Both the position numbers and the translations under genes were made by a program. Positions 1 to 62,593 of a stretch of 62,593 nt of DNA are shown piece after piece (the first letter of the stretch is position 1; the number at the start of each line of letters is the position of its first letter). The stretch is from a virus, in the IMG/VR virus record IMGVR_UViG_3300036785_000450, positions 1-62,593 of that record; one strand, 5' to 3'. A model generated the notes under the pieces. That model saw only the letters and a list, made by a program, of their open reading frames with translations. It had not been told where the DNA came from and searched no databases.

Positions 1-19
1 GGCCAGGGTGGGTGGGCAA

Positions 20-292
20 GTCAGGTGCGAACCGGTGCGGGCCAGGCTGGGTAGTCAGGTAGGGCTGGGGCGGGGCGGGTTGGGATGTCAGGAGGGGGTA
101 GGGGGGGACAGGAGAGGCGGGGAACGGCTCGTCAGGTGCGGGAGGGATGGGGTGGGAGCGGGGCGGGTTGGGATGTCAGGGCAGGAGCGGAATGGAGGGG
201 GCGGGGTAGTCAGGAACGGCAAGGAACGGCGCAGCACGGGGTGGCATGGCTAGTCAGGTATGGGATGGGGCGGCTCGGGCAGGGTAGTCATT
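20..292. repeat. Spaced GTCAGG repeat array, G-rich
   Basis: GTCAGG starts at 20, 54, 87, 131, 175, 209 and 253, and a last partial copy (GTCATT) starts at 287, at the stop codon of the minus-strand gene that ends there. Spacings are 34, 33, 44, 44, 34, 44 and 34 nt, close to multiples of 11. The stretch between copies is G-rich on the plus strand and shows no convincing coding frame. Read in the direction of the adjacent minus-strand gene it is a C-rich 3' region with repeated CCTGAC. Function unknown. Confidence 0.75.
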
Positions 293-782
293 CGTTGGCG
301 CTGAGAAAAATCCCTGCGATCTCCTCTTCGGAAAACACATCACGAACCAGGGTGGTCTCGTCCGGGATACGGTTGATCATGGTCTCGATCCTGACCGCCT
401 TCAGGTTCATGGTCCGGGCTCGTCGTTTATACATCCTGGCGACGTATTTCAGATCGGACTTGGTCATGTCCCCGATCCGGCGCTGGGTGTGGGAGGCGTC
501 GACCTCTTCGGTCACGTCGAAGGCGGATCGGTGCAGGACAGAACGCCGTTGCCGGTTCTGGGACCGTAGCTGGCCGATGAGCGTCTTCAGGGCGTCCAGA
601 GCGACTTGGTCACTCCACTCGGTCCACAGTTCCGTCCGCTCCGTCCGTAGCTGCTCCCGGATCTCCACGGCCAGCACCCCGGTGTGGTATTGCGCCCCGG
701 CCCCCTCCACCGCCTCCTTGACGTGGTTGCGGATCTCCTCAAACACATCGAAGTAGTCGTCCGAGAAGGAGGATGTGCTCAT
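288..782 (-). CDS. Hypothetical phage protein, 164 aa
   Basis: No family was recognised. The protein is highly charged and soluble, with no membrane segment. Its C-terminal half, rich in Arg and Lys (about residues 105-140, including MYKRRARTMNLKA), looks helical and could bind nucleic acid, but this is a guess. It is the last gene of the minus-strand unit that starts with the tRNA. The start ATG lies 8 nt after a TATCAT hexamer, so it may also be read from its own near-leaderless promoter just after the hairpin at 809-828. Confidence 0.7.
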   Translation of the reverse strand: MSTSSFSDDYFDVFEEIRNHVKEAVEGAGAQYHTGVLAVEIREQLRTERTELWTEWSDQVALDALKTLIGQLRSQNRQRRSVLHRSAFDVTEEVDASHTQRRIGDMTKSDLKYVARMYKRRARTMNLKAVRIETMINRIPDETTLVRDVFSEEEIAGIFLSANE

Positions 783-800
783 GGCCGGGGATGATACCAG

Positions 801-828
801 GGAAAATCCTGGCGGGTATCACCGCCAG
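801..828 (-). terminator. Probable intrinsic terminator
   Basis: CTGGCGG (809-815) and CCGCCAG (822-828) form a 7-bp stem with a 6-nt loop. In the minus direction the stem is followed by GATTTTCC. It sits between the stop of the 834-1244 gene and the next minus-strand gene. The T-run is short, so termination may be partial. Confidence 0.5.
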
Positions 829-833
829 CCTTT

Positions 834-1244
834 TCAGCTTTTGTCCCCGCCACCGCCTTGGATCAGCCGTAGCTGGCCGTCGATCAGGGTGTAACGGGCG
901 CCCTGGCGCAGATCCAGTTCATCCCAGTCGGGGTGCTCCTTGCGCCAGTGCAGGACCGCCTTCTGAGCCATCGGCACCGTCCACAGCACACCCGACCACA
1001 GCAGTCTCTGTCTCTCATCAACATCAGCTATCCCCATGAGGGTGCCGTGCACGTCGAAGGGAACGGCCGGATTGCGAAGGTGCTCTGGGAAGGTCGCGGC
1101 CACGTCCCGGCGGTACATCAGGTCGGTGGCAGTGGGGGGCCGGTAATGCTTGGGGTCGGCCTCGTACAGCTTCTGCTCCTGCTCCCGTATGATCTCCAGC
1201 AGCCCCGGGTACTTCTGCTCAATGTCGTCGGTGTCCTCAGCCAT
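834..1244 (-). CDS. Hypothetical phage protein, 136 aa
   Basis: No family was recognised. The N-terminal 30 residues are acidic and probably helical, the middle has aromatic residues (LLWSGVLWTVPMAQKAVLHW), and the C-terminus is a glycine-rich tail. The ATG follows a good Shine-Dalgarno (GAGGAG) 2 nt upstream. It belongs to the minus-strand run of small genes downstream of the tRNA and is followed by a probable terminator hairpin. Confidence 0.7.
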   Translation of the reverse strand: MAEDTDDIEQKYPGLLEIIREQEQKLYEADPKHYRPPTATDLMYRRDVAATFPEHLRNPAVPFDVHGTLMGIADVDERQRLLWSGVLWTVPMAQKAVLHWRKEHPDWDELDLRQGARYTLIDGQLRLIQGGGGDKS

Positions 1245-1286
1245 GTCTCCTCGGTGTGGTAGCAGTGTTTTTTCTGCGGCCTGTGC

Positions 1287-1517
1287 TCATCCTGCCTGGA
1301 ACTCATCCACGCTGTGGGAGGCACTGATTTCAGGTCGGGCCAGGTGCCAGTGCGGAGGGACAGTGAAGGTACTGAACTGGGACAGGATGTGCTCCTGGAA
1401 GGCTTTGACAGCGGCCTGAGCCTCGGGCAGAGATTGGGCCTGGAAGGTAGCGGCGAGGGTGACGCTCAGGTCCACGCTGGTCAGGTAGGTCTTCGGTGCG
1501 GTGTTCTCTGTGCTCAC
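1287..1517 (-). CDS. Hypothetical phage protein, 76 aa
   Basis: A small soluble protein of unknown function with no recognised domain. The GTG start overlaps the TGA of the upstream gene (GTGA, 4-nt overlap), the usual sign of translational coupling in this genome. The sequence GAGGAG upstream is the end of the preceding coding region and can double as ribosome-binding site. Confidence 0.65.
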   Translation of the reverse strand: MSTENTAPKTYLTSVDLSVTLAATFQAQSLPEAQAAVKAFQEHILSQFSTFTVPPHWHLARPEISASHSVDEFQAG

Positions 1518-1930
1518 GTCGTCTCCTCGTCTGGCGGTGTGACACCGCTACGACGCAATATTCCTCTCGCCAGGTCCATGACATCGGGGAAGTACCGGAA
1601 GATCGGCCTCCACTCCAGCCATAGCACGGAGTACTCGACCGTCATGACGACCTGATCCATCTCCAGCAGCCTGAGGTAACCGCTCTGAGGACGGCCGTTA
1701 CCTCTACGGATCAGGGACACAGCGGCCCACAGCGGTCCCCGAGAGTCCAAGCTGCCCTGACGGAGCATGAAGCCGGAGGCCGACCGCATCATCTGCTCCC
1801 AGTAACCAGGACCGTAGTTGGTGTGCTGGCGCAACCAGGAACAGTCGCTCCAGCAGGCCCGGCCGTAGGCGGTGATGACGGGCTCCAGTACCAGGGGCAG
1901 ATCCTGGGCCTGCAACAACAGGATGCTCAT
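1514..1930 (-). CDS. Hypothetical phage protein, 138 aa
   Basis: No family was recognised. The protein is rich in Trp, Leu and Tyr and lacks a signal peptide or a clear membrane helix. The start ATG has a strong Shine-Dalgarno (GGGAGGAG, 5 nt upstream). It lies about 105 nt downstream of the small Cys-pair gene that follows the tRNA, and is coupled to the next gene by a GTGA overlap. Confidence 0.7.
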   Translation of the reverse strand: MSILLLQAQDLPLVLEPVITAYGRACWSDCSWLRQHTNYGPGYWEQMMRSASGFMLRQGSLDSRGPLWAAVSLIRRGNGRPQSGYLRLLEMDQVVMTVEYSVLWLEWRPIFRYFPDVMDLARGILRRSGVTPPDEETT

Positions 1931-2035
1931 GTAGCTCCTCCCTGTCGGCTCTCAGGCCAACCTGTAGGTGTTCAGCTTCTGTATCTCTGAACTGCGGCCA
2001 GTATGCCGGTCGTGTGCGGCCGCTGCAAGCCCCTG

Positions 2036-2182
2036 CTAGCTCTCGGTCGGCTCCTCAGGGAAGAGCTTGCCCCAGGAGTTGTCCCAGTCCTCCTGGGTGT
2101 CGAGCGGCTTGCCCATATCACAGAAGCCACAGTCAGGGTCGGTGCCGTCGCAGTACAGACAGTGTTCGGGTGCCTTGCCCAT
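2036..2182 (-). CDS. 48-aa protein with two CxxC pairs, starting directly after the tRNA
   Basis: The protein has C8-x2-C11 and C18-x2-C21, the spacing of a small zinc-binding knuckle, followed by an acidic tail ending in a plausible stop. The ATG lies one nucleotide beyond the discriminator base of the tRNA-Trp, and no Shine-Dalgarno is visible in the T-arm or acceptor sequence just upstream. Translation would therefore need a leaderless message, which 3' processing of the tRNA would produce. The function is unknown; metal binding is inferred from the Cys pairs only. Confidence 0.65.
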   Translation of the reverse strand: MGKAPEHCLYCDGTDPDCGFCDMGKPLDTQEDWDNSWGKLFPEEPTES

Positions 2183-2183
2183 G

Positions 2184-2251
2184 CGCTAGGCCCAGGAGTC
2201 GAACCCGGCCCGACGGTTTTGGAGACCGTCTCCCGCCCAGCGGCGCCTAAC
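2184..2251 (-). tRNA. tRNA-Trp (anticodon CCA)
   Basis: Folding by eye gives a 7-bp acceptor stem (GTTAGGC with GCCTAGC, one G-U), an anticodon stem ACGGT/ACCGT with loop CTCCAAA (anticodon CCA), a 4-nt variable loop, and a T-arm CCGGG/CCTGG around loop TTCGACT. The D-arm is short (about 4 bp with a 3-nt loop), giving 68 nt in all, so covariance-model scores may be low. No CCA tail is encoded. It heads the leftmost minus-strand unit. Confidence 0.8.
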
Positions 2252-2262
2252 CAGTGCCGGTC

Positions 2263-2268
2263 AGGATA
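2263..2268 (-). promoter_or_regulatory. Candidate -10 box for the tRNA unit
   Basis: TATCCT on the minus strand ends 11 nt before the first base of the tRNA, which would put the transcription start a few bases ahead of the mature 5' end. The same hexamer followed by GACC occurs at the promoter of the HARP-like gene (6086-6091). No classical -35 was seen. Confidence 0.4.
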
Positions 2269-2966
2269 GCACTTCTCTCAACTCCCGGTTATCTGTATTC
2301 ATGACGGCTCCAGCCGGTCGCTGCAACTGTATCGGAGCCAGATAGCCTGTCCGATTTGTCCCTACACCTGCGTTGACCTGCTGTTATACCCCCATTACCC
2401 CGTCAGAGCCCTCCCAGACCCCCCATGAACTGGTACTACGAGCCCGTACAGGTACTACACGCTCATCTCACCACCAATCGAGCGTGAGTCAGGTACTACT
2501 CCTCCCTCTCCCACCTACGTGAAAGTCAGTGCTGGTCCCTCCTCTGCCACCGTAGGTGGCTGATGGTGGGGGGTCGTTATGCACTGTTTGCTGGTCACAG
2601 CCTGTCCTATGCGGCTGTAGCTTGACGTAATGGCTGTTATCGGCTCAAACAACCGTTGCTACACAACGGTTTCTGCTACCAGGCTGGTGTGTTGAGCACA
2701 GTCAGTGCTCACTGCATGGCTATGCACTGGTTATGCAGTCATGTACTGCTCCTGACCGGTGCTGACTGATGTTGGTGACTGTCTGTGGTGGTGGCCCCAG
2801 GTACAACACCAGGGTCAGCCAGGCATGAGTTGGTCACCGATGGCTGTCTCAGTGACCTCTCTGGTGCTGGCATGCGACTGGATGCGTGCAGTGGCTCAGT
2901 CCCTGGTTCATGGGCTCAGCCCGTAGTAGTCCTGGGGAACAGGCGCAATCCGGCTACGGTCGGCAG
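2269..2966. other. Long non-coding intergenic region with many inverted repeats
   Basis: About 700 bases between divergent genes without a credible gene. It contains AACCGTTG/CAACGGTT (2651-2671, 5-nt loop), TGAGCAC/GTGCTCA (2693-2711, 5-nt loop), CCACCTACG/CGTAGGTGG (2511-2559), CACGCTC/GAGCGTG (2458-2486), three copies of GGTACTAC (2432, 2451, 2492) and two of TATGCACTG (near 2578 and 2720). It may be a control region or a replication origin; nothing proves either. Confidence 0.5.
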
Positions 2967-3143
2967 ATGCAGGAGGAGGGCGAACACGCCGACAGCCACG
3001 AACGGCTGGAGCGATTGAGGGAGGCGTACGAGACAGCCCGGACCGACTACCGGGTGGCCCTGAGAGTCCACCTGGAGGAGGGGCACGATCTGGTCGTGGG
3101 CCGGAAAGACCCTGAGCGGGTACACCGTGAGACACATCGGTGA
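2967..3143 (+). CDS. Hypothetical charged protein, 58 aa
   Basis: The protein is largely charged and predicted helical (LERLREAYETARTDYRVAL), possibly a short coiled coil, with no recognised family. The chosen ATG has TACGGT ending 6 nt upstream, the leaderless spacing seen at many unit heads here. A GTG at 2886 in the same frame is an alternative start, without Shine-Dalgarno. It is followed 10 nt later by a tiny membrane protein whose ribosome-binding site overlaps its stop codon. Confidence 0.5.
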   Translation: MQEEGEHADSHERLERLREAYETARTDYRVALRVHLEEGHDLVVGRKDPERVHRETHR

Positions 3144-3153
3144 GGAGGCCGGA

Positions 3154-3249
3154 ATGGACGTCGTGATCCTGCTGCTGGCCCTGGTGCAGTTCCTGCTCGG
3201 GCTGTGGGTCGGGTGGTGGCTCTGCCGGTTGTCCCAGAACGACTCCTGA
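3154..3249 (+). CDS. Single-pass membrane peptide, 31 aa
   Basis: Almost the whole protein is one hydrophobic helix (residues 3-24: VVILLLALVQFLLGLWVGWW and onward) followed by a short polar tail ending QNDS. The ATG has a good Shine-Dalgarno (GAGGAGG, 6 nt upstream) that overlaps the stop of the previous gene. A role at the membrane is inferred; which role cannot be said. A strong hairpin follows at 3348-3369. Confidence 0.55.
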   Translation: MDVVILLLALVQFLLGLWVGWWLCRLSQNDS

Positions 3250-3347
3250 GGCCTCTGTGCGGTCACTGGCGGTCCCTGAGAGCAGAGAGCAGGGGGTGGC
3301 GCCATGTGGGCTCCTGGCGCCGTACAGGGGCCCCTGTGACATGAAGA

Positions 3348-3369
3348 AGCCCCCCTGTCGAGGGGGGCT
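3348..3369. terminator. Bidirectional terminator hairpin
   Basis: AGCCCCCC (3348-3355) and GGGGGGCT (3362-3369) form an 8-bp G:C-rich stem with a TGTCGA loop between convergent units. In the minus direction TCTTC follows. A 14-bp palindrome, ACAGGGGCCCCTGT, lies just to its left (3323-3336). Confidence 0.65.
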
Positions 3370-3433
3370 CCTGTGCTGGCTTAGGTTGTCAGGACCGGGT
3401 AGGTCTTGGGGCGGGGTGGCAGGGGTGGTCAGG

Positions 3434-4927
3434 TCAGATCGTACCCTCCTCCCCCTGAGGGAAGCGGCCTTCGCCGTACTTGGACAGCAGGTGGGCCGCC
3501 AGGCGGTCCATCATCACCTTCTGGATGTCGGCCACCTCACCCTCGGCAATGGTGCCGTCGATGGCCGCTTTGAAGGTGTCCCACTTGGCTGCGATCAGGT
3601 CGGCCAGCCACACGTCCACCGTGCCAGGGACGACCAGGGTATGGGCGAACACGGCCTCGGCCTGGCGACCGATGCGGTTGATGCGATCCTCGGCCTGGGT
3701 GACGGCCCCAGGATGCCATGGGCTCTCCACGAACAGGCAGTCGGTGACGTTGTGCCCATTGCCCACCAGCGTGTGGCCGAAGCCGTGAGCCTTGAGCGAG
3801 CACACAATCACCTGGGCTGAGCCCTCATTGAAGCGGGCCTTGGCGACCTCGATGTCCTTGGCCCCCTTCAGGTAGATGGCCTCGATCCCGGCGGCGTTCA
3901 GGGCGTCGGTGATGCCCTGCTGGGTGGCGACGTGATCGGCCCAGACCACCAGCTTCTTGCCCGGGTTGTCAGCCAGGAAGTCGGTGATCCAGTCGACCGC
4001 AGCCGGGATCTTGCACTGGCTGACCGACAGCCGCAGGGCGTTCAGCAACTCCAGCATGAAGGACTGGTCGTTCTTGGCGACGAAGTTCTTCTCGACGTCC
4101 CAGTAGGGGTCGAGGTCACCGTTCAGGCTGAGGTCGACCTGCACCCGGTGAGTCTCGGACATGTCCAGCACCTCGTTGCGGAGGCGGCGGATCAGGAACT
4201 CATTCCTGGCCTTGTTGTTGAGCAGGTCGAGGCGGCTGGCCCCTTTGAACTCCCAGCCATGCCCGTTGTTCTTGGGGTCACAAAAAGTGAACATGAAAGA
4301 ATAGGCGTAGTCCCTCTCAGTGGGCTGAGCGGCCCGGGGGCGAGGGGCGATGTCTTCCAGCCGACCCATCATCTGAAGCTGGGTGACAAGCTCGACCGGC
4401 CGGTTCAGGATGGGGGTGCCGGTCAGCAGCAGCACCAGACCCTTGCGGCTGCGGACGTCGGCCGCGATCTTCAGGGCAGCCTTGGTCTGCTGCGCCTTGG
4501 GGTCCTTGACGTTGTGGCTCTCGTCCACGATGAGCGAGGTGAACCCCTCAGCCACCAGGGCGTCAGCCCACTTGGACAGCAGGTTGAAGGAGATGATTGC
4601 CACCTTGGCCGTCAACTCGTAGGGGCGGGTGCCGTTCAGCACCTGCACGTCCCACTCGGGGGCGAAACGGGCGATCTCTTTGGCCCAGTTGGCCTTGATC
4701 GAGGCCTTGACCACGATGAGCACCTTGGGGTCGAGGGAGTGGGCGGCGGCGTGGACCTTGGTGGTCACGATGGCCTGGGCCGTCTTGCCCAGGCCCTGCT
4801 CGTCACCGATGAGGCAGCCCTTGCCGTCGTTGGTCTGGAAGATGGAGTAAGCCACCCCCACATGCTGGAAGGGGAGGAGGTGCTGCCCGTCCGGGAGGTA
4901 GGAGTCGAAGTTGACGGTGGTAGCCAT
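3434..4927 (-). CDS. SNF2-family DNA-dependent ATPase/helicase
   Basis: The 497-aa protein carries the two-lobed SF2 ATPase core: Walker A GDEQGLGKT (residues 41-49), Walker B/DEAH box as DESH (135-138), TGTP motif III (169-172) and a C-terminal QAEDRINRIGR motif VI (about 411-421). The order and spacing fit short SMARCAL1-type translocases. No separate DNA-binding domain is attached; a HARP-like protein is encoded upstream on the same strand. The start at the ATGGCTACC is favoured because TACCAT ends 7 nt upstream and no Shine-Dalgarno is present; an ATG at 4987 would add 20 unlikely residues. A role in fork or DNA remodelling during phage replication or recombination is inferred from the family. 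Confidence 0.9.
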   Translation of the reverse strand: MATTVNFDSYLPDGQHLLPFQHVGVAYSIFQTNDGKGCLIGDEQGLGKTAQAIVTTKVHAAAHSLDPKVLIVVKASIKANWAKEIARFAPEWDVQVLNGTRPYELTAKVAIISFNLLSKWADALVAEGFTSLIVDESHNVKDPKAQQTKAALKIAADVRSRKGLVLLLTGTPILNRPVELVTQLQMMGRLEDIAPRPRAAQPTERDYAYSFMFTFCDPKNNGHGWEFKGASRLDLLNNKARNEFLIRRLRNEVLDMSETHRVQVDLSLNGDLDPYWDVEKNFVAKNDQSFMLELLNALRLSVSQCKIPAAVDWITDFLADNPGKKLVVWADHVATQQGITDALNAAGIEAIYLKGAKDIEVAKARFNEGSAQVIVCSLKAHGFGHTLVGNGHNVTDCLFVESPWHPGAVTQAEDRINRIGRQAEAVFAHTLVVPGTVDVWLADLIAAKWDTFKAAIDGTIAEGEVADIQKVMMDRLAAHLLSKYGEGRFPQGEEGTI

Positions 4928-4934
4928 GTCCCCC

Positions 4935-4973
4935 ATGGTAGCGGATGGCATGAGTGTGTGAACGTCAGCATGC
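4935..4973 (-). promoter_or_regulatory. CATG-type promoter of the SNF2 gene
   Basis: The minus-strand -10 is TACCAT (4935-4940), 7 nt before the ATG. CTGAC (minus strand of 4964-4968) lies exactly 23 nt upstream of it. GCATG (4948-4952) and CATGC (4969-4973) form an inverted repeat across the region. The message would be leaderless. Confidence 0.6.
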
Positions 4974-4979
4974 GTGATT

Positions 4980-5135
4980 TCAAGCATTCCCTCCCTCCAA
5001 CAAGTCTCTGGCCTCTTCCTCGTCTAGCCCGTACTTCATGGCAAACTCCAAGACCGTGTCGTCCCAGAGGGATTCACACTTCCTCTCGTACTCGTCCTGT
5101 ACGTCAGCGATCTCTCTTCTGGTCGGCATCATCAT
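4980..5135 (-). CDS. Small acidic protein, 51 aa
   Basis: The protein starts with three Met codons, of which the first overlaps the stop of the HARP-like gene (ATGA), so translation is probably coupled. It is acidic and helical (DEYERKCESLWDDTVLEFA; DEEEARDLL) with no recognised domain. It lies between the HARP-like gene and the SNF2-like ATPase, so it may act with them, but there is no direct evidence. Confidence 0.6.
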   Translation of the reverse strand: MMMPTRREIADVQDEYERKCESLWDDTVLEFAMKYGLDEEEARDLLEGGNA

Positions 5136-6079
5136 GGCAGGATCTCGGCCAGCATCAGCACGAAGGCGGCGGGCAGATTCTCAGGCTTGCCGCACCGGCT
5201 CACGGCGTTCAGGACGGTGGCGATGTCAGCCTGGGCCAGGCCCGAGGCGTCAGTCGCCCCCAGGGCGGCTCCTGCCGCCTCACAGACCTTCACGGCCTCA
5301 GGGCTGACGTTCAGCTTGAAGGTGCGGGCGAAGGCCAGCACCTGGGGCGAGGGGTTGGCCGAGTTGGCGTACAGCGAGCGCACGAAGGCACGACCAGGCA
5401 GAGCCCGCACGGCGTCACTGGCGGGCTGCCCAGGAGCGGTCAGGGCGGTCTTGATCACGATGCGGCCATCGGTGCCCAGCCAGATCTGGTAGTCGACCTT
5501 GGGGGCAGCCGGGGTGACAGGAGTGGCAGTCAGCAGAGCCTGGGCGGCAGGCGAGATGGTGAAGTCGTGCTCATTCACGAACACCTCGACCTGGGGTGAG
5601 GCGTCGACCACGTTGACCCTGCGGTTGGCGTCCCAGCGGCGACCAGGCAGAGCCTGCACCAGGGGGAGGAAGGTGCTGAAGTCAGGGTCACCAGATGCCC
5701 AGCGGATGCCCAGGCGACCATCCGCCACGTCAATGGTGCGGGCGGCGAGGTGCTTGGCCCTCTTCTCATACGCCCTGGCGTCGTTGCGAGCGGCGTGGTT
5801 GGTGCTGCGGCTCACGGCCTCCTTCACCACGTCCAGAGTGGACACGTCAGTGCCCGTGTACCGGAGGATCTGCTCGCGGTACTTGTTGGCGATGCGGGCG
5901 CACTCAGCCTTGACGTCGTCAGTCCAGGCCGAGAAGGGGACAGAGGCGACACGGCGACCGTAGTGCGTGTCCTGCCCATCGAATCCCACGTAGTCGAGGG
6001 AGCGGGCACCGTCACAGTGGGCGGCGACGGCCACGATGCCCTGGTAGACCTGCTCATTCTGCTCTTCAGTGGTAGCCAT
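5132..6079 (-). CDS. HARP-like accessory protein of the SNF2 ATPase
   Basis: The 315-aa protein contains two related segments: residues near 122-185 (LPGRRWDANRRVNVV, then a sheet and FTISPAAQALL) and near 200-265 (LPGRAFVRSLYANSA, then FKLNVSPEAVKV). Each resembles the HARP domain that precedes the ATPase core in SMARCAL1-type proteins (a GRRWD-like turn, then a position for ssDNA/dsDNA junction binding). The N-terminal 120 residues are not recognised. It is encoded just upstream of the small acidic protein and the SNF2 ATPase on the same strand, so a split two-protein remodeller is likely. The ATG is 6 nt downstream of TATCCT, with no Shine-Dalgarno. Confidence 0.6.
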   Translation of the reverse strand: MATTEEQNEQVYQGIVAVAAHCDGARSLDYVGFDGQDTHYGRRVASVPFSAWTDDVKAECARIANKYREQILRYTGTDVSTLDVVKEAVSRSTNHAARNDARAYEKRAKHLAARTIDVADGRLGIRWASGDPDFSTFLPLVQALPGRRWDANRRVNVVDASPQVEVFVNEHDFTISPAAQALLTATPVTPAAPKVDYQIWLGTDGRIVIKTALTAPGQPASDAVRALPGRAFVRSLYANSANPSPQVLAFARTFKLNVSPEAVKVCEAAGAALGATDASGLAQADIATVLNAVSRCGKPENLPAAFVLMLAEILP

Positions 6080-6085
6080 GGGGTC

Positions 6086-6126
6086 AGGATACCTGACGGG
6101 GACATGGATGTGTGGTCAGATGCATG
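6086..6126 (-). promoter_or_regulatory. CATG-type promoter of the HARP-like gene
   Basis: TATCCT (minus strand, 6086-6091) lies 6 nt before the ATG. CTGAC on the minus strand (6115-6119) is exactly 23 nt upstream of it, and CATG occurs at 6103 and 6123. A leaderless message is expected. Confidence 0.6.
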
Positions 6127-6228
6127 TGTTTTCTTGGCTGACCCCAACTTATGCCGGGGGTGCCCTGATCTCGGAGTCCCACTGGGGTCACGCCTGTGAT
6201 GGTACCACAGCTACATGCTGTAGTGAGC

Positions 6229-6260
6229 AGCACCATGCCAGATTCCTCTGGCATGGTGCT
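6229..6260 (-). terminator. Perfect 14-bp hairpin, terminator or operator
   Basis: AGCACCATGCCAGA (6229-6242) pairs perfectly with TCTGGCATGGTGCT (6247-6260) around a TTCC loop. It follows the 6307-6600 gene in the minus direction and precedes the promoter at 6086. There is no T-run, so it is either a U-less terminator or a protein-binding palindrome. A smaller palindrome, CTACA/TGTAG, lies at 6211-6223. Confidence 0.55.
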
Positions 6261-6306
6261 GGTATGGCTACCGTGCTCACTCCCACGGGACGTGGTGGTT
6301 CCTCCT

Positions 6307-6600
6307 TCACCAGTCCCAGCGGCTGACGGCCTCCCAGCGCTGCTGGCAGCAGAGCCGGTTGGCCTCGACCTCGACGGCCTCCTGCACCACGGTGTCGTAC
6401 ACCTCGCTGTGGCCCTTGCCGTCGGCCTGGTAGGCCACGTACTTGAGCCCCAGGCGGATGCGCTCAGGCAGGCTGGCCCTGGTCACCTGGCCCATGCGGA
6501 CCTCGGCCTCGACCATGCGGAGCACCCGCTGCACGGCGATGTCCCCCTCATCGGAGTACATGCCGTAGCGGGGGAAGTCACGCGACCAGCGCCTGGTCAT
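6307..6600 (-). CDS. Hypothetical phage protein, 97 aa
   Basis: A soluble, helical protein with no recognised family. The start ATG overlaps the stop of the upstream gene by one base (TGATG). A longer upstream frame exists, but its residues look non-coding. Last gene of a three-gene minus-strand unit that ends at the 14-bp hairpin. Confidence 0.65.
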   Translation of the reverse strand: MTRRWSRDFPRYGMYSDEGDIAVQRVLRMVEAEVRMGQVTRASLPERIRLGLKYVAYQADGKGHSEVYDTVVQEAVEVEANRLCCQQRWEAVSRWDW

Positions 6601-6863
6601 CAGAACGCCTCGACCTTGAGGGTGGTGAAGTTGGTGCCCTCCTGCCAGTCGGGGGCGGCGTGGCGGGGGCAGGCGACGGCGACGTGGATCTCCGGTGACT
6701 TGCCAGCTTGGCGATCCTCGGCGTAGACCCAAGTGTCCTGGGTCAGGCGGCGGGTGGCCCGGTTGAAGCAGCCACCACGACCGGTGGAGACGCAGCACTG
6801 GCGCCCCTCACGGCGGTTCTTCTCCGACCGCTCGTATTGCTCCTGGCTGATGCTGTAGCCCAT
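6600..6863 (-). CDS. Hypothetical Cys-containing protein, 87 aa
   Basis: Contains QCCVSTGRGGCFNRAT near residues 22-37 and a later C..H pair, which could bind zinc, but no family is recognised. The start overlaps the stop of the preceding gene by one base (TGATG), and the stop overlaps the next start in the same way, so the three genes are probably translated as a coupled set. Confidence 0.65.
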   Translation of the reverse strand: MGYSISQEQYERSEKNRREGRQCCVSTGRGGCFNRATRRLTQDTWVYAEDRQAGKSPEIHVAVACPRHAAPDWQEGTNFTTLKVEAF

Positions 6864-7093
6864 CAGACTGTCTCAGCGTTCAGCCGGTCGGCCTCTTCAG
6901 CCGCCTGGAGCAGTTGCAGGGCCAGCTTACGGGCATCAGCCGGGGTCCAGTACGTGTGGGAGAAGTCACTGGCGACGTACAGGCTGACCTTGGCAGAACC
7001 GTGCGGACAGTGGCGGGTGTCGTTGACCTCGGCCTTGGCGCACTCCTTGGCGTAGGTGCTGTTGTCAACGAAGAGGTCGCTGGGAATGGACAT
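6863..7093 (-). CDS. Hypothetical phage protein, 76 aa
   Basis: No family was recognised. The middle carries a CPHG motif (CPHGSAKVSLYVASDF) and the last 30 residues are a likely helix. The ATG has a Shine-Dalgarno (AAGGAG, 7 nt upstream) and lies about 35 nt downstream of a CATG-type promoter, so this is the leadered first gene of its unit. Confidence 0.65.
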   Translation of the reverse strand: MSIPSDLFVDNSTYAKECAKAEVNDTRHCPHGSAKVSLYVASDFSHTYWTPADARKLALQLLQAAEEADRLNAETV

Positions 7094-7128
7094 CGGGTGC
7101 TCCTTGGTGTGGTAGGTGGTCTAGAAGG

Positions 7129-7170
7129 ATGGTACCGCATCCACATGCCTGCGTGGTGGCAGGTATGTGG
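7129..7170 (-). promoter_or_regulatory. CATG-type promoter with 12-bp inverted repeat
   Basis: CCACATGCCTGC (7141-7152) and GCAGGTATGTGG (7159-7170) form an inverted repeat with one G/T mismatch. The minus-strand -10 is TACCAT (7129-7134). The box CTGCC on the minus strand (7158-7162) is exactly 23 nt upstream. The same module recurs at 10410 and 12955 with near-identical bases. Confidence 0.6.
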
Positions 7171-7176
7171 ATTATC

Positions 7177-7467
7177 TCAGAGGTTGTCGGCCCCGTGGTT
7201 GTGACCACCGCACTGGCACTCACAGTCAGGACCGGTGGCACCCGTGCAGCGAGCGTCGCACTTGCGGGCATCGGAGTAGCGGCCAGACACCCGCCGCCAG
7301 ACGTACAGCCCGCAGCCACAGCTACGGCAAGAGCGGTGAGCCTGGTGGCCTCCACCACGTACCGAGGTGAGGTAGAGGAACTCGGAGGCGTAACCGTCAC
7401 TGGCGATATCCTCGGCATGGCCCGTCTTGCACCTCGGGCACCTGGCGACGTAGCGGATCTCAGCCAT
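7177..7467 (-). CDS. Cysteine-rich multi-zinc-ribbon protein, 96 aa
   Basis: The protein opens with CPRC (residues 9-12), has CRSCGCG in the middle and ends with a dense Cys/His tail (CDARCTGATGPDCECQCGG, then HNHG). This tail type is widespread in actinobacteriophage small proteins, but its function is not established. Zinc binding is very likely from the Cys and His spacing. The start ATG overlaps the upstream stop by one base (TGATG). Confidence 0.75.
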   Translation of the reverse strand: MAEIRYVARCPRCKTGHAEDIASDGYASEFLYLTSVRGGGHQAHRSCRSCGCGLYVWRRVSGRYSDARKCDARCTGATGPDCECQCGGHNHGADNL

Positions 7468-7784
7468 CAGACCGTCACCTCCACGATGACCTTGCCAGCC
7501 TCGATGGGCAGCAGCTTGGCCCCCAGGCGCAGGCAACGGGTCTTCACCAGGGAGGAGGCGGAATGGGCGTAGCCCACGATCTCGGTTCCCCTCACCAGGG
7601 CGTAGGGGGCACCGGAGCGGGTCTTCAGGATGACGGTGTGAACCGCCTTGGCAGGGACAGAGGGGTCGGTGTGCTCAGCACACTCGGCGTACACCTCACC
7701 ATTGCGACCGGTGAAGGTGGTGACGGCAGGCTTGCCGCACAGGCCAGTGGCGAAACGGACGGTGCAGGTGAGGTCGGTGGTCAC
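7467..7784 (-). CDS. Hypothetical phage protein, 105 aa
   Basis: Starts at GTG with a GAGAGGA Shine-Dalgarno about 7 nt upstream. The N-terminal third has Cys residues (CTVRFATGLCGKPA and YAECAEH) that could hold a metal; the rest looks like beta strands. No family was recognised. First gene of a two-gene unit with the Cys-rich protein downstream, read from the promoter at 7818. Confidence 0.65.
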   Translation of the reverse strand: MTTDLTCTVRFATGLCGKPAVTTFTGRNGEVYAECAEHTDPSVPAKAVHTVILKTRSGAPYALVRGTEIVGYAHSASSLVKTRCLRLGAKLLPIEAGKVIVEVTV

Positions 7785-7817
7785 GGCAGATCCTCTCAGG
7801 TTGCGGTAGCTGGTGTC

Positions 7818-7867
7818 ACCTTACCGCATGACCACATGAGAGTGTGAGCACCCCCATGTGGTCATGC
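7818..7867 (-). promoter_or_regulatory. Perfect 13-bp CATG inverted repeat with -10
   Basis: GCATGACCACATG (7826-7838) is an exact inverted repeat of CATGTGGTCATGC (7855-7867), 16-nt loop. It lies between the end of the 7886-8773 gene and the 7467-7784 gene. TAAGGT (minus strand, 7818-7823) is a candidate -10. It may terminate the upstream message as well as bind a regulator. Confidence 0.55.
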
Positions 7868-7885
7868 GTCACAGCAATGTAGCGG

Positions 7886-8773
7886 TCAGTCGAGCACCTC
7901 AGCCAGCAGAGCCTGGGCCTGGGCCAGGTTGCGAGCGCTCTTGGCGGCGGTGTCAGCCACCTGCTCAGCGGTCAGTTGGTGGGCGTAGGGGTTGGGCTTG
8001 GCCTGCTCCTTGGCGACCTTGGCGACGGCGTTGGTGGCTGAGCGCTGCCAGTCGACACCAGCGGCGTTCAGGGCGGGCACCAGGCGGCGCACGGCGGCGG
8101 CGAAGTCACTGGGGTGATCCAGGCCGTACCAGGCCAAGGACTGGAATGCCTGGCTCAGGGCATTGCGGGCGGCGACCTTGGTGGCGATGACGCCGTACTC
8201 ACCCCGCAGGGGCGAGCCGTCCACGTCGGTGATGCCCTTGGCGTCCTTGTCAGCCTGCTTGGCTGCCTTCTCAGCCGCCTTGGCCTCAGCGGCCTCGCGG
8301 TCGATGCGGGCGGGCCGGTGGAAGTTGGGGTTGGTCGGGGCGGTGGGGAAGCACACGGTGCATGCCCTCTCACCCCACTCCTCGATCATGGCGGCCTCGT
8401 CACAGTCGGCCAGGTCGACCAGCCAGGAGTACTCAGTGGTGTGGAAGCAGGTGGTGCAGTCCAGGCCACGGTGGACATGACCATTGGCGTTGGTGACGAG
8501 GAAGTAGCGGTTCCAGGGGCGGCGGTTGTACTCAAGCTGGAGAGGAGCGGCCTGGGTGATCAGGGCGTCAACCTCAGCCCGGTAGCCCTCGACCTCAGTG
8601 GTGGTCCGGTTGATCAGATCCCAGTAGGGGCTGGCCGTCTTGCGGTTCTTCAGGTGCTCGATGTAGGCGACACCCTGGCGGATCTGACCCCAGAGCTTGG
8701 CCTGCTGGTCGTAGTTGGTGGCGAGGACGGTGTCGATCTCGACAGGGGTCTGGGTGCTGGGGTCGGTAGCCAT
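7886..8773 (-). CDS. Conserved actinophage-type protein, 295 aa
   Basis: The N-terminal half is helical. The middle has a Cys/His cluster (GHVHRGLDCTTCFHTTEY near 98-115 and ACTVCFPTAP near 138-147), of a kind seen in many actinobacteriophage hypothetical proteins. Then comes an Ala/Lys-rich coiled segment and a helical C-terminus. Metal binding is likely; function unknown. The start at ATGGCTACC is chosen because TACGCT ends 6 nt upstream and there is no Shine-Dalgarno; an upstream frame adds 20 unlikely residues. Confidence 0.75.
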   Translation of the reverse strand: MATDPSTQTPVEIDTVLATNYDQQAKLWGQIRQGVAYIEHLKNRKTASPYWDLINRTTTEVEGYRAEVDALITQAAPLQLEYNRRPWNRYFLVTNANGHVHRGLDCTTCFHTTEYSWLVDLADCDEAAMIEEWGERACTVCFPTAPTNPNFHRPARIDREAAEAKAAEKAAKQADKDAKGITDVDGSPLRGEYGVIATKVAARNALSQAFQSLAWYGLDHPSDFAAAVRRLVPALNAAGVDWQRSATNAVAKVAKEQAKPNPYAHQLTAEQVADTAAKSARNLAQAQALLAEVLD

Positions 8774-8779
8774 GAGGAC

Positions 8780-8885
8780 AGCGTACAGGATAGGGACATG
8801 CCTGTGTGAGCATTGACGTGTGACATGAGTCACCGCATGATTTCGCTCTCCCCGACATGCACTCCCACTCCAGGGGAGGTACAGT
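8780..8885. promoter_or_regulatory. Divergent leaderless promoters with CATG boxes
   Basis: On the minus strand TACGCT (8780-8785) ends 6 nt before the ATG at 8773. On the plus strand TACAGT (8880-8885) ends 7 nt before the ATG at 8893, with CCGAC (8852-8856) exactly 23 nt upstream. CATG occurs at 8797, 8824, 8836 and 8856, and GTGTGA is repeated near 8804 and 8818. Confidence 0.6.
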
Positions 8886-8892
8886 GGCTCCC

Positions 8893-9276
8893 ATGGCTAC
8901 CAACGACATCCCCGAGAGCATCAAGAGCCTCTACCGCCAGCCCAGCGCCGACCACGTCATCTGCGTGCAGGTGCGCCGGGGTGATCCGCCCCAGCACGTC
9001 GCTGACGACATCGAAGACCTGCTGGAGCGCTCCTCACGGTTCTGGGGCGGCGAGCAGTGCGATAGCTGCGGCTGCCACTCCTACGTCATCGAGCGCAACC
9101 CGCACTTCCCCAGCGATCTGGTGCAGGGCTGGCAGGTGCGCTGCTGCGGTGACGCAGACGAGGCGCAGCGCTGGCAGGGCGAGGGCGCTGAGCCTGCGTC
9201 GGTCGAGGCCATCCGCACCGGCTGCGGCGCTGTCTACAACCTGCGCTGGGAGCATGAGGATCGGGTGTGCTTCTGA
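8893..9276 (+). CDS. Hypothetical protein with Cys motifs, 127 aa
   Basis: The middle has CDSCGCH (near residues 56-62) and later RCCG and TGCG, suggesting a metal-binding core. No family was recognised. The start at ATGGCTACC fits the leaderless spacing from TACAGT; an ATG at 8857 in frame overlaps the promoter. It heads a five-gene unit (8893-10403) whose members mostly overlap by 1-4 nt. Confidence 0.65.
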   Translation: MATNDIPESIKSLYRQPSADHVICVQVRRGDPPQHVADDIEDLLERSSRFWGGEQCDSCGCHSYVIERNPHFPSDLVQGWQVRCCGDADEAQRWQGEGAEPASVEAIRTGCGAVYNLRWEHEDRVCF

Positions 9277-9431
9277 TGGCGCCTGACCGACTCGGCAACC
9301 TCATCGCCCAGGAAGGCTGCGACCGCTGCTTCTGCGGCTGCAAGTACTGGGAGCACGACCGTTGCGTCGACTGCGGCACCCACATCAGCATCGTCCTGGC
9401 ATCATCCGACAACCCCAACCGAGAAAGCTGA
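9276..9431 (+). CDS. Small zinc-ribbon protein, 51 aa
   Basis: Eight-residue spacing of Cys pairs: C15-x2-C18-x-C20-x-C22 and C30-x2-C33, with His28 between. The rest is short and polar. The ATG overlaps the previous stop by one base (TGATG). Zinc binding is inferred; function unknown. Confidence 0.6.
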   Translation: MAPDRLGNLIAQEGCDRCFCGCKYWEHDRCVDCGTHISIVLASSDNPNRES

Positions 9432-9442
9432 GCTACCACACC

Positions 9443-9607
9443 ATGAGCACGTACGAGATCTACATCGACCGCCAGACCGGCACCTGGGGCGATGCGAACG
9501 ACATCGTCATCCGAGAGATCCCCATGGAAGAGGTCAACGCCATGGAAGAGATGTCCGACAGCCAACTGATCCAGTTGGCCTACCAGTGGGAGGAGAAAAA
9601 CCGATGA
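9443..9607 (+). CDS. Hypothetical acidic protein, 54 aa
   Basis: A short acidic protein (STYEIYIDRQTGTWGDANDI at the N-terminus) with a beta-rich start and a helical acidic end. No family was recognised. It ends EEKNR just like the next gene, whose ATG overlaps its TGA (ATGA); the preceding gene ends 11 nt upstream. Confidence 0.6.
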   Translation: MSTYEIYIDRQTGTWGDANDIVIREIPMEEVNAMEEMSDSQLIQLAYQWEEKNR

Positions 9608-9786
9608 GTGCCGATTCTGTAAATGTGGAGATCCACTCCGACTGGCCGAGACTGGTCGAGGCGATCCGCAACAGGGAGAGGCTCCGTGCGATGGCCTACG
9701 CCAGGGTGATCGGGAAGGGTCACGGCGTGAAGTCGTCCTATGTGTACATGCTGGCTGAGCGCCAGATCGAGGAGAAGAACCGATGA
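9604..9786 (+). CDS. Hypothetical basic protein, 60 aa
   Basis: A short, mostly helical protein with a basic middle (RNRERLRAMAYARVIGKGHG). No family was recognised. It overlaps both neighbours by 4 nt (ATGA), so it is translated as part of the 8893-10403 unit. It ends IEEKNR, echoing the end of the preceding gene because the same bases form the next ribosome-binding site (GAGGAGAA). Confidence 0.6.
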   Translation: MSADSVNVEIHSDWPRLVEAIRNRERLRAMAYARVIGKGHGVKSSYVYMLAERQIEEKNR

Positions 9787-10403
9787 GCACCACCGGACCT
9801 TTCTCGACCGGCTACATCGGCGCCCACCGCTGGGCCGTTTTCGGCCCCCCTGGGGCCTACGACTGGGCCTGCGGATGTGGCGAGCACGGGCGGGTGGCGG
9901 GCAACCTGGCCTTCCTGTACGAGTGCTTCGGGCGGCACGCCCAGGAGAAGCTCCAGCAGGCTGCTGTCAGCCTGCTGCTGGCTCCTCTGCCTCATACCAA
10001 GCAGATGGCGCTGAGCTTGCTGCGGCAGTCTCATCGAGCCAAGGAGGCAGGTGAGGGGGACAAGCAGAACATCCTGGCCTTGGCTGCCGTCACGATCACC
10101 CAGGAGCGTCATCAGACCCGGGAGGCCAGCTTCCAGGCCCTGGAATGGGCCAACCCCTGGCCTGACTGTGGACGCCCGGGGCTCACGTCCTCCGACTACC
10201 AGGACGGGGAGAACCGGTTCTGGCTGGAAGTCGAACCCAGTGGCAAGACGTGGGACTGGGCCACCTGGCGCACTGACTACGACGGGGACAACGAGGCCCA
10301 GATCGGCGGCGGATCCAGCCCCACCCTGGCTGAGGCCCAGCGGGCTGCCTGGGATGCCCTGATGACCTATCAGGAAGAGCAGGAGGACCAGGAACCGTTC
10401 TGA
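9783..10403 (+). CDS. Hypothetical phage protein, 206 aa
   Basis: The N-terminus has aromatic residues and CGCGEH (residues 30-35), the centre is helical, and the C-terminal third has a Trp-rich sheet (WDWATWRTDYDGDNEAQIGG) followed by a helix (TLAEAQRAAWDALM) of the type seen in many phage proteins of unknown function. The ATG overlaps the preceding stop (ATGA), with GAGGAGAA upstream. It ends just before the palindrome at 10410. Confidence 0.65.
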   Translation: MSTTGPFSTGYIGAHRWAVFGPPGAYDWACGCGEHGRVAGNLAFLYECFGRHAQEKLQQAAVSLLLAPLPHTKQMALSLLRQSHRAKEAGEGDKQNILALAAVTITQERHQTREASFQALEWANPWPDCGRPGLTSSDYQDGENRFWLEVEPSGKTWDWATWRTDYDGDNEAQIGGGSSPTLAEAQRAAWDALMTYQEEQEDQEPF

Positions 10404-10409
10404 AAATAT

Positions 10410-10451
10410 CCGCATGCCTGACCTCACAAGGGCATGCGGGTGCGGTACACT
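10410..10451 (+). promoter_or_regulatory. CATG-type promoter of the ArdC-like gene
   Basis: CCGCATGCC (10410-10418) and GGCATGCGG (10431-10439) are perfect inverted repeats with a 12-nt spacer. CTGAC (10418-10422) lies exactly 23 nt before the -10 TACACT (10446-10451). The ATG follows 6 nt later, so the message should be leaderless. The hairpin may also end the upstream message. Confidence 0.65.
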
Positions 10452-10457
10452 TACCTC

Positions 10458-11567
10458 ATGGCTACCACATCGAAGTCCAAGCCCAAGACCAAGGTCCAGC
10501 ACGACGGCCGTGTCACCCGACGCGACGTCTTCGCTGAGACCACCGCCAAGTTCGTCGCCGCCCTCAAGGCTGCCCTCGCTGGTGGTGTCATCCCCTGGCA
10601 CAAGCCCTGGAAGGTCACCGGCCTGGGCGGCGCACCTCGCTCGCTCGCCACCGGCAAGCTGTACCGGGGCATCAACGTCCTGATCCTCATGCTGGAGGCC
10701 ATGGAGAAGGGCTACGGCTCCAACCTCTGGGGCACCTACAACCAGATGGCCGAACTGGCTGGCCTGGTCAAGAACGTCGATGTCAAGACCAAGCGCACAT
10801 GGTTCACCTCGCCCGAGTTGGCCGATGGCACCCCCGACCCCACCCCCCGTGGCGTGCGCCGGGGCGAGAAGTCCACCAGCGTGGTGTGGGCGGGCAAGAT
10901 CACCGTGCCCGAGAAGGACGCCCAGGGCAACATCGTCATGGTGGACGGCAAGCCCAAGCTGAAGACCATCCACCCGCTCAAGTTCTTCCCGCTGTTCAAC
11001 CTCGACCAGTGCTCCTTCCCCGAGGGCAGCAAGGGCGCCAAGCTCCTGGCTGCCGCCGCTGCCAAGCCTGAGGTGACCCCGCTGGAGCGGGACCAGGCCG
11101 CTGAGGCGCTGGTGGCTGAGTACCTGGCGGATGGCCCCTCGCTGGGTCACGGGGGCAACAGCGCCCACTACGTGCCCGCCGCCGACCACGTCCAGATGCC
11201 CAACCTGGCTGACTTCGACTCCACCGCCCACTACATGTCCACGCTGTACCACGAACTGACCCACTCGACCGGCCATGACTCCCGGCTGAAGAGGGAGGGC
11301 ATCGCCCAGGGCACGTTCGGCGGGTTCGGCTCCAAGGTGTACAGCGAGGAGGAGTTGGTGGCCGAGATCGGCGCCGCCATGCTGTGCGCCATCGCGGGCA
11401 TCGACCAGGCTGCCGTCTTCGACAACAGCGCCGCCTACGTCGCCCACTGGATCTCCAAGCTGGAGAACGACAACAAGCTGATCTACCGGGCTGCCCGTGA
11501 CGCTCAGAAGGCCATCGACTGCATCCTGGGCACCACGTTCGACAACGACGAGGAAGGCGAGGGCTGA
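10458..11567 (+). CDS. ArdC-like antirestriction protein
   Basis: The 369-aa protein has the two parts of the ArdC family: an N-terminal ssDNA-binding region (residues 20-150: FVAALKAALAGGVIPWHKPW, GINVLIL) and a C-terminal zinc-metallopeptidase-like region with HELTHSTGH (residues 265-273) and a downstream EELVAEIGAA. ArdC proteins shield incoming DNA from restriction. Such proteins are typical of conjugative elements and some phages. The start is set by the TACACT box 6 nt upstream. It is the first gene of a plus-strand unit of small proteins. Confidence 0.88.
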   Translation: MATTSKSKPKTKVQHDGRVTRRDVFAETTAKFVAALKAALAGGVIPWHKPWKVTGLGGAPRSLATGKLYRGINVLILMLEAMEKGYGSNLWGTYNQMAELAGLVKNVDVKTKRTWFTSPELADGTPDPTPRGVRRGEKSTSVVWAGKITVPEKDAQGNIVMVDGKPKLKTIHPLKFFPLFNLDQCSFPEGSKGAKLLAAAAAKPEVTPLERDQAAEALVAEYLADGPSLGHGGNSAHYVPAADHVQMPNLADFDSTAHYMSTLYHELTHSTGHDSRLKREGIAQGTFGGFGSKVYSEEELVAEIGAAMLCAIAGIDQAAVFDNSAAYVAHWISKLENDNKLIYRAARDAQKAIDCILGTTFDNDEEGEG

Positions 11568-11572
11568 GTCAC

Positions 11573-11800
11573 ATGAACAGCATCGAAAGAGCCATGCACA
11601 TGCTGGACTGCCGGGACAATGTCGAGCGAGCCATCGTCAACTGGATGGGAGTGATGGAGTGCTCCCGCCTGGAGGCGGCTGAGCGTGTCTTCCGAGACAC
11701 CCAGGATCCCGAGACGCAGCCGGTGGGATACAACCACCCCTGGCCCGATCCCGACCTGGTGGAGGCGGCTGGCAAGGCGTACCGCAAGGCGCAGAGGTGA
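11573..11800 (+). CDS. Hypothetical phage protein, 75 aa
   Basis: A helical protein with a possible helix-turn-helix-like middle (VERAIVNWMGVMECSRLEAA), but no family was recognised. It starts 5 nt after the ArdC-like gene; GAGGG lies about 10 nt upstream. It ends just before another short gene in the same unit. Confidence 0.6.
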   Translation: MNSIERAMHMLDCRDNVERAIVNWMGVMECSRLEAAERVFRDTQDPETQPVGYNHPWPDPDLVEAAGKAYRKAQR

Positions 11801-11802
11801 CC

Positions 11803-11952
11803 ATGAGCCTGACCGGTTGGCTGGATCTCGGTGAGGACACCAGGGTGGAGATTGAGATCCTGGGCCGCACACGGTGGCCTGGCGCCCAGCGAGACAACTC
11901 CCAGGAGATCTGGCGTATCCGCCTGATCGACAACAACAAGGAGGAAGCATGA
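11803..11952 (+). CDS. Hypothetical small protein, 49 aa
   Basis: A beta-rich, charged protein (DTRVEIEILGRTRWPG) without a recognised family. The ATG is 2 nt after the previous stop and its own stop overlaps the next ATG (ATGA). AAGGAGGAA at its 3' end is the ribosome-binding site of the next gene. Confidence 0.55.
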   Translation: MSLTGWLDLGEDTRVEIEILGRTRWPGAQRDNSQEIWRIRLIDNNKEEA

Positions 11953-12314
11953 GCATCGACCCAACCGAGAACATCCGCCGCAACCTGATCGACAGCGGTC
12001 AGCCTCACGCTGACCTGGCCGCTGAGGCGGCGGTTTGCCGACACTGCGCTGTACCCATCGAGCACCGTGAAGGCAGCTTCGGACTGACGTGGTACCACAC
12101 CGACACCACGCACCATCAGTGCGCCGGTACGAACGATCATCCAACCTTCGCAGAACCGGCCCCCACCTGGGACACCAAGGCTCTCCAGGCCGAGTTTCAG
12201 GTGATCGGCTTCGCCGCCCCCTTCGTGGTGGTGCGGCGGCGCTCAGACGGTGTCAAGGGCACCCTGGAGTTCACCCACCAACCAAGAACATATTTTTCGT
12301 TTCAGGCCGACTGA
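11949..12314 (+). CDS. Hypothetical zinc-binding-like protein, 121 aa
   Basis: Residues 29-60 contain CRHCAVPIEHREGSF and then HTDTTHHQC, a CxxC plus His/Cys pattern that may bind zinc. It resembles small actinophage proteins that carry a C.HC...W.H..C motif, but no named family was assigned. The ATG overlaps the previous stop (ATGA) and has AAGGAGG upstream. Confidence 0.65.
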   Translation: MSIDPTENIRRNLIDSGQPHADLAAEAAVCRHCAVPIEHREGSFGLTWYHTDTTHHQCAGTNDHPTFAEPAPTWDTKALQAEFQVIGFAAPFVVVRRRSDGVKGTLEFTHQPRTYFSFQAD

Positions 12315-12757
12315 TGAGCATGACGCCGCACTTCGACAAGTACGAGGACTGGGTGGAGCACCACCAGGGGACCGAGTGCGCCCTGTGCTACGGGCGGGGC
12401 TGGGTGATGCAAGAGGACAGCGCTGGCATGCCCACCCATGAGATCGCTTGTCCCTACTGCCACGGTCAGCGCAGTGCGGGCTGGGTGGTGGAGCGCCGCC
12501 AGAGCAAGTTCAACGCCTGGGACAAGCGCCGCAACCTGCTGATCATCGCCACCGTCGCCGCCTTCGTCTGGCCCTACCTGGGCCTGTTCGTGATCGCAGG
12601 CTGGGTGGCCTACTGGATCAACCGTCGCCCGAAGGAGGAGAAGCCCGGCTACCACTCCAAGCACGCTCCTGGGTTCACCGATGAGCGGGAGCAGACTGCC
12701 CTGGGCATCTTCGCCGCAGGGGTGGGCATCCGCAGCCTGTTCGGGAGGAAACGATGA
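12314..12757 (+). CDS. Membrane protein with DnaJ-type zinc motif, 147 aa
   Basis: The N-terminus carries CALCYGRGW (near 22-30) and CPYCHGQR (near 46-53), the CxxCxGxG pattern of the DnaJ zinc finger. A hydrophobic stretch follows (about residues 76-102: LLIIATVAAFVWPYLGLFVI and onward), probably one hairpin or one long helix. The C-terminus is basic. The ATG overlaps the previous stop by one base (TGATG). Function unknown; membrane location inferred. Confidence 0.65.
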   Translation: MSMTPHFDKYEDWVEHHQGTECALCYGRGWVMQEDSAGMPTHEIACPYCHGQRSAGWVVERRQSKFNAWDKRRNLLIIATVAAFVWPYLGLFVIAGWVAYWINRRPKEEKPGYHSKHAPGFTDEREQTALGIFAAGVGIRSLFGRKR

Positions 12758-12966
12758 GCACTGCACCAAAGACCAAGACACTCCTGTTCGCTCTGATCGT
12801 GCCGACCGCCAATCCCGAGAGGGATGATCCCGAGATCCTCGCTCACGTCTTCACCACGATCATCAACGAAGAACGAGAGCGCAACTGGCCCGAGAACCCC
12901 CAGCCCGTGCGCCTCAGCGCCATCCCTACCCCCCAATGGATGTGGGAAGAAATACCGCATACCTGA
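12754..12966 (+). CDS. Hypothetical phage protein, 70 aa
   Basis: No family was recognised. A hydrophobic strand (LLFALIVPTANP) precedes a charged helix. The ATG overlaps the previous stop (ATGA) and follows GGGAGGAAA. Its last codons (CCGCATACCTGA) lie inside the next promoter palindrome. Confidence 0.6.
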   Translation: MSTAPKTKTLLFALIVPTANPERDDPEILAHVFTTIINEERERNWPENPQPVRLSAIPTPQWMWEEIPHT

Positions 12967-12996
12967 CACCAAGTAAGCATGCGGATGAGCTACACT
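12955..12996 (+). promoter_or_regulatory. CATG-type promoter of the 13.0-15.0 kb unit
   Basis: CCGCAT (12955-12960) and ATGCGG (12979-12984) are inverted repeats. CTGAC (12963-12967) is exactly 23 nt upstream of TACACT (12991-12996). Unlike its relative at 10410, it is followed by a leader of about 32 nt with an AAGGAG Shine-Dalgarno before the ATG at 13035. Confidence 0.6.
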
Positions 12997-13034
12997 GCTA
13001 CTGTCAACCCGCTACCACAACAAGGAGCTATCGC

Positions 13035-13295
13035 ATGGGATTCATCATCCTCGCAGTCGGAGGTTTCCTGGTCTGGAAGAACTGGGACAAGATCTCCGGC
13101 CTGCTGAAGAACAACCTGAGCGGCGCTGGACCCATGTCCTCGCCCCGCCCCTCGCCCGAGGAGGAAGGTGCCATGTTCCTCCAGCACCGGGCCAGCCAAG
13201 CCGCCATGTACTCCCTCAGGGACCAGCATCACGAGGAGTACGACCGCTACGTGCAGGGCTGGATTGAGGCGCACCAGTCTGGAGCACAGTCATGA
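13035..13295 (+). CDS. N-terminally anchored membrane protein, 86 aa
   Basis: Residues 2-15 (GFIILAVGGFLVWK) form a short hydrophobic anchor, followed by a Pro-rich linker and an acidic helical domain. No family was recognised. The ATG has AAGGAG 8 nt upstream. The 3' end (GGAGCACAGTCATGACC) matches the ends of the genes that stop at 14826 and 34158, and gives the next gene its ribosome-binding site. Confidence 0.65.
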   Translation: MGFIILAVGGFLVWKNWDKISGLLKNNLSGAGPMSSPRPSPEEEGAMFLQHRASQAAMYSLRDQHHEEYDRYVQGWIEAHQSGAQS

Positions 13296-13552
13296 CCAAG
13301 CTGACCGCCCGCCAGAAGGACAAGCTGATCGAGGCCGCTCAGACCGCCATCACCTTCACCGTCGAGGGCAAGAACGACTTCCCATTCGACATGCTGCGCT
13401 ACGACCTGTGCTGGCCCGCCAGCGAGTCAGACTCCAGCCTCATCTCTTTCTCAATCACCCAACCGGGACGGGAGCGCACCATCAAGCTGAAGGGTCTGAC
13501 CGGCCCCACCCCTCGCCGCTGGGCCAGCTTCGGCTGGACCGTGGTGGCGTGA
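13292..13552 (+). CDS. Hypothetical phage protein, 86 aa
   Basis: A short helix followed by a beta-rich domain (DLCWPASESDSSLISFSI). No family was recognised. It overlaps the previous gene by 4 nt (ATGA) and the next by 1 nt (TGATG). Confidence 0.6.
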   Translation: MTKLTARQKDKLIEAAQTAITFTVEGKNDFPFDMLRYDLCWPASESDSSLISFSITQPGRERTIKLKGLTGPTPRRWASFGWTVVA

Positions 13553-13722
13553 TGGTCGAACTGACCGACAAAGAGGTTACCGTGCTGATCGACTCGCTGG
13601 CGTTCATGCGTGACCACCTGGAGGGACAGGGGAGTCCCGCTCCCAACGTCAAGAGTGCGCTGGACAAGATCCTCTCGCTCATGACGCCTAGCACCTATGG
13701 GCTACGCATCGAGACCCTATGA
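13552..13722 (+). CDS. Hypothetical small protein, 56 aa
   Basis: A helical protein (TDKEVTVLIDSLAFMRDHLE) with no named family; short proteins of this look are common in actinophage operons. The ATG overlaps the upstream stop (TGATG) and its stop overlaps the next ATG (ATGA). Confidence 0.55.
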   Translation: MVELTDKEVTVLIDSLAFMRDHLEGQGSPAPNVKSALDKILSLMTPSTYGLRIETL

Positions 13723-14150
13723 CGCCCAGGCAGCAACTGGTCGCTCACCTCGCCACCCAACACGGTGAGCACATCCACCGGGGCACCCACCAGCAACTGA
13801 TCGTGCGCCACAAGAATCTCCACAAGGCGCACCTGACGCACAGTCATCGCCCAGACGGGTGGACCCTGGGGGGCGATCAGATCAGGTTCCGCATCTTCCT
13901 GTCACCGCCCAGGAACCCGAACAGCACCAAGAACGAGGACCGCAACTGGATCCTCAACGTCGCCAACGACTTCACCGGCTGGCGTCGCCCGCTACCAGCC
14001 ACCTGGGCGGGCAACATCACTGGCGCCAAGTGCGCCGCCGACAAGCTCCTGGGCTACCAGGCCAACTGGGTGGCCGTGGGCTGGGGCTGGAAGGTCGAGG
14101 CGATCCCTCCCCCCGATGACGACTTCAAGGCCGAGATGCAGCAGTGGTGA
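13719..14150 (+). CDS. Hypothetical basic protein, 143 aa
   Basis: Rich in His and Trp, with a histidine-laden N-terminus (HLATQHGEHIHRGTHQQL) and a beta-rich rest. No family was recognised. Coupled to the upstream gene by ATGA and to the downstream gene by GTGA. Confidence 0.6.
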   Translation: MTPRQQLVAHLATQHGEHIHRGTHQQLIVRHKNLHKAHLTHSHRPDGWTLGGDQIRFRIFLSPPRNPNSTKNEDRNWILNVANDFTGWRRPLPATWAGNITGAKCAADKLLGYQANWVAVGWGWKVEAIPPPDDDFKAEMQQW

Positions 14151-14635
14151 GCGACAATGTCGTCGTATTCTATGACGACGAACGTCGCTTGTGCATCCAG
14201 TTCTTGGACACCGGCAACGTGTACCTCTACCACCCAAAGGAGAAAAGCGTGACCGACATCAGAAGTGAGTCATGCCAGCAATGTCCCTATCGCAAAGACG
14301 TACCCAGTGGCGTGTGGGCTGCCAACGAATACGAGAAGCTGGCCCAGTACGACGGGTACACCTCTGAGCAGCCCCTGGGGGCCTTCCACTGCCATGCCAC
14401 GCCCGAGGTCATCTGTCACGGCTGGACGGTCGTACACGGCCGTCAGGACCACGCTCATGAGCCCATGGCGTTTCGCATGTGGGGCATCGACCCCACCACG
14501 GTCGAGGAGCACACCCCGCTGTTCTCCTCGGGCACCGAGGCGTGCGAGCACGGCAAGCGTGACATCGAGCACCCCTCCCAGGAGGCCAGGGACGTGGTCG
14601 CTCGCCTCCAGGGCAAGTACGACCGGTTGCGCTGA
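14147..14635 (+). CDS. DUF6283-like protein, 162 aa
   Basis: The segment from about residue 43 (CQQCPYRKDVPSGVW, then EYEKL..YDG, FHCH and a later C.GW) is the conserved core of the DUF6283 family, found in actinobacteria and their phages with no known function. The four Cys/His positions suggest a metal site. The GTG at 14147 overlaps the previous stop. A second start, GTG at 14249, has a much better Shine-Dalgarno (AAAGGAG) and would give a 128-aa protein that keeps the whole conserved core. Confidence 0.7.
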   Translation: MSDNVVVFYDDERRLCIQFLDTGNVYLYHPKEKSVTDIRSESCQQCPYRKDVPSGVWAANEYEKLAQYDGYTSEQPLGAFHCHATPEVICHGWTVVHGRQDHAHEPMAFRMWGIDPTTVEEHTPLFSSGTEACEHGKRDIEHPSQEARDVVARLQGKYDRLR

Positions 14636-14637
14636 TC

Positions 14638-14826
14638 ATGACCGACCAGAACGCCGAATATGTGCGCGTTCCTCGCATCTATGTCAGATGCCCGATCTGC
14701 GGCGCGCTTGCTCTCCAACTACGCCACGCCGACGGGCTCGTCCGCCGCGAGGTATGGCGTGAACTCCTGCAACACCTCTCGGAGGTTCACGGCGAACAGA
14801 TCGACAGTTCTGGAGCGCAGTCATGA
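14638..14826 (+). CDS. Zinc-finger-like small protein, 62 aa
   Basis: Has a CPIC motif (residues 18-21) and a later HLSEVH, a C2H2-like arrangement (CxxC...HxxxxH). The first 8 and last 10 residues match the ends of the protein encoded at 33997-34158, although the middles differ. A Shine-Dalgarno is not evident. It is coupled to the next gene by ATGA. Confidence 0.6.
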   Translation: MTDQNAEYVRVPRIYVRCPICGALALQLRHADGLVRREVWRELLQHLSEVHGEQIDSSGAQS

Positions 14827-14981
14827 CCAGCGATCAACTGCGGGAAGAGGTGCGCCGGTTCCTGGCCGACATCTTCAGGGTCAGAATCGTGGACATCGAG
14901 GACTCCGAACTGGAGCGCCTGGCCCAGGAGTTGCGCCGACACGAACTCATGTTGATCGACCGGTCGGCAACATTTTCTTGA
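14823..14981 (+). CDS. Hypothetical helical protein, 52 aa
   Basis: A charged amphipathic helix over most of its length (QLREEVRRFLADIF and DSELERLAQELRRHEL). No family was recognised. The ATG overlaps the preceding stop and follows a GGAG. Its last codons contain TTGACA, but no convincing -10 follows at normal spacing. Confidence 0.55.
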   Translation: MTSDQLREEVRRFLADIFRVRIVDIEDSELERLAQELRRHELMLIDRSATFS

Positions 14982-15014
14982 CACCTGGGGGCGCAAGGCT
15001 CCTTGAGATAGGTG

Positions 15015-15443
15015 ATGATCAAGAACCCACAAGTCGGAGACATCGTCAGGGTGCGTTCCACTGACCGCAACAACCTGGCCGTGCTCTTCGACACCACCAA
15101 TCGCAAGTACGTGCAGGGCCTCCTCCTGCACACCGCCCCTGAGCTAGCCACCGACATGGACGTGGTGCTAGCCCAGGGCACCGTCACCCCCTACCCGCTG
15201 GTGCTGTGCTGCGATCTCTACGGGGCGTTCTTGCGCTCCCAGATCGACCGTCACATCGCCCACATCGACGGCTTCCCCGTGGGCCACCCACTCTTCAACC
15301 CGGCCAAAGTTGCAAAGGCCCTGGGTGGTTACCGAGGCCTGCCCATTTTCCGGGGCACCGAGCGCTGGACCGAGAAGGAGCGGCTCCTGGAGGAGGAGCT
15401 ACATCCTCTCATTCGTCCCTTCTGGCACGGATTCCGCTGGTAG
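15015..15443 (+). CDS. Hypothetical phage protein, 142 aa
   Basis: The N-terminal third (VGDIVRVRSTDRNNLAVLFD) looks like an SH3-type beta barrel and loosely recalls MazF/PemK proteins, which is not enough to assign a function. The middle has VLCCDLYGAFLRSQ. ATG at 15015 was preferred to the adjacent GTG at 15012. Its last 35 bases overlap, on the other strand, the small zinc-ribbon gene 15409-15570. Confidence 0.6.
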   Translation: MIKNPQVGDIVRVRSTDRNNLAVLFDTTNRKYVQGLLLHTAPELATDMDVVLAQGTVTPYPLVLCCDLYGAFLRSQIDRHIAHIDGFPVGHPLFNPAKVAKALGGYRGLPIFRGTERWTEKERLLEEELHPLIRPFWHGFRW

Positions 15444-15570
15444 GGATGAAGGGCCACACGATCCCAAAGGGCGGGGCCGTCCAATCATGACAGGCAGGAC
15501 AATAACCATCCTCCAGATCACGGGGGCTGTAGTTGACCTCATTGCACCTGGGGCATGTGAAGGCGCTCAT
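15409..15570 (-). CDS. Small zinc-ribbon protein, 53 aa
   Basis: Carries CPRCNEVNYSP and YCPACHDWT, giving C6-x2-C9 and C24-x2-C27 followed by HDWT. Proteins with this CPxC...GYCxxCHDWT layout are common in actinobacteriophages and actinobacteria; the function is unknown. The ATG overlaps the stop of the glycosyltransferase gene (ATGA). The 3' end runs antisense into the plus-strand gene that ends at 15443. Confidence 0.75.
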   Translation of the reverse strand: MSAFTCPRCNEVNYSPRDLEDGYCPACHDWTAPPFGIVWPFIPTSGIRARRDE

Positions 15571-16655
15571 CGGTAGGCGGCACGGTTGAACTCCACTGAG
15601 GACTCGTAGGGTTCAGGCAGGACAACACCCCTCAGCCACTCGATCAAGTGCTTGCCACGGTCCCTGTGGTCGGTGTACCAGGCACTGATGGACTGCTCAT
15701 AGGCGGCCCGCCATTCAGTGGCGGTCACGTCCACGAACAGACCGTCAGGGACGGGTTTGATACTGCCGGGCTGAGCCCAACAGTGCCGGAAGGCCATGTC
15801 TGCCGCCTCGTAGGCCAGCGTCCACTGCTCCGTGGTGCGGTAGTGCTCAGCCAGGGCCACCAGGGGCTCTGCTCGTACCGGACGCATGCCCCAAGCCCGC
15901 CACAGGTGTCCACACCCGGCCTCAGGGTCGCTCCCCAGCAGGCAGGCCCCCAGCCGGTAGCGGGCGTAGAAGCTCTCCTCTTCCCAGCCTGGCATGGTCA
16001 GGCGGCGTCGGTACCACTCGACGGCCCGAATCGTGTCTCCGACGTCGTCATAGGTGCGAGCGGTGTAGAAGGCGGTGCGGGCGTTGGTGGGATCCTCATT
16101 CCACTCCTCCTCCAGTAGGCCGAGATCACGCCCGAACTTGTCACCCCTGGTGCCACCGTCGCCGTGGTGAACCACCGTGAAGGCACGACTCCTGACTGGG
16201 TTACCCACCATGGGACTGGACAGGTATTCATGTGCCCGGCCCGTCCAGGTGAAACCTCGATTAGAGCGGAACAGACGTGGCTTCCAGAACCGCAGCGATC
16301 CGTTGATCTCCTCGATGTCGATCCAGTCAGCGTCGAGGATCTCGATAGAGCCATCGAGCACCTCATCGGCGTCCATCCACAGCAGCCAGTCGGTGTGTAA
16401 CTCGGCCAGATGGAGGGCCACGTTCTTGGAAGGGCCAAAGCCCCGCCACTCATCATGGATGAACTGGCCCGGAAGGCCGGTGAACGCCTCCTGCGCTAAC
16501 GCCTCAGTGTTGTCGGTGCTGCCGGTGTCCACGATGGTCCAGTAGTCGATCTTCCACTTCAGATTGTCGTCCATCAAGCTGTTGGTCAGACGAGGCAGGG
16601 TCTTCTCCTCGTCCTTCACGATCATCATCAGGCCGACGGTCTGTCCTGTGGTCAT
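15567..16655 (-). CDS. GT2-family glycosyltransferase, 362 aa
   Basis: The N-terminal domain has the GT-A pattern: GLMMIVKDEEKTLPR (residues 8-22), DTGSTDNTEAL (43-53) and the DxD as DADE (95-98). The C-terminal half contains helical repeats (near 190-300) of TPR type with many Trp and Tyr. GT2 enzymes move a sugar from a nucleotide donor. The acceptor is unknown; phages use such enzymes for DNA, virion or host-surface glycosylation. The ATG at 16655 follows the stop of a 30-residue upstream frame by 2 nt (TGAACATG). An in-frame start at 16721 is possible but less likely. Confidence 0.85.
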   Translation of the reverse strand: MTTGQTVGLMMIVKDEEKTLPRLTNSLMDDNLKWKIDYWTIVDTGSTDNTEALAQEAFTGLPGQFIHDEWRGFGPSKNVALHLAELHTDWLLWMDADEVLDGSIEILDADWIDIEEINGSLRFWKPRLFRSNRGFTWTGRAHEYLSSPMVGNPVRSRAFTVVHHGDGGTRGDKFGRDLGLLEEEWNEDPTNARTAFYTARTYDDVGDTIRAVEWYRRRLTMPGWEEESFYARYRLGACLLGSDPEAGCGHLWRAWGMRPVRAEPLVALAEHYRTTEQWTLAYEAADMAFRHCWAQPGSIKPVPDGLFVDVTATEWRAAYEQSISAWYTDHRDRGKHLIEWLRGVVLPEPYESSVEFNRAAYR

Positions 16656-16657
16656 GT

Positions 16658-16750
16658 TCACCAGGTGCGATGACGCAGAGTCTCCCATAAACGGTGCCAC
16701 CATCGATAGCGAACGACCCATCCGTGGCTCAGGGTCCAGTGGTCAGCCAT
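16658..16750 (-). CDS. Possible 30-aa leader peptide
   Basis: A short frame, rich in Trp, Arg and His (MADHWTLSHGWVVRYRWW near its start), ending TGG TGA 2 nt before the glycosyltransferase ATG. GAGGAA lies about 12 nt upstream of its ATG. Its position suggests translational coupling to the glycosyltransferase; it may instead be chance. Confidence 0.3.
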   Translation of the reverse strand: MADHWTLSHGWVVRYRWWHRLWETLRHRTW

Positions 16751-16805
16751 TGCGATTGAGATTCCTCTCTGAGGATGCACAGGGTATGGACGAGTCTGGG
16801 GATAA

Positions 16806-17438
16806 CTAGCTCGACTTGATCTCCTGGATCGAGTTGAGGGAGTAGCGGATTTCCTCCCTGTCGTCCAGGACGAGGTAGGTGGGGGCAGACGTCGGGTGAT
16901 TGACCACCCTGGTCAGGATGCCGGTGACCGGTGGCTTGGCGATGAAGACCAGGGTCACCCGGGCGCCGATGAGGTTGTGGGCGTCGGCCGCACTGGGCTG
17001 GCCCAGGGAGGACCGTGCCTCAGAAATGAAGGCGTTCTGGTAGATCGGGTCGGACAGGTTTTTTGCGCCGCTCCTGCGGGCCTGTGGGGGCCTCTCAGTG
17101 GTTTCTACATGCACAGGCGAGCGTGTGGATGTGACCTCGACGTCAGGCACCCTCTCCAGGTGCTGACCCAGGGCGGTGACCGCAGCATGCAGGTAGGTGT
17201 TGGTGGCGACCTCCTGCCAGAACTGGGGATCGTTCTCCAGCCCCAGACTGCGGGCAGCGACCAGTACGGGAGAGGATTTTTCCCAGTTGGGCTCACTACC
17301 GTCTTCTGCTTCCACGACATCCTCCAGTTCACCCATGGCTGACCAGAACCCATCGGACAGGTCGTTCTTCTCATGCCGGTCTTCCTGATGCCAGGACGTC
17401 ACCACTCTCCGAGCGGCGTCCCACAGCGGGTCGGTCAC
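16806..17438 (-). CDS. Hypothetical phage protein, 210 aa
   Basis: An acidic helical N-terminal half, a Pro/Arg linker (ERPPQARRSGAKN) and a C-terminal beta-rich domain (ARVTLVFIAKPPVTGILTRV) that looks like a small barrel. No family was recognised. The GTG start overlaps the upstream stop (GTGA). Confidence 0.6.
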   Translation of the reverse strand: MTDPLWDAARRVVTSWHQEDRHEKNDLSDGFWSAMGELEDVVEAEDGSEPNWEKSSPVLVAARSLGLENDPQFWQEVATNTYLHAAVTALGQHLERVPDVEVTSTRSPVHVETTERPPQARRSGAKNLSDPIYQNAFISEARSSLGQPSAADAHNLIGARVTLVFIAKPPVTGILTRVVNHPTSAPTYLVLDDREEIRYSLNSIQEIKSS

Positions 17439-17839
17439 GAGAACGCCACATCTTGGCGCCACATGGCGGCGGTACGCAACCCTCTGATGAACTGCTGGGT
17501 CAGCAGCGCCCAGCCCAGGTTCATGCCCGGGGCCGACAGGACGTGCTCCAACTGCTCCAGGCGGTCAGCCAGGTAGTTAGCGTGGCCCCACTGGATCCGA
17601 CCGGAGCGCTCGCTATGCACCAGGAGGATGAGCAGCGGGTCATCCGGCGCCCCGTTGGGCCAGTCGCCCGCCATGTCCTCGTCGCTGAAGGCGCCGATGT
17701 CGATCCTGGGCATGAGCGGTCCACCCTGGTTGCGGAAGTCGTAGATCCCATACCCCGCCGCCTCGGACCACATGCAACGCAGGGCGTCGAACTGGGCCTC
17801 GGTGCCGCAGTAGCAGCCATGGTCAACGTCGACGCTCAT
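17435..17839 (-). CDS. Hypothetical phage protein, 134 aa
   Basis: The N-terminus has CYCGTEAQFD; the rest is mixed alpha/beta with no recognised family. The ATG lies inside the end of the dCTP deaminase gene (17-nt overlap), with GGAG about 6 nt upstream. Its stop overlaps the next start (GTGA). Confidence 0.6.
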   Translation of the reverse strand: MSVDVDHGCYCGTEAQFDALRCMWSEAAGYGIYDFRNQGGPLMPRIDIGAFSDEDMAGDWPNGAPDDPLLILLVHSERSGRIQWGHANYLADRLEQLEHVLSAPGMNLGWALLTQQFIRGLRTAAMWRQDVAFS

Positions 17840-18488
17840 ACCTGCTCCAGTCCTCGCCTGGTAGCTGTAGCTGCTCGTAGTGAGGCAGGGGCAGGATGTT
17901 GATCCGTGACCGGGAGGCGGTGGGGCCACTCTGGTTCTGGTAGTGGCTGTTGCGCGAGGGGTGACCGTAGGCCCACTCGCTGGGTCTGGACATGGTCCAG
18001 AACTTCATCTGGGCGACGATCAGCCCCGGCCACAGCTTGACCGGCACCGGGCTCAGGTTACTGATCTCCAGGGTGGCTGTGCCGCTGAAGCCGGGATCGA
18101 AGAAGCCTGCGGTGCTGTGGACCTGGATGCCCAGACGCCCGATGGAGGACTTCCCGGTCAGTTCCCCGGCCAGGTCAGAGGGGAAGGTGAAGGTCTCGAT
18201 GGAGCTACCCAGGATGAACTCGCCCGGCCGCAGCAGGTAGTAGCCAGCGTCGTACCAGGGCTGCTCGTCGTCATCGATGTTCACCAGCCGGGTGTAGTCC
18301 CTGACGTCGAGCGGGTCGATCACCTCCACCAGGGGATCGAAGATACGGAACTGGGAGGCCAGGGCGATCTCATAGCTGCCCGGTTGCAGCCGCTCCTTGC
18401 CCCAAGGATCGATGCCCAGAGCCAGGGCTCCCTTGTGGTTGATGCGACGGTCGAAGATATCCGCACTCTCCAAGAGACCGGCGATCAC
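17823..18488 (-). CDS. dCTP deaminase
   Basis: The 221-aa protein has the conserved dCTP deaminase/dUTPase-fold motifs: LQPGSYEIAL (34-43), GKSSIGRLGI (112-121, with catalytic-site Arg118) and HSTAGFFDPGFSGTATLEISN-type core (124-144) holding Glu141, the expected general acid/base. It deaminates dCTP to dUTP, feeding dTTP synthesis for phage DNA replication; bifunctional forms also cleave to dUMP. GTG start overlaps the upstream stop (GTGA). Confidence 0.93.
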   Translation of the reverse strand: MIAGLLESADIFDRRINHKGALALGIDPWGKERLQPGSYEIALASQFRIFDPLVEVIDPLDVRDYTRLVNIDDDEQPWYDAGYYLLRPGEFILGSSIETFTFPSDLAGELTGKSSIGRLGIQVHSTAGFFDPGFSGTATLEISNLSPVPVKLWPGLIVAQMKFWTMSRPSEWAYGHPSRNSHYQNQSGPTASRSRINILPLPHYEQLQLPGEDWSRYERRR

Positions 18489-18709
18489 AGTGCGACCCCG
18501 GCCTTGACCGCCACGCTGACGATCTGGTTGGCCGGGATGTACTCCCAGCCATGGGACGTCCTGATGTGGTACACGCCCTGGTTGAGGCCACCGGGCATAC
18601 CTGCCGCCAGGGCCGTGACGCTGGACGGGAGATTGGCAGCCGTGACCGAGAAGCTGATGCCCTGGATGATCCTGCCGTCAGTGGTTCGGAGTGTGACCAG
18701 TGTGCTCAT
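18485..18709 (-). CDS. Hypothetical phage protein, 74 aa
   Basis: A beta-rich small protein (LVTLRTTDGRIIQGISFSVT) with no recognised family. It lies between the large LamG protein and the dCTP deaminase, overlapping the latter by GTGA. The ATG has GGAAAAAA upstream, a weak Shine-Dalgarno. Confidence 0.6.
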   Translation of the reverse strand: MSTLVTLRTTDGRIIQGISFSVTAANLPSSVTALAAGMPGGLNQGVYHIRTSHGWEYIPANQIVSVAVKAGVAL

Positions 18710-18726
18710 TGGTTTTTTCCTTTCGA

Positions 18727-21162
18727 TTAGGCAACCGAATAGTGAGTGGCTATCTCACTGGCACTGAGGGCGCGACTGTATATGGCGACATGGGCGATAT
18801 CCCCGCTGTAATAGCCACCGCCAAAGTAGGTGTGAGCAATCCGCCAGTAACGGCTCCCACCAGTGGATCCACCATTGGTAGCGCTGTTTACCAACCTGCC
18901 GTCCCGATAGAGAGACAAGGTGAGTGAACCATCAAAACTAAACACGGCGTGATGCCAGTTGCCATCGTTGGTATTGATTGTGTCAGTAGCGACCTGGCCT
19001 GTCCCGCCAAAGCTGTAGCCACGCAAAATCTGACCGTTGAGCAGATATAGGGTGGGGGTATAAGTGCCAGAGGGCGCTACCCCAGGGGCAGACGAGTTGT
19101 GCTCGACCATACCTCCTGGCGGTGTAACACTGGTGCGATACAAGCACTCGATTGCCCAGGCTGTGGGCTGGCTGTACGGATTTGATGCCACGATCTCACC
19201 CGTACTCCCGTCAAAGTTGACTGCGCCGGGTTGCCCCCAAGGGTCAGTAACACCGAAAGTAACTCCACCGTAGAACTGACCCAGGTTATTAGCTATTAGC
19301 TCAGAGGCCGCACCCGGATTCGCTGGGTCGTTCAGGGGCCAGTAGAGAACCGGTGAGGAAGCCATTACTGCCGCCCGATAGTTGCTGGGAGAGGGGGTGA
19401 CAGGAACAACGGTCATACCTGCGTTCGCGCTCAGGGACACACCGCTGCCGGGCTGCGCCTCAGCGATCATGGTGGTCACGGCCCCCATGCCTACCGTGGC
19501 GTAGTCAAAGGCCTGGGTGGTGGCGTCGATGTCCAGATCAGCCTGGGTGTCGAGCATCCACACCCCGGGTCTGGGATCATCGGCGTTGACGATCATGGTG
19601 CTGGTCACGCCCATCCAGACAGCAGGGCTCAACTGAGGGGGCAGCACACTCACGCCGACGATGATGTTGTCCCAGTAGGTGGCGCCCAGTTCGCTGGCTA
19701 GCGCGATATACGGGCTGAGTGGCGGGCCGATTGGGATGGAGTAGACGAAGACGCCGTCGACGGTCAGGGTCAGGGTGGTGGCAGACACGCTGACCGCAAT
19801 GGTGTGCCAGGTGTTGGGCGTGGATGCGCTAGGCCCGCCATAGAAACTTGAGAACGCTGCACCCCAGCCGGTGGTCGTGCCGATCCCGTTCTGGCTACCG
19901 CTACGGGTGTCGACCCGGGCGAAGTAGCCGACCCCGGCCGAGTTGCAGCCGAAGTACAGGTCAGCAATGTATCCGGTCGGCACCCAGACATCGGCGCTGT
20001 AGGTGGTCAGGACTCCGACGTTGCGGGTGGCCTGCACGTTGTTCGGCACGTTGTAGCTAGGGGTCGGATTGCCTTGGGCGACAGTCGAAACAAAACCGGA
20101 GCCGGTTGCGGCCCAGGCGCTCGCCGTCAAACCGGTGTCGAAGATGGTGGTTGTCGTGACTGGAGGCGTGACAGGGGGTGGGCGGGGGGTGTAGCTCTCG
20201 GGCACGAAGTTGAGATACCAGGACGTGTCCCAGGTGTCGCCCGCAGCGATGACCGGTGGCGGTCCCTGCCCTGCCACGGTGTAGGTCACCTGGAGACCCA
20301 GGTCGATGAGGGTCGCGCCGTCAGCGGCGAAGGTCTGGTTGTTGGGGACGTTGAAGGTGATCGGGGAGCCAGGAGTGCGGGGAATATCCAGCACGATCTG
20401 CTGCTCACCGTCCAGGGGGCCACCCTGAAGCATCAGCTTGACGTAACCGGAGTCCCCGAACTTGCACAGCGTCTCGCCGGTCATTCCCACTACACCGAAG
20501 AACCACTTGCCGTTTCGGTAGTTTGAGGCCACCTGGGCGGCGGTGAGGGCGAAGTCGTAGACGGCGACCTCGTCAATCACCCCGGCGAAATAACTGGCGC
20601 CGCCCGAGGAGTGAGCCTCCTGACCGACAGTCAATACAGCCGTCGTTGACATCGCCCCGAACTGAGCATCAGTCACGTTTGACGTGACGTCCACCCCGTT
20701 TAGGTAGAGATGGTTGATAGCTGCGCTCTTAGTCCATACGCCGTGATAGGTGGTGTTGGGCACGATGACAGTCGTGCCCGAGTTACAAATATTGGCTACG
20801 TATGAGGCTAAGGCTGCTAACTGGTTGCCATTCAACCGTAAAACCGGCTCGCCGGAGTCGAGACTGATCAAGGCCTGAGCACCGGCCACCGTCGATGCCC
20901 GGAACCAACACTCCAGTGTAAAGGTATTAGGGTCACTCGTAGTAATATGCGGACCCAGGCCGATACCGGTCGTGCCGTCGAAGCTCACCGCCGGATCTGC
21001 GTCGCTGTTCAACAACGAGGGCTGCTGAAGGATGACACCACCACTGTAGGAGCCGTTGCGACCGTGCCCAGACGTGTCGGTCATGACTCCCGGCTGTGAG
21101 TCATCAAGACGGTAGTAGACCAACGGTTGCAAGGACAGCACGCCATCGGAGTACAAACTCAT
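18727..21162 (-). CDS. Large LamG/concanavalin-like adhesin or fibre protein, 811 aa
   Basis: Three concanavalin-type beta-sandwich regions can be seen. One lies near residues 10-230 (YYRLDDSQ, FDGTTGIGL, TLECWFRA, IDEVAVYDFALTAAQVASNY), a less typical one near 350-510, and one near 630-811 (LYWPLNDPAN, FDGSTGEIV, NWHHAVFSFDG, ending IYSRALSASEIATHY). Such domains bind carbohydrate and are common in receptor-binding or decoration proteins of phages. No signal peptide or membrane anchor is present. The start is placed 7 nt after TACGCT. The repeat fibre at the right end of the window has a similar LamG domain. A virion role is inferred. Confidence 0.75.
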   Translation of the reverse strand: MSLYSDGVLSLQPLVYYRLDDSQPGVMTDTSGHGRNGSYSGGVILQQPSLLNSDADPAVSFDGTTGIGLGPHITTSDPNTFTLECWFRASTVAGAQALISLDSGEPVLRLNGNQLAALASYVANICNSGTTVIVPNTTYHGVWTKSAAINHLYLNGVDVTSNVTDAQFGAMSTTAVLTVGQEAHSSGGASYFAGVIDEVAVYDFALTAAQVASNYRNGKWFFGVVGMTGETLCKFGDSGYVKLMLQGGPLDGEQQIVLDIPRTPGSPITFNVPNNQTFAADGATLIDLGLQVTYTVAGQGPPPVIAAGDTWDTSWYLNFVPESYTPRPPPVTPPVTTTTIFDTGLTASAWAATGSGFVSTVAQGNPTPSYNVPNNVQATRNVGVLTTYSADVWVPTGYIADLYFGCNSAGVGYFARVDTRSGSQNGIGTTTGWGAAFSSFYGGPSASTPNTWHTIAVSVSATTLTLTVDGVFVYSIPIGPPLSPYIALASELGATYWDNIIVGVSVLPPQLSPAVWMGVTSTMIVNADDPRPGVWMLDTQADLDIDATTQAFDYATVGMGAVTTMIAEAQPGSGVSLSANAGMTVVPVTPSPSNYRAAVMASSPVLYWPLNDPANPGAASELIANNLGQFYGGVTFGVTDPWGQPGAVNFDGSTGEIVASNPYSQPTAWAIECLYRTSVTPPGGMVEHNSSAPGVAPSGTYTPTLYLLNGQILRGYSFGGTGQVATDTINTNDGNWHHAVFSFDGSLTLSLYRDGRLVNSATNGGSTGGSRYWRIAHTYFGGGYYSGDIAHVAIYSRALSASEIATHYSVA

Positions 21163-21169
21163 ACCCGCG

Positions 21170-21175
21170 AGCGTA
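21170..21175 (-). promoter_or_regulatory. Leaderless -10 of the LamG gene
   Basis: TACGCT on the minus strand ends 7 nt before the ATG at 21162, the spacing of the other leaderless starts. No CTGAC box was found 23 nt upstream. Confidence 0.45.
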
Positions 21176-21280
21176 CCGAGCACCACCCCCACCTCGTGGA
21201 CACCTGACGATCCTCTCCTCCCGGGAGAAAATCGTCACGGCCCCTCCCTCAGTCAGGGTGGCTCTGCCAGGATCGAGCCC

Positions 21281-21607
21281 ATGACTGCCTACGACGACGA
21301 CCAGCCCAAGTACATCGTGTTCAAGCTGGAGGAGTGGAACAGGTGGGAAGCATCCTGGGACTGGAAAGGCGGCAGGCCCACTGAACAGCACCCTGCCCCA
21401 CTAGACGACGCCGTGGTCATCCGGCTCAAGGATCCCTTCGCCGCTACTGCTCTGGACACCTATGCCCACACGATCCTGAACGGTATCGAGAACTGGGGTG
21501 ACTTCTGGCCCGCAAAAGAGTGCGCCCGGATGCTAGAGATCGCTGACTACTTCCACAACCAGGCCATGGAGTCACAGAAGATCAAGGGCAAGCGCCTTCC
21601 CGATTAG
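21281..21607 (+). CDS. Hypothetical phage protein, 108 aa
   Basis: A protein with a Trp-rich N-terminal half (WNRWEASWDWKGG) followed by helices; no family recognised. A single-gene plus-strand unit between the LamG gene and the convergent minus-strand cluster. There is no strong Shine-Dalgarno. Its stop TAG overlaps the TAA of the convergent gene at 21604 by 3 nt. Confidence 0.65.
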   Translation: MTAYDDDQPKYIVFKLEEWNRWEASWDWKGGRPTEQHPAPLDDAVVIRLKDPFAATALDTYAHTILNGIENWGDFWPAKECARMLEIADYFHNQAMESQKIKGKRLPD

Positions 21608-21756
21608 TTGCCGAGATCATGTCGACCGACCCGCCGACGCTTGCCGAGCCGACGTAGCTCACGGAACGGTGTACGCCCGGCGTCGCCATTACCGGCGTGC
21701 TTCCAGGGCTTGCATATCTGGCAACCCTTCCAGCGTCGGTTTGCTGTCCTCGCCAT
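21604..21756 (-). CDS. Small basic CxxC protein, 50 aa
   Basis: Very basic: CQIC (12-15), then KPWKHAGNG and a C-terminal run RRLGKRRRVGRHD. This layout is seen in small actinophage proteins of unknown role; DNA or RNA binding is plausible. The ATG has a strong Shine-Dalgarno (TGGAGGAG, 4 nt upstream). Last gene of the minus-strand cluster. Confidence 0.6.
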   Translation of the reverse strand: MARTANRRWKGCQICKPWKHAGNGDAGRTPFRELRRLGKRRRVGRHDLGN

Positions 21757-21769
21757 TGCGCTCCTCCAG

Positions 21770-21904
21770 TCAGGTCAGCAACCGCACCACCAAGGCGATG
21801 GTGAGGACGACGGCGACAAGGAACAGGGCCAACAAGACCAAAATGACGCAGCCGTCCGATGGTAGGTCATCACCCTCTTCACTGCATGGTTCGTCGGATG
21901 ACAT
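21770..21904 (-). CDS. Small membrane protein, 44 aa
   Basis: An acidic N-terminal 17 residues (SSDEPCSEEGDDLPSD) followed by one hydrophobic helix (residues 19-40: CVILVLLALFLVAVVLTIAL and onward) and a short tail. It begins inside the end of the previous gene (26-nt overlap in another frame), with AAGGCAGAGG upstream. Membrane insertion is predicted; function unknown. Confidence 0.55.
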   Translation of the reverse strand: MSSDEPCSEEGDDLPSDGCVILVLLALFLVAVVLTIALVVRLLT

Positions 21905-23318
21905 CCTCTGCCTTATCAGGATCGACTCGCCGCAGCGTCTCGGTTCTGGCCTCCCCGAACAGCTTGCTCAGGACACCAGTCTGCGCTCGTCCCTCGACCG
22001 TCACCTTGAGGAAGTCCCGGTTGTCCTGAATGTCCTTGACAGACCGGGTCATGGACATGAACCGGTCCAACTCTGACGACAGGTTGGCGTCAGGGTACCC
22101 ACCTTGTAGCTGCTCAGCCAGGAAGGTGAACTGGAGGCGCTGGCCCTGCATCTCCAGCAGGCTGTACAGGACGCCCAGTAGTTGGTCACGGTTACGGATC
22201 TCCATCGGGATCCGGTACTTGCAAGAGGAGCCCGCCTCGTACAGGGAGCAGACCACGGCTAGGGCGCAGGAGTCACATTTCCGCAGGTCAGCCGTCCCCA
22301 TGTGGGCGACCAGGCTCGTCACGGCAGTGGTGCCGGGACCATCCGGGTTGGCGATGGTGGAAGTTACCGGCCGGTAATCGAAGACCGGCAGTGGCTGGCG
22401 CCCGTCACCGTCTGCGAGCACTTCGGCATGATCGTGACCAACTAACTCCACCGCCGTCGAGCCGTTGTCGGAGACTCGCCCGTTACCTTCGGGAGTTGAT
22501 CCCACTCGCTCAGGAGCCTCCAGATGGGCCTCCATCTGCCGCCAGGCCCAGATGGTGTAGCGAGACACCTCAGTACCAGCATCGGCCAGGATGGCGTCGG
22601 CGTTAAAGCCCATCTGGGTGAAGTGCTGGCGATGCCGGGTGCGGATCTTGTCCTTCTCATCGGCCGGGTAGCGCCGCAGGCGGTTCTGGTCCCAGATGAC
22701 GGTCTCCCCGAATCTCGTTGGCGAGATCCAGGAGGAGCTAAGTAGCGTGGAGTACAAGCCGCCAGGCGCATCATACGGATGGCTGAAGGACAGCCCGTGC
22801 AGGTTGAGTCTTGTGCGTCTGACTAGGGAGGATAGGACGTTCTGAGTCCGTATGGCGACTGGCGGCACACCCAGATTGCTGTAGTGCTCCGCTATCTCCC
22901 TAAGCGCAGGGCCACCCTGGTACTCATGCCAAATGGGCACGAACTTGTCGTCAGCCAGACCAGCCCATACCGCCCGCTGTGTGGATAGCCAGTCCTGACC
23001 CAGGCTCACGGCGTCGTACTCGGTGAAGAAGGTCAGCCGCTCCAGGTTCTGCTGGACGAAGTCCACGTAGTCGGACAGGAACTCCTCGTGCTGGCTGACA
23101 GTCCATCCCTTCTTCTCGGTGCTCGTAGCACCCGACACCAGGAAGATCTTCTGATCATCAGGGAAGTGATCGGCCAGCAGCCACTGCTTTTTCGGTAGCC
23201 GTGGCTTCAGGTGCAGATAGTTGATCGCCACATGGGGGACATGCTCTTGCACCAGCAGCTTGCGCCAGGCAGGCACCTCAGCCCCGGCAAAGTACAACTC
23301 CAACTTGCGTAGGTTCAT
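21879..23318 (-). CDS. TIM-barrel-like protein fused to a Cys-rich conserved domain, 479 aa
   Basis: The first 270 residues resemble phage TGT/DpdA-like alpha/beta barrels: LELYFAGAEVPAW at the start, a FLVSGATS turn, a FFTEYD strand and FVPIWHEYQGG, then helices. The C-terminal 140 residues carry CDSCALAVVCSLYEAGSSC and a long helical part ending near a conserved QTGVLSKLFG, a domain I recall from actinophage proteins of unknown function. DpdA-type enzymes insert deazapurines into phage DNA; no queuosine-precursor pathway gene is visible here, so this activity is not claimed. The ATG overlaps the WhiB stop (ATGA). Confidence 0.55.
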   Translation of the reverse strand: MNLRKLELYFAGAEVPAWRKLLVQEHVPHVAINYLHLKPRLPKKQWLLADHFPDDQKIFLVSGATSTEKKGWTVSQHEEFLSDYVDFVQQNLERLTFFTEYDAVSLGQDWLSTQRAVWAGLADDKFVPIWHEYQGGPALREIAEHYSNLGVPPVAIRTQNVLSSLVRRTRLNLHGLSFSHPYDAPGGLYSTLLSSSWISPTRFGETVIWDQNRLRRYPADEKDKIRTRHRQHFTQMGFNADAILADAGTEVSRYTIWAWRQMEAHLEAPERVGSTPEGNGRVSDNGSTAVELVGHDHAEVLADGDGRQPLPVFDYRPVTSTIANPDGPGTTAVTSLVAHMGTADLRKCDSCALAVVCSLYEAGSSCKYRIPMEIRNRDQLLGVLYSLLEMQGQRLQFTFLAEQLQGGYPDANLSSELDRFMSMTRSVKDIQDNRDFLKVTVEGRAQTGVLSKLFGEARTETLRRVDPDKAEDVIRRTMQ

Positions 23319-23590
23319 CCTGCCCTCTGATCGATCCTGAAGGGAGACTGGGTCAGCGTGTGACGAGTCCCCGTCCACGATAGACGCAGAGGACGCCGCT
23401 CCCGCTCCGAGGTACCGCCCCAGATGCCCCAGCGCTCGTTGGTCGAGATGGCGTACTCCAGACACGTCTGGCGCACCGGACAGTGGGAGCACACCGCCTT
23501 GGCGGCATCGACGTACTCCCCCCGCTCAGGGAAGAACATATCCACGGCCATACCAGCGCAAGCGGCGTCTTTCCGCCACTCATGGTTCAC
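23315..23590 (-). CDS. WhiB-family iron-sulfur regulator
   Basis: The 91-aa protein has the four conserved Cys (C11, C34, C37, C43; layout C...CxxC.....C), the FFPERG segment and the GIWGG turn (55-59) followed by a basic tail (SERERRPLRL). WhiB proteins bind a 4Fe-4S cluster and usually act with the actinobacterial primary sigma factor. Phage copies can alter host transcription or superinfection. It starts at the overlap with the membrane-protein stop (ATGA). This is the best host marker in the window. Confidence 0.93.
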   Translation of the reverse strand: MNHEWRKDAACAGMAVDMFFPERGEYVDAAKAVCSHCPVRQTCLEYAISTNERWGIWGGTSERERRPLRLSWTGTRHTLTQSPFRIDQRAG

Positions 23591-23781
23591 TTGACCATGA
23601 AGGCGAGGAAGCCGAAGGCAAGTCCGACGCAGAGGAGGGTAGCCCAGTAGGGGACAGTCCTCCAGGTGAAGGCCGCTACTGCCGCAAACGCCAAAAAGAT
23701 GACACAGACGATCAGAAAGGCCAGGTTTGCGCCGTCAGGCTTGTTGGCGAGATAGGTCGATGCTGCGGCGAGAACAGTCAC
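23587..23781 (-). CDS. Small two-helix membrane protein, 64 aa
   Basis: Two hydrophobic helices (about residues 18-38 and 44-62) separated by WRTVPYW, with almost no soluble part. The GTG start follows AAGGAG by 6 nt. It lies between an ADP-ribosyltransferase-like gene and WhiB. It could be a holin-like or superinfection protein; no assignment is made. Confidence 0.6.
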   Translation of the reverse strand: MTVLAAASTYLANKPDGANLAFLIVCVIFLAFAAVAAFTWRTVPYWATLLCVGLAFGFLAFMVK

Positions 23782-23802
23782 TTTGGTCTCCTTAGGACTT
23801 CG

Positions 23803-24246
23803 TTACTCATGCCGTTGAGCCTCCACTGACGGGCCGTAGTACCCGTACTCGTTCAAGTCATCTCCGGCGAAGCGGACGTGGTGGGCCGGTACCTGGGCCT
23901 TGATGGTGGGCAGATCCTGGGCCGGATCGGTCGGGTGCTTGGCGTGCTCAGCGGCGTAGCGACCCGACAGCGTGACCCAGTCTCCGGTGTTGATATGCTG
24001 TATACCCCTGGGGGCGGCTCGATAGACAGTCACTGGTCGTTCGGGCTGCCCCCGGACACGGCGCATCTGGCGGATCGACTCCTGGGGGTGCTCAGTGCCG
24101 GTGTAGTACTGCGGGTGCTCGTAAACGTCCAGCCCCTCCATAATGTTGCCCTTCTGGGTCATGTCGTGCAGGGGCGGGCCTTCCGGGTTGGGTTGATGGT
24201 GACCCCGGTACCCGAACTGATCCCCAGAGAGGGCGTCCCGACTCAT
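23803..24246 (-). CDS. Tagged ADP-ribosyltransferase-like protein, 147 aa
   Basis: Begins with the tag MSRDALSGDQF. The C-terminal 75 residues (VTVYRAAPRGIQHINTGDWV, TLSGRYAAEH and DDLNEYGYYG) follow the layout of ART-type domains of phage polyvalent proteins: a VYRA strand with Arg, a TLS strand and an E-x-G-Y end (R-S-E pattern). Transfer of ADP-ribose from NAD+ to a host target is the family activity; the target is unknown. The ATG overlaps the end of the preceding tagged gene (4 nt). Confidence 0.6.
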   Translation of the reverse strand: MSRDALSGDQFGYRGHHQPNPEGPPLHDMTQKGNIMEGLDVYEHPQYYTGTEHPQESIRQMRRVRGQPERPVTVYRAAPRGIQHINTGDWVTLSGRYAAEHAKHPTDPAQDLPTIKAQVPAHHVRFAGDDLNEYGYYGPSVEAQRHE

Positions 24247-24518
24247 TGCTCCACCCGACGAACTACCCGGACTGGATGCTTGGTCCGACGAGATTCCAAT
24301 TCAGGGATGTGCGCCAAGGCAGGATCTGTCTCGTGCTCACCCAAAGGCTCAACCTCGTAGAGGTACCGTCCATAGTTCCCAGAGGTTGGCTCAGTTTGGT
24401 TACCAGCAAAATAGACGTGAGGATCTCTGCGGCCCTGGGGATCGAGTACCTGCCCCGGCTCAAAGACATGGGTTGAGCCGTGGAAGAACTGCTGAGGGCT
24501 CAGCACCTCGTGACTCAT
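24243..24518 (-). CDS. Tagged Arr-like ADP-ribosyltransferase, 91 aa
   Basis: Tag MSHEVLSPQQF is followed directly by FHGSTHVFEPGQVLDPQG, HVYFAG, and YLYEVEPLGEHETDP. This is the pattern of the rifampin ADP-ribosyltransferase (Arr) family: HGT near the start, a VY strand, then Y-x-VEP-x-G-x-x-x-x-DP. It is short (Arr is about 140 aa), so it may be a minimal domain. The start overlaps the upstream tagged gene by one base (TGATG). Confidence 0.65.
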   Translation of the reverse strand: MSHEVLSPQQFFHGSTHVFEPGQVLDPQGRRDPHVYFAGNQTEPTSGNYGRYLYEVEPLGEHETDPALAHIPELESRRTKHPVRVVRRVEQ

Positions 24519-24655
24519 CAGTTCGGCCCCTGCCCCACGTCCTCGTCCTCCTTCTCCGGTATGACGTTCTGGGGATCGGGGGAGTCGATGGACTTCTCTG
24601 CGGGCAGATCGGTCACACCTGCGAACTGCTGACTGGACAGGACTTGGTGACTCAT
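24518..24655 (-). CDS. Tag-only small protein, 45 aa
   Basis: Almost nothing but the tag: MSHQVLSSQQF, then a short acidic, disordered tail (VIPEKEDEDVGQG). There is no folded domain, so it looks like a carrier of the N-terminal signal itself. It overlaps the acetyltransferase-like gene upstream (ATGA) and the Arr-like gene downstream (TGATG). Confidence 0.6.
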   Translation of the reverse strand: MSHQVLSSQQFAGVTDLPAEKSIDSPDPQNVIPEKEDEDVGQGPN

Positions 24656-25053
24656 CGGATCTCTACACCCAGATCTCGTAGGTGACTCTCAGCTTCAGGC
24701 ACCGTGGGCTGACGGCGTTTGGGCAACCGGTCACCAGTGGAGCGAGCCCAAGCCTCACCGGCTTCGGTGCGGTCGGGGGAGTGCCGAGGCGGGCGCACAC
24801 CACGGGTCTCCCCGGCGATCCGGCGAGCCTCACCCAACAGACTGGTGGCGACACCCTGGCGGCGCACCTCGGACAGCACCTCGATGTTGCCGATCTCACC
24901 GGTCTTGTGGTGCCACATGATGCTGCCGATGGACATCGGGGCGCCTCCACCGTAGACCCGAAGCTCGTGATGGGGGCGGCTCTCCATCTCCTTCGGCTTG
25001 GCCTGGCGGAAGGCGTAGGTGAACTGCTGAGGGTTGAGCGCTCGCTGACTCAT
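24652..25053 (-). CDS. Tagged GNAT-type acetyltransferase, 133 aa
   Basis: Tag MSQRALNPQQF, then a GNAT core: IGSIMWHHKTGEIGNIEVL (strands), EVRRQGVATSLLGEAR (the R/Q-x-x-G-x-G/A acetyl-CoA loop and helix) and HSPDRTEAGEAWAR, a C-terminal motif typical of phage GNAT proteins. It should acetylate an unknown target with acetyl-CoA. The 210-aa protein at 55517 has the same tag and the same HSP.R...GE..A ending. Confidence 0.7.
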   Translation of the reverse strand: MSQRALNPQQFTYAFRQAKPKEMESRPHHELRVYGGGAPMSIGSIMWHHKTGEIGNIEVLSEVRRQGVATSLLGEARRIAGETRGVRPPRHSPDRTEAGEAWARSTGDRLPKRRQPTVPEAESHLRDLGVEIR

Positions 25054-25403
25054 CAGTCCTCTGGCCTCTCCGGGAAGTCCTCCACGTCGTGCTCTCGTAC
25101 CACCCGCATCGGGTGGAGGCTACGAACAGATCCCTTCCCTCCTAGTGTGGGGTCAGCCTCGATGGGGCCAGTCGGCTCGACCTCATAGATCCGAGGATTG
25201 CCACCGTACTTCCGGGATCCACCACCGGCATACTGAGCGTACGTCCGTGCCCAGCCACGCTGTGAGGTGGCGTAGACATGCTCATGCCGCATGACATGGA
25301 CAGGCTCATGACCGGGTTCCACATGCTCACCGGGCTTGAGGTCGGCTCCCGTGCCATGGAAGTACGGTCCAAACTGCTCGTCGTTGAGAGCCTCATGACT
25401 CAT
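25053..25403 (-). CDS. Tagged Arr-like ADP-ribosyltransferase, 116 aa
   Basis: Tag MSHEALNDEQF, then YFHGTGADLKPGEHVEPG, HEHVYATSQRGWARTYA, and RIYEVEPTGPIEADPTLGG, a close match to the Arr layout (HGT-x-x-x-L-x-x-G-x-x-x-x-PG, VYxT, IYxVEPTGPIExDP). Arr enzymes use NAD+ to modify small molecules or proteins. The target here is unknown. The ATG at 25403 overlaps the upstream stop (ATGA). Confidence 0.75.
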   Translation of the reverse strand: MSHEALNDEQFGPYFHGTGADLKPGEHVEPGHEPVHVMRHEHVYATSQRGWARTYAQYAGGGSRKYGGNPRIYEVEPTGPIEADPTLGGKGSVRSLHPMRVVREHDVEDFPERPED

Positions 25404-26401
25404 GAACGCCACTGCTTGCCCAGCAGAGCGCTACCTGGCTGCTCAGTGCTGAAGGCGAAGACGTGCTTCTGCTGACCCCCTGCGGTGGTGTAGCTAGTCC
25501 GAAAAGTCTTCTCCCGGTCGGGATATAGCTCCTCAAAGGCTTTCCCCCGCCGAGGATCAGCCTGCGACCACCCAGGGCCTTCACCCTTGTCGAACTGCTC
25601 ATGCAGTCCCTGCTGACGGCCCTGGGGTGCTGACCCAGATGACCAGCGCTCCTTGATCTTCTCCTCGGTGTGCTCAGGGGCCTTCTTGGCTGCCCAGGCG
25701 ATCAGGGGGTGGACCTTCTCACCCCGCTGCTGAGCGGCCTGCACCATCTCCCGGTGGGTGGACAAGAAGCCCTTGCGCTGGGGCGCCCCGACCGAGATCG
25801 AACCGGCATTCTCGACCTTGTTCTCGTAGAGGTAGCCGGTGGTACGGCCTCCATAGGACTGGCCTCCCCAGGAGCCATATCGGGTAGGACCAAGCTCTCG
25901 GTGCCTGGTGACATCGGGCTGCAAGTTTTCGGGGCCTTCCACCGGACCAGTGATCCGCAGAGGATACATGTGACCAGCCATGCCCTCCTTGAGGCCCCGA
26001 CGCTTGATGTTGGCCCCTACGCGCTGGCGGGCCGCAGCCTCGGTACCGGCGTGGAAGCCTTCACCCCTCCCTACCCCACTACCACCCAGGCGACCCTGAG
26101 GGCCACCCTTGGTCACCCGGCCATGCCACCACGTCCGGGGATCGGCGGCGAACTGGTCCGGTGTCTGCTGGTGGGCCTCCATGGCCGGGATCTTCTCTGG
26201 GTCGAACAGTTGCCCCTGGCTCTGTCCCTGGGGCTTATCTAACAGACCGTGACCGTGATATTGAGCCCATGGCGTGTCAGGATGGCCCTTTGCCCAGGCC
26301 AAGTCAGCGTCTCTCTTGGGCTGCTCATGCCGTACCCTGGCCTCTTCCGGCCCACCCGTAAACCCATGAAACTGGGCGCCGAGGGACTCCTGGGCGCTCA
26401 C
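25400..26401 (-). CDS. Tagged ART-like protein, 333 aa
   Basis: The N-terminus MSAQESLGAQF is a variant of the tag. The centre has TWWHGRVTKGG, GFHAGTEAAARQR and HMYPLRITGP, resembling ART-type domains with a WHG-R start and a G-F-H-x-G-T-x-x-A-A segment. Next comes YLYENKVENAGSISVG, then a basic, disordered C-terminal 100 residues. Function inferred; target unknown. It overlaps both tagged neighbours by 4 nt. Confidence 0.5.
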   Translation of the reverse strand: MSAQESLGAQFHGFTGGPEEARVRHEQPKRDADLAWAKGHPDTPWAQYHGHGLLDKPQGQSQGQLFDPEKIPAMEAHQQTPDQFAADPRTWWHGRVTKGGPQGRLGGSGVGRGEGFHAGTEAAARQRVGANIKRRGLKEGMAGHMYPLRITGPVEGPENLQPDVTRHRELGPTRYGSWGGQSYGGRTTGYLYENKVENAGSISVGAPQRKGFLSTHREMVQAAQQRGEKVHPLIAWAAKKAPEHTEEKIKERWSSGSAPQGRQQGLHEQFDKGEGPGWSQADPRRGKAFEELYPDREKTFRTSYTTAGGQQKHVFAFSTEQPGSALLGKQWRS

Positions 26402-26637
26402 TCCTCACCCTCTCCCATCCCCTCCTCCTCACCACCACCAGGACGGCCCTGACCGAAGGCGGTGCCAGAGGGCATGGCACGAACGGCGGTGAGATCGTGA
26501 GAGAAGGACGGCTTGAAGACGTTGGCGGTCATGTTCTGCACACCCCGCACCCGGGTCGCCAACTCGTCCATGTTGCCCTGCTCCAAGATGCTGCGTTCGG
26601 TGTTGAACTGCTGGTTCGACAACACATTGCTGCTCAT
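26398..26637 (-). CDS. Tagged small protein, 79 aa
   Basis: Tag MSSNVLSNQQF, then a short helix and a Gly/Glu-rich C-terminal tail (GGGEEEGMGEGEE). No enzymatic domain is visible. Like the 45-aa gene, it may serve as packaged cargo or as an adaptor. Coupled to the HNH gene upstream (ATGA). Confidence 0.6.
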   Translation of the reverse strand: MSSNVLSNQQFNTERSILEQGNMDELATRVRGVQNMTANVFKPSFSHDLTAVRAMPSGTAFGQGRPGGGEEEGMGEGEE

Positions 26638-27068
26638 GATCTCACCTTCCTAGCCTGATATCGGCGCTGTGCTTCCCGGTTACAGACTCGACATACTCGT
26701 ATCGGTCCTCTGCCAGTCACATACTCGTAGACGTTCTCTGGCGTACGAGGATGACCGTTACGGCAGGCCAGGGTGCGAGACCGGAACACGTTGACTTGGT
26801 GCGTAACCGCTTCCAGATGGTTTGGATTGGCACAGTGCGGGTGACGGCAGAGATGGTCAAGTTCCAGGTCTTCCGGTATCTCTCCGATGAACATCTGGTA
26901 GGCCCACCTATGCACTTTTTGCATCGGCTCTCTCGTAACTGGACGAAACTTGGCATAGCCATCAGGAGAGAGCGGTCCCTGCCAGAGCCAACAACCATCC
27001 TCTGTCACGAGGATTTTTGACCAGAACCGTTGGAGCGGCGTGCCAAGGTAACCGGGGTAGACAGTCAA
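26634..27068 (-). CDS. HNH endonuclease (HNH_3 type), 144 aa
   Basis: RFWSKILVTEDGCWLWQGP, GYAKF, then HRWAYQMFIGEIPEDLELD, HLCRHPHCANPNHLEAVTH (the HNH zinc/metal core) and a second Cys set, CRNGHP and CRVCNREAQRR. This is the common free-standing homing-type HNH protein of actinobacteria and their phages. The TTG start overlaps the previous stop (TTGA). It has no tag although it sits inside the tagged cluster, so it is probably a later insertion. Confidence 0.85.
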   Translation of the reverse strand: MTVYPGYLGTPLQRFWSKILVTEDGCWLWQGPLSPDGYAKFRPVTREPMQKVHRWAYQMFIGEIPEDLELDHLCRHPHCANPNHLEAVTHQVNVFRSRTLACRNGHPRTPENVYEYVTGRGPIRVCRVCNREAQRRYQARKVRS

Positions 27069-27586
27069 CTTCGATCAGGCTCCTGTTCAAAAAGCCTTGG
27101 GTCGGTAGCCTTCAACTCCCTCTGGCGAGTTATTTCCTCGTCAATCTGCTCCCAGGGACGGGGCAGTCTTTTCTTGTCGGGGCGGTACTCGGCCCACCGG
27201 TAGCTGGGGTTGGTGAACAGCAGGGCGGGGACACCCAGTTCGGTCACGATGAGGACGGTGGCCGGGTCAGCGGACACGATCAGACCCAGGTCATGGCCCT
27301 CACGACGCAGGTAGCTAGCCTGCTCAGCCCTGACCACCGAATCGGACATATCCGCCCATTCCGGCTCACGCACCAGCAGCCGGGTGTAGAAGGCGGGGCT
27401 GGTCATGCCGTTGACCAGGAGCCAGTGCTCAGTGGCGTGCTGGTCGAGGCTGACCGTCCCGAAGGTCAGGTTGTAGCCGGTGCGGAGGGCGTGAGCCAGC
27501 TTGACCCCGTCCGGGATGGGGTAGAACCCGGCCAGAGTGGAGTGGTCCCCGAGCACTCCCTCGATGCACACCAGGGCCGTGCTCAT
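27065..27586 (-). CDS. HAD-like protein, 173 aa
   Basis: VCIEGVLGDHSTLA at the start, a TVSLDQHATEHWLL strand, the LIVSADPATVLIVTELG strand-loop and an end with KKRLPRPWEQID. The layout suggests a HAD-type fold, but the first catalytic DxD is written IEG, so activity is doubtful. ATG at 27586 is preferred to a longer frame. It starts 2 nt after the preceding gene. Confidence 0.45.
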   Translation of the reverse strand: MSTALVCIEGVLGDHSTLAGFYPIPDGVKLAHALRTGYNLTFGTVSLDQHATEHWLLVNGMTSPAFYTRLLVREPEWADMSDSVVRAEQASYLRREGHDLGLIVSADPATVLIVTELGVPALLFTNPSYRWAEYRPDKKRLPRPWEQIDEEITRQRELKATDPRLFEQEPDRS

Positions 27587-27588
27587 GG

Positions 27589-27813
27589 CTAACTGCTGTA
27601 CTGACTGGCCCTGGAGCCCTTGTTGGTCATCTGATCCGGTGCGTGCGGATAAGGCTGGGTCTGGCCGAAGTGCGTCACCCAGGACTGCCGGAGCAAGCTG
27701 GGCCACTGCCCAGGGTCACGGGAGCCATTACTGGAGTCGTAGAAGGTCGACCAGTTGGTGGCCTTGGGGGAGCGACCTGGGGAGGAACGCACGACTTTTC
27801 GTGCGATGCTCAC
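27589..27813 (-). CDS. Hypothetical protein, 74 aa
   Basis: Ser-, Pro- and Gln-rich, probably disordered; no family recognised. The GTG start overlaps the end of the ParB-like gene (GTGA) and the stop lies 2 nt before the next gene, so it fits the operon. Composition is unusual; coding status is likely but not certain. Confidence 0.5.
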   Translation of the reverse strand: MSIARKVVRSSPGRSPKATNWSTFYDSSNGSRDPGQWPSLLRQSWVTHFGQTQPYPHAPDQMTNKGSRASQYSS

Positions 27814-28079
27814 CGGACCACCCTGACCGGCATCTTGGTAGCCCCCGACTCCAAGGCCCCGCCATACCGATGATGACCGTCGATCATGCGATACCTTCCC
27901 TGGTAGGGAGCCACTAGGGGAGGGGTACCGTCACTGGCCCCCCGTCGAGCGATGTCCATAACCTTGGCGTGATCGAGATGAAGCTGGGTGGCATCGATCC
28001 TGTCCAGGCGCACTGAACGAATAGGCATTTTCGGGTTGGGCTTTTTTGCGAACTGGGCTGTAGACAGGGGCACGCTCAC
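27810..28079 (-). CDS. Tagged ParB/sulfiredoxin-like protein, 89 aa
   Basis: Begins with the tag in a one-residue-shorter form (MSVPLSTAQF), then a ParB-type core: VRLDRIDATQLHLDHAKV, PPLVAPYQGRYRMIDGHHRY (the conserved G-x-Y/H-R box, residues 61-72) and a final VRVV strand. ParB-like folds occur in DNA-binding proteins, CTPases, kinases and DNases. The role is unknown. The GTG is 6 nt after TAGGCT, so this gene opens the whole minus-strand cluster. Confidence 0.65.
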   Translation of the reverse strand: MSVPLSTAQFAKKPNPKMPIRSVRLDRIDATQLHLDHAKVMDIARRGASDGTPPLVAPYQGRYRMIDGHHRYGGALESGATKMPVRVVR

Positions 28080-28085
28080 GACCCA

Positions 28086-28127
28086 AGCCTAGGTGTCGGC
28101 CAGTGGCCCCCCTGGGCCATCTAGGCT
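28086..28127. promoter_or_regulatory. Divergent -10 boxes at the head of the tagged cluster
   Basis: Minus strand: TAGGCT (28086-28091), 6 nt before GTG 28079. Plus strand: TAGGCT (28122-28127), 8 nt before ATG 28136. The identical hexamers face away from each other. The minus unit is clearly leaderless in layout; the plus one has a slightly longer gap. Confidence 0.5.
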
Positions 28128-28135
28128 GGTCCCTG

Positions 28136-28435
28136 ATGTCGGACACCAACCTCCTAGGCGGGTTCTGCTACCTGTGCAACACCAGCATCGAAGCTGACGT
28201 CCAGGCGCATTTTGCCCAGGAGCACCAGACGTCGGCGCGCAAGCCCAAGGTGCCCATCATGGCCTGGGAGCACCGGATCCAGAACGTCCTGGGCGAGCTA
28301 GCCGAGGTACTGGACAGCCAGGACCGGAACCGCCAGATCGATCTGCTCGACAACGTGGTTCAGGAGCTATACCTCGTTCGGGCCAAGGTGGCCCAACTGA
28401 AGGGCACACCCGTCATGCGAGTGAAAGAAGGATGA
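28136..28435 (+). CDS. C2H2 zinc-finger protein, 99 aa
   Basis: Residues 11-30 read CYLCNTSIEADVQAHFAQEH, a classical C2H2 spacing (C11, C14, H25, H30). The rest is a charged helix with coiled-coil character (LGELAEVLDSQDRNRQIDLL). Nucleic-acid or protein binding is inferred. It heads a plus-strand run 28.1-31.3 kb. Confidence 0.65.
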   Translation: MSDTNLLGGFCYLCNTSIEADVQAHFAQEHQTSARKPKVPIMAWEHRIQNVLGELAEVLDSQDRNRQIDLLDNVVQELYLVRAKVAQLKGTPVMRVKEG

Positions 28436-28436
28436 C

Positions 28437-28721
28437 ATGGGCGTCGTAGATTGGCGGGCTTGGACGGCACAGGGCGGCGGTCAGATGCCGACTGCCCCCA
28501 ACCCGCCTGGCACCCCGTACGTGCCGAATACCCCGTTCCCTGGGGTGAATCCGATCACCGACCTGATCAACATGACCACGTCGGTCCCGCCCTACCCGAG
28601 CCTGTCCAGCCCCGGCAACTGGGTCACGGTCAAGCCGGTCGACCCCTTCGGAGGCTGGACCGACCAGCAGGAGACCCTCAACAAGACGATGCGCCCGGTA
28701 GTTGCTGGCCTGACCTCGTAG
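28437..28721 (+). CDS. Hypothetical Pro-rich protein, 94 aa
   Basis: Many Pro, Asn and Gly residues, little regular structure, no recognised family; a structural or linker-type protein is possible. It begins 1 nt after the zinc-finger gene, with AAAGAAGGA upstream of the ATG. Confidence 0.55.
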   Translation: MGVVDWRAWTAQGGGQMPTAPNPPGTPYVPNTPFPGVNPITDLINMTTSVPPYPSLSSPGNWVTVKPVDPFGGWTDQQETLNKTMRPVVAGLTS

Positions 28722-28722
28722 C

Positions 28723-29259
28723 ATGCCCAGCGAGTCCCTCCGGGCCGAGGCGGCCAGGACGGGCCAGACCCTCTATCAGGTCCGTATGTCGCGCCTGCGG
28801 GGGACGGATACGGCCAGCTTCCGGCAGCGGCGGGAGGAGCGCTTCCGCCAGCAGCGCATCCGAACCAAGCGGGCCGAGGAGGGCTTCAGCCACATCCCGT
28901 CACCGGTCGAAGCAGGCTGGGAGGAGCTAGGCCCTGGCTTCCCCCTGACCTCAGAGGAGACGCCCCACGGCGCTCAAGGCCCGTTCGGGCCGAGCCCGGA
29001 CCCGGCCTGGGACTTCTACTGGCCGACCAGGACGATCAACCCGCCCCGGCCCAGGACGCTCCAGGCCCGCTACTCCCGCAACGTCCAGGAGCTACAGGTC
29101 ATCTTCCGAGACGGCACCCCCTGGACCTACTTCGGAGTCCCTCCCAACATCTGGCAGCGGTTCAAGCGCACCGAGTCACCGGGCAAGTACATCAACAACG
29201 TGCTCAACGGCTACGACTACAGCCGGGGTGGATGGGGCAGCATCGTAGGCGAAGGGTGA
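28723..29259 (+). CDS. KTSC-domain protein, 178 aa
   Basis: The N-terminal half is basic and helical. The C-terminal 60 residues (ARYSRNVQELQVIFRDGTPW, YFGVPPNIWQRF, SPGKYINNVL) match the KTSC domain, a small beta-rich fold found in phage and bacterial proteins with no proven function, though links to lysyl-tRNA synthetase C-terminal regions have been noted. Starts 1 nt after the preceding stop. Confidence 0.75.
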   Translation: MPSESLRAEAARTGQTLYQVRMSRLRGTDTASFRQRREERFRQQRIRTKRAEEGFSHIPSPVEAGWEELGPGFPLTSEETPHGAQGPFGPSPDPAWDFYWPTRTINPPRPRTLQARYSRNVQELQVIFRDGTPWTYFGVPPNIWQRFKRTESPGKYINNVLNGYDYSRGGWGSIVGEG

Positions 29260-29263
29260 GACT

Positions 29264-29458
29264 GTGGCGGCGGAACCCACGAAGGAGCCGTCGAAGCTAC
29301 CGTCCAAGATTGACCAGATCCTGGACGAGATCGACCAGGCCCTAGAGGAGAACGACAAGGTCTTGGATGGAGATCTACCCCGACGACTACGACGACCCCG
29401 AGGAGCGAGAAAATCAGTGGGTACTACCCAGCCTCCCGGACCCTGCCCTCGTTCCTGA
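29264..29458 (+). CDS. Pup-like short protein, 64 aa
   Basis: The GTG-started frame contains IDQILDEIDQALEENDKVLD (about residues 16-35), similar to the helical half of the prokaryotic ubiquitin-like protein Pup, but it lacks the C-terminal GGQ/GGE. Its last 28 residues are Arg- and Pro-rich and overlap the next gene in another frame. Real translation is uncertain. Confidence 0.35.
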   Translation: MAAEPTKEPSKLPSKIDQILDEIDQALEENDKVLDGDLPRRLRRPRGARKSVGTTQPPGPCPRS

Positions 29459-29729
29459 CAACACCAAGTCATGCTGGATTTTCTACGCCTGGCGAGGTGA
29501 GCCACGACAGGGCCAGTGGCCCGTCACGGTCGCAGTAACCAGGGAGATCACGGCCCCTTGGCGGCGGGGGCTGGGTATCATGCTCAGGAGAAAAGATCGT
29601 GCCAGTGCGGTCGGTGTCTGGATGCGTGGGAAGCCTCCCCGTATCCTGAGTGACGCACCGGCCGAGCAGGACTGGCACGACGTCGTCACCAGAGCGAACG
29701 ACTTGGAGCGAGGACTTGAGCACAACTGA
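29367..29729 (+). CDS. Hypothetical phage protein, 120 aa
   Basis: An acidic start (EIYPDDYDDPEERENQW), then a mixed core with Trp, then a helix. No family was recognised. It overlaps both neighbours in a different frame (about 90 nt with the first, 14 nt with the next). The ATG is preceded by GGTCTTGGATGG, so no strong ribosome-binding site. Confidence 0.5.
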   Translation: MEIYPDDYDDPEERENQWVLPSLPDPALVPDNTKSCWIFYAWRGEPRQGQWPVTVAVTREITAPWRRGLGIMLRRKDRASAVGVWMRGKPPRILSDAPAEQDWHDVVTRANDLERGLEHN

Positions 29730-30564
29730 GGCTTGGCAGAAGATCTGCGGGGCTACCAAACTGGGCCGGGCAGGAGTGATCCCCGTCTACGACGGCGAGA
29801 CCTGGCGGCTTTTCCGCAACACCGTGACGATCTGGCCGGGCATGGAGACCGCCGCCGACCCTGACAAGGTCGACAGGCTGCGGGAAAATGTCACCAGCTT
29901 GATGGGGCGCTACGCCGAGACCCTTCCTCAACTGGAGAAGCTGGGGATCCGGGTCAAGACCCTGCTGAACCGGCAGATCAAGACCCACGCCGACGTGGTG
30001 ACCTGGGCTGAGTCCATCTTCAACGTCGGGCCATCCACCGGACTGCTGGTCCATGTGGAAGACGCCCTCGCCATGGCCTACGACGACCTCAAGATCCAGG
30101 TCCAGATGGGGCGGCATCCAGCCTTCGTGCTCCCGGCGGCAGCCCGAGGAGCCGGGGTCAGGCAAACGGTGGACTACACCGTGCCCGGGTCCAAGCTCCG
30201 GTACGGCCCCAGGCATGAGTACACCAAGACGGCCTTCTCTCTACAGGCCCCAGGAGCCGCTCAGAGCCACACAGAGGCGACAAGGCGGGCTCAGGCCCAG
30301 GATGTCCTGAGCGGGGCTGTGCGGGGCCGTGGCAGGCCCAGGAAGGACGGTCTGATGCCCGGCTCCAGGGAGGCCAAAGCAGCCGACCGCAAGAAGCGAG
30401 AGCAGGCCAGGACCAGGCAGCAGCGAGAGCGAGCCGTTCGTTCAATTCCCCCCACACGGGGGGAATTGAGCGAGTCAGAGGAAGAGCTAGCCACCATCAC
30501 CGAGCTTCCCCCTCAGCGTCGGGTACTGGCCCGAGTGGGCAACTCTGTCAATGTCAGTTCTTAG
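29716..30564 (+). CDS. AT-hook-bearing phage protein, 282 aa
   Basis: The N-terminal 150 residues are helical; RGRGRPRKDG near residues 202-211 is an AT-hook-type DNA minor-groove motif, followed by a very basic stretch (KAADRKKREQARTRQQRERA). DNA binding is therefore likely. The TTG at 29716 is chosen for its Shine-Dalgarno (GGAGCGAGG) and because it overlaps the previous gene; a GTG at 29650 is an alternative. Confidence 0.55.
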   Translation: MSTTEAWQKICGATKLGRAGVIPVYDGETWRLFRNTVTIWPGMETAADPDKVDRLRENVTSLMGRYAETLPQLEKLGIRVKTLLNRQIKTHADVVTWAESIFNVGPSTGLLVHVEDALAMAYDDLKIQVQMGRHPAFVLPAAARGAGVRQTVDYTVPGSKLRYGPRHEYTKTAFSLQAPGAAQSHTEATRRAQAQDVLSGAVRGRGRPRKDGLMPGSREAKAADRKKREQARTRQQRERAVRSIPPTRGELSESEEELATITELPPQRRVLARVGNSVNVSS

Positions 30565-30799
30565 GGAGTGGCGACGGGACAGACGCGACACCGGCTACTG
30601 GAAGAAGGCCAGAGAACGCTCAGGGTCCATGCGAGAGGCTGAGATCGTCTCCGAGATCGACCTGGCCCTCATGGGCGGCGGTCTGATCATCACCCGGTAC
30701 CGGAGCAGTGATCGGAAGACCCAGCTTGACCAACTGAAGGAGCTACGTCTCAGCCTGGAGGCGTGCCTGGGCATGCTGGAGAACGTCCTACCTGAGTGA
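30551..30799 (+). CDS. Hypothetical charged helical protein, 82 aa
   Basis: Basic N-terminus (REWRRDRRDTGYWKKARERS), then a helix with leucines. No recognised family. The ATG lies 14 nt inside the end of the preceding gene in another frame. Confidence 0.5.
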   Translation: MSVLREWRRDRRDTGYWKKARERSGSMREAEIVSEIDLALMGGGLIITRYRSSDRKTQLDQLKELRLSLEACLGMLENVLPE

Positions 30800-30836
30800 C
30801 GCAAGGGCAGGGTTGGAGCGAACCTAGCGTTGGGGT

Positions 30837-31292
30837 GTGCTCAGTCCTCGACAGTTCGGTGGCCTCAGCGGTGAGTTGCGGAGCAAGGGTGGCTTCACGG
30901 TCAACGTCCACACTGGCGAGCGGCCTACCAGCGGGTACGTGGTGGCTGACCTCCAGGGCGAGAGGAAGATGCCCTTGCGTGGCACCACCGGGCGGGACAT
31001 CCAGGCATATGCCGAGACCAAGGGAGGGAAGCGGCTCACTGGCCCCCACCGGTACCTGGGCGGCTGGGCTGACAAGGGGGCCAAGCCTCAGCAGGCCGTG
31101 CTCGACCGCTCCACCCACTACCCAGAGACACCTTGGGGCCAGAGCAAGTCGTACGTCAGGATGGTGGCGAACTTCCAGAAGGCTGCCTACCACGTCACCA
31201 GCGCCACCAGCGGCACCGACATCGATAACCCGGCACACATGGACGACCCGGTCAAGCGGATGCGGCGGTTCCGGGGAGAGAATGTCGGGTAG
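30837..31292 (+). CDS. Tagged phage protein with GGFTVNVHTG domain, 151 aa
   Basis: Starts VLSPRQFGG (GTG start), which is the core of the shared tag (L-[SN]-x-x-Q-F) without the leading MSxx. The rest (GGFTVNVHTGERPTSGYVVA, YLGGWADKG, then a helical end) resembles a domain I recall from phage polyvalent-type proteins. Function unknown. TAGCGT ends 6 nt before the GTG, so a leaderless message is likely. Confidence 0.6.
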   Translation: MLSPRQFGGLSGELRSKGGFTVNVHTGERPTSGYVVADLQGERKMPLRGTTGRDIQAYAETKGGKRLTGPHRYLGGWADKGAKPQQAVLDRSTHYPETPWGQSKSYVRMVANFQKAAYHVTSATSGTDIDNPAHMDDPVKRMRRFRGENVG

Positions 31293-31479
31293 CTTCCTCG
31301 TAGAGGCGCTTAGCCTCCTCCCGCTGTGCCGCTGACATCGACGGTTCACGCTTGAACTGGTGGCTGTCATACTCGGCTTGCTCAGCCGGGGACATCTGGT
31401 CCCGCCCACGCCAACCATTGTGCGTCAGCCTCTTCCAGACGATGTACCTGTCGTAGCGGGCTGTCTCTTCCTCGTTCAT
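31252..31479 (-). CDS. Hypothetical charged protein, 75 aa
   Basis: Rich in Glu, Arg and Tyr (NEEETARYDRYIVWKRLTHN); no family recognised. ATG at 31479 was chosen; a TTG lies 9 nt upstream. It overlaps the convergent tagged gene by 41 nt at its 3' end. Confidence 0.5.
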   Translation of the reverse strand: MNEEETARYDRYIVWKRLTHNGWRGRDQMSPAEQAEYDSHQFKREPSMSAAQREEAKRLYEEATRHSLPGTAASA

Positions 31480-31498
31480 GTTATTCAAGGTACTACCT

Positions 31499-31807
31499 TC
31501 ACGGACGGGATCTCCTCACCAGTTTTCTGACCGGCTTCTGCTCTGGCGGCTCATGGCTGGACCAGTAGGTCTGGCGGAATGCCTCGACGGCACGCAGGTA
31601 GGCCCGAGAGAAGGCCATGGTGCTCCTGACCGGGAACCGGCGCCTGGCCTCAGCCTCCAGTAGTTCCCACACGGCCTGGAAGGCGCCGTTGTCAAGCTCC
31701 ACGGTGTAGGTGGGCTTGGTGGTGTCGTGCAGCTTCTTGCCCGAGTAGTTGGGCACGGGCGGGGGGCCGAGATCCTTGGGGAAGAGATCCTCGTAGGTCT
31801 CAGCCAT
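31499..31807 (-). CDS. Hypothetical phage protein, 102 aa
   Basis: Acidic N-terminus, then a helical core (AFQAVWELLEAEARRRFPV) and a basic tail (PVRKLVRRSRP). No family recognised. The ATG lies within the end of the zinc-finger gene (8-nt overlap) and is part of the 31.5-32.5 kb minus unit. Confidence 0.55.
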   Translation of the reverse strand: MAETYEDLFPKDLGPPPVPNYSGKKLHDTTKPTYTVELDNGAFQAVWELLEAEARRRFPVRSTMAFSRAYLRAVEAFRQTYWSSHEPPEQKPVRKLVRRSRP

Positions 31808-31988
31808 CGGCTGGCTCCACGTCAGGCTCAGGCCAATCGGGATCACCGACCGGACAGACACAATCGCCTTTGAGTCCCCACAGCTTGCCGCACTTACGGC
31901 AGCGGACATAGTGAGTGACCTTCAGTGGGTTCGGATTAACGACGAGTCTGCGTTTACGCCCGTCAGGGAAGGTGTTCTGTTCGGTCAT
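31800..31988 (-). CDS. Small zinc-ribbon protein, 62 aa
   Basis: Has CRKCGKLWGLKGDCVCPVGD (CxxC...CxC) in the middle, an acidic end, and a basic start. Zinc binding is likely; function unknown. It follows the 176-aa gene by 3 nt. Confidence 0.6.
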   Translation of the reverse strand: MTEQNTFPDGRKRRLVVNPNPLKVTHYVRCRKCGKLWGLKGDCVCPVGDPDWPEPDVEPADG

Positions 31989-31991
31989 GAG

Positions 31992-32522
31992 TCACTCCTC
32001 ACCCTTGAACTCCCGGATCTTCTGGAGGAAGTGATACCGCAGGGCGGTGCTGTCCATCCAGAGGTACTCACTGTCGTCATAGCTCCAGCCCCGGCCCGAT
32101 GTCTTGCGGGCGAAGCGGGGGGCGCCGCCACTGACGGCCAGGGCCAGGTAGTGAAGATACCCGGCGAAGTCCTGGGGCTCCCCGTACTTGGCCTTCAGGG
32201 CGTCGATCTTCTTGGTCAGGCGGCGCAGCGTCTTGACCATGGACTCGGCCCGGCGCACATCCAGGCTGAAGATCTCACGGTACTCCAGGGGCTCACCACA
32301 GTAGAAGTCGCCACTGCTGCTGCCCTTGTCGAGCCAGCCGACCACCTTGAGGTCGGCGTACTCGGCACCACGGTCTCCAAGCCAACTCCACTGACAGTTT
32401 CGGATCTTGTCGTCCTCGATGATGACGGGGTAGACGGTGGCGTCCAGTCGGGTAGGGTCGTACTGGTTGGGGGCGACGTTCACGAGGAAGCGAACGTCCG
32501 GTGTGGTAGCTGTCGTTGCCAT
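31992..32522 (-). CDS. Hypothetical phage protein, 176 aa
   Basis: Beta-rich N-terminus, a long helix (ESMVKTLRRLTKKIDALKAK) and a Tyr/Trp-rich end (GWSYDDSEYLWMDSTALRYH). No family was recognised. The ATG is 6 nt after TATGCT; there is no Shine-Dalgarno. First gene of a three-gene minus unit, opposite the 32627 gene. Confidence 0.65.
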   Translation of the reverse strand: MATTATTPDVRFLVNVAPNQYDPTRLDATVYPVIIEDDKIRNCQWSWLGDRGAEYADLKVVGWLDKGSSSGDFYCGEPLEYREIFSLDVRRAESMVKTLRRLTKKIDALKAKYGEPQDFAGYLHYLALAVSGGAPRFARKTSGRGWSYDDSEYLWMDSTALRYHFLQKIREFKGEE

Positions 32523-32528
32523 GCCACC

Positions 32529-32620
32529 AGCATAGCAGAGTGAGCACTCTAGTGCGGGTCAGGTATTGTGACACCTGTCACAGGAACCCTGTCACATGAA
32601 CCGTGTCACTCTGCTATGCT
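32529..32620. promoter_or_regulatory. Divergent leaderless promoters with tandem TGTCAC operator
   Basis: Minus: TATGCT (32529-32534), 6 nt from ATG, with CTGAC (32558-32562) exactly 23 nt upstream. Plus: TATGCT (32615-32620), 6 nt from ATG. Between them lie three direct copies of [CG]TGTCAC at 32575, 32589 and 32603, a 14-nt period. Both -10 boxes are preceded by CACTCTGC. Confidence 0.65.
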
Positions 32621-32626
32621 TGTCGT

Positions 32627-32854
32627 ATGACTACCACACAGACTGTCGAACAGTTCTGGCGAGAGGTCAACGGCGACCGCTGCCGTTGGCGCACCGCCCG
32701 CAAGCCTCAGTGGTGCGGACATCATCAGAACGGCCAACATGATGCCCAGCAACCAGCCATCCAGATAGGCGACCAGTACCTCGACACTGGTGAGGTAATC
32801 CAAACCTGGGCCACGGCCAAGTGCTGCGCCGACTGCGCCGTCAAGCCAGCATGA
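32627..32854 (+). CDS. Hypothetical Cys/His-containing protein, 75 aa
   Basis: Contains CGHHQNGQHD and a C-terminal KCCADC, suggesting a metal site; no family is recognised. Leaderless ATG after TATGCT. It ends with ATGA overlap to the next gene. Confidence 0.6.
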   Translation: MTTTQTVEQFWREVNGDRCRWRTARKPQWCGHHQNGQHDAQQPAIQIGDQYLDTGEVIQTWATAKCCADCAVKPA

Positions 32855-33516
32855 GGGATGACTTCGCCAAGGTGGCAGAATGGGTACGTCGGGAGAAGCT
32901 GGACATCATCAGACGTGTCCCTGAGGGAACGCCCCCGATTCTGAATGACTGCATCCTGTGCCTGCGCCGAGGTCAGCACCAGTACTCGGTCAAACCTGAC
33001 ATGGATAGTGATCACCCCTGGAGCGCCCTCACCTGGAGCACTGCTTGTCTTGGCTGTGACGAGTACTTCTGGCTCTCTGATGACGGGGAGCGGGTGGTGG
33101 TACAACGATTCACCCTGGGCGATGCCCACGTCGATGCAACGACCGGGTACCCCGTCGACCCCCCCTACCCCACCACCGCTTCCTACCACTACGAACAGCA
33201 GGGAACCACGGTCATCTGGGGCCATGTCTCCGACAAGGATGTGGAACGCTTTTCTTCTACCTGGGAACTCTGGCACGCCAGTCTGGCTGGCTGGAAGATA
33301 GAGAGCGGGACCATGCCTGATGTCATACAGGCACTGCGCCAGAAGGCGGTCAAGGAAGGAATGACTGCGAAGGACCGAGACCAAACGGAATACCAGGGAC
33401 GGGCTCGCTTCGTATCCACTTGCGAGGGTGTGAAGGCGGTCATGTGCAGCAACATGGCTGCGGCGGGACTGAATGCCCTGATCGCATTTCAGGATGGCGA
33501 GGCGTACCGGGCATGA
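32851..33516 (+). CDS. Hypothetical phage protein, 221 aa
   Basis: Helical start, then CILCLRRGQH and CLGCDEYFWLS, likely a zinc ribbon, then a beta-rich region rich in Tyr and a helical C-terminus. No named family. ATG at 32851 overlaps the previous stop. Confidence 0.6.
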   Translation: MRDDFAKVAEWVRREKLDIIRRVPEGTPPILNDCILCLRRGQHQYSVKPDMDSDHPWSALTWSTACLGCDEYFWLSDDGERVVVQRFTLGDAHVDATTGYPVDPPYPTTASYHYEQQGTTVIWGHVSDKDVERFSSTWELWHASLAGWKIESGTMPDVIQALRQKAVKEGMTAKDRDQTEYQGRARFVSTCEGVKAVMCSNMAAAGLNALIAFQDGEAYRA

Positions 33517-33544
33517 CCATGTTCACTCACCCATGTGGTATACT
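33512..33544 (+). promoter_or_regulatory. CATG-rich leaderless promoter
   Basis: TATACT (33539-33544) ends 6 nt before the ATG at 33551, the best -10 in the window. CATG occurs at 33512, 33518 and 33532. TGAC (33514-33517) lies 21 nt upstream of the -10, slightly off the 23-nt rule. Confidence 0.55.
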
Positions 33545-33550
33545 ACGACC

Positions 33551-34000
33551 ATGACCACATTGCTACCACGCCCTGACTACAGCCAGTACCTGCTGGACTC
33601 CCAGAACTACTGGTGCCAGGTCCGAGGCCAGCCCCAGCCACCCGCCCCCACCTACCGGATGGTGGATGGGGAGATGAAGTTGGGCCGGTACGTGGACCCC
33701 TACGGCGCCCTGGGCCTCATGCAGAACCAGAAGGACCGGTGGGCTCACTGGTACACGCGCTTCCTCATCGCAGCCGGATTCGGTGTCCTCATCTCCGGGG
33801 TGGACTTCGTCTTCCTCTTCGTGGCCCTACCCATCCTGGCGACGTGGTACCTCGTCAAGCGGAACCACCACCGCCTCCTCTACGACAGCTACTACAGCCT
33901 CCTCCAGGAGATCAACCAGGCCGGGGAGCCGGTGTGGGCGCCCTTCGACAAGGACCGGCTCGATCAGATCAACCGTCATCCTGCGGCGGTGTGGCCGTGA
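33551..34000 (+). CDS. Membrane protein with hairpin helix pair, 149 aa
   Basis: A soluble N-terminal 60 residues, then hydrophobic segments near residues 74-103 (FLIAAGFGVLISGVDFVFLF, then ALPILATWYLV), probably two membrane passes, then a helical cytoplasmic tail. No family recognised. First gene of a leaderless unit that continues to 35678. Confidence 0.6.
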   Translation: MTTLLPRPDYSQYLLDSQNYWCQVRGQPQPPAPTYRMVDGEMKLGRYVDPYGALGLMQNQKDRWAHWYTRFLIAAGFGVLISGVDFVFLFVALPILATWYLVKRNHHRLLYDSYYSLLQEINQAGEPVWAPFDKDRLDQINRHPAAVWP

Positions 34001-34158
34001 CCGAACAGAACGCCGATTATGGCGTGATCGATCAGGACACGCTGAACAGCTACGACAGGGCGCTCGCACGACTACGAGACGCCCACGAGGACGAGTTCCG
34101 CAGCCTGCTCGCCGTGGAACGAGGCACGCAGATCGACAGTTCTGGTGGTGAGTCATGA
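33997..34158 (+). CDS. Hypothetical helical protein, 53 aa
   Basis: The GTG overlaps the preceding stop (GTGA). Its first 8 residues (VTEQNADY) and last 10 (QIDSSGGES end) match those of the gene at 14638, while the middle is a different helix. The bases around both ends are also nearly identical, so one gene may have exchanged its middle. Confidence 0.55.
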   Translation: MTEQNADYGVIDQDTLNSYDRALARLRDAHEDEFRSLLAVERGTQIDSSGGES

Positions 34159-35147
34159 CCGAGGTCTACCGCCCCATCGACGTGCTCGACAAGCAGGCCC
34201 AGATGGTTCGCTGGTGGAAGACCAGCCAGTACCGGCACAGCTTCGCTGACGCCTTCGGCTACGCCGTCCAGAAGTACCGCAGCACCATGGGCGAGAGCGT
34301 AGACACCTTCATCGCCAGCCGACTCAACGATGCCGAGACCTTCTACGTCAGGTCCAACATCATCGACCGGCTCTGGCACTTCACCGACGTGTACGAGACC
34401 CATGGTCACGAGACCATCGAGTACCAGGACTTGCCCTGCCCCAGGGGATTCATCTTCCTGGAGCGGCCGATCCACATGATCGACGCCCGTGGTCGGGTGT
34501 GCTCGATCAAGATCATCCTGTGGTCCGAGGAGCGGGGCGGGGTGTCCATCGTGGAGTTCAGCGACGCCAAGGATCCCCTGGACGAGATCAACCACCTGGA
34601 CCGGCTGAAGACGGGCAAGCCGACCAGTGACATCACCGAGTACCCGCTCTTCCACATCATGCCCTGGGCCTGGGGCAAGAAGGTCCGCAACCTGACCGTC
34701 GCAGACTTCTCCGAGGACCAGCCCGGCGTCCCCGAAGATACTGAGGCTGACCGGCAGACCATCAGGGACAACATGCCGACTTCAGTCCAAAGCATGGACC
34801 GCTTCAACGGGTTCCTGCTCTCGCTGTGGGAGTTCGTGCAGGAGCAGGTGCCCTACCGCATGCGGGCCGACCGGTACATGCTGAAGCGGCTCCAGCGGGC
34901 GCACAGCCCCATCTCTGAGGTGACCGTCGTTGACCTGCGGCCCGTCGACCAGCCGCCCAAGCACACCGACCCGGACCACGTCCCTGAGACCGTGCTATGG
35001 AGTCACCGCTGGCGAGTGCGTGAGCACAAGCGTCGCTGGATCGACAAGCACGGCAACTACCGGGAGACCACCGTGTCAGCCTGCGTCAAAGGGCCGGAGT
35101 ACCTGCCCCTCATCGAGAAGGATCGGGTTTATCATGTCAAGCGTTAA
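34155..35147 (+). CDS. Conserved actinophage protein, 330 aa
   Basis: A mixed alpha/beta protein whose C-terminus (HRWRVREHKRRWIDKHG, then KGPEYLPLIEKDRVYHVKR) belongs to a widespread phage family in which a W-x-V-R-x-H block is followed by K-G-P-E-x-x-P-L. Function unknown. Coupled to the upstream gene by ATGA. Confidence 0.7.
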   Translation: MTEVYRPIDVLDKQAQMVRWWKTSQYRHSFADAFGYAVQKYRSTMGESVDTFIASRLNDAETFYVRSNIIDRLWHFTDVYETHGHETIEYQDLPCPRGFIFLERPIHMIDARGRVCSIKIILWSEERGGVSIVEFSDAKDPLDEINHLDRLKTGKPTSDITEYPLFHIMPWAWGKKVRNLTVADFSEDQPGVPEDTEADRQTIRDNMPTSVQSMDRFNGFLLSLWEFVQEQVPYRMRADRYMLKRLQRAHSPISEVTVVDLRPVDQPPKHTDPDHVPETVLWSHRWRVREHKRRWIDKHGNYRETTVSACVKGPEYLPLIEKDRVYHVKR

Positions 35148-35157
35148 GGAGAATCGT

Positions 35158-35364
35158 ATGGCCGGAGAAGTCACGCAGAGGATCGTCAGCCGAGTCAGGC
35201 TGGCCGACAATCGAGAGGTGAGGATCACCAGGATCCCGACAGGACTGGGCGAAGACCTGATCCGGGTGGGCCTCAACCTGTTGCCCAACGGAGAGAACAT
35301 GAGCGGGGCCGTCTTCCCGGAGTCCTTTGTGGACGAGGTCATCGCCGCTCTGGAGAAGGTGTGA
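35158..35364 (+). CDS. Hypothetical small protein, 68 aa
   Basis: A beta-rich, basic protein (SRVRLADNREVRITRIPTGL) with a helical end. No family recognised. The ATG has a strong Shine-Dalgarno (AAGGAG, 6 nt upstream). Confidence 0.55.
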   Translation: MAGEVTQRIVSRVRLADNREVRITRIPTGLGEDLIRVGLNLLPNGENMSGAVFPESFVDEVIAALEKV

Positions 35365-35678
35365 TGATGACAGTGGACTCTGACGAGCTACTGGAGATGC
35401 GATGCCGCTGCTGCGGTGTCTTCCTTGGCTACCGTCGCCGCATAGGGCGGTTCGTGTTCTGGTGCAGCGAGGACTGCGCCGACACGCCCATGGCGAAGTG
35501 GGAGGAGTCCCAGCCCAGGGACGAGATGATCGTGGAACTGTACCTCCAGGGCTACGGGGTCATGGAGATCTCGCGCCTGCTGGGCGACTGGCCCTACCAG
35601 TACGTCCAGCAGACCCTGAGTCGCCGGGGCCTCCAAGAGTTCCTGGACAAGTACCACCCGATCCCCAACCTGGCATGA
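35361..35678 (+). CDS. Zinc-finger/HTH-like protein, 105 aa
   Basis: N-terminal CRCCGVFLGYRRR and CSEDC form a possible treble-clef zinc site; residues 50-95 (EMIVELYLQGYGVMEISRLL and SRRGLQEFL) look like a helix-turn-helix of the Gin/sigma type. DNA binding is likely. The GTG start overlaps the previous stop; an ATG follows at 35364. Confidence 0.6.
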   Translation: MMMTVDSDELLEMRCRCCGVFLGYRRRIGRFVFWCSEDCADTPMAKWEESQPRDEMIVELYLQGYGVMEISRLLGDWPYQYVQQTLSRRGLQEFLDKYHPIPNLA

Positions 35679-35731
35679 GTCTGGTACAGTGGCGAGTGCG
35701 GTAGACACATGGTGTGGTAGCCATGGTTCGG

Positions 35732-35766
35732 CAGGAGGCCCTCTTCAAGGGGGCCTCCTGTTTTTT
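35732..35766 (+). terminator. Strong intrinsic terminator
   Basis: CAGGAGGCCC (35732-35741) pairs perfectly with GGGCCTCCTG (35751-35760), loop 9 nt, followed by six T (35761-35766). It ends the 33.5-35.7 kb plus unit and faces the convergent minus gene that stops at 35766. Confidence 0.9.
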
Positions 35767-36023
35767 CAGGCCATCTGACCCACAGGCCCCTCGTCCACCC
35801 GTTCCACTGGGTTTTTGCCAGTGCCGATGGCGCCCATGGCTGCGTGGACCACCTTCCCGCCAATCGACCCCAGGATCTGTGCGCCAGGGATGTCGTTGAA
35901 GTCCTTCAGCATGCCGGGCAGGCCACCACCGGCACCAGCTTCGGCTCCAGCAGCCCCGGCTCCAGCCGCACCTGCTTCTCCAGCACCGGCCTCTAATGCT
36001 GCTGCTGCTGCTATCGGTGGCAT
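35766..36023 (-). CDS. Ala/Gly-rich small protein, 85 aa
   Basis: N-terminal 30 residues are almost entirely Ala, Gly and Glu; the rest has LKDFNDIPGAQILGSIGG, related to the KVRDFNDDEVPAIGGAVQG segment of the protein at 38671-39225. A short membrane-active or virion peptide is possible. ATG 36023 is 6 nt after TAGGCT. Confidence 0.55.
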   Translation of the reverse strand: MPPIAAAAALEAGAGEAGAAGAGAAGAEAGAGGGLPGMLKDFNDIPGAQILGSIGGKVVHAAMGAIGTGKNPVERVDEGPVGQMA

Positions 36024-36029
36024 AGTACG

Positions 36030-36035
36030 AGCCTA
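36030..36035 (-). promoter_or_regulatory. Leaderless -10 of the Ala-rich gene
   Basis: TAGGCT on the minus strand ends 6 nt before the ATG at 36023. It overlaps the region just ahead of the divergent GTG at 36036, where TAGTAC (36023-36028) is a weaker plus-strand candidate. Confidence 0.5.
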
Positions 36036-36341
36036 GTGTGTGACTGGCGAGAGCCCTGTGACTGGCCGGATGCCTTCCTGATCGACCGCCGCCCCGAGCC
36101 GCCCGTGCGGGCCTGCTTCCGACACCTGGGGGTGCTGGTCTTCAGCCCGGGGGTGAACTGGCCGCTCAACCTGGCCTGGCTGGGGGGACCGGCCCTGCCT
36201 CAGGGCCTGGTCATGGCCCGGATCCGCAACTCCTGCATTATCCAGCCCTTCATGGAGACATCCCCACCGTGGATTTTCGGGGTGGTCGAGGAGGATCCCT
36301 GGGGTGACACGGGGGGGCAGGAGGCGGTGGGTAAAACTTAG
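36036..36341 (+). CDS. Hypothetical phage protein, 101 aa
   Basis: Rich in Trp, Pro and Gly, with Cys at the start (CDWREPCDW); no family recognised. The GTG start is 12 nt from the divergent ATG. It ends 3 nt before the SAP-domain gene. Confidence 0.5.
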   Translation: MCDWREPCDWPDAFLIDRRPEPPVRACFRHLGVLVFSPGVNWPLNLAWLGGPALPQGLVMARIRNSCIIQPFMETSPPWIFGVVEEDPWGDTGGQEAVGKT

Positions 36342-36344
36342 GGC

Positions 36345-36812
36345 ATGGCAGAAGAACTAGAGGGGTACCAGGCCAACACCGTGGAGGAGCTTCGGGACGA
36401 GCTTCGGTCCAGAGATCTCCCCATCTCGGGTCACAAGGACGAGTTGGTGGCCCGACTGGAAGAGGATGACGCCGCCACCGCCACTGAGGAAGAGCCGAGC
36501 CAGGAGGTCGCTGTCAGAGAGGATGAGGCAAAGGCAGCGGAGGAGAACCCCGACCCGGCCAAGAGGGTCTACAGCCCCTACGAGCTTCCGGCCAATACCG
36601 CCGCCGCCCAGGCGTTCATCGACACCCACCCCGATGCCGTCGATGAGACCGTCGTCCTGCCTGATGAGCAGGTCGCTGCGGCCCAGGCCACCATCCAGGA
36701 CCACGTTGATGCCATGGCTGCGGTGGGCGTCACGGTCGAAGACCCTCGCCTGGAGGGCTACAGCCCACCAGCGCCAGAGCCGCAGGAAGAGCCTGAGAAG
36801 GAGAGTGCGTAA
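36345..36812 (+). CDS. SAP-domain protein, 155 aa
   Basis: Residues 10-40 (ANTVEELRDELRSRDLPISG, then HKDELVARL) form a SAP helix-turn-helix, a DNA-binding module. A Glu/Ala-rich linker follows, and the C-terminal half is Pro/Ala-rich (SPYELPANTAAAQAF). Such proteins occur among phage head genes, where they may link DNA to virion components. Overlaps the next gene by TAATG. Confidence 0.75.
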   Translation: MAEELEGYQANTVEELRDELRSRDLPISGHKDELVARLEEDDAATATEEEPSQEVAVREDEAKAAEENPDPAKRVYSPYELPANTAAAQAFIDTHPDAVDETVVLPDEQVAAAQATIQDHVDAMAAVGVTVEDPRLEGYSPPAPEPQEEPEKESA

Positions 36813-37348
36813 TGCCCCCCTACAACCCGCTCGCCAACCCCTACACCATGACCGCCAGGGAGTTGCCCAGCAACCCGGTTGCGGCTGCTGCCGTCCCGAA
36901 GTGGAACACCATCGACCCTGCAACCGGTGTCGCCTACTCCCCTGCCTCCTGGGCCGCTTCCCCCCTCGCCACCCCGAACTGGGGCGTCCAGGTGGGCACC
37001 ACCCCGGGCACGGCAGGCGCCCAGGCCACCAGCCCGGTCTGCACCGCTTCTGTCACCTGGCCCGACGCCCTCGTCGCTGACCGTCAGGCGGCGAAGATAC
37101 CCACGGTCACGGGCCTCAGCCTTGCCACCACTCTCCATGGAGTCGCCGTCCCGGTCACCATCACCGGCTACGGCTTCACCGGAGCCACGGCCGTGAACAT
37201 CGGCGGCGCCTGCACCTCCGTGGTGGTGGTCAACGACAGCACCATCACCTGTGTCACGCCTGCGGCGTCAGTGGCGGGCGTTGCCAGCGTGGTGGTGACC
37301 ACACCGGCAGGTGCTGGCACCCTGACCGGCGCCATGACCTACACCTAG
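36812..37348 (+). CDS. IPT/TIG-domain virion-type protein, 178 aa
   Basis: The C-terminal 80 residues (VTGLSLATTLHGVAVPVTI, GYGFTGATAVNIGG, SITCVTPA...) match an Ig-like IPT/TIG fold, often found as decoration domains on phage capsid or tail proteins. The N-terminus is Pro/Thr-rich. Virion role inferred. Confidence 0.65.
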   Translation: MPPYNPLANPYTMTARELPSNPVAAAAVPKWNTIDPATGVAYSPASWAASPLATPNWGVQVGTTPGTAGAQATSPVCTASVTWPDALVADRQAAKIPTVTGLSLATTLHGVAVPVTITGYGFTGATAVNIGGACTSVVVVNDSTITCVTPAASVAGVASVVVTTPAGAGTLTGAMTYT

Positions 37349-37545
37349 TGGTCCAGCGGGGCATCATCACCTCCCAGGTACTACATCCCTCAGGGCGTAG
37401 CTTCCTGGTGGAAGACGCCAGCGGTCCTCCCTGTTACCGGGACCGCTGGGGGGAGTGGGTCTGTGGTCACGACCACAACCCCTCAGTGGGCCTGGAGGAC
37501 GCCTACCAGCTACTTGAGGGCTGGACCGCCCAGAGCGGGCTGTAG
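37348..37545 (+). CDS. Hypothetical phage protein, 65 aa
   Basis: A short beta-rich protein with Trp and a CGHDHNPS segment; no family recognised. The GTG start overlaps the TAG of the preceding gene by one base. Confidence 0.5.
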   Translation: MVQRGIITSQVLHPSGRSFLVEDASGPPCYRDRWGEWVCGHDHNPSVGLEDAYQLLEGWTAQSGL

Positions 37546-37570
37546 GGGGTCACAGACCGCTACAGCGACT

Positions 37571-37846
37571 CTAGAGGCCCTCAGGGGCCTCTTCCGCCGC
37601 CTGGTTATCAGCCACCTGACGAGCTAGCTGATGCTGGAAGCTCAAAATAGCCTCGGCCGTCTTGAGGCCCTGAAAATCAGCCAGCACGTTGGCACAGGCC
37701 GGGTAGATGTCCTTGGGACTGGCCTCCCGCTGAGCCACGAACCGCTGAGCCGGGTTCAAGATGGCGCGTGAGGAGCCGTCGAGGTCCACGACCACGATGA
37801 ACAGGCACAGCACCTGCTCCGGCTCCGGGTCGGATCCGTTCATCAT
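37571..37846 (-). CDS. Hypothetical phage protein, 91 aa
   Basis: A beta strand (LCLFIVVVDLDGSSRAI) and helices; no family recognised. Last gene of the long minus-strand virion unit; its ATG overlaps the stop of the preceding gene (TGATG). Confidence 0.55.
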   Translation of the reverse strand: MMNGSDPEPEQVLCLFIVVVDLDGSSRAILNPAQRFVAQREASPKDIYPACANVLADFQGLKTAEAILSFQHQLARQVADNQAAEEAPEGL

Positions 37847-38412
37847 CAGTCAGTCTCGCCTGGCTGACGGTCATAGATCCCCAGAGCCAATCGCTGGGCT
37901 GTTTTCACCGAAGAGGCTACTGGACAAAAATCGCAGAGGTAGACGTTCCTACCCTTCCAGTCATGGGGGGTGACCCGCCGGTAGTCGGCCTGCCAGTCGA
38001 TGCAGTCAGCCCCTTGGGGACGACGGTGCAGGTTGTAGCACCGCATGGCGTCCTCTTGGAAGGTGTCCTTGGTGGCGTAGAACTCAGGGTCAAAGCCGGT
38101 CCAGCGCTCCCCCAGGCCCTTCAGGATGTCGTCGCGGTGACCCTCCCAGAAGGTGTGTCGACCCTGAACCCTTGGGCGGCTCGCCACCGATGCACCCCTC
38201 AGGTCCACCATCTTCTTCTCGTCACAGGTGCAGGGATCCTCTGACGCCACCAGGAGAGCGGCAGCGTCAGGCCGCATGGCGCCGTGCTTCTGGACGTGGC
38301 GACGCACCACGTTGTCCAGGATGGGATCCTGAGCCTCTAGCTCCTTGGGACCGTCATAGAGGGGGAGTTCCTCGATGGTCTGGCACTCCCGGCATACGAG
38401 CAGTCTCGGAAT
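37846..38412 (-). CDS. Conserved actinophage protein with CxxC pairs, 188 aa, AUU start
   Basis: LLVCRECQTIEELPLYDGP at the start, then a helical middle, DTFQEDAMRCYNLHRRPQG and VYLCDFCPVASSVKT near the end: a widespread actinophage family (C..C.TIEELP ... YLCDFCPV.S), usually near head genes, function unknown. The family normally starts just before the first CxxC, but no ATG, GTG or TTG is present there. ATT at 38412, directly after the TAG of the upstream gene and 9 nt after GGGGAG, is the best start; CTG at 38403 is next. GTG at 38310 would lose the first Cys pair. Confidence 0.6.
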   Translation of the reverse strand: MPRLLVCRECQTIEELPLYDGPKELEAQDPILDNVVRRHVQKHGAMRPDAAALLVASEDPCTCDEKKMVDLRGASVASRPRVQGRHTFWEGHRDDILKGLGERWTGFDPEFYATKDTFQEDAMRCYNLHRRPQGADCIDWQADYRRVTPHDWKGRNVYLCDFCPVASSVKTAQRLALGIYDRQPGETD

Positions 38413-38661
38413 CTAGATCATCTCCCCACCAGGAGCGAACCCGGCGTCATGGGCGAAGCGGCCGTCCGGGGTGCGCTTCTGAGCGGCCTCGGCCACGCCG
38501 TAGCCACCGTAGCCATGGTTCAGCGCCACCCTGTCAGCCCGCTGAAGGCGCCGATCAGGGTCGGGGTAGTTGGATCGATCACGAACGATGCGCTTGTAGG
38601 TGCCGTCCACCATGCCTTCCAGCAACTCGGCGTTCATCGAGCGGTCTCGGAATGTAGCCAT
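38413..38661 (-). CDS. Hypothetical phage protein, 82 aa
   Basis: Basic and Gly/Tyr-rich (RVALNHGYGGYGVAEAAQKR); no family recognised. The ATG has AGGAG 7 nt upstream. Its stop (TAG) abuts the ATT start of the next gene. Confidence 0.55.
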   Translation of the reverse strand: MATFRDRSMNAELLEGMVDGTYKRIVRDRSNYPDPDRRLQRADRVALNHGYGGYGVAEAAQKRTPDGRFAHDAGFAPGGEMI

Positions 38662-38670
38662 GTGAGTCTC

Positions 38671-39225
38671 CTAAGGGGTCCAACGCCGGAGGTCGGGATT
38701 CTTCCTGGAGGTCGTCGTCTGGGCCGTGCCGTAATCACCGGGACCAAACGGATCCTCGTTCCTAGGACGACGCTTGGGCGTGCCGACAATGCGACGGACG
38801 TAGTCCCGGTTCTCCTGGCCCGCCTGCTTGGCACGCTTTGCCGTCTCGATGTCTTCCAGATCCTGCTCCGAACCAGCAGGGGGAGCACCTTTCGGACCAC
38901 GAGGAGGACGAACGCCACCACCACCCCAAGGACCGCCAGGAGCACTGGGGCCACCCCGTGGAGGCTGAGATCTGCCAGGACCGAGCATCTTGCCCTGGAC
39001 CGCCCCCCCTATCGCGGGCACCTCGTCATCGTTGAAGTCCCGGACCTTTTCCCGGGCAGTAGCGGCCGCTCCGAGAAGAGGCGCACCGATGTCACCCAGG
39101 AGGTGAAGGGCAGGAGACAAGCCTACGATCCGGCCGGGACTGGGTCCAGGGGACGGGGCGAGGCTCTCGATGGGACCGACCCCGGTGGGCGTTCCTGAGT
39201 AGCTGCGAAAAATTGTCGCTGCCAT
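38671..39225 (-). CDS. Pro/Gly-rich protein, 184 aa
   Basis: Ordered start, then a Pro/Gly/Arg-rich middle (QPPRGGPSAPGGPWGGGG) and a charged helical end (EQDLEDIETAKRAKQAGQEN). Shares a DFND..PAIGG segment with the protein at 35766-36023. A virion structural role is inferred from position. Confidence 0.55.
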   Translation of the reverse strand: MAATIFRSYSGTPTGVGPIESLAPSPGPSPGRIVGLSPALHLLGDIGAPLLGAAATAREKVRDFNDDEVPAIGGAVQGKMLGPGRSQPPRGGPSAPGGPWGGGGVRPPRGPKGAPPAGSEQDLEDIETAKRAKQAGQENRDYVRRIVGTPKRRPRNEDPFGPGDYGTAQTTTSRKNPDLRRWTP

Positions 39226-39240
39226 GGCTCTCCTACCTCG

Positions 39241-39627
39241 TCACCATACGTCCGCGACACCCACGTTACGCGCTGCCCCCTGCCAGCCAGCAACACCGCC
39301 GGAGAGGTCGTAGCGCCGGGTCTGGAACACCCGCTGAGCGTCGAGCACCTGATCCATGTCGGACTGGCGCTCCTGGTAGCTGGGGAACCCCCACCGGGGT
39401 GGGAAGGGCATGCCCAGGGTGGCGATGCGGGGGCGCACATCAGCCACTAGCTCCTGCCCAGGGATCATGGCCGTCCTCAGGGCAGCGGTGACCAGTAGCT
39501 CCTGGGAGGAATAGTTGGGACCAAGTTCCTGGTAAATATCCCCACTAGACATCAACCGCTGGTTGGAAGACGGCAGCACCGGCATGACCGGCAGACTGCC
39601 AAGTGTTCGATCAGCCGAAAGGCTCAT
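39241..39627 (-). CDS. Hypothetical phage protein, 128 aa
   Basis: Starts MSLSADRTLGSLPVMPVLPS, with a mixed core and Trp/Tyr-rich end. No family recognised. It lies directly downstream of the spike gene, so a baseplate or tail-fibre role is possible. Confidence 0.55.
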   Translation of the reverse strand: MSLSADRTLGSLPVMPVLPSSNQRLMSSGDIYQELGPNYSSQELLVTAALRTAMIPGQELVADVRPRIATLGMPFPPRWGFPSYQERQSDMDQVLDAQRVFQTRRYDLSGGVAGWQGAARNVGVADVW

Positions 39628-39637
39628 GGTCGTCTTT

Positions 39638-42406
39638 CTATGATGAGGTGGCCGGGCCGATGTCCTCGACCCAGATACTGGTACCGCCAGCCGCTGAGAC
39701 AGTGTTCCCACTGACCTGTTGAGCCACCCCAAGGCCGATAGTCCAACTATGACTGGCGGAATCGGTGGTAGTGATGATTCCGTAAATGGTAAGCGCCAAG
39801 TATCTGGTCGACCCCGCATATATCGAAGCTTGGGAACCAGTGAGAACGGTTGCGGTACTGCTGTCCTGGCAGATGGTACAACGTGATTCTGCCCCCACGA
39901 CCGTGGCAGCGACCAGACAACTGGCCGTAATCTTGAGTCGTCGGTTGGGCACTGTCTGGCATGACACGGTGGTACCAGGGATCAGGGTCAGGGTGGTCCC
40001 GATTGATCCGCTGTTGGCGCCCAGGATAGCGTAGGGGACACTGGGTGACAGCGGCTGGCCCCATGCCACCAGCCACGGCTGTGGCGAACCTGCTGGACCC
40101 TGCGGTCCGGTGGCTCCTGTCGCTCCTGTCGTCCCAGTTGGTCCGGTCGCTCCGGTTGCTCCTGCCGGACCTTGTGGTCCGGTCGGTCCTGTCGGTCCAG
40201 TTACACCTTGAATCCCTTGCAGTCCTGTCGTCCCGGTCGCCCCAGTGGGGCCTGTCGGTCCAGGGACAGTGGAGGCTGCCCCTGTCGGTCCGGTCGGTCC
40301 GGTTGCCCCTGTCGGTCCTATGGCTCCCGAAGCCCCTGTCGGACCGGGAACGACGGAGGCTGCCCCTGTCGGTCCAGTCGGTCCTATGGCTCCCGTGGGG
40401 CCTGTCGGACCAGGAATAACAGAAGCTGCCCCTGTCACTCCGGTTGGTCCGGTTGGCCCTGTCGGTCCGGTCAGACCGATGGCCCCTGTCGATCCAGTAG
40501 GGCCAACCGGACCTCCACCACCGACGAGGTCGATGGTCAGGTAGGTATTTAACGTGTTGACGGTGCAACTAAGGGCAGCTTGCGCCCACGCTTGGCAACT
40601 GATGGTGTCTCCAGCGTTGCACTGAAGGGTGTCAACCGCCTGCGCCCACAGGAACTCACTTGCAGCAGTCGAATACGCAGAATAGTTCTGGACAGAAGCC
40701 ACACCATTATGGACAATGTAAAGACAAAGTACTTGGTTGGCGGCGGTGCTTGAAGCCGCGATCTGGAAGACCACAGCGTACCGGCCACCACGAGGCACGG
40801 TGTAGACACCAGCACTGAAGCCGGAGTCGGTATCCCAGTCCACCGTGTCCATGACAAAGGACGTGGCAACCGTAGGCATGGTGTAGAAAGCAGTGCGGTG
40901 AGCACGCAGGTTAACAGTGGGTGTAGCCGTGCCTGGTAGACCGGCTGACCCCGTCGGACCGGTTGGTCCGGTAGCGCCGGTAGCGCCGGTAGCGCCTGTT
41001 CCAGGTGGTCCTGTGGCGCCGGTTGGACCAGTAGGTCCGGGCACTGAGGACGCCGCCCCAGTTGGTCCGGTAGCGCCTGTAGTTCCAGTCGCACCAGTTG
41101 GCCCAGTGGGACCAATAGGTCCGACAGGACCGCCACCCCCGACCAGATCAATGGTAGCAAAGGAACTATTACCGCTGTTATTGAGAGTAAGACCAGCAAC
41201 ATTCGATGCACACTGGAAAGCAATGGTGTCACCAGCATTGCAGGTAAGGGTGTCGACAACACGGGCATTCAACCATATGCTGGTAGTACTTGACGAGTAC
41301 GAGGAAAAACCCTGTGCTGTAACCGTACCGTTCTTAAGAATAGAGACGGCGGCGTAGTTACTAATGGCCGCACCAGAACCGGTGAATATCTGGAACACGA
41401 CTTTGTACCGACCAGCACTGGGGATAGTGATGACACCAGTACCAGTATTGAGCATGGAGTTGGTGTCCCAATCGGCTGTGTCCATCGGGAGCGTGGACGC
41501 AGCGGGACTGGACAAGGGGTAAGCGGCAGCACGGTGAGCCCGTAGGTTGATGGTAGGTGTAGCCGTACCCGGTAGACCGGTAGGTCCGGTAGGTCCCGCC
41601 GGTCCGACTGGTCCTGTTGCCCCGGATGCTCCGGGTGGTCCTGTCGTCCCTGGTGCTCCTGTTGATCCAGGAATCCCTTGAGCACCCGCTGGACCGGCAG
41701 GCCCAACCGATAACAGATCGATGGCGATGTAGGTGTTCGCACCGCCGGGTTCGCCAGGGATGGCAGGAGTAGACCACGCTGTAGTAGAGAGCGTGTCTCC
41801 GACCTGACAATCGACCGTGTCAACGACCTGCGCCCAGATGTACTCCAGCGTTGTGGTTGTCGAGTAGGCCGAGTAGTTCTGCGAACAGCCCACTCCGTTG
41901 TGCTGAAGGTAAATACCTATCGAGGCATTTGCCACATTAGATGCACCGGACACCTGATACACGACTTGGTATTTACCGGCCTGAGGGCAGGTATAGACAC
42001 CCGTGCTGGAGTTATAGCGACTGTCGGTATCCCAGTCGACAGTATTGAGACTGAAAGGCGCATTAGGGGTGGTACTGAGCGTCCAGTCAAGGGAGCGGTG
42101 TGCCCGCATGCTGACGATGCTTGAACCTGCACCACCGCCACCGCCCCCACCCCCACCTGACTGAGGAAAGTACGTGGGGTAGGAGGGATCACCACCCTGG
42201 AAAATGCACCAGACGGTGTCACCCACCTTGGGCTGCGGCGCAGACGACTGGAGGGAGGGTGCCCAGATGCGGACTGGTTGAGAGCCGAAGATCTGGGGGA
42301 TCCACATCTGGATGCGGCCCTGATTCCCGGGGTCATTGATGGCGTAGACCTTGGCGGCGTATACACCAGCGTAGGTGGACGTAGTCGGGGGCGAGCTAAG
42401 AGACAT
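39638..42406 (-). CDS. Baseplate spike/fibre: OB domain, three C1q-like domains, collagen repeats, 922 aa
   Basis: Residues 12-80 ([40 protein letters not shown]) match the gp5/VgrG OB-fold of contractile-tail spikes. A Gly run follows. Three related C1q/TNF-like domains are seen, near 95-240, 285-425 and 500-640 (each ..LRAHR..., [26 protein letters not shown]). They are linked by collagen Gly-x-y stretches (near 245-283, 430-500, 645-770) and followed by a final beta domain (775-922). The collagen part would form triple-helical rods, the C1q domains trimeric heads. A host-binding fibre built on the tail spike is the likely role. Confidence 0.85.
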
Positions 42407-43586
42407 CGAAGTTGCTCTGGGAGGCGGCCCGCCAGCGCCTGTTGATCAGTCGGGTGGCGGGCGCATTTATGATGGAGTAGGCGAAGGGATTCTGGGGACT
42501 GTAGGCCACCCCGGGCGCCTGGGTGGGAAGGCGGCCGGTGTCCCCCAGAGAGTCACGCCCGAGGCACACGTCCATGGCGTAGCCCTCCGAGAGGATCTTG
42601 TGCGTGACCTCCTGGACCCACCACATGCCGTCGTGGCTGGTGTCGATTCCCTGGAGCACGATGGGCATGCCCTGGCGCACTGAGGTTCTTCCACTGAGCG
42701 TCGCCGTGGCCTGGTAGTGGAACCGGTTGGCCTGGGTCATACCAGCCAGGATCGTCTGGGCGTGCGCTTGGCTGGTCACCACCTGATCCGAGATCTGCTG
42801 GCCGAAGAAGGGGTAGGTCGAACTCTGACCTAGCTGGCTGGGCAGACTGCTTCCATCATCCACGGCACCGATGATCTGACCTGATGAGTCCAGGCCAGAG
42901 AGCCTGCGGATGGCCTTCTGATGGCCGGGGATGGGCAGCGCCTCACCCTGGACAGTGCTGAACCGGGTGATGGACTGGTCGGAATATGCTGGGGCGCTGT
43001 TTCGGGTATGGAAGACCTGCATACCTGACCAGTACTGCCGCAAGCCGAAGTCAGCAGAAGTGAAACGGATCTGACTCTTGTTGCACGCAAGGCTGTAGCC
43101 CACCTTTGCCGCTAGCTGGGACAGGAAGCTCCAGGCGGAATCACCAGGGCTGGCGAGTGACGGCCAGAAGTCGTCGTCATCCTCCACCAGAGTGGAGAGG
43201 AAGTACTGCTTTGCCACCTGTTTCACGACCGATGAGGCTTGGATGTTGGTCCAGGCGCCGACGAACGGATCCTTGAGGGCATAGCTCACCCCCATGCAGA
43301 TCACGTCCTCGTACGTGACACCGGTCGTGACGGCACGGTCATAATGGTTCTCGACATGATCAATGTAGCCGTAGAACATCTCCACATCCATCGGATGCCA
43401 GCCGTACTGCATGACCACCGGGATGCCAGGCTGTAGCTCTGGTACATCCAGCGGCTCATTCCGCAGGGTGATCAGAGCCGTGTCATGCATGCCCTCCGAC
43501 ATCATGATCTTGACATGATGCACGATCTTCTGGGCGTTGATCCCACCAGGGTCAAAGGTCGGGTACGCACCGGGCGTGATCGTCAC
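42396..43586 (-). CDS. Baseplate hub protein (late control D / gp27-like), 396 aa
   Basis: Beta-rich with [34 protein letters not shown], a central helical part and the hub-type end [20 protein letters not shown]. This is the layout of phage late-control gene D / gp27-type hub proteins that form the ring at the tip of the tail tube and carry the spike. The GTG start overlaps the LysM gene stop (GTGA). Spike follows, tape measure precedes, as expected. Confidence 0.75.
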
Positions 43587-43858
43587 GTCGGGATCCTGAT
43601 GATGGAGCCGACCACCAGGTCTTGCGGATACCAGACCTCCGGGTTGGCATCCGCGATGCGCCACCAGTAGCTGGAGCCACCGTAGACCTGGGCGGCGATG
43701 AGATCGAGACGATCCCCACTCTTCACGGTGTAGTAGGTGAAGGCGCTCGTCAACAGGTTGGGAAGCCCGGAGCGATAGACGGCTCGCGTCTTGGTGTTAT
43801 CACTGGTGGTCACCGCCACCACGGGATGACCGAAGTAGCGGGAGCCGGTGATGATCAT
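43583..43858 (-). CDS. LysM-domain baseplate protein, 91 aa
   Basis: Residues 42-90 (YYTVKSGDRLDLIAAQVYGG, WWRIADANPEVWYPQDL and IIRIP) are a LysM module, as in gp53/gpX-type tail proteins. In contractile tails this small LysM protein sits between the tube end and the hub. Overlaps its neighbours by 4 nt. Confidence 0.8.
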   Translation of the reverse strand: MIITGSRYFGHPVVAVTTSDNTKTRAVYRSGLPNLLTSAFTYYTVKSGDRLDLIAAQVYGGSSYWWRIADANPEVWYPQDLVVGSIIRIPT

Positions 43859-45375
43859 CCTCTGAACGCCTTCGGGTTGTTGAAGCCAGAAGGCTGTCCA
43901 GGAGCGAGAATGGTACCGCCCTGACCTTGCGGAAAGTTGTCTGGACCGTTGATCAAGGGGTTCATGATGTCAGCGCCCGCCAGGAAGGGCAGATACACCT
44001 TCATGACTCCGACGTCGCAGGTCGCCTCGATGGGGACCATATCCTTGGAGAACAGGGTGTAGTTGTAGTTGAAGGTGGAGATCAGGCCTTGGAACTGATA
44101 GGACTTGTCTCCCCCGAACACGACCTGAAGAGGCATTGCCTGAGGTGGCCGGGAACCGGCACCATTAATGCCCAGGCCAGCGTTTCCTGACAGCGTCTTG
44201 CTGTTGGGATACAACTGGTCAGCGTCATACATCCCCATCAGTCGCTCTATAGCCCTGATGTCCCAACGACACCCGATGTCAGAGGGACCAGGCCCACCGT
44301 CCTTGGGGTTCTTGTAGCCCCCCATGAATACCTCGTACATGCGGTTGAAGATCAGCGAGAAGCTGATGGACTGTTGCGACACCCAGTAGGGTCCGACCTG
44401 GAGCGCAGTGGGGTCAGTCTGGGATGGAGCAGTGGCGTCTGCGGTGATCGAGCAGTCAACCGAGATGTTCAGTGGGTTCATCATGAAGTAGCAGGCGAAT
44501 GGACCACCCTTACGTGCCTTGAAGGTGCCCTTCGACGGATCACCACTGCTGGAGGTGGTGTTGGTGTCGTACATCAGTTCCGACATCCCGCCCCGTATCA
44601 GAAGTTGATTGGGCATATACCCAAAACCGCCCGCCGCATTGCCCGCTGTCACCTTGCCTGCGAACTGAGGAGAGAACGGAAGATTGTTCCGAGGGTCAGG
44701 ATAATCCCAGGTACCGGCAGTCTGGGCAGCCTTCTTGCCCTCATCTGTGGTGAGGTCAGGGAGCTTGCCTACTGTCTGCTTGAAGTTCGGGAACGCCTTG
44801 CTGTAGCCGGTGCCGGTCGTGCTGTTGTTACTGGCACCGCTGCCACCGCCACCACCGCCGCCTCCTCCACCGGGACCGGTCGTACTACCCCCACCTGAGG
44901 CACGCTTGACCCCCCGGATAGGCTCCCTGCTGTCGCCCTGGAGATCCAAGCCAACAATCCTGACCACCTGACCGGTGTAGGGGGCCTCGATCATCTGCCC
45001 GCCCCCGGCGTACATCCTGACGTGAGCGTTCTCACCATCGTTCCCAGGAAGGAAGTAGAGGACGAGATCCCCCACCTCCAACTGGCTGGCGAGGTCGGCC
45101 GCACTAGGCTGGCCGGGTAGGGGGTTGACGGCGTCGTAGAGGGTGAACAGCGATGTCTGGTTGTTCCACTGATCAGTGGTGGTGCGCCCGATCTGCAAGT
45201 GCGGACCCTGGGCGTACGAGTAGACCATGAGACCGGAGCAGTCAAACGTGTTCGGTCCCTGAGACCCGTACACATAGGGTTTCCCCAACTGCTCCTGAGC
45301 TATCGCGAACGCCTGATCACCAGGCTTTCCAGTACCAACGTCGATGGCCGAGGTGGCGGTGGTGGCAGACATCAC
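43855..45375 (-). CDS. NlpC/P60 baseplate/tail protein, 506 aa
   Basis: An N-terminal NlpC/P60 peptidase domain with catalytic FDCSG (Cys near residue 46) and AHVRMYAG (His near residue 117), then a Gly-rich linker and a C-terminal tail-structural domain (residues 200-506) of the contractile-tail kind. It should cut peptidoglycan stem peptides during DNA entry. Coupled to the tape measure gene by ATGA. Confidence 0.8.
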   Translation of the reverse strand: MMSATTATSAIDVGTGKPGDQAFAIAQEQLGKPYVYGSQGPNTFDCSGLMVYSYAQGPHLQIGRTTTDQWNNQTSLFTLYDAVNPLPGQPSAADLASQLEVGDLVLYFLPGNDGENAHVRMYAGGGQMIEAPYTGQVVRIVGLDLQGDSREPIRGVKRASGGGSTTGPGGGGGGGGGGSGASNNSTTGTGYSKAFPNFKQTVGKLPDLTTDEGKKAAQTAGTWDYPDPRNNLPFSPQFAGKVTAGNAAGGFGYMPNQLLIRGGMSELMYDTNTTSSSGDPSKGTFKARKGGPFACYFMMNPLNISVDCSITADATAPSQTDPTALQVGPYWVSQQSISFSLIFNRMYEVFMGGYKNPKDGGPGPSDIGCRWDIRAIERLMGMYDADQLYPNSKTLSGNAGLGINGAGSRPPQAMPLQVVFGGDKSYQFQGLISTFNYNYTLFSKDMVPIEATCDVGVMKVYLPFLAGADIMNPLINGPDNFPQGQGGTILAPGQPSGFNNPKAFRG

Positions 45376-48300
45376 TGACTCCTGGCAGCGGTGAGAAGCT
45401 GGGGCTTGGAGATGGCCTTGACGAACTGGTTGGCGATGTCCTCCATCTGTGACTGGGTGGCGTTGGCCGGAACTTGCAGGACAACCGAACCAGCCCTGAA
45501 ATCCAGATGGACAGCGCCACTCCCACCCACCGCCCCGTTTTTGTTGTAGGGCATGGCGCTGTAGTTATCAGCAGCCGGAATCACAGCTTCACCACGGTGG
45601 AGCATGGCAAGCTGATTGCGGGCGATCAACTGGGTGCCACGGGCGTAGCTGGCTCCCTTGGATGCCAGAATGTTCTGAGCGTACTTGATCCGGTTCTGCA
45701 TCATGGGTATACCGGCCCGCTCAAACGAGGTCTGAAACGCAGTAGCCGCCGAGACCACATCGGTAGACGCTCTCAGAGCAGATAACGAGCCAGCCTCAGG
45801 CCCGGTAAGCTCCTGCCACAAATAATCCAGTTGCACACCGAGATCGCTCGTTGGTTTATTTTCCTGCTTAGCCAGAGCCGTAAGAGCCGTCCAGCGACTT
45901 CCTATCCACTGGGCGATGCCGCCCCCTGCCGTGGTGGGATCGACATGAGATTCCTGGACGAAGTTACCGACTACACCGGCAGCCTGGAAATCGGTAAGGC
46001 CCTTAGCCAGCAGAAAGTTGTACGCCTTCTGGGCATTACTGCTCCCTGTTGCGTTCGCCCCTCCTCCTGCTGATGCAGGACTACCAGCATTTGGGGTGCC
46101 ACCATTCCCACTAGACGTTTGAGTGGTGGACGATCCACCAGCGTACATCCAGGAAAGGTCAACAGCTTGATTCGTAGGGCGTTGATAGGTCCACTGATAG
46201 GCCGCTGATGTTTTCGGAGCACTAGGGGTCGTGGTGGCAGCAGCGGCCGGTGAGACACCGAAAAGCTGCTGCCCCAGACCACCAAGGGCGCTCCCGAGGC
46301 CACCCAGGAACCCACTGATCCCTCCCTTGTGAGATGAGGGCTGGGGACCGGTCTGCTTGGGGGCGGGCTGTTGATGTTGAGGTGTGGTGGGAGCCACTGG
46401 CTTCCCACCCCCAGGCCCAGTGGTGAGGGCCTCCAGGATCGAGCCCTTGGGTACCGGAGTGAGCAAACTGTAGAGGGCTGTGTCCTTGATGTCACTCAGC
46501 TTCTTGCTGAGTATTTCGATGGCGGTGTCCCCGCCCTTCTTGTGATGGCCGAACAGGCCCGTCACCCCATGCAGGAGCGAGCTACCCAGGTGCTCTGCGC
46601 CCTGGAACAGACTGCTGCCCCAGTGACCAACGGTGTGCGCTGCACCACTGACCCTATGCCCGGCGCCATGAACCAGTCCCTTGGCACCGCCGAAAATACT
46701 GCCGCCGAACAGGGCGCCGATGATCGGGACTTCCTTTAGCCAGTTCGTAATGTCATGCTTGGCGTGCTCCACCGTGCCCTTGGCAGCGCCGAAGACACTG
46801 CCACCAAAGAGAGCGCCGATGATGGGGATGTCCTTCAGCCAGTTGGTGATGTCGTGCTTGGCGTGCTCACCGGCACCCATCACATCGCCACCAATACGAC
46901 GACCGAACCTGTCCACCGCCCCAAAAGCCTTACCGGGGATATTGCCGACGTCTTTTCCCCATTGCCCTACGTCCTCACCCCATTGCCCTATGTCCCCACC
47001 TACACGTCCAAGAAGACCAGCGCCAGGTATCGAACCTACGGAAGGCATATGGATGCCACCGAGCAGATGCTTGAAGAACCCACCAACGTCACCGAGGACA
47101 TTACCGATACTACCGAGACCGGGGAAGCCGCCGAACCCTTTGCCACAGCCACAACTACCACCGAGAGACGACTGACCTTCGGCCCCCATTCCTGGGGTGA
47201 TGACCCGCTCCCCACCATGGACGATGGCGAGCATGGCCTTGTTGAGAGGACCATCCACTGTTCCACCCGACTGGAACTTACCGCCAGTGAAGAGCTTCAG
47301 AATGTCGTTGACCGGACCCAACATCTTGCTGGCCCCGCCAATGGCTCCACCGAAAAGACTGCCTAGTGGACCAACAATCTTGAGCAGAGAAGCAGCGGCC
47401 TGATTCAGGTTCTTGGCAGCCTGTGCGAGTCCAGGCTCTGCCCTGGACTCCAACTGTGACTTCGCTGACTGAGCCTGTAGCTGGGACATGTACGGGGTGT
47501 TGAGGCCAGCCGCTGAGACGCCCGCAGCAGTGCCGACATCAACCATGCTCTTACCCTGCTTCTGCATACCTAGCCTGGTGAGGGAGTACTGCATGAATCC
47601 TAAGTACTGATCACTACCCGGGGTATATCCGAGAGAAGCCAGGTTCACCTGGCCGGGACCACCGGGCGCCATCATGGCTTCAAAGGTCTTAGCGTCGACC
47701 TTGCCGCCCATGGTCAGCCGGTTGAAGATCTGGGCGTACTGCTGTTCAGGCGTCTGAAGCTGACCACCTGGGCGCAGGTTCAGGCCCACAGCCAAAGCAG
47801 AGTTGATCGTCTGAGGCTGCTGCATGGCGTTCTGAGCCTGCATGGCGCCCTGGCGGCTCATGTTGGGCACCAGGGCCATCAACTGCTGTGCACCCTTCTG
47901 GACCGTGCTCCAGTTCGGGGTATTGGGGGCCACGCCCATGTTCATGGTGGCGTAGTAGTTGCTCAGGGCGTAGTCCTGGGGATTCTGGGCCAGCGTGCCA
48001 CCAGGGATGACGTACATGCTCTTGGGACTGACCCCGAAGGCAGGGGCGAGCATCTGGCCGATGGTGGCGCCCTGCACAGCGGCCGAGATCATGCTGCCGC
48101 CCGCACCCTGGGTGAACTTATCGGCAGCACCAGCCGCAGCCGAGACCATCGGCCAGGCCTTGTTCAACATGGAGCCACCCGGAGGCTTGTTGGGGCCTGC
48201 CGTACCGGTTGGTGGCTTGGGGAAGTTACCGGGGCCACCACCCGCTGTGCCCGGGGGCATACTCGGGGGAGCCCCTCCAGTCTTAGAGTCAGGCTTGGGC

Positions 48301-48656
48301 GCAGCGTCGATTGACCAACCCTGGGCGTTTAAAGCGTCGCCGGTCTGGCCGCTACTGGGCTGACTCCAAAAAGGTTGAGTCTGACCAGCGCCAGTACCAG
48401 GAGCACCACCCGGGGCACCACCACCTGGGGCACCACCGAACTGCGCTTGAGCCATGGCGCCCGACATGCCCTTGATCTTGCCCACCATGGCGTCAATGGC
48501 GCTGTTGATGTTAGCGAGATCTTTGGTCGCACTCTTACTGAGAGTATCGAAGCAGCCGGTGACCCCGGTCAGTGCATCACAGATCTTCTTGATGGCGGCA
48601 GCGAACTCAGTCGGCCCTTTGCTGTCGAAGAGACCTACGCCATATCCGTTCGCCAT
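45372..48656 (-). CDS. Tape measure protein with tail lysozyme domain, 1094 aa
   Basis: A long helical, Gly/Ala/Pro-rich protein typical of tape measures. Residues near 872-997 (AYNFLLAKGLTDFQAAGVVG, NFVQESHVDP, GGGIAQWIGSRWTALTALA, QLDYLWQELTG) form a phage lysozyme-type domain that cuts glycan strands. Two 33-residue repeats with EHAKHDITNWLK[DE][IV]PIIGAL lie near residues 590-660. The ATG overlaps the chaperone stop (TAATG). Length sets tail length: about 1090 residues fits a tail near 150 nm. Confidence 0.88.
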   Translation of the reverse strand: MANGYGVGLFDSKGPTEFAAAIKKICDALTGVTGCFDTLSKSATKDLANINSAIDAMVGKIKGMSGAMAQAQFGGAPGGGAPGGAPGTGAGQTQPFWSQPSSGQTGDALNAQGWSIDAAPKPDSKTGGAPPSMPPGTAGGGPGNFPKPPTGTAGPNKPPGGSMLNKAWPMVSAAAGAADKFTQGAGGSMISAAVQGATIGQMLAPAFGVSPKSMYVIPGGTLAQNPQDYALSNYYATMNMGVAPNTPNWSTVQKGAQQLMALVPNMSRQGAMQAQNAMQQPQTINSALAVGLNLRPGGQLQTPEQQYAQIFNRLTMGGKVDAKTFEAMMAPGGPGQVNLASLGYTPGSDQYLGFMQYSLTRLGMQKQGKSMVDVGTAAGVSAAGLNTPYMSQLQAQSAKSQLESRAEPGLAQAAKNLNQAAASLLKIVGPLGSLFGGAIGGASKMLGPVNDILKLFTGGKFQSGGTVDGPLNKAMLAIVHGGERVITPGMGAEGQSSLGGSCGCGKGFGGFPGLGSIGNVLGDVGGFFKHLLGGIHMPSVGSIPGAGLLGRVGGDIGQWGEDVGQWGKDVGNIPGKAFGAVDRFGRRIGGDVMGAGEHAKHDITNWLKDIPIIGALFGGSVFGAAKGTVEHAKHDITNWLKEVPIIGALFGGSIFGGAKGLVHGAGHRVSGAAHTVGHWGSSLFQGAEHLGSSLLHGVTGLFGHHKKGGDTAIEILSKKLSDIKDTALYSLLTPVPKGSILEALTTGPGGGKPVAPTTPQHQQPAPKQTGPQPSSHKGGISGFLGGLGSALGGLGQQLFGVSPAAAATTTPSAPKTSAAYQWTYQRPTNQAVDLSWMYAGGSSTTQTSSGNGGTPNAGSPASAGGGANATGSSNAQKAYNFLLAKGLTDFQAAGVVGNFVQESHVDPTTAGGGIAQWIGSRWTALTALAKQENKPTSDLGVQLDYLWQELTGPEAGSLSALRASTDVVSAATAFQTSFERAGIPMMQNRIKYAQNILASKGASYARGTQLIARNQLAMLHRGEAVIPAADNYSAMPYNKNGAVGGSGAVHLDFRAGSVVLQVPANATQSQMEDIANQFVKAISKPQLLTAARSQ
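46683..46880 (-). repeat. Two 99-bp tandem repeats in the tape measure gene
   Basis: The segments starting at 46683 and 46782 are close copies offset by 99 bp, encoding EHAKHDITNWLK[DE][IV]PIIGAL and FGG[SA][VI]FG[AG]AKG. This is an in-frame duplication of 33 residues. Confidence 0.8.
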
Positions 48657-48805
48657 TATCTCGCCTGCTCCAACACGACGTCTATCCAGTGATGTCGTTC
48701 AGGGAACGACATGGACTTGATTTCCGACAGGGTCCAACCAGGGAACCGCTCTGCGATCCGTTGGTACTGTAGATAGAGGAGGTCGAAGGAGGTGAGGTCG
48801 TTAAC
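48656..48805 (-). CDS. Tail assembly chaperone frameshift extension (T), 49 aa
   Basis: No start codon fits this frame, but the protein (DLLYLQYQRIAERFPGWTLS and SFPERHHWIDVVLEQAR) is clearly real. It looks like the C-terminal half of phage tail assembly chaperones. It lies +1 to the end of the upstream gene, across CTT TTT CGT TAA, and directly before the tape measure, where such frameshifts normally sit. The fusion product would be about 322 residues. Confidence 0.7.
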   Translation of the reverse strand, partial: VNDLTSFDLLYLQYQRIAERFPGWTLSEIKSMSFPERHHWIDVVLEQAR

Positions 48806-48812
48806 GAAAAAG
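48801..48812 (-). promoter_or_regulatory. Probable +1 ribosomal frameshift site
   Basis: In the zero frame the minus strand reads CTT TTT CGT TAA. A P-site tRNA-Phe can slip +1 from TTT (48809-48807) to TTC (48808-48806), with CGT and a stop following to slow the ribosome. No classical -1 heptamer is present here. Confidence 0.5.
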
Positions 48813-49625
48813 GTCCACCAGGGATACGGTGTAGTCCCCCTCTCGACCGCATTCCAGACATGCCACCTCCACCTCCTCCATGACGGGACCAGGCTGTCCA
48901 TCGGCCATGGCCTTAGTGACCGAGCGACGATCAGCCATGCTCATCTTCTGAGCCATGGGAGTGGTCACCGGCTGACCATCGATGGAGCGAAGGCTGCGGT
49001 TGATCGCAATGGTGATCTCTTCTGGACCCGTGCGGTTACCGTCACCCACCATCTCCAACTGCACAGCACCGCTCAGCAGATGCACCATGGCTAGATGACC
49101 GTTTCGCAACGACACCTCTACATCCTGGACCATCGGGTTCTCCAGCTTCTTGACCTTGATGCTGTCCAAGTCGATGATGGTGCCGAAGGTCTGACCACAG
49201 AACCGGCAGGGGAAGTCAGGCACCTCCCAGTCAGCACCGAAGGTCAGCATGCGGATCTTCAGCATGAGGTAGGCCCGGTCACCGGACAGCAGGTCAGCCA
49301 AGATGGCTGGCGGCACCGGGTCCATGGTGCCCACTGAGAGCACACAGCGCCTGAGGAGGAGGTCCACCACCTTGGGGACATTCACCGTGGGATTGCGTAG
49401 CTCCCGGGCCATGGCCTCTTCGTCCGACCCGTTGATCTCGCGGATGCGAGCGTCAGTATGCAGGAGACCGTCCTGATCCAGGTAACCACCGGGGAGCGTC
49501 ACCGTGTCGGCCGGAAGCGCCCCCATCAGCGGGATGGACGGCTTGGTGAGCTTGTTCGCCAGACTGGTGGCGAGTTCTGGCTGCCGGAGCGCCTCGATTA
49601 CCTCGACATCGGGAACATCACTCAT
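48801..49625 (-). CDS. Baseplate/chaperone protein with zinc-ribbon pairs (G), 274 aa
   Basis: Alpha-helical with FPCRFCGQTFG (near 139-149) and CLECGREG (near 256-263), giving two Cys pairs that probably bind one zinc, as in T4 gp26-type proteins. It precedes the tape measure and ends at the frameshift site, the usual place of tail assembly chaperones G/GT. Coupled to the tube gene by ATGA. Confidence 0.65.
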   Translation of the reverse strand: MSDVPDVEVIEALRQPELATSLANKLTKPSIPLMGALPADTVTLPGGYLDQDGLLHTDARIREINGSDEEAMARELRNPTVNVPKVVDLLLRRCVLSVGTMDPVPPAILADLLSGDRAYLMLKIRMLTFGADWEVPDFPCRFCGQTFGTIIDLDSIKVKKLENPMVQDVEVSLRNGHLAMVHLLSGAVQLEMVGDGNRTGPEEITIAINRSLRSIDGQPVTTPMAQKMSMADRRSVTKAMADGQPGPVMEEVEVACLECGREGDYTVSLVDLFR

Positions 49626-50236
49626 GGCATCTGCGAGCCACCGACGAAGGAGCCGGGATCCTGGCTGGCGGTGATGACGGCCCAGCCCTCATGGGCCAGG
49701 GTCAGGTTCTCGATGAAGACAGCGTTACCACCGGCCTCCAGGTCACTGAAGCTGTAGCCCATGGGCCAAGCGTTGTAGACCGCGAACCGTGCCTTGATGG
49801 GCGGGGTCTGATCCACACCGGCTGCCATGGCCCCACTGGTCATGGGATGCTCAAGGACGTCGATGGTGACACCCACCCGGAAGTCGGTGTTGTTCCCGAA
49901 GCCAGCCCCGATGGCGACACTGAAGATCTGGGTGAACCAATCGTAGATCTCGTGAGTACCGATGTTGGACGTGACACCGTTCTCTATGGGAGCGGCCATG
50001 AAACCACGGGTCATGGTCAAAGGTCCGAAGTCGGATTGACCGGGCATCTTCCGGGTCGTGGTGTTGTTGCCACCCTCACGGTAGGGGATGACCTCGTTGT
50101 TCACCGACAGACCAGACACCGCCATGAAACCAAAGCGAGCCAGATTCTTCAGTGAACTGTTGGGGTGGTTGATGGCGACCCGATAGCGAAAGTTCCGCAG
50201 GGGATCAGAGTTGAGTCCTCTATTGCTAGCAGCCAT
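49622..50236 (-). CDS. Tail tube protein (T4 gp19-like), 204 aa
   Basis: NFRYRVAINHPNSSLKNLAR, FGFMAVSGLSVNNEVIPYRE, and TTTRKMPGQSDFGPLTMTRG are the signature of T4 gp19-type tail tube proteins; the beta-rich C-terminus fits. It forms the inner tube inside the sheath. The ATG follows AAGGAGC. It lies just downstream of the sheath. Confidence 0.9.
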   Translation of the reverse strand: MAASNRGLNSDPLRNFRYRVAINHPNSSLKNLARFGFMAVSGLSVNNEVIPYREGGNNTTTRKMPGQSDFGPLTMTRGFMAAPIENGVTSNIGTHEIYDWFTQIFSVAIGAGFGNNTDFRVGVTIDVLEHPMTSGAMAAGVDQTPPIKARFAVYNAWPMGYSFSDLEAGGNAVFIENLTLAHEGWAVITASQDPGSFVGGSQMP

Positions 50237-50245
50237 TCGTGCTCC

Positions 50246-51850
50246 TTAGGTGGTGACGGAAATAGTCTGACCGCCCGCCCACTGGCCGACGTGAATCACC
50301 ACGAACTCGGCGGGGAACTGCAAGGCCACACCCACTTCCACGTTGATGATGCCTTGCTGAATAGAAGACTGGGGGTTGTTGCTGTCATCACAGATCACAT
50401 AGAACGCCTGTGATCCACTCGACCCCTGGAGACCGCCGCTCTGCCAGAACATTGACAAAAACTGCGTGAGGACAGAAGTGATCTGATTCCGCAAGATCCA
50501 GTCGTTCGGTTCAAAGACAGCGAACTTCGTCAACGCCACCATCTGAGTGGACAGGTAGATCAGCGACCGCTCCGTCGACACGTACCGGGTGATGAGATAG
50601 GGCGACAGCGTGCGGGCACCCCAGACCACAATGCCAGAGCCAGGCACGGCGATGATGCAGTTGACATTGGCCTGGGTCAGGGTGCCCTGGTCAGTATTCG
50701 TGATGATCGTCTCCAGCCCATAGGCTCCAAGCAGGGAAGCACCGAGACCGGCAGGGGCCTTGGCGACTCCTCGACTGGAGTCAGTCGCCACGTACAACCC
50801 GGTGACGAACCCGCCCGGTGGCACCAGCCGGGTGACCCCAGGCTGAGGCGAGTACGGATCAGCGATCTGCACCTGGGGGTAGTACACCGCAGCCTGGGCA
50901 CTGGCCGGGAGACCTGAGGCACCCTGGACCCAGGACACCATGCTGGCCGGATTCAGGCCGGGCGGGCAGTCCACCACCACGAAGCCATTGCCACGCGACT
51001 GAGCGTAAGCGATCACGTTGGAGAGATCGGCCGCCGTCGTCATGCCTGGCATGTTGATGATGAACGGCTGATCAGGGTACTGGTCCAGTCCTGCGGTGAG
51101 GGCAGCCTGGATGTCACTGGAGGTGATAGGCGAGCCGTCAGAGCCCGCAGCTAACTGCTGAGAAGAAGCGGTAGGGCGAGGATTGTTCGCCGGAGCAGCC
51201 GTTGCTGAGTTGAGATCCTGGACGGTGATGTACCGAGAGCCGGAGAAGGTACTGTTGATCACGTTGGGGGCGTAGTTGTTCTGGCCCACGACATTGGACC
51301 CCTGAACCATCGACACGTCCTGCCACCGCTCGACAATGTTCTGCGGGCCATTGCCCTGGTACTTGACCACGACGGTGAAGCTCAGGACATTCTGGAGGGC
51401 ATCCTTGATGGTACCGGGCAGGATGTCAATGTAGATGTTGTTGCCCCACGCTCCTGGGTTGGCAGCGGAAATCTTGAGGGTGGGAACACCACCCACCGGG
51501 CTGGTGGCCTGGTCATTGAAGGAGAAGGTGGCAACCACCGGACCTGAAGCGTCCTGACGAGCGGCCCGGATAACGGTGGCGCTACTGCCACCGGCCGAGA
51601 AGTAACAGAAGACGGCCAGCTTGAGAGGGCTAGGAGGGTAGGCGGTCTCAAAGCCACCGAACTGAGCGACGAAGTCCCGCCAGGAGTCAACGATGGTGGG
51701 CGTCACCCCGTACTTAGTGGTCCCTACGGTGCAGGGACCACGATTCATCGGCCCACAGAAACATGCCGCCGCCGTACCCGGTGTGGCACTGATATAGGTG
51801 GGGAACGACGACGTGTCCACATAGACGCCGGGACGAGTGAGGGTGGGCAT
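50246..51850 (-). CDS. Tail sheath protein, 534 aa
   Basis: N-terminal PTLTRPGVYVDTSSFPTYIS and C-terminal RYVSTERSLIYLSTQMVA, FEPNDWILRNQITSVLTQFL and EVGVALQFPAEFVVI are typical of contractile tail sheath proteins, which end in a hydrophobic strand that joins the next subunit. Two middle domains vary. The ATG follows GGGAG about 7 nt upstream. Confidence 0.93.
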   Translation of the reverse strand: MPTLTRPGVYVDTSSFPTYISATPGTAAACFCGPMNRGPCTVGTTKYGVTPTIVDSWRDFVAQFGGFETAYPPSPLKLAVFCYFSAGGSSATVIRAARQDASGPVVATFSFNDQATSPVGGVPTLKISAANPGAWGNNIYIDILPGTIKDALQNVLSFTVVVKYQGNGPQNIVERWQDVSMVQGSNVVGQNNYAPNVINSTFSGSRYITVQDLNSATAAPANNPRPTASSQQLAAGSDGSPITSSDIQAALTAGLDQYPDQPFIINMPGMTTAADLSNVIAYAQSRGNGFVVVDCPPGLNPASMVSWVQGASGLPASAQAAVYYPQVQIADPYSPQPGVTRLVPPGGFVTGLYVATDSSRGVAKAPAGLGASLLGAYGLETIITNTDQGTLTQANVNCIIAVPGSGIVVWGARTLSPYLITRYVSTERSLIYLSTQMVALTKFAVFEPNDWILRNQITSVLTQFLSMFWQSGGLQGSSGSQAFYVICDDSNNPQSSIQQGIINVEVGVALQFPAEFVVIHVGQWAGGQTISVTT

Positions 51851-51854
51851 TTTT

Positions 51855-52586
51855 CTACTCCCTTGGTGTCACTTGGGATTGGCCGGGGATGCTGCGGTCG
51901 AGAGAGGAGGTGTTCGGGATGGCCTGCATCACGCCTGGTCCCCACAGCGTCGTCCTGCTGTACCTGTCCAGGATGGTCAGGACGACGTGGCGCACCCTGG
52001 TGGTCAGCAGTGAGACCGGGTCCTCGATCTCGGTGGGGATCCGAAGGTGGTAGATCTGGCGGAAGAGCCGCTTGTCGGTCTCCATGCTGTTGGTGCGGGT
52101 CACCCCCATGACGGTGATCCGTCGCACCGTGCCACCCGGGCAGGTCATCTGGGCGAACCGGGGGTGCAGCGGACCCATCGCCAGGGCGTACGACATCTGC
52201 GAGATGTGCTGGTTGATCCGAGAACTGGCCGTGACGGTGTAGTCGAAGTCCAGCGGGATGGGGTACTCCATGGAGGGTGGGGGATCAGGGAGGGGGATGT
52301 TCTGGAGGTACCGATATCCCACCGGTACGTACCCCCGATGCTCACGCTCGTGAGCCACCCGCTCACCCATGAAGTTGATCACGATGTTGGGGTAGGTGAT
52401 CCGGCGCTCTTCCCGCTCCGGGTTGTGGAACCACACCGGCACCGCCCGGGGCGTGTTGGCGCTGGCGTTCAGGTCGGTGACGGTGATCCCCTGGAGCAGG
52501 TTCTTCAGCCCCATGTCCTCCTCGACGTACAGCCCCAGGAAGGGGGAGTTGACGTCAGTGTCGTAGGGCGGGCTGACCAGGGTCAC
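51855..52586 (-). CDS. Tail terminator/completion-type protein, 243 aa
   Basis: A beta-rich middle with TVTASSRINQHISQMSYALA and a helical end; layout RIPTEIEDPVSLLTTRV and VVLTILDRYS. Its position just before the sheath in transcription suggests a tail terminator or neck protein. It is not a clear family match. Overlaps the upstream gene by 4 nt. Confidence 0.55.
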   Translation of the reverse strand: MTLVSPPYDTDVNSPFLGLYVEEDMGLKNLLQGITVTDLNASANTPRAVPVWFHNPEREERRITYPNIVINFMGERVAHEREHRGYVPVGYRYLQNIPLPDPPPSMEYPIPLDFDYTVTASSRINQHISQMSYALAMGPLHPRFAQMTCPGGTVRRITVMGVTRTNSMETDKRLFRQIYHLRIPTEIEDPVSLLTTRVRHVVLTILDRYSRTTLWGPGVMQAIPNTSSLDRSIPGQSQVTPRE

Positions 52587-52966
52587 GCCGACACCTTCTG
52601 AAGCTCCTGGAGGAAGCGCTGCTCGATGTCCCCGGCCTGCTTCGCCAGGTCGTGGGTCACGTCGCTCAACTGGAAGATGCTGTGCATGGTCTCGGTCTGA
52701 GCCATGACGGGGCTGCCAGGAGGGATGCCCACGACGACGTTGTTCTCGTCCTCAAAGACGGTGATCTCGCCAGCTACCGCCTGGTGATCACGAAGGCTCG
52801 ACTCCCCCTCGATCATCCGCTTCATCGGCTCGACCATCTGCCCGCCAGCGACACGAGCCGCCACCTTGACGACAGCGAGGTCAGCCATCTTGCCGTACTT
52901 CTTGGCTACCGAGTTCAAGGTAGCCAGATCCTCTGACTTGACACAGTTGAATAAAGAGGAGGGCAT
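52583..52966 (-). CDS. Neck/head-completion-like protein, 127 aa
   Basis: Helical, with a start MPSSLFNCVKSEDLATLNSV and a C-terminal helical pair (VTHDLAKQAGDIEQRFLQEL). No family recognised. ATG 52966 has GAGG very close upstream. First gene of the minus virion unit, opposite the 53089 gene. Confidence 0.55.
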   Translation of the reverse strand: MPSSLFNCVKSEDLATLNSVAKKYGKMADLAVVKVAARVAGGQMVEPMKRMIEGESSLRDHQAVAGEITVFEDENNVVVGIPPGSPVMAQTETMHSIFQLSDVTHDLAKQAGDIEQRFLQELQKVSA

Positions 52967-53076
52967 TTTCCTCAGTCGTTCTAGGCATTTTTCGGCGGAA
53001 CTGCACACCGACGTTGGCGGGTCGGATAACAGCAATCGTAGGTCAGGGTGTCGCGCCCCCTGTGACCACCCGGACA

Positions 53077-53082
53077 TAGCCT
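53077..53082 (+). promoter_or_regulatory. Leaderless -10 of the 53.1 kb virion unit
   Basis: TAGCCT (53077-53082) lies 6 nt before the GTG at 53089. No CTGAC box is at the 23-nt position, so late units may use a different upstream element than the left-arm promoters. Confidence 0.5.
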
Positions 53083-53088
53083 GGACCT

Positions 53089-54258
53089 GTGTCGATGAAT
53101 CAGTCGGGCCAGAGCGGCATGGGCGTGCTCGCCACCACCACCACGCCTGGCACCACGGTGGTGTCCGGGCTACCCAACCCCTACGACATCACCGCAGGCC
53201 AGCCAGGACAGTACCCCGACACCGACCAGGGGCTGCCCTACCCCCCGGTCGACCCCTCTTCGACCCAGCGGATCGCGCAGCTAGCACGGCTCCGACTGCG
53301 GGACCTGCCCCGGCCGTTCCTGTGCCGTCAGACGTGCTCCGGGGCAGCCTGGCGCTTTGAGCTACCGGTGGAGAACGTGTCGGCCGCCAACCTCCAGGTG
53401 GTGCTGACCGACACCACCCAGGGGGGTACTACCGGCCTCACGCTGGGCAACGACTACGTCCTGGACGAGCATGGCGGCACCTTGGTCTTCAGCGCAGCCC
53501 CTCCTGGGGGGCTGCTCATGGTGGCGCAGGGCACCTACTACCGGGACTTCCTGCCTGCCGAGCTTGACCTATACGTGCGGACCGCATATATACAGCACAC
53601 CTACGGGACCGACCCGCCCGAGCACATCGACCAGGGCTTCCCACCCGCACCAGGGCCTCCACCCCTGGGCACCACCGGCCAGCCCGTCAGCTACGGCACC
53701 CCGGCGCCCATGATGATCAGCGAGGTGGAGGAGTACCCCATCTCCATCCTGGTCACCATCATGGCCCTGTGGGACATCGCCGTGGGATTGGCCCAGCAGC
53801 ACGACGTCCACACCCCCGATGGCGTCACCATCCCGCTCAGCCAGACCTTCAATCAGGTCACCAGCATGATCGGCCAGCTTCAGCAGCAGTACCTGATGCT
53901 GTCGAGCGCCCTGGGCGTGGGACTGTACCGCATCACCCAGTCGAGGCTGCGGCGCATGTCCCGCACCACAAAGCGGCTGGTGCCGATTTTCCGGTCGAAG
54001 GAGTACGACGACATCACCTGGCCCCAGCGGGAACTCCCACCTGTTGATGTCACCCAGAAGATGTACACCTACCGAGGCACCTGGGATCCCGAGGCCAACT
54101 ACCAGGCCCAGGATCTCATCGATTTTGAAAATCATCGGTACGTGGCGCTCCAACCCAGCACGAATATCGACCCCACCAGAGACGTGGATCCCAAGACCGG
54201 GCAGGGCTACTACTGGCAGTGGACCACTCTGAATACCGGATGGGTTGGCTGGTGGTGA
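53089..54258 (+). CDS. Virion protein with carbohydrate-binding-like end, 389 aa
   Basis: A beta-rich middle (VVLTDTTQGGTTGLTLGN, FLPAELDLYVRTAYIQHTYG), a long helix (TFNQVTSMIGQLQQQYLMLS) and a C-terminal 60 residues (YRGTWDPEANYQAQDLIDFE, YVALQPS, YYWQW) like a CBM5/12-type chitin- or glycan-binding module. Probably a neck, collar or fibre-attachment protein. The bases encoding its last residues recur at 55482. Confidence 0.6.
   Translation: MSMNQSGQSGMGVLATTTTPGTTVVSGLPNPYDITAGQPGQYPDTDQGLPYPPVDPSSTQRIAQLARLRLRDLPRPFLCRQTCSGAAWRFELPVENVSAANLQVVLTDTTQGGTTGLTLGNDYVLDEHGGTLVFSAAPPGGLLMVAQGTYYRDFLPAELDLYVRTAYIQHTYGTDPPEHIDQGFPPAPGPPPLGTTGQPVSYGTPAPMMISEVEEYPISILVTIMALWDIAVGLAQQHDVHTPDGVTIPLSQTFNQVTSMIGQLQQQYLMLSSALGVGLYRITQSRLRRMSRTTKRLVPIFRSKEYDDITWPQRELPPVDVTQKMYTYRGTWDPEANYQAQDLIDFENHRYVALQPSTNIDPTRDVDPKTGQGYYWQWTTLNTGWVGWW
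54240..54256 (+). repeat. 17-bp direct repeat, left copy
   Basis: ATGGGTTGGCTGGTGGT, at the end of the 53089 gene. An identical copy at 55482-55498 lies just before the 55517 gene, so the two frame a 1.24-kb segment holding the nuclease-fused tagged gene. Confidence 0.8.
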
Positions 54259-54280
54259 CCATGATGGTAACCTTCTGTGC

Positions 54281-54286
54281 TAGAGT
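54281..54286 (+). promoter_or_regulatory. Leaderless -10 of the homing-nuclease fusion gene
   Basis: TAGAGT (54281-54286) ends 6 nt before the ATG at 54293. The mobile gene therefore brings its own promoter. Confidence 0.5.
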
Positions 54287-54292
54287 CCGACC

Positions 54293-55477
54293 ATGTTCGG
54301 TCAACGATTCAACCGCTGGGAAGTCATCGACGGGCCTGATCTCAGCAACCCAACCCATCCAAAGTGGCTCTGTGAGTGCGAGTGCGGCACCACACGCTGG
54401 GTGCAAGCCCAACTTCTTCGTAGCGGGCGATCCCAGTCCTGCGGGTGCCACAGAAAAGAACAGGCTACGACTCACGGACAGTCCAAGACCAAGCTCTACC
54501 GTGTCTGGGACACGATGTGGGCACGCTGTACCAATCCAAGCAACCATCGCTACAAACACTACGGAGCACAAGGGATCGAGGTCTGTGAGGAATGGAGCCA
54601 GTTCTCCACCTTCTGGGAATGGGCAAAAAAGTCTGGCTACCAGGATGGCCTCACCATCGAGCGCAGTGACAACGATGGTGACTACACCCCGGAGAACTGC
54701 ACCTGGATCCCCAAGCGCAGCCAGCAGCGCAACACCCAGAAGAGCCTACGTGTCACCGCCTGGGGCGAAACCAAGGTGCTGCCCGAGTGGATCGAGGATG
54801 ACCGCTGCTCGATCAAGTACCACACGCTCTACGCCCGCCTACAGCATGGCTGGACCCCTGAGGACGCCATCGGTCTGCCCTACGGAGCTAGAGGGCGTGT
54901 GCCCGTGAGTCGGAACGCCTTGAACTCCGGGCAGTTTCTCCAGGGGCCGAACGAGACAAGCACCATCTCTAATGTCGTCAATCACCTACAGAACCGTCTT
55001 GGACCGCAGCACGGTGAAGAACACTTCGTGGTGCAGTCCGGTTCTGGACGCATCCTGTCACGCCTCAAAGGCCGTCCTGGCGCAGGCGAGATCGATACCG
55101 GCAAGATCCCGACCAAGAGGTTGGCAGGAAACATCTCGGTCCATAATCATCCTGGTGTCTCTAAGGGTGCCTTGTGCCCTCATTCCGAGAACGACCTGAC
55201 AAATGCTCTTGCTGTTGGGGAACGACGATCCATCGTGGTTACAAAGCCAGGTGTTCACACTGTCGAGGTACGTCATCCGACAGATGAACGTGATCATCCA
55301 GACTTTGAACGACTCCTCGACAAGGCTGAGAGACTTGAACAAGATCTGCCTATTCGGCCTACTCCTCATAACGAAAAACAATACGGACAAGCTGTGCATG
55401 GAAGACTTGGACAACTGGCGCAAGAGCATTCACGGTGGATGTCTTACCATTTTGAACCTCACGAAAGTGAAGTCTGA
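54293..55477 (+). CDS. Homing-type nuclease fused in frame to a tagged HNHPG protein, 394 aa
   Basis: Residues 1-200 are a free-standing homing-type nuclease (LCECECGTTRWVQAQLL, RCTNPSNHRYKHYGAQGI, ERSDNDGDYTPENC, then SQQRN), nearly the twin of the gene at 56680. Residue 205 is an in-frame GTG (54905), from which VSRNALNSGQF reads as the shared tag. It is followed by a domain with NISVHNHPGVSKG and later DLTNAL, like JAB/MPN-type peptidases or related phage domains. The native tagged protein would be 190 aa from 54905; the nuclease appears to have joined its 5' end, keeping frame. Confidence 0.65.
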   Translation: MFGQRFNRWEVIDGPDLSNPTHPKWLCECECGTTRWVQAQLLRSGRSQSCGCHRKEQATTHGQSKTKLYRVWDTMWARCTNPSNHRYKHYGAQGIEVCEEWSQFSTFWEWAKKSGYQDGLTIERSDNDGDYTPENCTWIPKRSQQRNTQKSLRVTAWGETKVLPEWIEDDRCSIKYHTLYARLQHGWTPEDAIGLPYGARGRVPVSRNALNSGQFLQGPNETSTISNVVNHLQNRLGPQHGEEHFVVQSGSGRILSRLKGRPGAGEIDTGKIPTKRLAGNISVHNHPGVSKGALCPHSENDLTNALAVGERRSIVVTKPGVHTVEVRHPTDERDHPDFERLLDKAERLEQDLPIRPTPHNEKQYGQAVHGRLGQLAQEHSRWMSYHFEPHESEV

Positions 55478-55481
55478 TGAC

Positions 55482-55498
55482 ATGGGTTGGCTGGTGGT
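55482..55498 (+). repeat. 17-bp direct repeat, right copy
   Basis: Identical to 54240-54256. The offset is 1242 bp. It lies between the fused gene and the tagged acetyltransferase-like gene. Confidence 0.8.
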
Positions 55499-55516
55499 AG
55501 ATCAGATGGTGGTGAC

Positions 55517-56149
55517 ATGAGCCACAGCGCCCTCAACGGTGAGCAGTTCCATGACCACGTCCACCCCCACCAGCTAGCCCTGCCCGGCATGGAGCACCTG
55601 GCTCACCCCTGGGCCGGTCCCCTATCCCGTGGCTACATGCTGGGCTTTGAGTCAAGCGCTTCTGAGCACCACCTGCGGGCGGTGGACGTGTCCCATCCGA
55701 AGTACCCGACAGAAGCAGCGGAACTGGACTGGAAGAGGAAGAAGTCCCAGCACCCCGGCGAAGTCGCCATGGTGATCAACCTCCAAGGAAGCTATGGAGT
55801 CGATAAGGCAGAACGAGCCAGGGGCTTGGCCCCAGCGCTCTTCCACTCGGCTCACTACTTCAACTTCGGCCAGGAGACCGTGCCCATCCACTCACCGTTG
55901 CGGTCTGAGGAGGGGGAGCACTTCGCCAACAAGGTGCGCCCCGATCTCAAGCCCGACGTCTGGCACAACTACGTGACCGGGGTTGAGCAACGCCAGGCTG
56001 GAAAACCTAGAGGCGAACCCGCTGCCTGGGAGGGCGTGCATTACGGCCTCCATCCCTTTGAGCGAGCCGAGCAGGCGAAGCAGGAGCAGACCAGGAAGAA
56101 GCAGTCAGGCAAGTTGCAGTCTCGATCCTCACAGGGACGCCTGTTCTGA
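55517..56149 (+). CDS. Tagged GNAT-like protein, 210 aa
   Basis: Tag MSHSALNGEQF, followed by a GNAT-type layout: a beta start, LAPALFHSAHYFNFG and HSPLRSEEGEHFANKV, parallel to the HSPDRTEAGEAWAR of the tagged gene at 24652. The C-terminus is basic and disordered (KQEQTRKKQSGKLQSRSSQG). Probably an acetyltransferase-like effector. Ends with ATG overlap to the next gene (TGATG). Confidence 0.6.
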   Translation: MSHSALNGEQFHDHVHPHQLALPGMEHLAHPWAGPLSRGYMLGFESSASEHHLRAVDVSHPKYPTEAAELDWKRKKSQHPGEVAMVINLQGSYGVDKAERARGLAPALFHSAHYFNFGQETVPIHSPLRSEEGEHFANKVRPDLKPDVWHNYVTGVEQRQAGKPRGEPAAWEGVHYGLHPFERAEQAKQEQTRKKQSGKLQSRSSQGRLF

Positions 56150-56655
56150 TGCCCCTCTACACCTCGGGCTGGGAACAGAAGAACCAGATGCTCCGCATGA
56201 ATGAGATCATGCGGAACTACGGCCGCTACTGGGGCGAGAACGTGCTGTGGGCCGAGTACAACGCCATGGCCTCCACCAAGCACCGGGTCTACGACGAGGG
56301 ACCGTCACGAGCCTGGTATCCGCCCGTGGTGCTGCCGGTCATCTTCCTCGACTTCCGCCAGGACGACCCCATCGACTCGGAGGAGGGCTTCTACGTCCTG
56401 TCCACGGCCAGCATCGTCTTCCAGATCACTGAGGCCAACGACCGGTTCCGCACCAGCCCACTCCAGACAGCGGCGCACTTCCGGGACCGCTTCAGCTACG
56501 ACAACGTCGTCTATCGGGTGTCCAAGTACGAGAAGCAGGGCTTTGTCCACGGTCAGTATCTCACCGTGAGTGCCCTGGGCGAGCAGGTCAAGGCCGAAGA
56601 GGTTGTCAATGATACCCAACAACAGGATTTCTTTGTACAACAGATGACATGGTAG
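56149..56655 (+). CDS. Neck/tail-joining-type protein, 168 aa
   Basis: Beta-rich with aromatic residues (YPPVVLPVIFLDFRQDDP, GFYVLSTASIVFQI); similar in look to baseplate or neck completion proteins, but no family assigned. It sits between the tagged gene and the second homing nuclease. Confidence 0.55.
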   Translation: MPLYTSGWEQKNQMLRMNEIMRNYGRYWGENVLWAEYNAMASTKHRVYDEGPSRAWYPPVVLPVIFLDFRQDDPIDSEEGFYVLSTASIVFQITEANDRFRTSPLQTAAHFRDRFSYDNVVYRVSKYEKQGFVHGQYLTVSALGEQVKAEEVVNDTQQQDFFVQQMTW

Positions 56656-56679
56656 TGAAGAACATGTTATCATCCACCC

Positions 56680-57285
56680 ATGGGAGAGACCTACGGATGG
56701 TGGACAGTGGTGTCTGACGAGATCGAGGGGAAGGGATCACTTCGTACCTTGCTCTGCGAATGTCGTTGCGGAACACGAAAGCGTGTCTACTTGAACAGCC
56801 TGAGATCAGGCAGTTCAAAGTCCTGCGGAGCATGTGGGAGCAAAGGGAGGCCGAAAACTCACGGCCACACCCTTCAGGGACACCAATCGAAGCTATACGC
56901 AGTCTGGGTCGCCATGAAGCAGCGATGCGAGAATCCTCAGAACAAGAACTACGACCGCTATGGCGGTGACGGCATCCTGGTCTGTGAGGAGTGGCACGAC
57001 GCCGCCATTTTTATCGACTGGGCGCTATCCCATGGTTATGAGGAAGGTCTGACACTGGACCGTACCGACAACGACGGGGACTACGAGCCAAGTAACTGCC
57101 GCTGGGTTACTCGCTCCGAGCAGATGCGAAACATGAAAAAGACAGTGTTCATCACCGCCTGGGGAGAAACGAAGCCTTTTTCGGTCTGGCTTGAAGACCC
57201 AAGATGTCTGGTGAAGCGGGCTACGATCAGGCATCGCCTCAAGGTTGGCTGGTCTCCAGAGCCTGCCATGTCCACACCGACGTGA
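56680..57285 (+). CDS. Homing-type nuclease, 201 aa
   Basis: CECRCGTRKRVYLNSLRSG, then RCENPQNKNYDRYGGDGILV, RTDNDGDYEPSNCRWV and a C-terminal basic tail. It is the same family as the first part of the 54293 gene (an HNH/AP2-type free-standing nuclease). TATCAT ends 6 nt before its ATG. It stands between two virion genes. Confidence 0.8.
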   Translation: MGETYGWWTVVSDEIEGKGSLRTLLCECRCGTRKRVYLNSLRSGSSKSCGACGSKGRPKTHGHTLQGHQSKLYAVWVAMKQRCENPQNKNYDRYGGDGILVCEEWHDAAIFIDWALSHGYEEGLTLDRTDNDGDYEPSNCRWVTRSEQMRNMKKTVFITAWGETKPFSVWLEDPRCLVKRATIRHRLKVGWSPEPAMSTPT

Positions 57286-57292
57286 GGGAGCG

Positions 57293-57742
57293 ATGACGAC
57301 CGCTCAGTACGACTTCTACTGCAACGCCGGGGCTGACTTCCAGAAGGTCATCCGCATGCGGGACAACATCACCGGCCACCTGGTGGCGCTACTCAACGCC
57401 GTCATGGAGATCCGCAACCAGAACCACATCCTGGTCATGCGGCTCGACGCCAACAGCGGCCGGTGCCTCATCGCTGCGGACGGCGCCACCATCCAGCTTC
57501 ACATCACCGCCAACGACAGCCTGGAAGCCTTCCAGTGGGGCAACTTCCCCGGGTCGGTCCAGGCCGTGGGGTACTGGGGTATCGGGCGCTCCTACCTCTA
57601 CGACATGTTCGTCACCTACGTGAACGGGCCGATGGACCGGATCCTGCGAGGGTTTTTCTACGTGGACCCCAACATCACCGAGCCGCACAACCCGGCGCTC
57701 AACCCGGCCCTTGCCATCGGACTGAGAGGCAACTATGAGTGA
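57293..57742 (+). CDS. Virion protein, 149 aa
   Basis: Beta-rich: QYDFYCNAGADFQKVIRM, IQLHITANDSLEAFQWGN, YLYDMFVTYVNG and a final segment DPNITEPHNPAL. Looks like a neck or tail protein with a jelly-roll-like core; no family assigned. The ATG has GAGGGAG upstream. Confidence 0.55.
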   Translation: MTTAQYDFYCNAGADFQKVIRMRDNITGHLVALLNAVMEIRNQNHILVMRLDANSGRCLIAADGATIQLHITANDSLEAFQWGNFPGSVQAVGYWGIGRSYLYDMFVTYVNGPMDRILRGFFYVDPNITEPHNPALNPALAIGLRGNYE

Positions 57743-58526
57743 CGTCACCGTCATTACTACCGCCCCTGACGTCATCGAGATCCTGACGCCCGGACTGCCG
57801 GGGCCGCCAGGAGTACCAGGCCCTGCTGGTGGTCAGGGGGCGCAGGGCAGCGTCGGTCCCCCAGGTCCAGTCGGTGGTGTCGGACCACAGGGACCTCCTG
57901 GTGGCTTCGTGGTTGCGGCCGTGGTGACCGACCCCAGCTACCTGCCTGCGGTCCCCACCGAGGAGCAGGCGGGCATGGTGTGGCTGGTGGGCACGACGAG
58001 CTACGTCGTCTACTACTACAACACCCAGACCGGCTGGCAGATCCTGAACATCGCCAGCGGTCCCCAGGGACCACCAGGCGCCGCCGGAGCCACCGGGTTG
58101 ACCGGGCCGCAGGGCGTGCCCGGAGGTACGGGGCCGCAGGGACCGGTCGGACCCCAGGGCATCCCCGGGAACATGGGCACACTGGTGCAGCCCTCCTGGC
58201 ATGATGCCACCAGCCTGCTCGCCAGTCCCTGGGTGGCCGTGGTCGGGTCCACCCTCTCCTATCTGATCGATGCCTGGGGCCGGTGCCAGTTGCGGGGCGA
58301 GATCTTCTACTCCAGTGGCAACCCGGTCGACGGCACCACCATGATGGCCTGTCCCCCTGGTACTACACCGACCAAGACCGTCTCTCTGCCAGCCATCGAA
58401 GACGTCATCCCAGCCCGGGTGTACCGAGTCGACGTAAGCACCGATGGCAACATCTACCTACGGTCCCCCGCCCTGAACACCACCGGGCAACTCTTCCTCG
58501 ACAACCTCAGTTGGATGACCCAATAG
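57735..58526 (+). CDS. Collagen-like tail fibre protein, 263 aa
   Basis: Two collagen stretches ([14 protein letters not shown] near 20-33 and [14 protein letters not shown] near 109-122) separated by a small globular part ([20 protein letters not shown]) and followed by a beta domain (155-263). A short fibre or minor tail protein is likely. Overlaps the preceding gene by 8 nt. Confidence 0.7.
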
Positions 58527-58533
58527 GAGATCG

Positions 58534-58737
58534 ATGACCACCACCAAACCCCCTGAGCCGCAAGCCGATCCCGCTGAGGAACCACATGAGGACTCCGAAT
58601 GGCACCTGTTGCCGAGCCCGGAGCGCTTGCGGGAGATGACCCCTGAGCAACGGGCCGAGATACGGGCGCAGGTCGCTGACTGGGAGGGTGACCTTGTCGA
58701 GCGGTGGCAGGAACGGGTGGGAGAGGAGTTCGACTGA
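58534..58737 (+). CDS. Hypothetical acidic protein, 67 aa
   Basis: Pro/Glu-rich start, then a helical acidic end (ADWEGDLVERWQERVGEEFD). No family recognised. The ATG has AGGAGAT upstream. Right-side neighbour is the antisense HNH gene. Confidence 0.5.
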   Translation: MTTTKPPEPQADPAEEPHEDSEWHLLPSPERLREMTPEQRAEIRAQVADWEGDLVERWQERVGEEFD

Positions 58738-58745
58738 TGGCGCTA

Positions 58746-59195
58746 TCAAGCGGACCTGCGACGTGCCCGCAACATCCGCTGATACTCACGCCGACATCTC
58801 ATGCACTGCCGCCATCCATCCGGCGCAACGTATGTGTTCGCTTCGTCATAAGGATGCCCAAGCGGGCAGTGGGTCTTTCTGGCGTTGATCGCTGTCGGGG
58901 CCATGCCTCGCAACGTGTTCTCTCGGTGCGACACCAACTCAAGATGCTTGGGGTTGACGCAGGCTCGGTTGCGGCAGAGATGATCGCACTCCAGTCCTTC
59001 GGGGATGGGACCGTTGTAAATCGTCCACATGACACGGTGTGCCCGCAACATCGTCCCCGGTCGTGCTGGCGGTCCTGCGCTGATCGCCCCATACCCATTA
59101 GTCCTAGCACCCTGCCAGACCCAGCAGTCGTTCGGAGCGCCCTTCGTGACGAAACGCCAGATCCGCTCTTCAACAGGAAGGGGTTTCTGTGCCAT
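58746..59195 (-). CDS. HNH endonuclease (HNH_3 type), 149 aa
   Basis: RIWRFVTKGAPNDCWVWQGA, GYGAISAG, HRVMWTIYNGPIPEGLECD, HLCRNRACVNPKHLELVSH and a second Cys pair (CPLGHP, CRRE). Same family as the gene at 26634. It is on the opposite strand to the surrounding virion genes; its first codons overlap the start of the endolysin gene by 7 nt. TATCCT lies 5 nt before its ATG. Confidence 0.85.
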   Translation of the reverse strand: MAQKPLPVEERIWRFVTKGAPNDCWVWQGARTNGYGAISAGPPARPGTMLRAHRVMWTIYNGPIPEGLECDHLCRNRACVNPKHLELVSHRENTLRGMAPTAINARKTHCPLGHPYDEANTYVAPDGWRQCMRCRREYQRMLRARRRSA

Positions 59196-60058
59196 TGCAG
59201 AGGATAGCATATCCCAGTCCCAACTACTCCAGTCGGGGCGGATCGGGTGTGCGCCTGGCGGTGGTACACACCGCCCAGGGCAGCACCACCATCGAGAGCT
59301 TGGGAAACTTTTTCGCCAGTTCCTCCAGCGGCGTCAGTTCCCACACCGGAATCGATGACAAGGCCGGGATCATCGGAGAGTACGTCAGGCGGGACTACAA
59401 GGCTTGGACAGCGGCAAACGCCAATCCCTACAGCGTGCAGACCGAGATCTGTGGCTTCGCTGAGTGGACCCCAGCACAGTGGGACGCCCACCCCAACATG
59501 CTATCCAACTGCGCTGCCTGGCTGGGCGAGGAGTGCGCCCATTTCGGCATCCCCCTGGTCAAGCTGACCGCAGCCCAGGCTCAGGGTGGAGTGGCCGGAG
59601 TATGCGGCCATGTGGATCTGGGTTCAGCAGGCGGCGGGCACTGGGATCCAGGCCCGTCGTTTCCATGGGACCGAGTTATGGCAATGGCAACAGGTACGCA
59701 GATGGCTGCCGCTCGTTTCGGCAGCGGACAGGAGGACGCAAACGTGGCACTGATAACCGGACCGAGCGGGGAGCGGGTTGATCTGCTGTTTGTGGCCATC
59801 AACGGCGCCGTGCATCACTGGTGGGCCAACAGCCCGGCCGAGATGTCCAATCCCGGCACCACCCGAGCGGGCGAGATATTGGATGGCCGTGTCCGCCCCG
59901 GCGGCGGGGTATCGGGTGGCTGGACAGCCGACGGCCGCACGTTCGTGGCGGTGTGTGAGGGGGTCGACAACCGCCCGTACATGAACTACCAGGACGGCGT
60001 CCGCTGGTCAGGCTGGTTCCCGATCGGTGACGCCGACATGCTGCGCACCCCCGCCTAG
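59189..60058 (+). CDS. Endolysin: N-acetylmuramoyl-L-alanine amidase, 289 aa
   Basis: Amidase_2-type domain: VVHTAQG (His27), SSHTGIDD (His52), then GHVDLG and GGHWDPGPSFPW (His151, Asp153) carry the zinc ligands and the end of the catalytic site. The C-terminal 100 residues (VDLLFVAINGAVHHWWANS, VAVCEGVDNRP) look like a propeller-type cell-wall-binding module. It cleaves the bond between MurNAc and the peptide for lysis. GTG start with AGGAAGGGG upstream. Confidence 0.88.
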   Translation: MPLQRIAYPSPNYSSRGGSGVRLAVVHTAQGSTTIESLGNFFASSSSGVSSHTGIDDKAGIIGEYVRRDYKAWTAANANPYSVQTEICGFAEWTPAQWDAHPNMLSNCAAWLGEECAHFGIPLVKLTAAQAQGGVAGVCGHVDLGSAGGGHWDPGPSFPWDRVMAMATGTQMAAARFGSGQEDANVALITGPSGERVDLLFVAINGAVHHWWANSPAEMSNPGTTRAGEILDGRVRPGGGVSGGWTADGRTFVAVCEGVDNRPYMNYQDGVRWSGWFPIGDADMLRTPA

Positions 60059-60062
60059 GGCT

Positions 60063-60251
60063 GTGCCCTGGACACTGAAGCGGGAGATCTACCTGATCCT
60101 GATCGGCGTGATCGTCTTGGTCCTGGCGATCATCATCCTGCTTCGTAACCGAAACATTGACACCGACCTGCTGGCCGTGATCGGACTGCTGGGTGGACTC
60201 GCCATTGTGATTGTGTCCCTGCCTATCAACGGCAATGGGAAAGAAAAATGA
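60063..60251 (+). CDS. Holin-like membrane protein, 62 aa
   Basis: Two hydrophobic helices (about residues 8-27: REIYLILIGVIVLVLAIIIL and 35-52: DLLAVIGLLGGLAIVIVSL) joined by a short charged turn, with a polar C-terminus. It lies 4 nt after the endolysin, the normal place of a holin. GTG start. Confidence 0.7.
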   Translation: MPWTLKREIYLILIGVIVLVLAIIILLRNRNIDTDLLAVIGLLGGLAIVIVSLPINGNGKEK

Positions 60252-60254
60252 CGC

Positions 60255-62593
60255 TCACTCCGAGTCACTCACCAGGCGAGTGGTGAAGATGTCGTCCAGG
60301 TAGCCGGTCGCGCCCACCATGAGCGGATCCTCGCCCTCCAGGGCGGCGATCTGGTCGAAGAGGGTGGACACCTTGTGCCGTATGTCAGCCTCCACCATCA
60401 GACCGCTGTGTACTGCCATGGCGACACGGGTGATCTCAGTCACTGCTGCGTTCACCGTCATCGAGGTAGTGGCCGAAAACTCAGGTGAGACACCGATGAC
60501 CATCTGAGACTGGACCATGAGTGATGTTACCGCCGAGAGATCCACATTGCCGACCACCGAGGAGAGGGCCTGCATCGAGGCCAACGCCGACATGGTCACC
60601 TGGCCCTGGATGATGCTCCAAGTCTTGGCAACCAGGGTCAGACCAGCTACCGCCGCCAGAGAGACGGTGGCAAAGGCGAGATCTTGACCGACGATCTGAA
60701 GCGAGGCTGACGCCGACAGAGCCACCTGTGCCTGGATAATGCTCCAGGTCCGGGCCACCAGGGTCAGCCCAGCCACCGGGGTCATGCTGACGACGGCCAA
60801 TGCCTGATACGTCGCAGTGACCGAGAGCGAGGCGACACCGGTCATGGTGACAGTGGCGGCGTTAAAACCTCCAGGCGAGACGAGCAGACTCGCCGTGGCG
60901 ACAGCCACGAAGGCAGCCAGTTCCTGAACGGTGCCAGCCACCACAACACCCGCCAAGGCCGACAGCGCTATGACACCGATCTCCTGGATCGTGGCTGTCA
61001 CTGCCAGACTCGCAGTCCCACTGAGAGCCACGCTGGCCTGCGGGGCAGTCAGACCATTGACCACCATGGTGGCTACGGCTGCCAGGGCTACGGTGCCAGT
61101 CACGCCGCCCAAGGTCGACACAGTCAGTGCCGCCGTGCCTGACATGGCTACCGTGAAGATGTAGGTCGGCACCCCGGTCGCTGTCAGCGTCGTTGTAGCT
61201 ACCAGGGTCACGGCGCTGAACTGCTGCACCTTGGCAGCCGCACTCAGACCGGCTATAGCCGAAAGAACTACGGAAGCCACCTCAGTCACCGAGTAGGTGC
61301 CGACACTGAGAGCGCCAGTGGCGGTGAGACTGGCTGTGCCAGTATCAATCGCAGACAGGGCGATGAGCATGTTTGACTGGGCAGACTCGGTGACGGCACC
61401 GAAGACCTGCGCCTGACCGGCGACTGCGAGGCCACTGGTACCGACCAGTGCGACCGTGGAAAGCTGAACCCGGGTACCAGTGGTGATCAGGGAGGTACTG
61501 GCAGTCAAGGCCGCACTGGCGACCTCAGTGGCCGACGAAGCGACGGTGAGACTGACGGCGCCAGCAAGGGTGACCGTTGCGTACTGAGTTCGGGTAGCGG
61601 CCACGGTCAGAGACGTCGAGCCAAGCAGACTGACTGAGGCGACCTCTGTGACAGCAGCGGTGAGAGCGAGTGAAGAGCTTGCCGACTCAGACACACTGGC
61701 AAGCTCAGTTACCAGACCCGAAAGGTTCAGGGCCGCACCACCAGCCAAGGTGACTGCTGCTAGCTGCTGGGCTGTTGCGGTAACCGTCATTCCAGCGAGA
61801 GCTACCTCTGTGACCGTCGTGACCCCGGCAGTCAAGCCAGTGACGGCCATGGCGGCGGTGGCCGCCTCGGTCACCGCACCCACCTCGGTGACCGCCCCGG
61901 TGACCGTCAGACCAGCGCTACCTGCCTGGGCGACGGCGCCAACAGCGGTGCGGGCGCCGATGACAGTCAGCGATGCCGAGGCTGTCTCGGTCACTACGGC
62001 TCGCTCGGTCACTGAGCCGGTGATGGTCAAACCTGCGACTGCCGATTCTGATACGCCTCCGCTCACCAAGACGACGCCGACGAACATGCCACTGGCGCTG
62101 ACGTGCTCGACTACTGTCGCCACCTCCAGGACCAAGGCGGCGAGTGTCAGTCCGGCGGTAGCAGCGCCCGCAAATACGCCAGGTACTACCGCCCCGGTGC
62201 TACTCCCTCCCTGGTAATGAGCAAGCACCTGCGCAGCAGTGAGTACGTAGTTGTAGACCGCTGGCTTGGAGATAGAGCCCTGGAAGTACGCCGAAGTACC
62301 GACGCCTTGGTCATGGCGCTGACCGATGCGAAATTCATGGATTGAATAGCTAGGTGGCCCGCCCGGCGTCGTTTGCAAGAGCACACCGTTTTTGTATAGG
62401 CGCAGATTCGTACCGTCGTAAGTGCCAACAACATGGAACCACTGGTTCAATGCAAGCGGCACATCGGTGCAGACAGTCCATCCCGGTGACGGGGCGTAGA
62501 AACCAAAGCTCAGATTGTTTCCACCGTCGTTGACGCCGTTTCCGATTTCATAGCCCACGGTATCTGACACATACGCGTTGGAGCATACGTAGC
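60255..62593 (-). CDS. LamG plus long repeat fibre protein, 5' part outside the window
   Basis: The frame is open to the window edge, so the start lies beyond 62593. The first visible 110 residues end a LamG/concanavalin domain (PLALNQWFHVVGTYDGTN, KPAVYNYVLTAAQVLAHY). Then come about twenty degenerate repeats of roughly 27-30 residues built on A-x-L-x-V-x-x-x-V-T-E-V-A-x-V-T-L, an Ala/Val/Thr-rich beta-type repeat. The end is a helical, charged 50 residues. A stalk or fibre with receptor-binding cap is likely. Its 3' end converges on the holin-like gene. Confidence 0.7.
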   Translation of the reverse strand, partial: YVCSNAYVSDTVGYEIGNGVNDGGNNLSFGFYAPSPGWTVCTDVPLALNQWFHVVGTYDGTNLRLYKNGVLLQTTPGGPPSYSIHEFRIGQRHDQGVGTSAYFQGSISKPAVYNYVLTAAQVLAHYQGGSSTGAVVPGVFAGAATAGLTLAALVLEVATVVEHVSASGMFVGVVLVSGGVSESAVAGLTITGSVTERAVVTETASASLTVIGARTAVGAVAQAGSAGLTVTGAVTEVGAVTEAATAAMAVTGLTAGVTTVTEVALAGMTVTATAQQLAAVTLAGGAALNLSGLVTELASVSESASSSLALTAAVTEVASVSLLGSTSLTVAATRTQYATVTLAGAVSLTVASSATEVASAALTASTSLITTGTRVQLSTVALVGTSGLAVAGQAQVFGAVTESAQSNMLIALSAIDTGTASLTATGALSVGTYSVTEVASVVLSAIAGLSAAAKVQQFSAVTLVATTTLTATGVPTYIFTVAMSGTAALTVSTLGGVTGTVALAAVATMVVNGLTAPQASVALSGTASLAVTATIQEIGVIALSALAGVVVAGTVQELAAFVAVATASLLVSPGGFNAATVTMTGVASLSVTATYQALAVVSMTPVAGLTLVARTWSIIQAQVALSASASLQIVGQDLAFATVSLAAVAGLTLVAKTWSIIQGQVTMSALASMQALSSVVGNVDLSAVTSLMVQSQMVIGVSPEFSATTSMTVNAAVTEITRVAMAVHSGLMVEADIRHKVSTLFDQIAALEGEDPLMVGATGYLDDIFTTRLVSDSE

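Follow-up and report, generated by a model that had tools for sequence, protein, structure and literature searches.

A recurrent and conserved one-base junction between tRNAs and start codons in phages, and its plausible role in producing leaderless mRNAs

In mitochondria, tRNAs punctuate the transcript and their excision releases leaderless mRNAs. Leaderless messages are also described in bacteria, and in mycobacteria a 5′-terminal ATG or GTG suffices for leaderless translation (PMC4633059). A second route has been described in E. coli, where the MazF toxin makes leaderless mRNAs by cleavage (as cited in the available part of PMC3848588). In actinobacteria, cuts at tRNA 3′ ends have been mapped: in S. 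coelicolor they fall between C74 and C75 of the encoded CCA (PMC4681348), and in P. acnes the cuts inside CCA always lie between the Cs in the examples shown in the available part of PMC3848588. A literature search of titles and abstract openings, with subscription journals mostly outside it, found no tRNA-derived leaderless mRNA in bacteria or phages, and the excerpts of PMC4633059, PMC3848588, PMC4681348, PMC4448216 and PMC7438776 contain no such case.

The locus described here lies in a 62.6-kb virus record of 62% GC, the whole of which we refer to as the window. ARAGORN identifies one tRNA in the window, a tRNA-Trp(CCA) at 2183-2251 on the minus strand with C74 as its last base. It adjoins, in the same orientation, a 48-aa ORF (2036-2182, minus strand) with the translation MGKAPEHCLYCDGTDPDCGFCDMGKPLDTQEDWDNSWGKLFPEEPTES, whose ATG occupies 2182-2180. 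The features of the locus, in the order of transcription, are as follows.

2263..2268, minus strand: possible -10 element TATCCT, 11 nt before the tRNA 5′ end (sequence reading only).
2184..2251, minus strand: tRNA-Trp, anticodon CCA, positions 1-73 (ARAGORN, fold, sub-threshold Rfam tRNA-Sec match).
2186..2188, minus strand: TAG stop codon within the acceptor stem of the tRNA, in frame with the ATG and ending the reading frame on its upstream side (sequence).
2183..2183, minus strand: C74, the sole base separating the discriminator from the start codon (sequence).
2036..2182, minus strand: 48-aa ORF with C-x2-C-x6-C-x2-C, ATG start and no Shine-Dalgarno sequence (ORF list, coding statistics, SD energy).
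1514..1930, minus strand: 138-aa gene, next downstream, with the strong Shine-Dalgarno sequence GGGAGGAG (sequence, ORF list).

The discriminator base of the tRNA is G73, at 2184, and no CCA is encoded. A previous sequence-only reading of this DNA had placed the tRNA end at 2184 and the ATG of a 48-aa ORF with two CxxC motifs at 2182, which ARAGORN, the sequence and the ORF list confirm. Because the TAG lies within the tRNA and the next in-frame start is an ATG at codon 23, past both CxxC motifs, there is no alternative start that would keep both motifs. The same reading had reported the lack of a Shine-Dalgarno (SD) sequence, and this is upheld by an SD energy of -2.4 kcal/mol at the ATG. SD energies of -4.5 or lower are reached at a start in 40 of the 58 window genes (the best among several starts per gene), against a background of 23% of random positions, and the three genes downstream of the 48-aa ORF bear GGGAGGAG, AGGAG and GAGGAG right before their starts.

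We take the 48-aa ORF as a gene with phage-like codon usage, since its codons fit the true frames of the genome. GC by codon position is 0.58/0.46/0.83, and the codon score is 0.248 per codon. Across the genome, 464 true-frame windows have a median of 0.198, and a score this high is reached by only 0.7% of 682 open windows in wrong frames. The two CxxC motifs suggest that the product is probably a zinc-binding accessory protein. It has no relatives among phages by tblastn except for one 39% match at E = 8, none confirmed among viral contigs (four pattern stretches), and no match in PHROG or Pfam. The 3′ half of the tRNA-Trp was absent from viral contigs in an exact-pattern search, and the two nearest contigs, the helicase relatives L122 and L123, contain no tRNA in the available stretches, L123 ending at the helicase. 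The N-terminus MGKAPE (2165-2182) resembles the start (M/V)EYxLGKAPEGYEW of a tRNA-abutting protein of Stanwilliamsviridae (at 301 in L761-L770), a likeness that may reflect either homology or chance.

The tRNA-Trp folds into a cloverleaf with a CCA anticodon, a complete 7-bp acceptor stem and T-arm, and a very short D-arm (ARAGORN, fold). Its best match in the Rfam clan, the only one listed, is to tRNA-Sec at 29.1 bits, below the gathering value of 47. Given the short D-arm and this sub-threshold match, its decoding activity appears uncertain. RNase Z reads the acceptor and T-arm of a tRNA, and the short-D-arm tRNA-Trp may serve for processing instead of decoding.

Among named phages, the closest tail sheaths are those of Streptomyces myoviruses of the BRock group (36.5% identity to BRock), which makes an actinobacterial host likely. 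Upstream of the tRNA-Trp, about 700 bases (2252-2950) have no evident gene; GGTACTAC is repeated there around 2432-2499, and an inverted repeat of 19 nt (79%) occupies 2501-2569. No -35 element was found for TATCCT, and a sigma-70 scan of the window returned no promoter. Elsewhere in the window, positions 1-290 are G-rich, with diverged direct repeats containing GTCAGG / GTAGTCA at irregular spacing and no clear gene, and a 164-aa ORF at 288-782, with its ATG at 782, likewise lacks an obvious SD and is closely preceded by a terminator-like hairpin at 809-828.

To place this junction in a wider context, viral contigs were searched for a tRNA T-arm followed by CATG at the right distance, and ARAGORN kept 82 of the 127 matches listed, the window included. 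Such a CATG-enriched set shows what these ATGs do, not their frequency; counts exclude sequence duplicates, unclosed ORFs of less than 60 aa and matches unconfirmed by ARAGORN. Among the matches listed, 38 of the 92 ATGs that follow a CCA-less viral tRNA after one base begin an ORF of at least 60 aa. The corresponding figures are 6.3% for 637 non-start codons in that position and 12 of 140 for ATGs lying two to nine bases past the tRNA (Fisher tests). Matched scans, which leave out the window itself, counted ORFs of 45 aa or more that contain no second tRNA: 37/80 at one base versus 8/37 at two bases (Fisher p = 0.014), and 8/83 where the ATG overlaps an encoded CCA (all among the matches listed).

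The arrangement is rare in viral contigs. Only one of 300 unselected CCA-less viral tRNAs has an ATG at one base, and in none does an ORF of 45 aa or more begin there. Another 379 CCA-less tRNAs (from CATG and later loci) have 13 one-base ATGs, eight of them with an ORF of at least 60 aa. The base that separates tRNA and ATG is itself constrained. ARAGORN rewards C74, and the bias was therefore recounted by an ARAGORN-independent search, with unchanged result: among 128 CCA-less viral tRNAs, position 74 is C in 104 and T in 24, with no purine. All 12 BRock tRNAs counted have C there. Because position 74 is always a pyrimidine, an ATG cannot begin there, and one base is the closest that it can come. 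The tRNA probably retains C74 as the start of its CCA end.

One-base starts could be accidental, and the viral set was inspected with this in mind. It comprises 40 one-base ORFs of at least 40 aa, the window included (among the matches listed), of which 34 have no SD-supported alternative start further down and four have an SD-like stretch (-4.5 or lower) inside the tRNA. In view of the L192 family described below, one or more of the 40, L184 among them, are probably false. Recognised products include uracil-DNA glycosylase, HD domain, HNH, HAD and DUF4326 proteins. GTG is also used at one base (27/79 among the matches listed), and an SD-supported alternative is missing in 17 of these 27. Furthermore, ATG and GTG exchange at the one-base codon between homologues, behind a tRNA-Asn (L157/L730) and a tRNA-Leu (L149/L650), and this interchange matches the mycobacterial rule on 5′-terminal ATG or GTG.

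The L192 family was considered as support and mostly rejected: in 39 of its 46 distinct sequences the gene starts 12-22 nt past the tRNA, mostly with an SD in the trailer. The one-base ATG in L363, L372, L373 and L375 is probably accidental, and L225 is the only member of this family that still looks genuine. Searches of phages by tblastn returned no matches for the proteins of L210, L192, L194 and L157, and a match in one Bacillus phage only for that of L240.

Two groups of named phages allowed the junction to be followed through relatives. In Lumosvirus (Mycobacterium phages), 22 records carry the protein at E <= 1e-5 and seven were examined; all seven, from phages of Mycobacterium smegmatis, have a tRNA-Pro, a C and the ATG of a 57-aa gene. 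Two tRNA-Pro alleles differ at 38 of 74 positions (ungapped), yet they end at the identical place. The 57-aa gene itself, compared between Whirlwind and Lolly9, shows 8/4/20 changes at codon positions 1/2/3, a third-position bias. Other genes behind tRNAs in three Lumosvirus genomes start 24-27 nt away, with SD-like trailers such as TTGGAGG. Public annotations begin the 57-aa gene inside the tRNA-Pro in three of the seven records (L357, 2950-3174; L358, 2959-3174; L361, 350-574), the remaining four placing the start at the ATG after the tRNA. In another Lumosvirus stretch (L356, 3470-3688), tRNAs Trp, Leu and His stand in tandem, each separated from the next by one C.

In Stanwilliamsviridae (Streptomyces phages; 83 records, ten examined), a tRNA-Leu is followed by C and then by ATG in seven and GTG in three, so that the junction is kept in 10/10, with the identity of the tRNA-abutting proteins to the query falling to 50%. 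The tRNA-Leu of Yaboi is dissimilar (41-43 of 76 positions differ, ungapped) and has the same one-base junction. In both groups the tRNA has thus been swapped with the junction unchanged, which indicates that what is conserved is the placement of a tRNA end one base ahead of RTG rather than a given sequence. BRock, which has many tRNAs, contains no ATG or GTG ORF of at least 35 aa one base after any ARAGORN tRNA in the two stretches examined, which lie on either side of a middle part of 12,523 bases.

Applied to bacterial and archaeal genomes, this pattern yielded 63 ARAGORN-confirmed tRNAs from the 116 loci listed, and 22 of the 63 lead into an ORF of 45 aa or more that contains no second tRNA (among the matches listed). 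The ORF behind tRNA-Gln in Microbacterium is presumably glmU, by its motif. Across Microbacteriaceae this tRNA-Gln was found in 75 of 80 genomes; 70 loci were examined, and glmU directly follows in 42 of them, L640 being too short to show it. The glmU start codon lies one base after the tRNA in six of the 42, five being ATG or GTG without an alternative and the sixth a TTG (L611) with an SD-supported GTG further down. No start falls at 0 or 2-5 bases; in three loci a TTG or GTG lies at 6-9 bases and a second start follows it, and the remaining loci start later, usually with an SD. In the five one-base ATG/GTG loci the tRNA-Gln acceptor is SD-like (-4.8 to -9.3), and for glmU a ribosome site embedded in the tRNA is a serious rival and likely. 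Long ORFs starting one base after a tRNA also occur in Patescibacteria (CPR; L478, L501, L510, L513), and include what we take to be release-factor-like and YvcK-like proteins.

The observations to be explained are the geometry of the junction, the coding signal, the lack of an SD, and the fact that other phages show the junction repeatedly and conserve it. For the 48-aa gene, the best explanation appears to be co-transcription, tRNA 3′ cleavage and a leaderless mRNA, a reading in which our confidence is evenly poised. The tRNA-Trp and the 48-aa gene would form a single transcript, which the tRNA 3′-processing endonuclease of the host (RNase Z type or another actinobacterial activity) would cut at the tRNA end, most likely after C74. 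C74 would go with the tRNA, where it opens the CCA end, and the downstream RNA would begin at the AUG, or one base before it, carry a 5′ monophosphate and be translated by ribosomes as a leaderless message. A cut between the Cs, when applied at 2183/2182, would leave the AUG at the very 5′ end. Counting against this explanation are the orphan status of the 48-aa ORF, the rarity of the arrangement among unselected viral tRNAs, the probably accidental one-base ATGs of the L192 family, the atypical tRNA-Trp, and the lack of an obvious RNase Z in P. acnes (PMC3848588).

In this light, the earlier proposal of a leaderless message freed by tRNA cleavage holds as an idea. A cut after the discriminator would leave the C-AUG end that it envisaged; cuts placed as mapped in actinobacteria would give AUG instead (PMC4681348 and PMC3848588). 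The one-base distance to which it drew attention is real as geometry and is partly explained by C74 (C 104, T 24 of 128). It had also named loss of the frame or spacing in relatives as a sign against the link; none was seen in Stanwilliamsviridae (10/10) or Lumosvirus (7/7), which represent other families than the orphan of the window.

The alternative that survives best, though we consider it unlikely, is that the gene is simply packed at the smallest gap that C74 permits and translated weakly without an SD and without any link to processing, or that the 48-aa ORF is not expressed. The pyrimidine found at position 74 in 128 of 128 tRNAs, which makes one base the minimum, is as expected from packing, as are the Lumosvirus tRNAs that abut each other with the same single C, and the orphan status of the ORF would suit an unexpressed frame. 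Packing alone, however, predicts many starts slightly further away, whereas ATGs two to nine bases off lead into long ORFs at roughly the low rate seen for non-start codons (12/140 among the matches listed), and the 42 tRNA-Gln/glmU loci have six starts at one base and none at 0 or 2-5 bases.

Marginally less probable still for the window is initiation on the uncut precursor, through an SD-like 3′ strand of the acceptor stem or none, with tRNA folding and maturation competing with translation. In L584, L600 and L603 the tRNA-Gln acceptor end GGAGGCGGAG does make a good SD (-9.3), placed six bases ahead of the start of glmU, and a value of -4.5 or lower occurs inside the tRNA in 4/40 viral cases. 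The other 36 of these 40 miss that cut-off (both counts among the matches listed), the tRNA end of the window reaches only -2.4, and Yaboi, with its swapped tRNA, retains the junction at only -0.9. A separate promoter inside the tRNA gene, giving a leaderless transcript that starts at the ATG, is very improbable: no TANNNT-like -10 element is suitably placed in the tRNA on reading the sequence, the promoter scan was empty, and the junction is kept in Lumosvirus and Yaboi, where replacement of the tRNA would have removed the promoter too.

Returning to cleavage at the tRNA end, we infer from the mapped cuts, the leaderless rule and the junction a single mechanism that may extend beyond the window. 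Tentatively, and with somewhat less confidence than for the 48-aa gene, we suggest that phages and some bacteria use a CCA-less tRNA and C74 before ATG or GTG as a maker of 5′ ends, a single cut after C74 both finishing the tRNA end and releasing a leaderless, monophosphorylated mRNA. Bacteria and phages would then have their own version of mitochondrial tRNA punctuation, one in which expression of small phage genes (and of glmU in some species) depends on the maturation of a tRNA. Overall, the one-base junction is recurrent and conserved, and the mechanism appears plausible but unproven.

If the mechanism is true, bacteria and phages would obtain some of their leaderless mRNAs from tRNA maturation as well, and such starts would be misplaced by gene finders that need an SD or ignore RNA genes, as in three of the seven Lumosvirus records. 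The idea is directly testable, as M. smegmatis mc2 155, S. lividans and S. griseus have junction phages isolated on them.

The arrangement resembles mitochondrial tRNA punctuation in that a tRNA abuts a coding sequence and its excision would free a leaderless mRNA, but it differs in occurring in a tailed phage, in concerning single genes and not a whole genome, and in that the processing is here a proposal. With the actinobacterial leaderless mRNAs of M. smegmatis, S. coelicolor and P. acnes it shares the ATG or GTG, the lack of an SD and the phylum of the probable host; in those mRNAs transcription starts at or near the codon, whereas the 5′ end in the window would come from RNA cleavage. In this respect it is closer to the products of MazF, where an endonuclease-made 5′ end renders the message leaderless, although MazF acts under stress and leaves a 5′-OH, whereas tRNA 3′ processing is routine and would leave a 5′-P. 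Finally, the proposed position of the cut, after nucleotide 74, is identical to that of the CCA cuts in S. coelicolor and P. acnes; the tRNAs cut there encode CCA, and the available text of those reports discusses no coding sequence at the cut, whereas the tRNA of the window is CCA-less and is followed at once by its gene.

What the first reader, a model, noticed from the sequence alone, without database searches (positions are those of the whole stretch)
23803..28079. Shared 11-residue N-terminal tag on a cluster of unrelated effector-like proteins
Seen: eight minus-strand genes start with M-S-x-x-[AV]-L-[SN]-x-x-Q-F or a close variant (starts at 24246, 24518, 24655, 25053, 25403, 26401, 26637, 28079). 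Past the tag they share nothing: two Arr-like ADP-ribosyltransferases, an R-S-E type ART-like protein, another ART-like protein, a GNAT, a ParB-like protein and two very short ones. Known: T4 internal proteins and the ART Alt use an N-terminal capsid targeting sequence and are injected with DNA. Inference: this tag is a virion-loading signal and the cluster is a set of packaged effectors.
Basis: partly seen in the sequence, partly recalled or inferred. Interest (0 to 1): 0.92.

Follow-up and report, generated by a model that had tools for sequence, protein, structure and literature searches.

The report
Shared address tag on phage effectors
A group of uncultured phages related to Streptomyces phage BRock puts the same roughly 11-residue N-terminal label (consensus MSHRALNPEQF) on about 60 small proteins of many unrelated kinds, most likely an address tag that loads them into the virus particle for injection into the host.

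Summary
The eighth (26401) carries the variant SLGAQF. In 15 contigs (the window and IMG/VR relatives), 60 gene starts carry the tag; three control patterns give 0, 1 and 0. After trimming, 52 tagged proteins fall into 17 groups without detectable mutual similarity, including Arr-like and exotoxin-type ADP-ribosyltransferases (ARTs), GNATs, ParB-like and HExxH peptidase-like proteins. In the one confidently modelled protein the tag lies outside the fold. Relatives of two tagged domains (GNAT, ART) occur untagged and fused in other phages (Gordonia phage Skog gp173; an ORF of at least 1441 residues). Several tagged genes sit inside virion gene blocks: between terminase and portal, between portal and scaffold, after the capsid gene. 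Best explanation: a portable virion-loading signal that works like the T4 capsid targeting sequence. It is not shown to be homologous to it: the sequence differs, and no S77 or S78 prohead protease was found. Presence in virions is untested.

The parts
23803..24246 (-). tagged ART-like protein, MSRDALSGDQF, 147 aa; Y-R, S and E positions invariant in relatives; relatives untagged inside polyvalent-type proteins and in Skog gp173 and Myrna gp78
   Evidence: (phrog_2579 9.9e-31)
24243..24518 (-). tagged Arr-like ADP-ribosyltransferase, MSHEVLSPQQF, 91 aa (Arr-ms 1.1e-4, just below cut-off)
24518..24655 (-). tagged 45-aa acidic protein, MSHQVLSSQQF; homolog in G007
24652..25053 (-). tagged GNAT acetyltransferase, MSQRALNPQQF, 133 aa; relatives fused to ART in Skog gp173 and in L083
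25053..25403 (-). tagged Arr-type ADP-ribosyltransferase, MSHEALNDEQF, 116 aa
   Evidence: Arr-ms 1.5e-12; PDB 2hw2, 7.5e-7
25400..26401 (-). tag variant MSAQESLGAQF, 333 aa, no known family; orthologs with different tag forms; contains QGQLF
26398..26637 (-). tagged conserved 79-aa acidic protein, MSSNVLSNQQF, homologs in five related contigs
27810..28079 (-). tagged ParB-like 89-aa protein, MSVPLSTAQF
26634..27068 (-). HNH endonuclease gene overlapping the start of tagged gene 26637 by 4 nt
   Evidence: (HNH_3 1.8e-12)
54293..54904 (+). HNH-type endonuclease-like reading frame, in frame with tagged ORF 54905-55477; its homolog in G008 ends with its own stop
53089..54258 (+). ORF holding the homolog of BRock gp143 (virion gene block); tagged genes 54905 and 55517 lie between it and the gp142 homolog
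56149..56655 (+). homolog of BRock gp142 (virion gene block)

Best explanation
The N-terminal peptide (consensus M-S-[HRQ]-x-[AV]-L-[SN]-x-[EQ]-Q-F, with a one-residue-shorter form ALGxQF) is a portable address tag. Shown here: it precedes many unrelated, mostly single-domain proteins in BRock-like myophages; it is conserved as protein, not as DNA; it lies outside the one confidently modelled domain; the same domain families occur with different forms of the tag or without it; and several tagged genes sit inside head and tail gene blocks. Inferred: the tag binds a component of the assembling virion (scaffold, portal or coat), so the proteins are built into the particle and ejected with the DNA to act on the host at once, as T4 internal proteins and Alt do. 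The tagged proteins are, in effect, a polyvalent protein taken apart: each domain travels separately with its own label. The conserved residues match the textbook start of a helix (hydrophobic staple L...F around an S/N...Q capping box, often with Pro at N1), which suggests a short capped helix as the docking surface (inference).
For: Tag census and controls. Seventeen groups without mutual similarity after trimming, with Pfam support for Arr, GNAT, ADPrib_exo_Tox and weakly M91-type peptidase. Tag disordered and outside the fold. The same ART domain is tagged and single in L079-L081 but untagged inside ORFs of more than 1100 residues in L082-L084. GNAT and ART are fused in Skog gp173, whose gene is four genes upstream of the tail sheath gene, and in L083. 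Tagged genes lie between gp143 and gp142 homologs (window, G003, G005, G006, L003), between terminase and portal (G008 9796), between portal and scaffold (G006 1794) and after the MCP gene (G011 13147, 14052). T4 precedent: ten N-terminal residues suffice for head targeting (PMC9026906), and T-even internal proteins share only the CTS (PMC3012670).
Against: No virion proteomics or functional data. The main cluster (23803-28079) is not inside the head/tail block but next to a tRNA-guanine transglycosylase-like gene. The tag is not similar in sequence to the T4 CTS, and no S77/S78 protease that could remove it was found. The cultured relative BRock carries no canonical tag in the 100 kb read; BRock gp37 and LuckySocke gp188 only have AMG[AS]QF near the N-terminus. 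No docking partner was identified.
Confidence: 0.62

Rival explanations
1. The tag is a docking peptide used inside the infected cell. It recruits newly made anti-host or anti-defence proteins to one common phage or host factor (a hub complex, polymerase or replisome), and nothing is packaged.
For: The main operon lies away from the head genes. A second shared short motif, QG[KRQ]LF (10 Q-x-x-[LF]-F matches in tagged proteins against 0.54 in shuffles), resembles the beta-clamp pentapeptide QL(S/D)LF, usually at the C-terminus (PMC9690074), which suggests that these proteins use short docking motifs.
Against: Several tagged genes are embedded among terminase, portal, scaffold, MCP and neck/tail genes. 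Relatives in other phages are fused in large multidomain proteins, a class argued to be delivered with the DNA (PMC5512222).
Confidence: 0.2
2. The tag loads the proteins into the tail (tube lumen, baseplate or tape-measure complex) instead of the head, in the manner of contractile injection systems.
For: The phage has a contractile tail. In several contigs tagged genes lie between gp143 and gp142 homologs, closer to neck and tail genes than to the MCP gene.
Against: Other tagged genes lie next to terminase, portal, scaffold and MCP genes. At least ten cargo genes in the window are hard to fit into a tail lumen (inference).
Confidence: 0.1
3. The tag is only a shared gene start: a DNA leader for translation or a homology arm that lets new genes recombine into the operon, with no role for the peptide.
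For: Genes of the cluster overlap by 1 or 4 nt and HNH endonucleases adjoin tagged genes, so gene exchange is likely.
Against: Codons vary freely while L, S/N, Q and F are kept; position 7 uses both Ser codon families and Asn. Tags of different genes and genomes are not near-identical DNA.
Confidence: 0.05

Closest known systems
T4 capsid targeting sequence (CTS) and internal proteins IPI/IPII/IPIII and Alt
   Same: About ten N-terminal residues shared by otherwise unrelated host-directed proteins; Alt is an injected ADP-ribosyltransferase; the variable proteins share only the tag (PMC3012670, PMC9026906).
   Different: Different sequence (MKTYQEFIAEA against MSHRALNPEQF); no S77/S78 prohead protease found; scaffold-type head module; wider range of enzyme domains; packaging not demonstrated.
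Polyvalent proteins of phages and conjugative elements (Iyer et al. 2017, PMC5512222)
   Same: Same kinds of effector domains (ART, ParB-like, GNAT, HExxH peptidase) and late-gene context; direct relatives of the tagged GNAT and ART occur in such proteins.
   Different: Here the domains are separate small proteins, each with its own N-terminal tag, instead of 2-15 domains in one polypeptide.
BRock-like Streptomyces myophages (BRock, LuckySocke, GiJojo, Alone3, pSt2308)
   Same: MCP, portal, terminase, scaffold, sheath and tube of the tagged phages are related.
   Different: No canonical tag was found in the parts inspected; only an AMG[AS]QF stretch in BRock gp37 and LuckySocke gp188.
Rifampin ADP-ribosyltransferase (Arr) family
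   Same: Gene 25403 matches Arr-ms (1.5e-12) and Arr structures.
   Different: The N-terminus carries the tag; encoded in a phage operon of tagged proteins.

Membership tests
T4-type capsid targeting sequence | short N-terminal peptide common to otherwise unrelated proteins | tested here: met
T4-type capsid targeting sequence | sequence similarity to the T4 CTS | tested here: not met
   T4 IPII/IPIII MKTYQEFIAEA and IPI MKTFKEFTSTT against MSHRALNPEQF
T4-type capsid targeting sequence | removal by a prohead protease | tested here: inconclusive
   no Peptidase_S78 or S77 match in five tagged genomes; other protease types not tested and the records may be fragments
T4-type capsid targeting sequence | tagged proteins present in the virion and ejected | not testable with these tools
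   needs virion mass spectrometry
T4-type capsid targeting sequence | tag sufficient to load foreign cargo | not testable with these tools
   needs a fusion experiment
Polyvalent proteins | two or more different effector domains in one polypeptide | tested here: not met
   tagged proteins are short and show one domain each where any is recognised
Polyvalent proteins | domain repertoire of invasion-phase effectors | tested here: met
   Arr, ADPrib_exo_Tox, GNAT, ParB-like, HExxH; homologous GNAT and ART in large multidomain ORFs
Polyvalent proteins | late-gene or virion-gene neighbourhood | tested here: met
   the main window cluster itself is not inside the head/tail block
Arr ADP-ribosyltransferases (gene 25403) | match to Arr-ms above the curated cut-off | tested here: met
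   48 bits against cut-off 25; 24518 is below cut-off (22.8)

The most novel reading that the evidence does not exclude
A phage lineage has an address code for its virion cargo: an 11-residue N-terminal tag, unrelated in sequence to the T4 CTS and apparently not dependent on a T4- or HK97-type prohead protease, that lets any effector gene become virion cargo by gaining the tag. The polyvalent protein is thereby replaced by a swappable set of single-domain injected effectors, some with a second shared docking motif (QG[KRQ]LF).
Probability: 0.45. Interest if true: 0.86.

Novelty: new variant of a known kind. Interest (0 to 1): 0.78.

Why it matters
If true, cargo of these virions could be predicted from sequence alone: any gene that starts with the tag is a candidate injected effector, including proteins of 45-80 residues with no recognisable domain. 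It would give a second, apparently independent example of the T4 CTS principle, show how polyvalent effector proteins can be broken up or assembled, and offer a short peptide for loading chosen proteins into phage particles. It is directly testable by mass spectrometry of one cultured tagged phage.

Tried and rejected
(1) DNA similarity of the window to cultured phages: none at near-identity. (2) Tag in bacterial and archaeal genomes: 17 scattered matches, judged chance. (3) Tag as a mimic of the capsid protein: BRock MCP holds LTASQF and the G011 MCP LSAAQF, but the segment is absent from the other MCPs; a conserved VLR[FY]EQF near the MCP N-terminus remains a curiosity. (4) DNA-level leader: disfavoured by codon variation. 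That Ser2 is always AGY is an artefact of the search pattern and is not used. (5) AlphaFold model of the 26401 family: failed, pLDDT 38. (6) Fold of 24246 against PDB: only weak matches, several of them ADP-ribosyltransferases (E 0.1 or worse), so 'ART-like' rests on the residue pattern and these weak matches; the viral library links it firmly to other phage proteins, not to a named fold. (7) search for related loci with the 79-aa protein: nothing confirmed. (8) Pfam and PDB for the JAMM-like 54905 protein: nothing. (9) No paper describing this tag was found in the searches made; the library holds open-licence papers only.
Full report
What was checked. The eight reported genes exist with the stated starts. 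A six-frame scan for L[SN]xxQF gives ten matches in 62.6 kb, all ten at a protein start: seven of the reported genes and three new ones on the other strand (30837, 54905, 55517). The eighth reported gene, 26401, carries the shorter form SLGAQF. Genes from 27706 down to 23803 form one chain with 1- or 4-nt overlaps.

Where the window comes from. It is a virus record of 62,593 bases with a contractile tail: sheath, tube, tape measure and baseplate hub. Sheath, tube and neighbouring genes are related to Streptomyces phage BRock. The related contigs have MCP genes about 65-76% identical to BRock, with terminase, portal, scaffold and MCP in the BRock order.

How far the tag extends. Degenerate DNA patterns for the tag hit a small set of IMG/VR contigs. 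Nearly all that could be placed are BRock-like by MCP or tail genes; G012 is a more distant relative and its two tags are less certain. Many contigs hold further tagged genes. The same pattern in 257 Gb of bacterial and archaeal genomes gives 17 scattered matches in unrelated contexts, as chance would. Over the contigs, L[SN]xxQF is N-terminal 48 times and elsewhere 7 times; 13 control motifs sum to 30 and 57. A fuller start-anchored pattern finds 60 tagged starts in 15 contigs, with controls at 0, 1 and 0. Most contigs were chosen by the tag, but the window was not, and L079 and L081 were found through the ART domain and still have 5 and 3 tagged genes.

What the tag is. In 40 standard copies: M; S; H/R/Q; variable (often R or E); A/V; L; N/S; variable (often P); E/Q; Q; F. 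L, Q and F are essentially fixed while codons vary freely. A one-residue-shorter form (ALGEQF, ALGMQF, SLGAQF) recurs. L, N/S, P, E/Q, Q, F read as helix positions N', N-cap, N1, N2, N3, N4: a capping box with a hydrophobic staple (established protein-structure knowledge, applied here by inference). In the one good structural model (24246, mean pLDDT 84) residues 1-15 are disordered and the domain follows. The tag is therefore not part of that domain.

What follows the tag. With the tag trimmed, 52 proteins fall into 17 groups without detectable mutual similarity by blastp; some of the ART-type groups may still share a fold. Supported identities: Arr ADP-ribosyltransferase (25403, Arr-ms 1.5e-12, and PDB matches at 7e-7); GNAT (25053); ADPrib_exo_Tox (G008 81470, 3.9e-9); ParB-like (28079 and relatives; weak matches); HExxH peptidase-like proteins (G006 1794, G008 9796 and 82105; Pfam support weak); zinc ribbon (G001 27540; weak); JAMM-like motif by eye only (54905). 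The 24246 family keeps Y-R, S and E positions invariant, and its model matches domains of other phage proteins, one of them annotated as polyvalent-associated; PDB matches are weak.

Domains exist with and without the tag. The 24246-type ART is a tagged single protein in L079-L081 but lies untagged inside ORFs of at least 1121, 1441 and 1546 residues in L082-L084. L083 also contains NUDIX, DUF7178, a second ART and GNAT regions and perhaps a zinc ribbon, and its GNAT matches the tagged GNAT. Gordonia phage Skog gp173 fuses the same GNAT and ART families in 374 residues, and its gene lies four genes upstream of the tail sheath gene. The peptidase-like family has MSHRALSTQQF, MSQRALSTQF, MTSPEVVNDTQF and, in G005, no tag. 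Orthologs of 26401 carry MSAQESLGAQF, MSALESLGAQF, LHPEQF and MSQRALNAEQF.

Gene neighbourhood. Tagged genes lie between the gp143 and gp142 homologs of the virion block in the window, G003, G005, G006 and L003; between terminase and portal in G008; between portal and scaffold in G006; and after the MCP gene in G011. The larger operon is next to a tRNA-guanine transglycosylase-like gene, where BRock and LuckySocke have gp37/gp188, whose starts contain AMG[AS]QF. This could be a divergent tag, but that is not shown.

Mechanism. Shown: a portable, protein-level N-terminal tag on a diverse set of small proteins whose recognisable members are effector-type, some encoded within the virion gene block. 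Inferred: the tag docks these proteins to an assembling virion part and they are ejected with the DNA. Precedent: in T4 the first ten residues of IPIII suffice for head targeting and carry foreign proteins in (PMC9026906), and T-even internal proteins are diverse with only the CTS conserved (PMC3012670). Polyvalent proteins combine such effector domains in one polypeptide (PMC5512222). Here the same kinds of domains are separate and individually tagged. I put 0.62 on virion loading into the head, 0.1 on loading into the tail and 0.2 on an intracellular docking role.

Membership. It works like the T4 CTS but is not filed as a T4 CTS: sequence similarity was tested and not met, no S77 or S78 protease was found, and virion presence and sufficiency are untested. 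The tagged proteins are not polyvalent proteins, since the defining multidomain polypeptide is absent. Hence: new variant of a known kind.

Noticed in passing
window 25400-26401 (-) and 55517-56149 (+, C-terminus); also G003, G004, G005, G006, G007, G008, L003: A second short motif, QG[KRQ]LF, recurs in tagged proteins (10 Q-x-x-[LF]-F against 0.54 in shuffles) and in neighbouring cargo-like proteins, several times at the exact C-terminus. It resembles the beta-sliding-clamp pentapeptide QL(S/D)LF (PMC9690074).
   Followed up: partly
window 26634-27068 (-) and 54293-54904 (+): HNH endonuclease genes abut tagged genes at both window sites. The second is in frame with the tagged ORF 54905-55477, while its homolog in G008 ends with its own stop. 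They may drive exchange of cargo genes.
   Followed up: partly
window 21879-23492 (-): Queuine tRNA-ribosyltransferase-like gene (phrog_887), about 31% identical to BRock gp36 and to a GiJojo gene annotated dpdA-like; possible DNA 7-deazaguanine modification.
   Followed up: no
window 18727-21192 (-) and 60255-62570 (-): Two large ORFs: the first matches virion structural families, the second looks lectin-like by eye; possible host-binding proteins.
   Followed up: no
MCP genes of BRock-like contigs, e.g. G001 101149-102177: The conserved MCP segment VLR[FY]EQF resembles the tag (ALNPEQF); probably coincidence.
   Followed up: no
window 45372-48656 (-): The tape measure protein carries a Phage_lysozyme2 domain (6.5e-30).
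   Followed up: no
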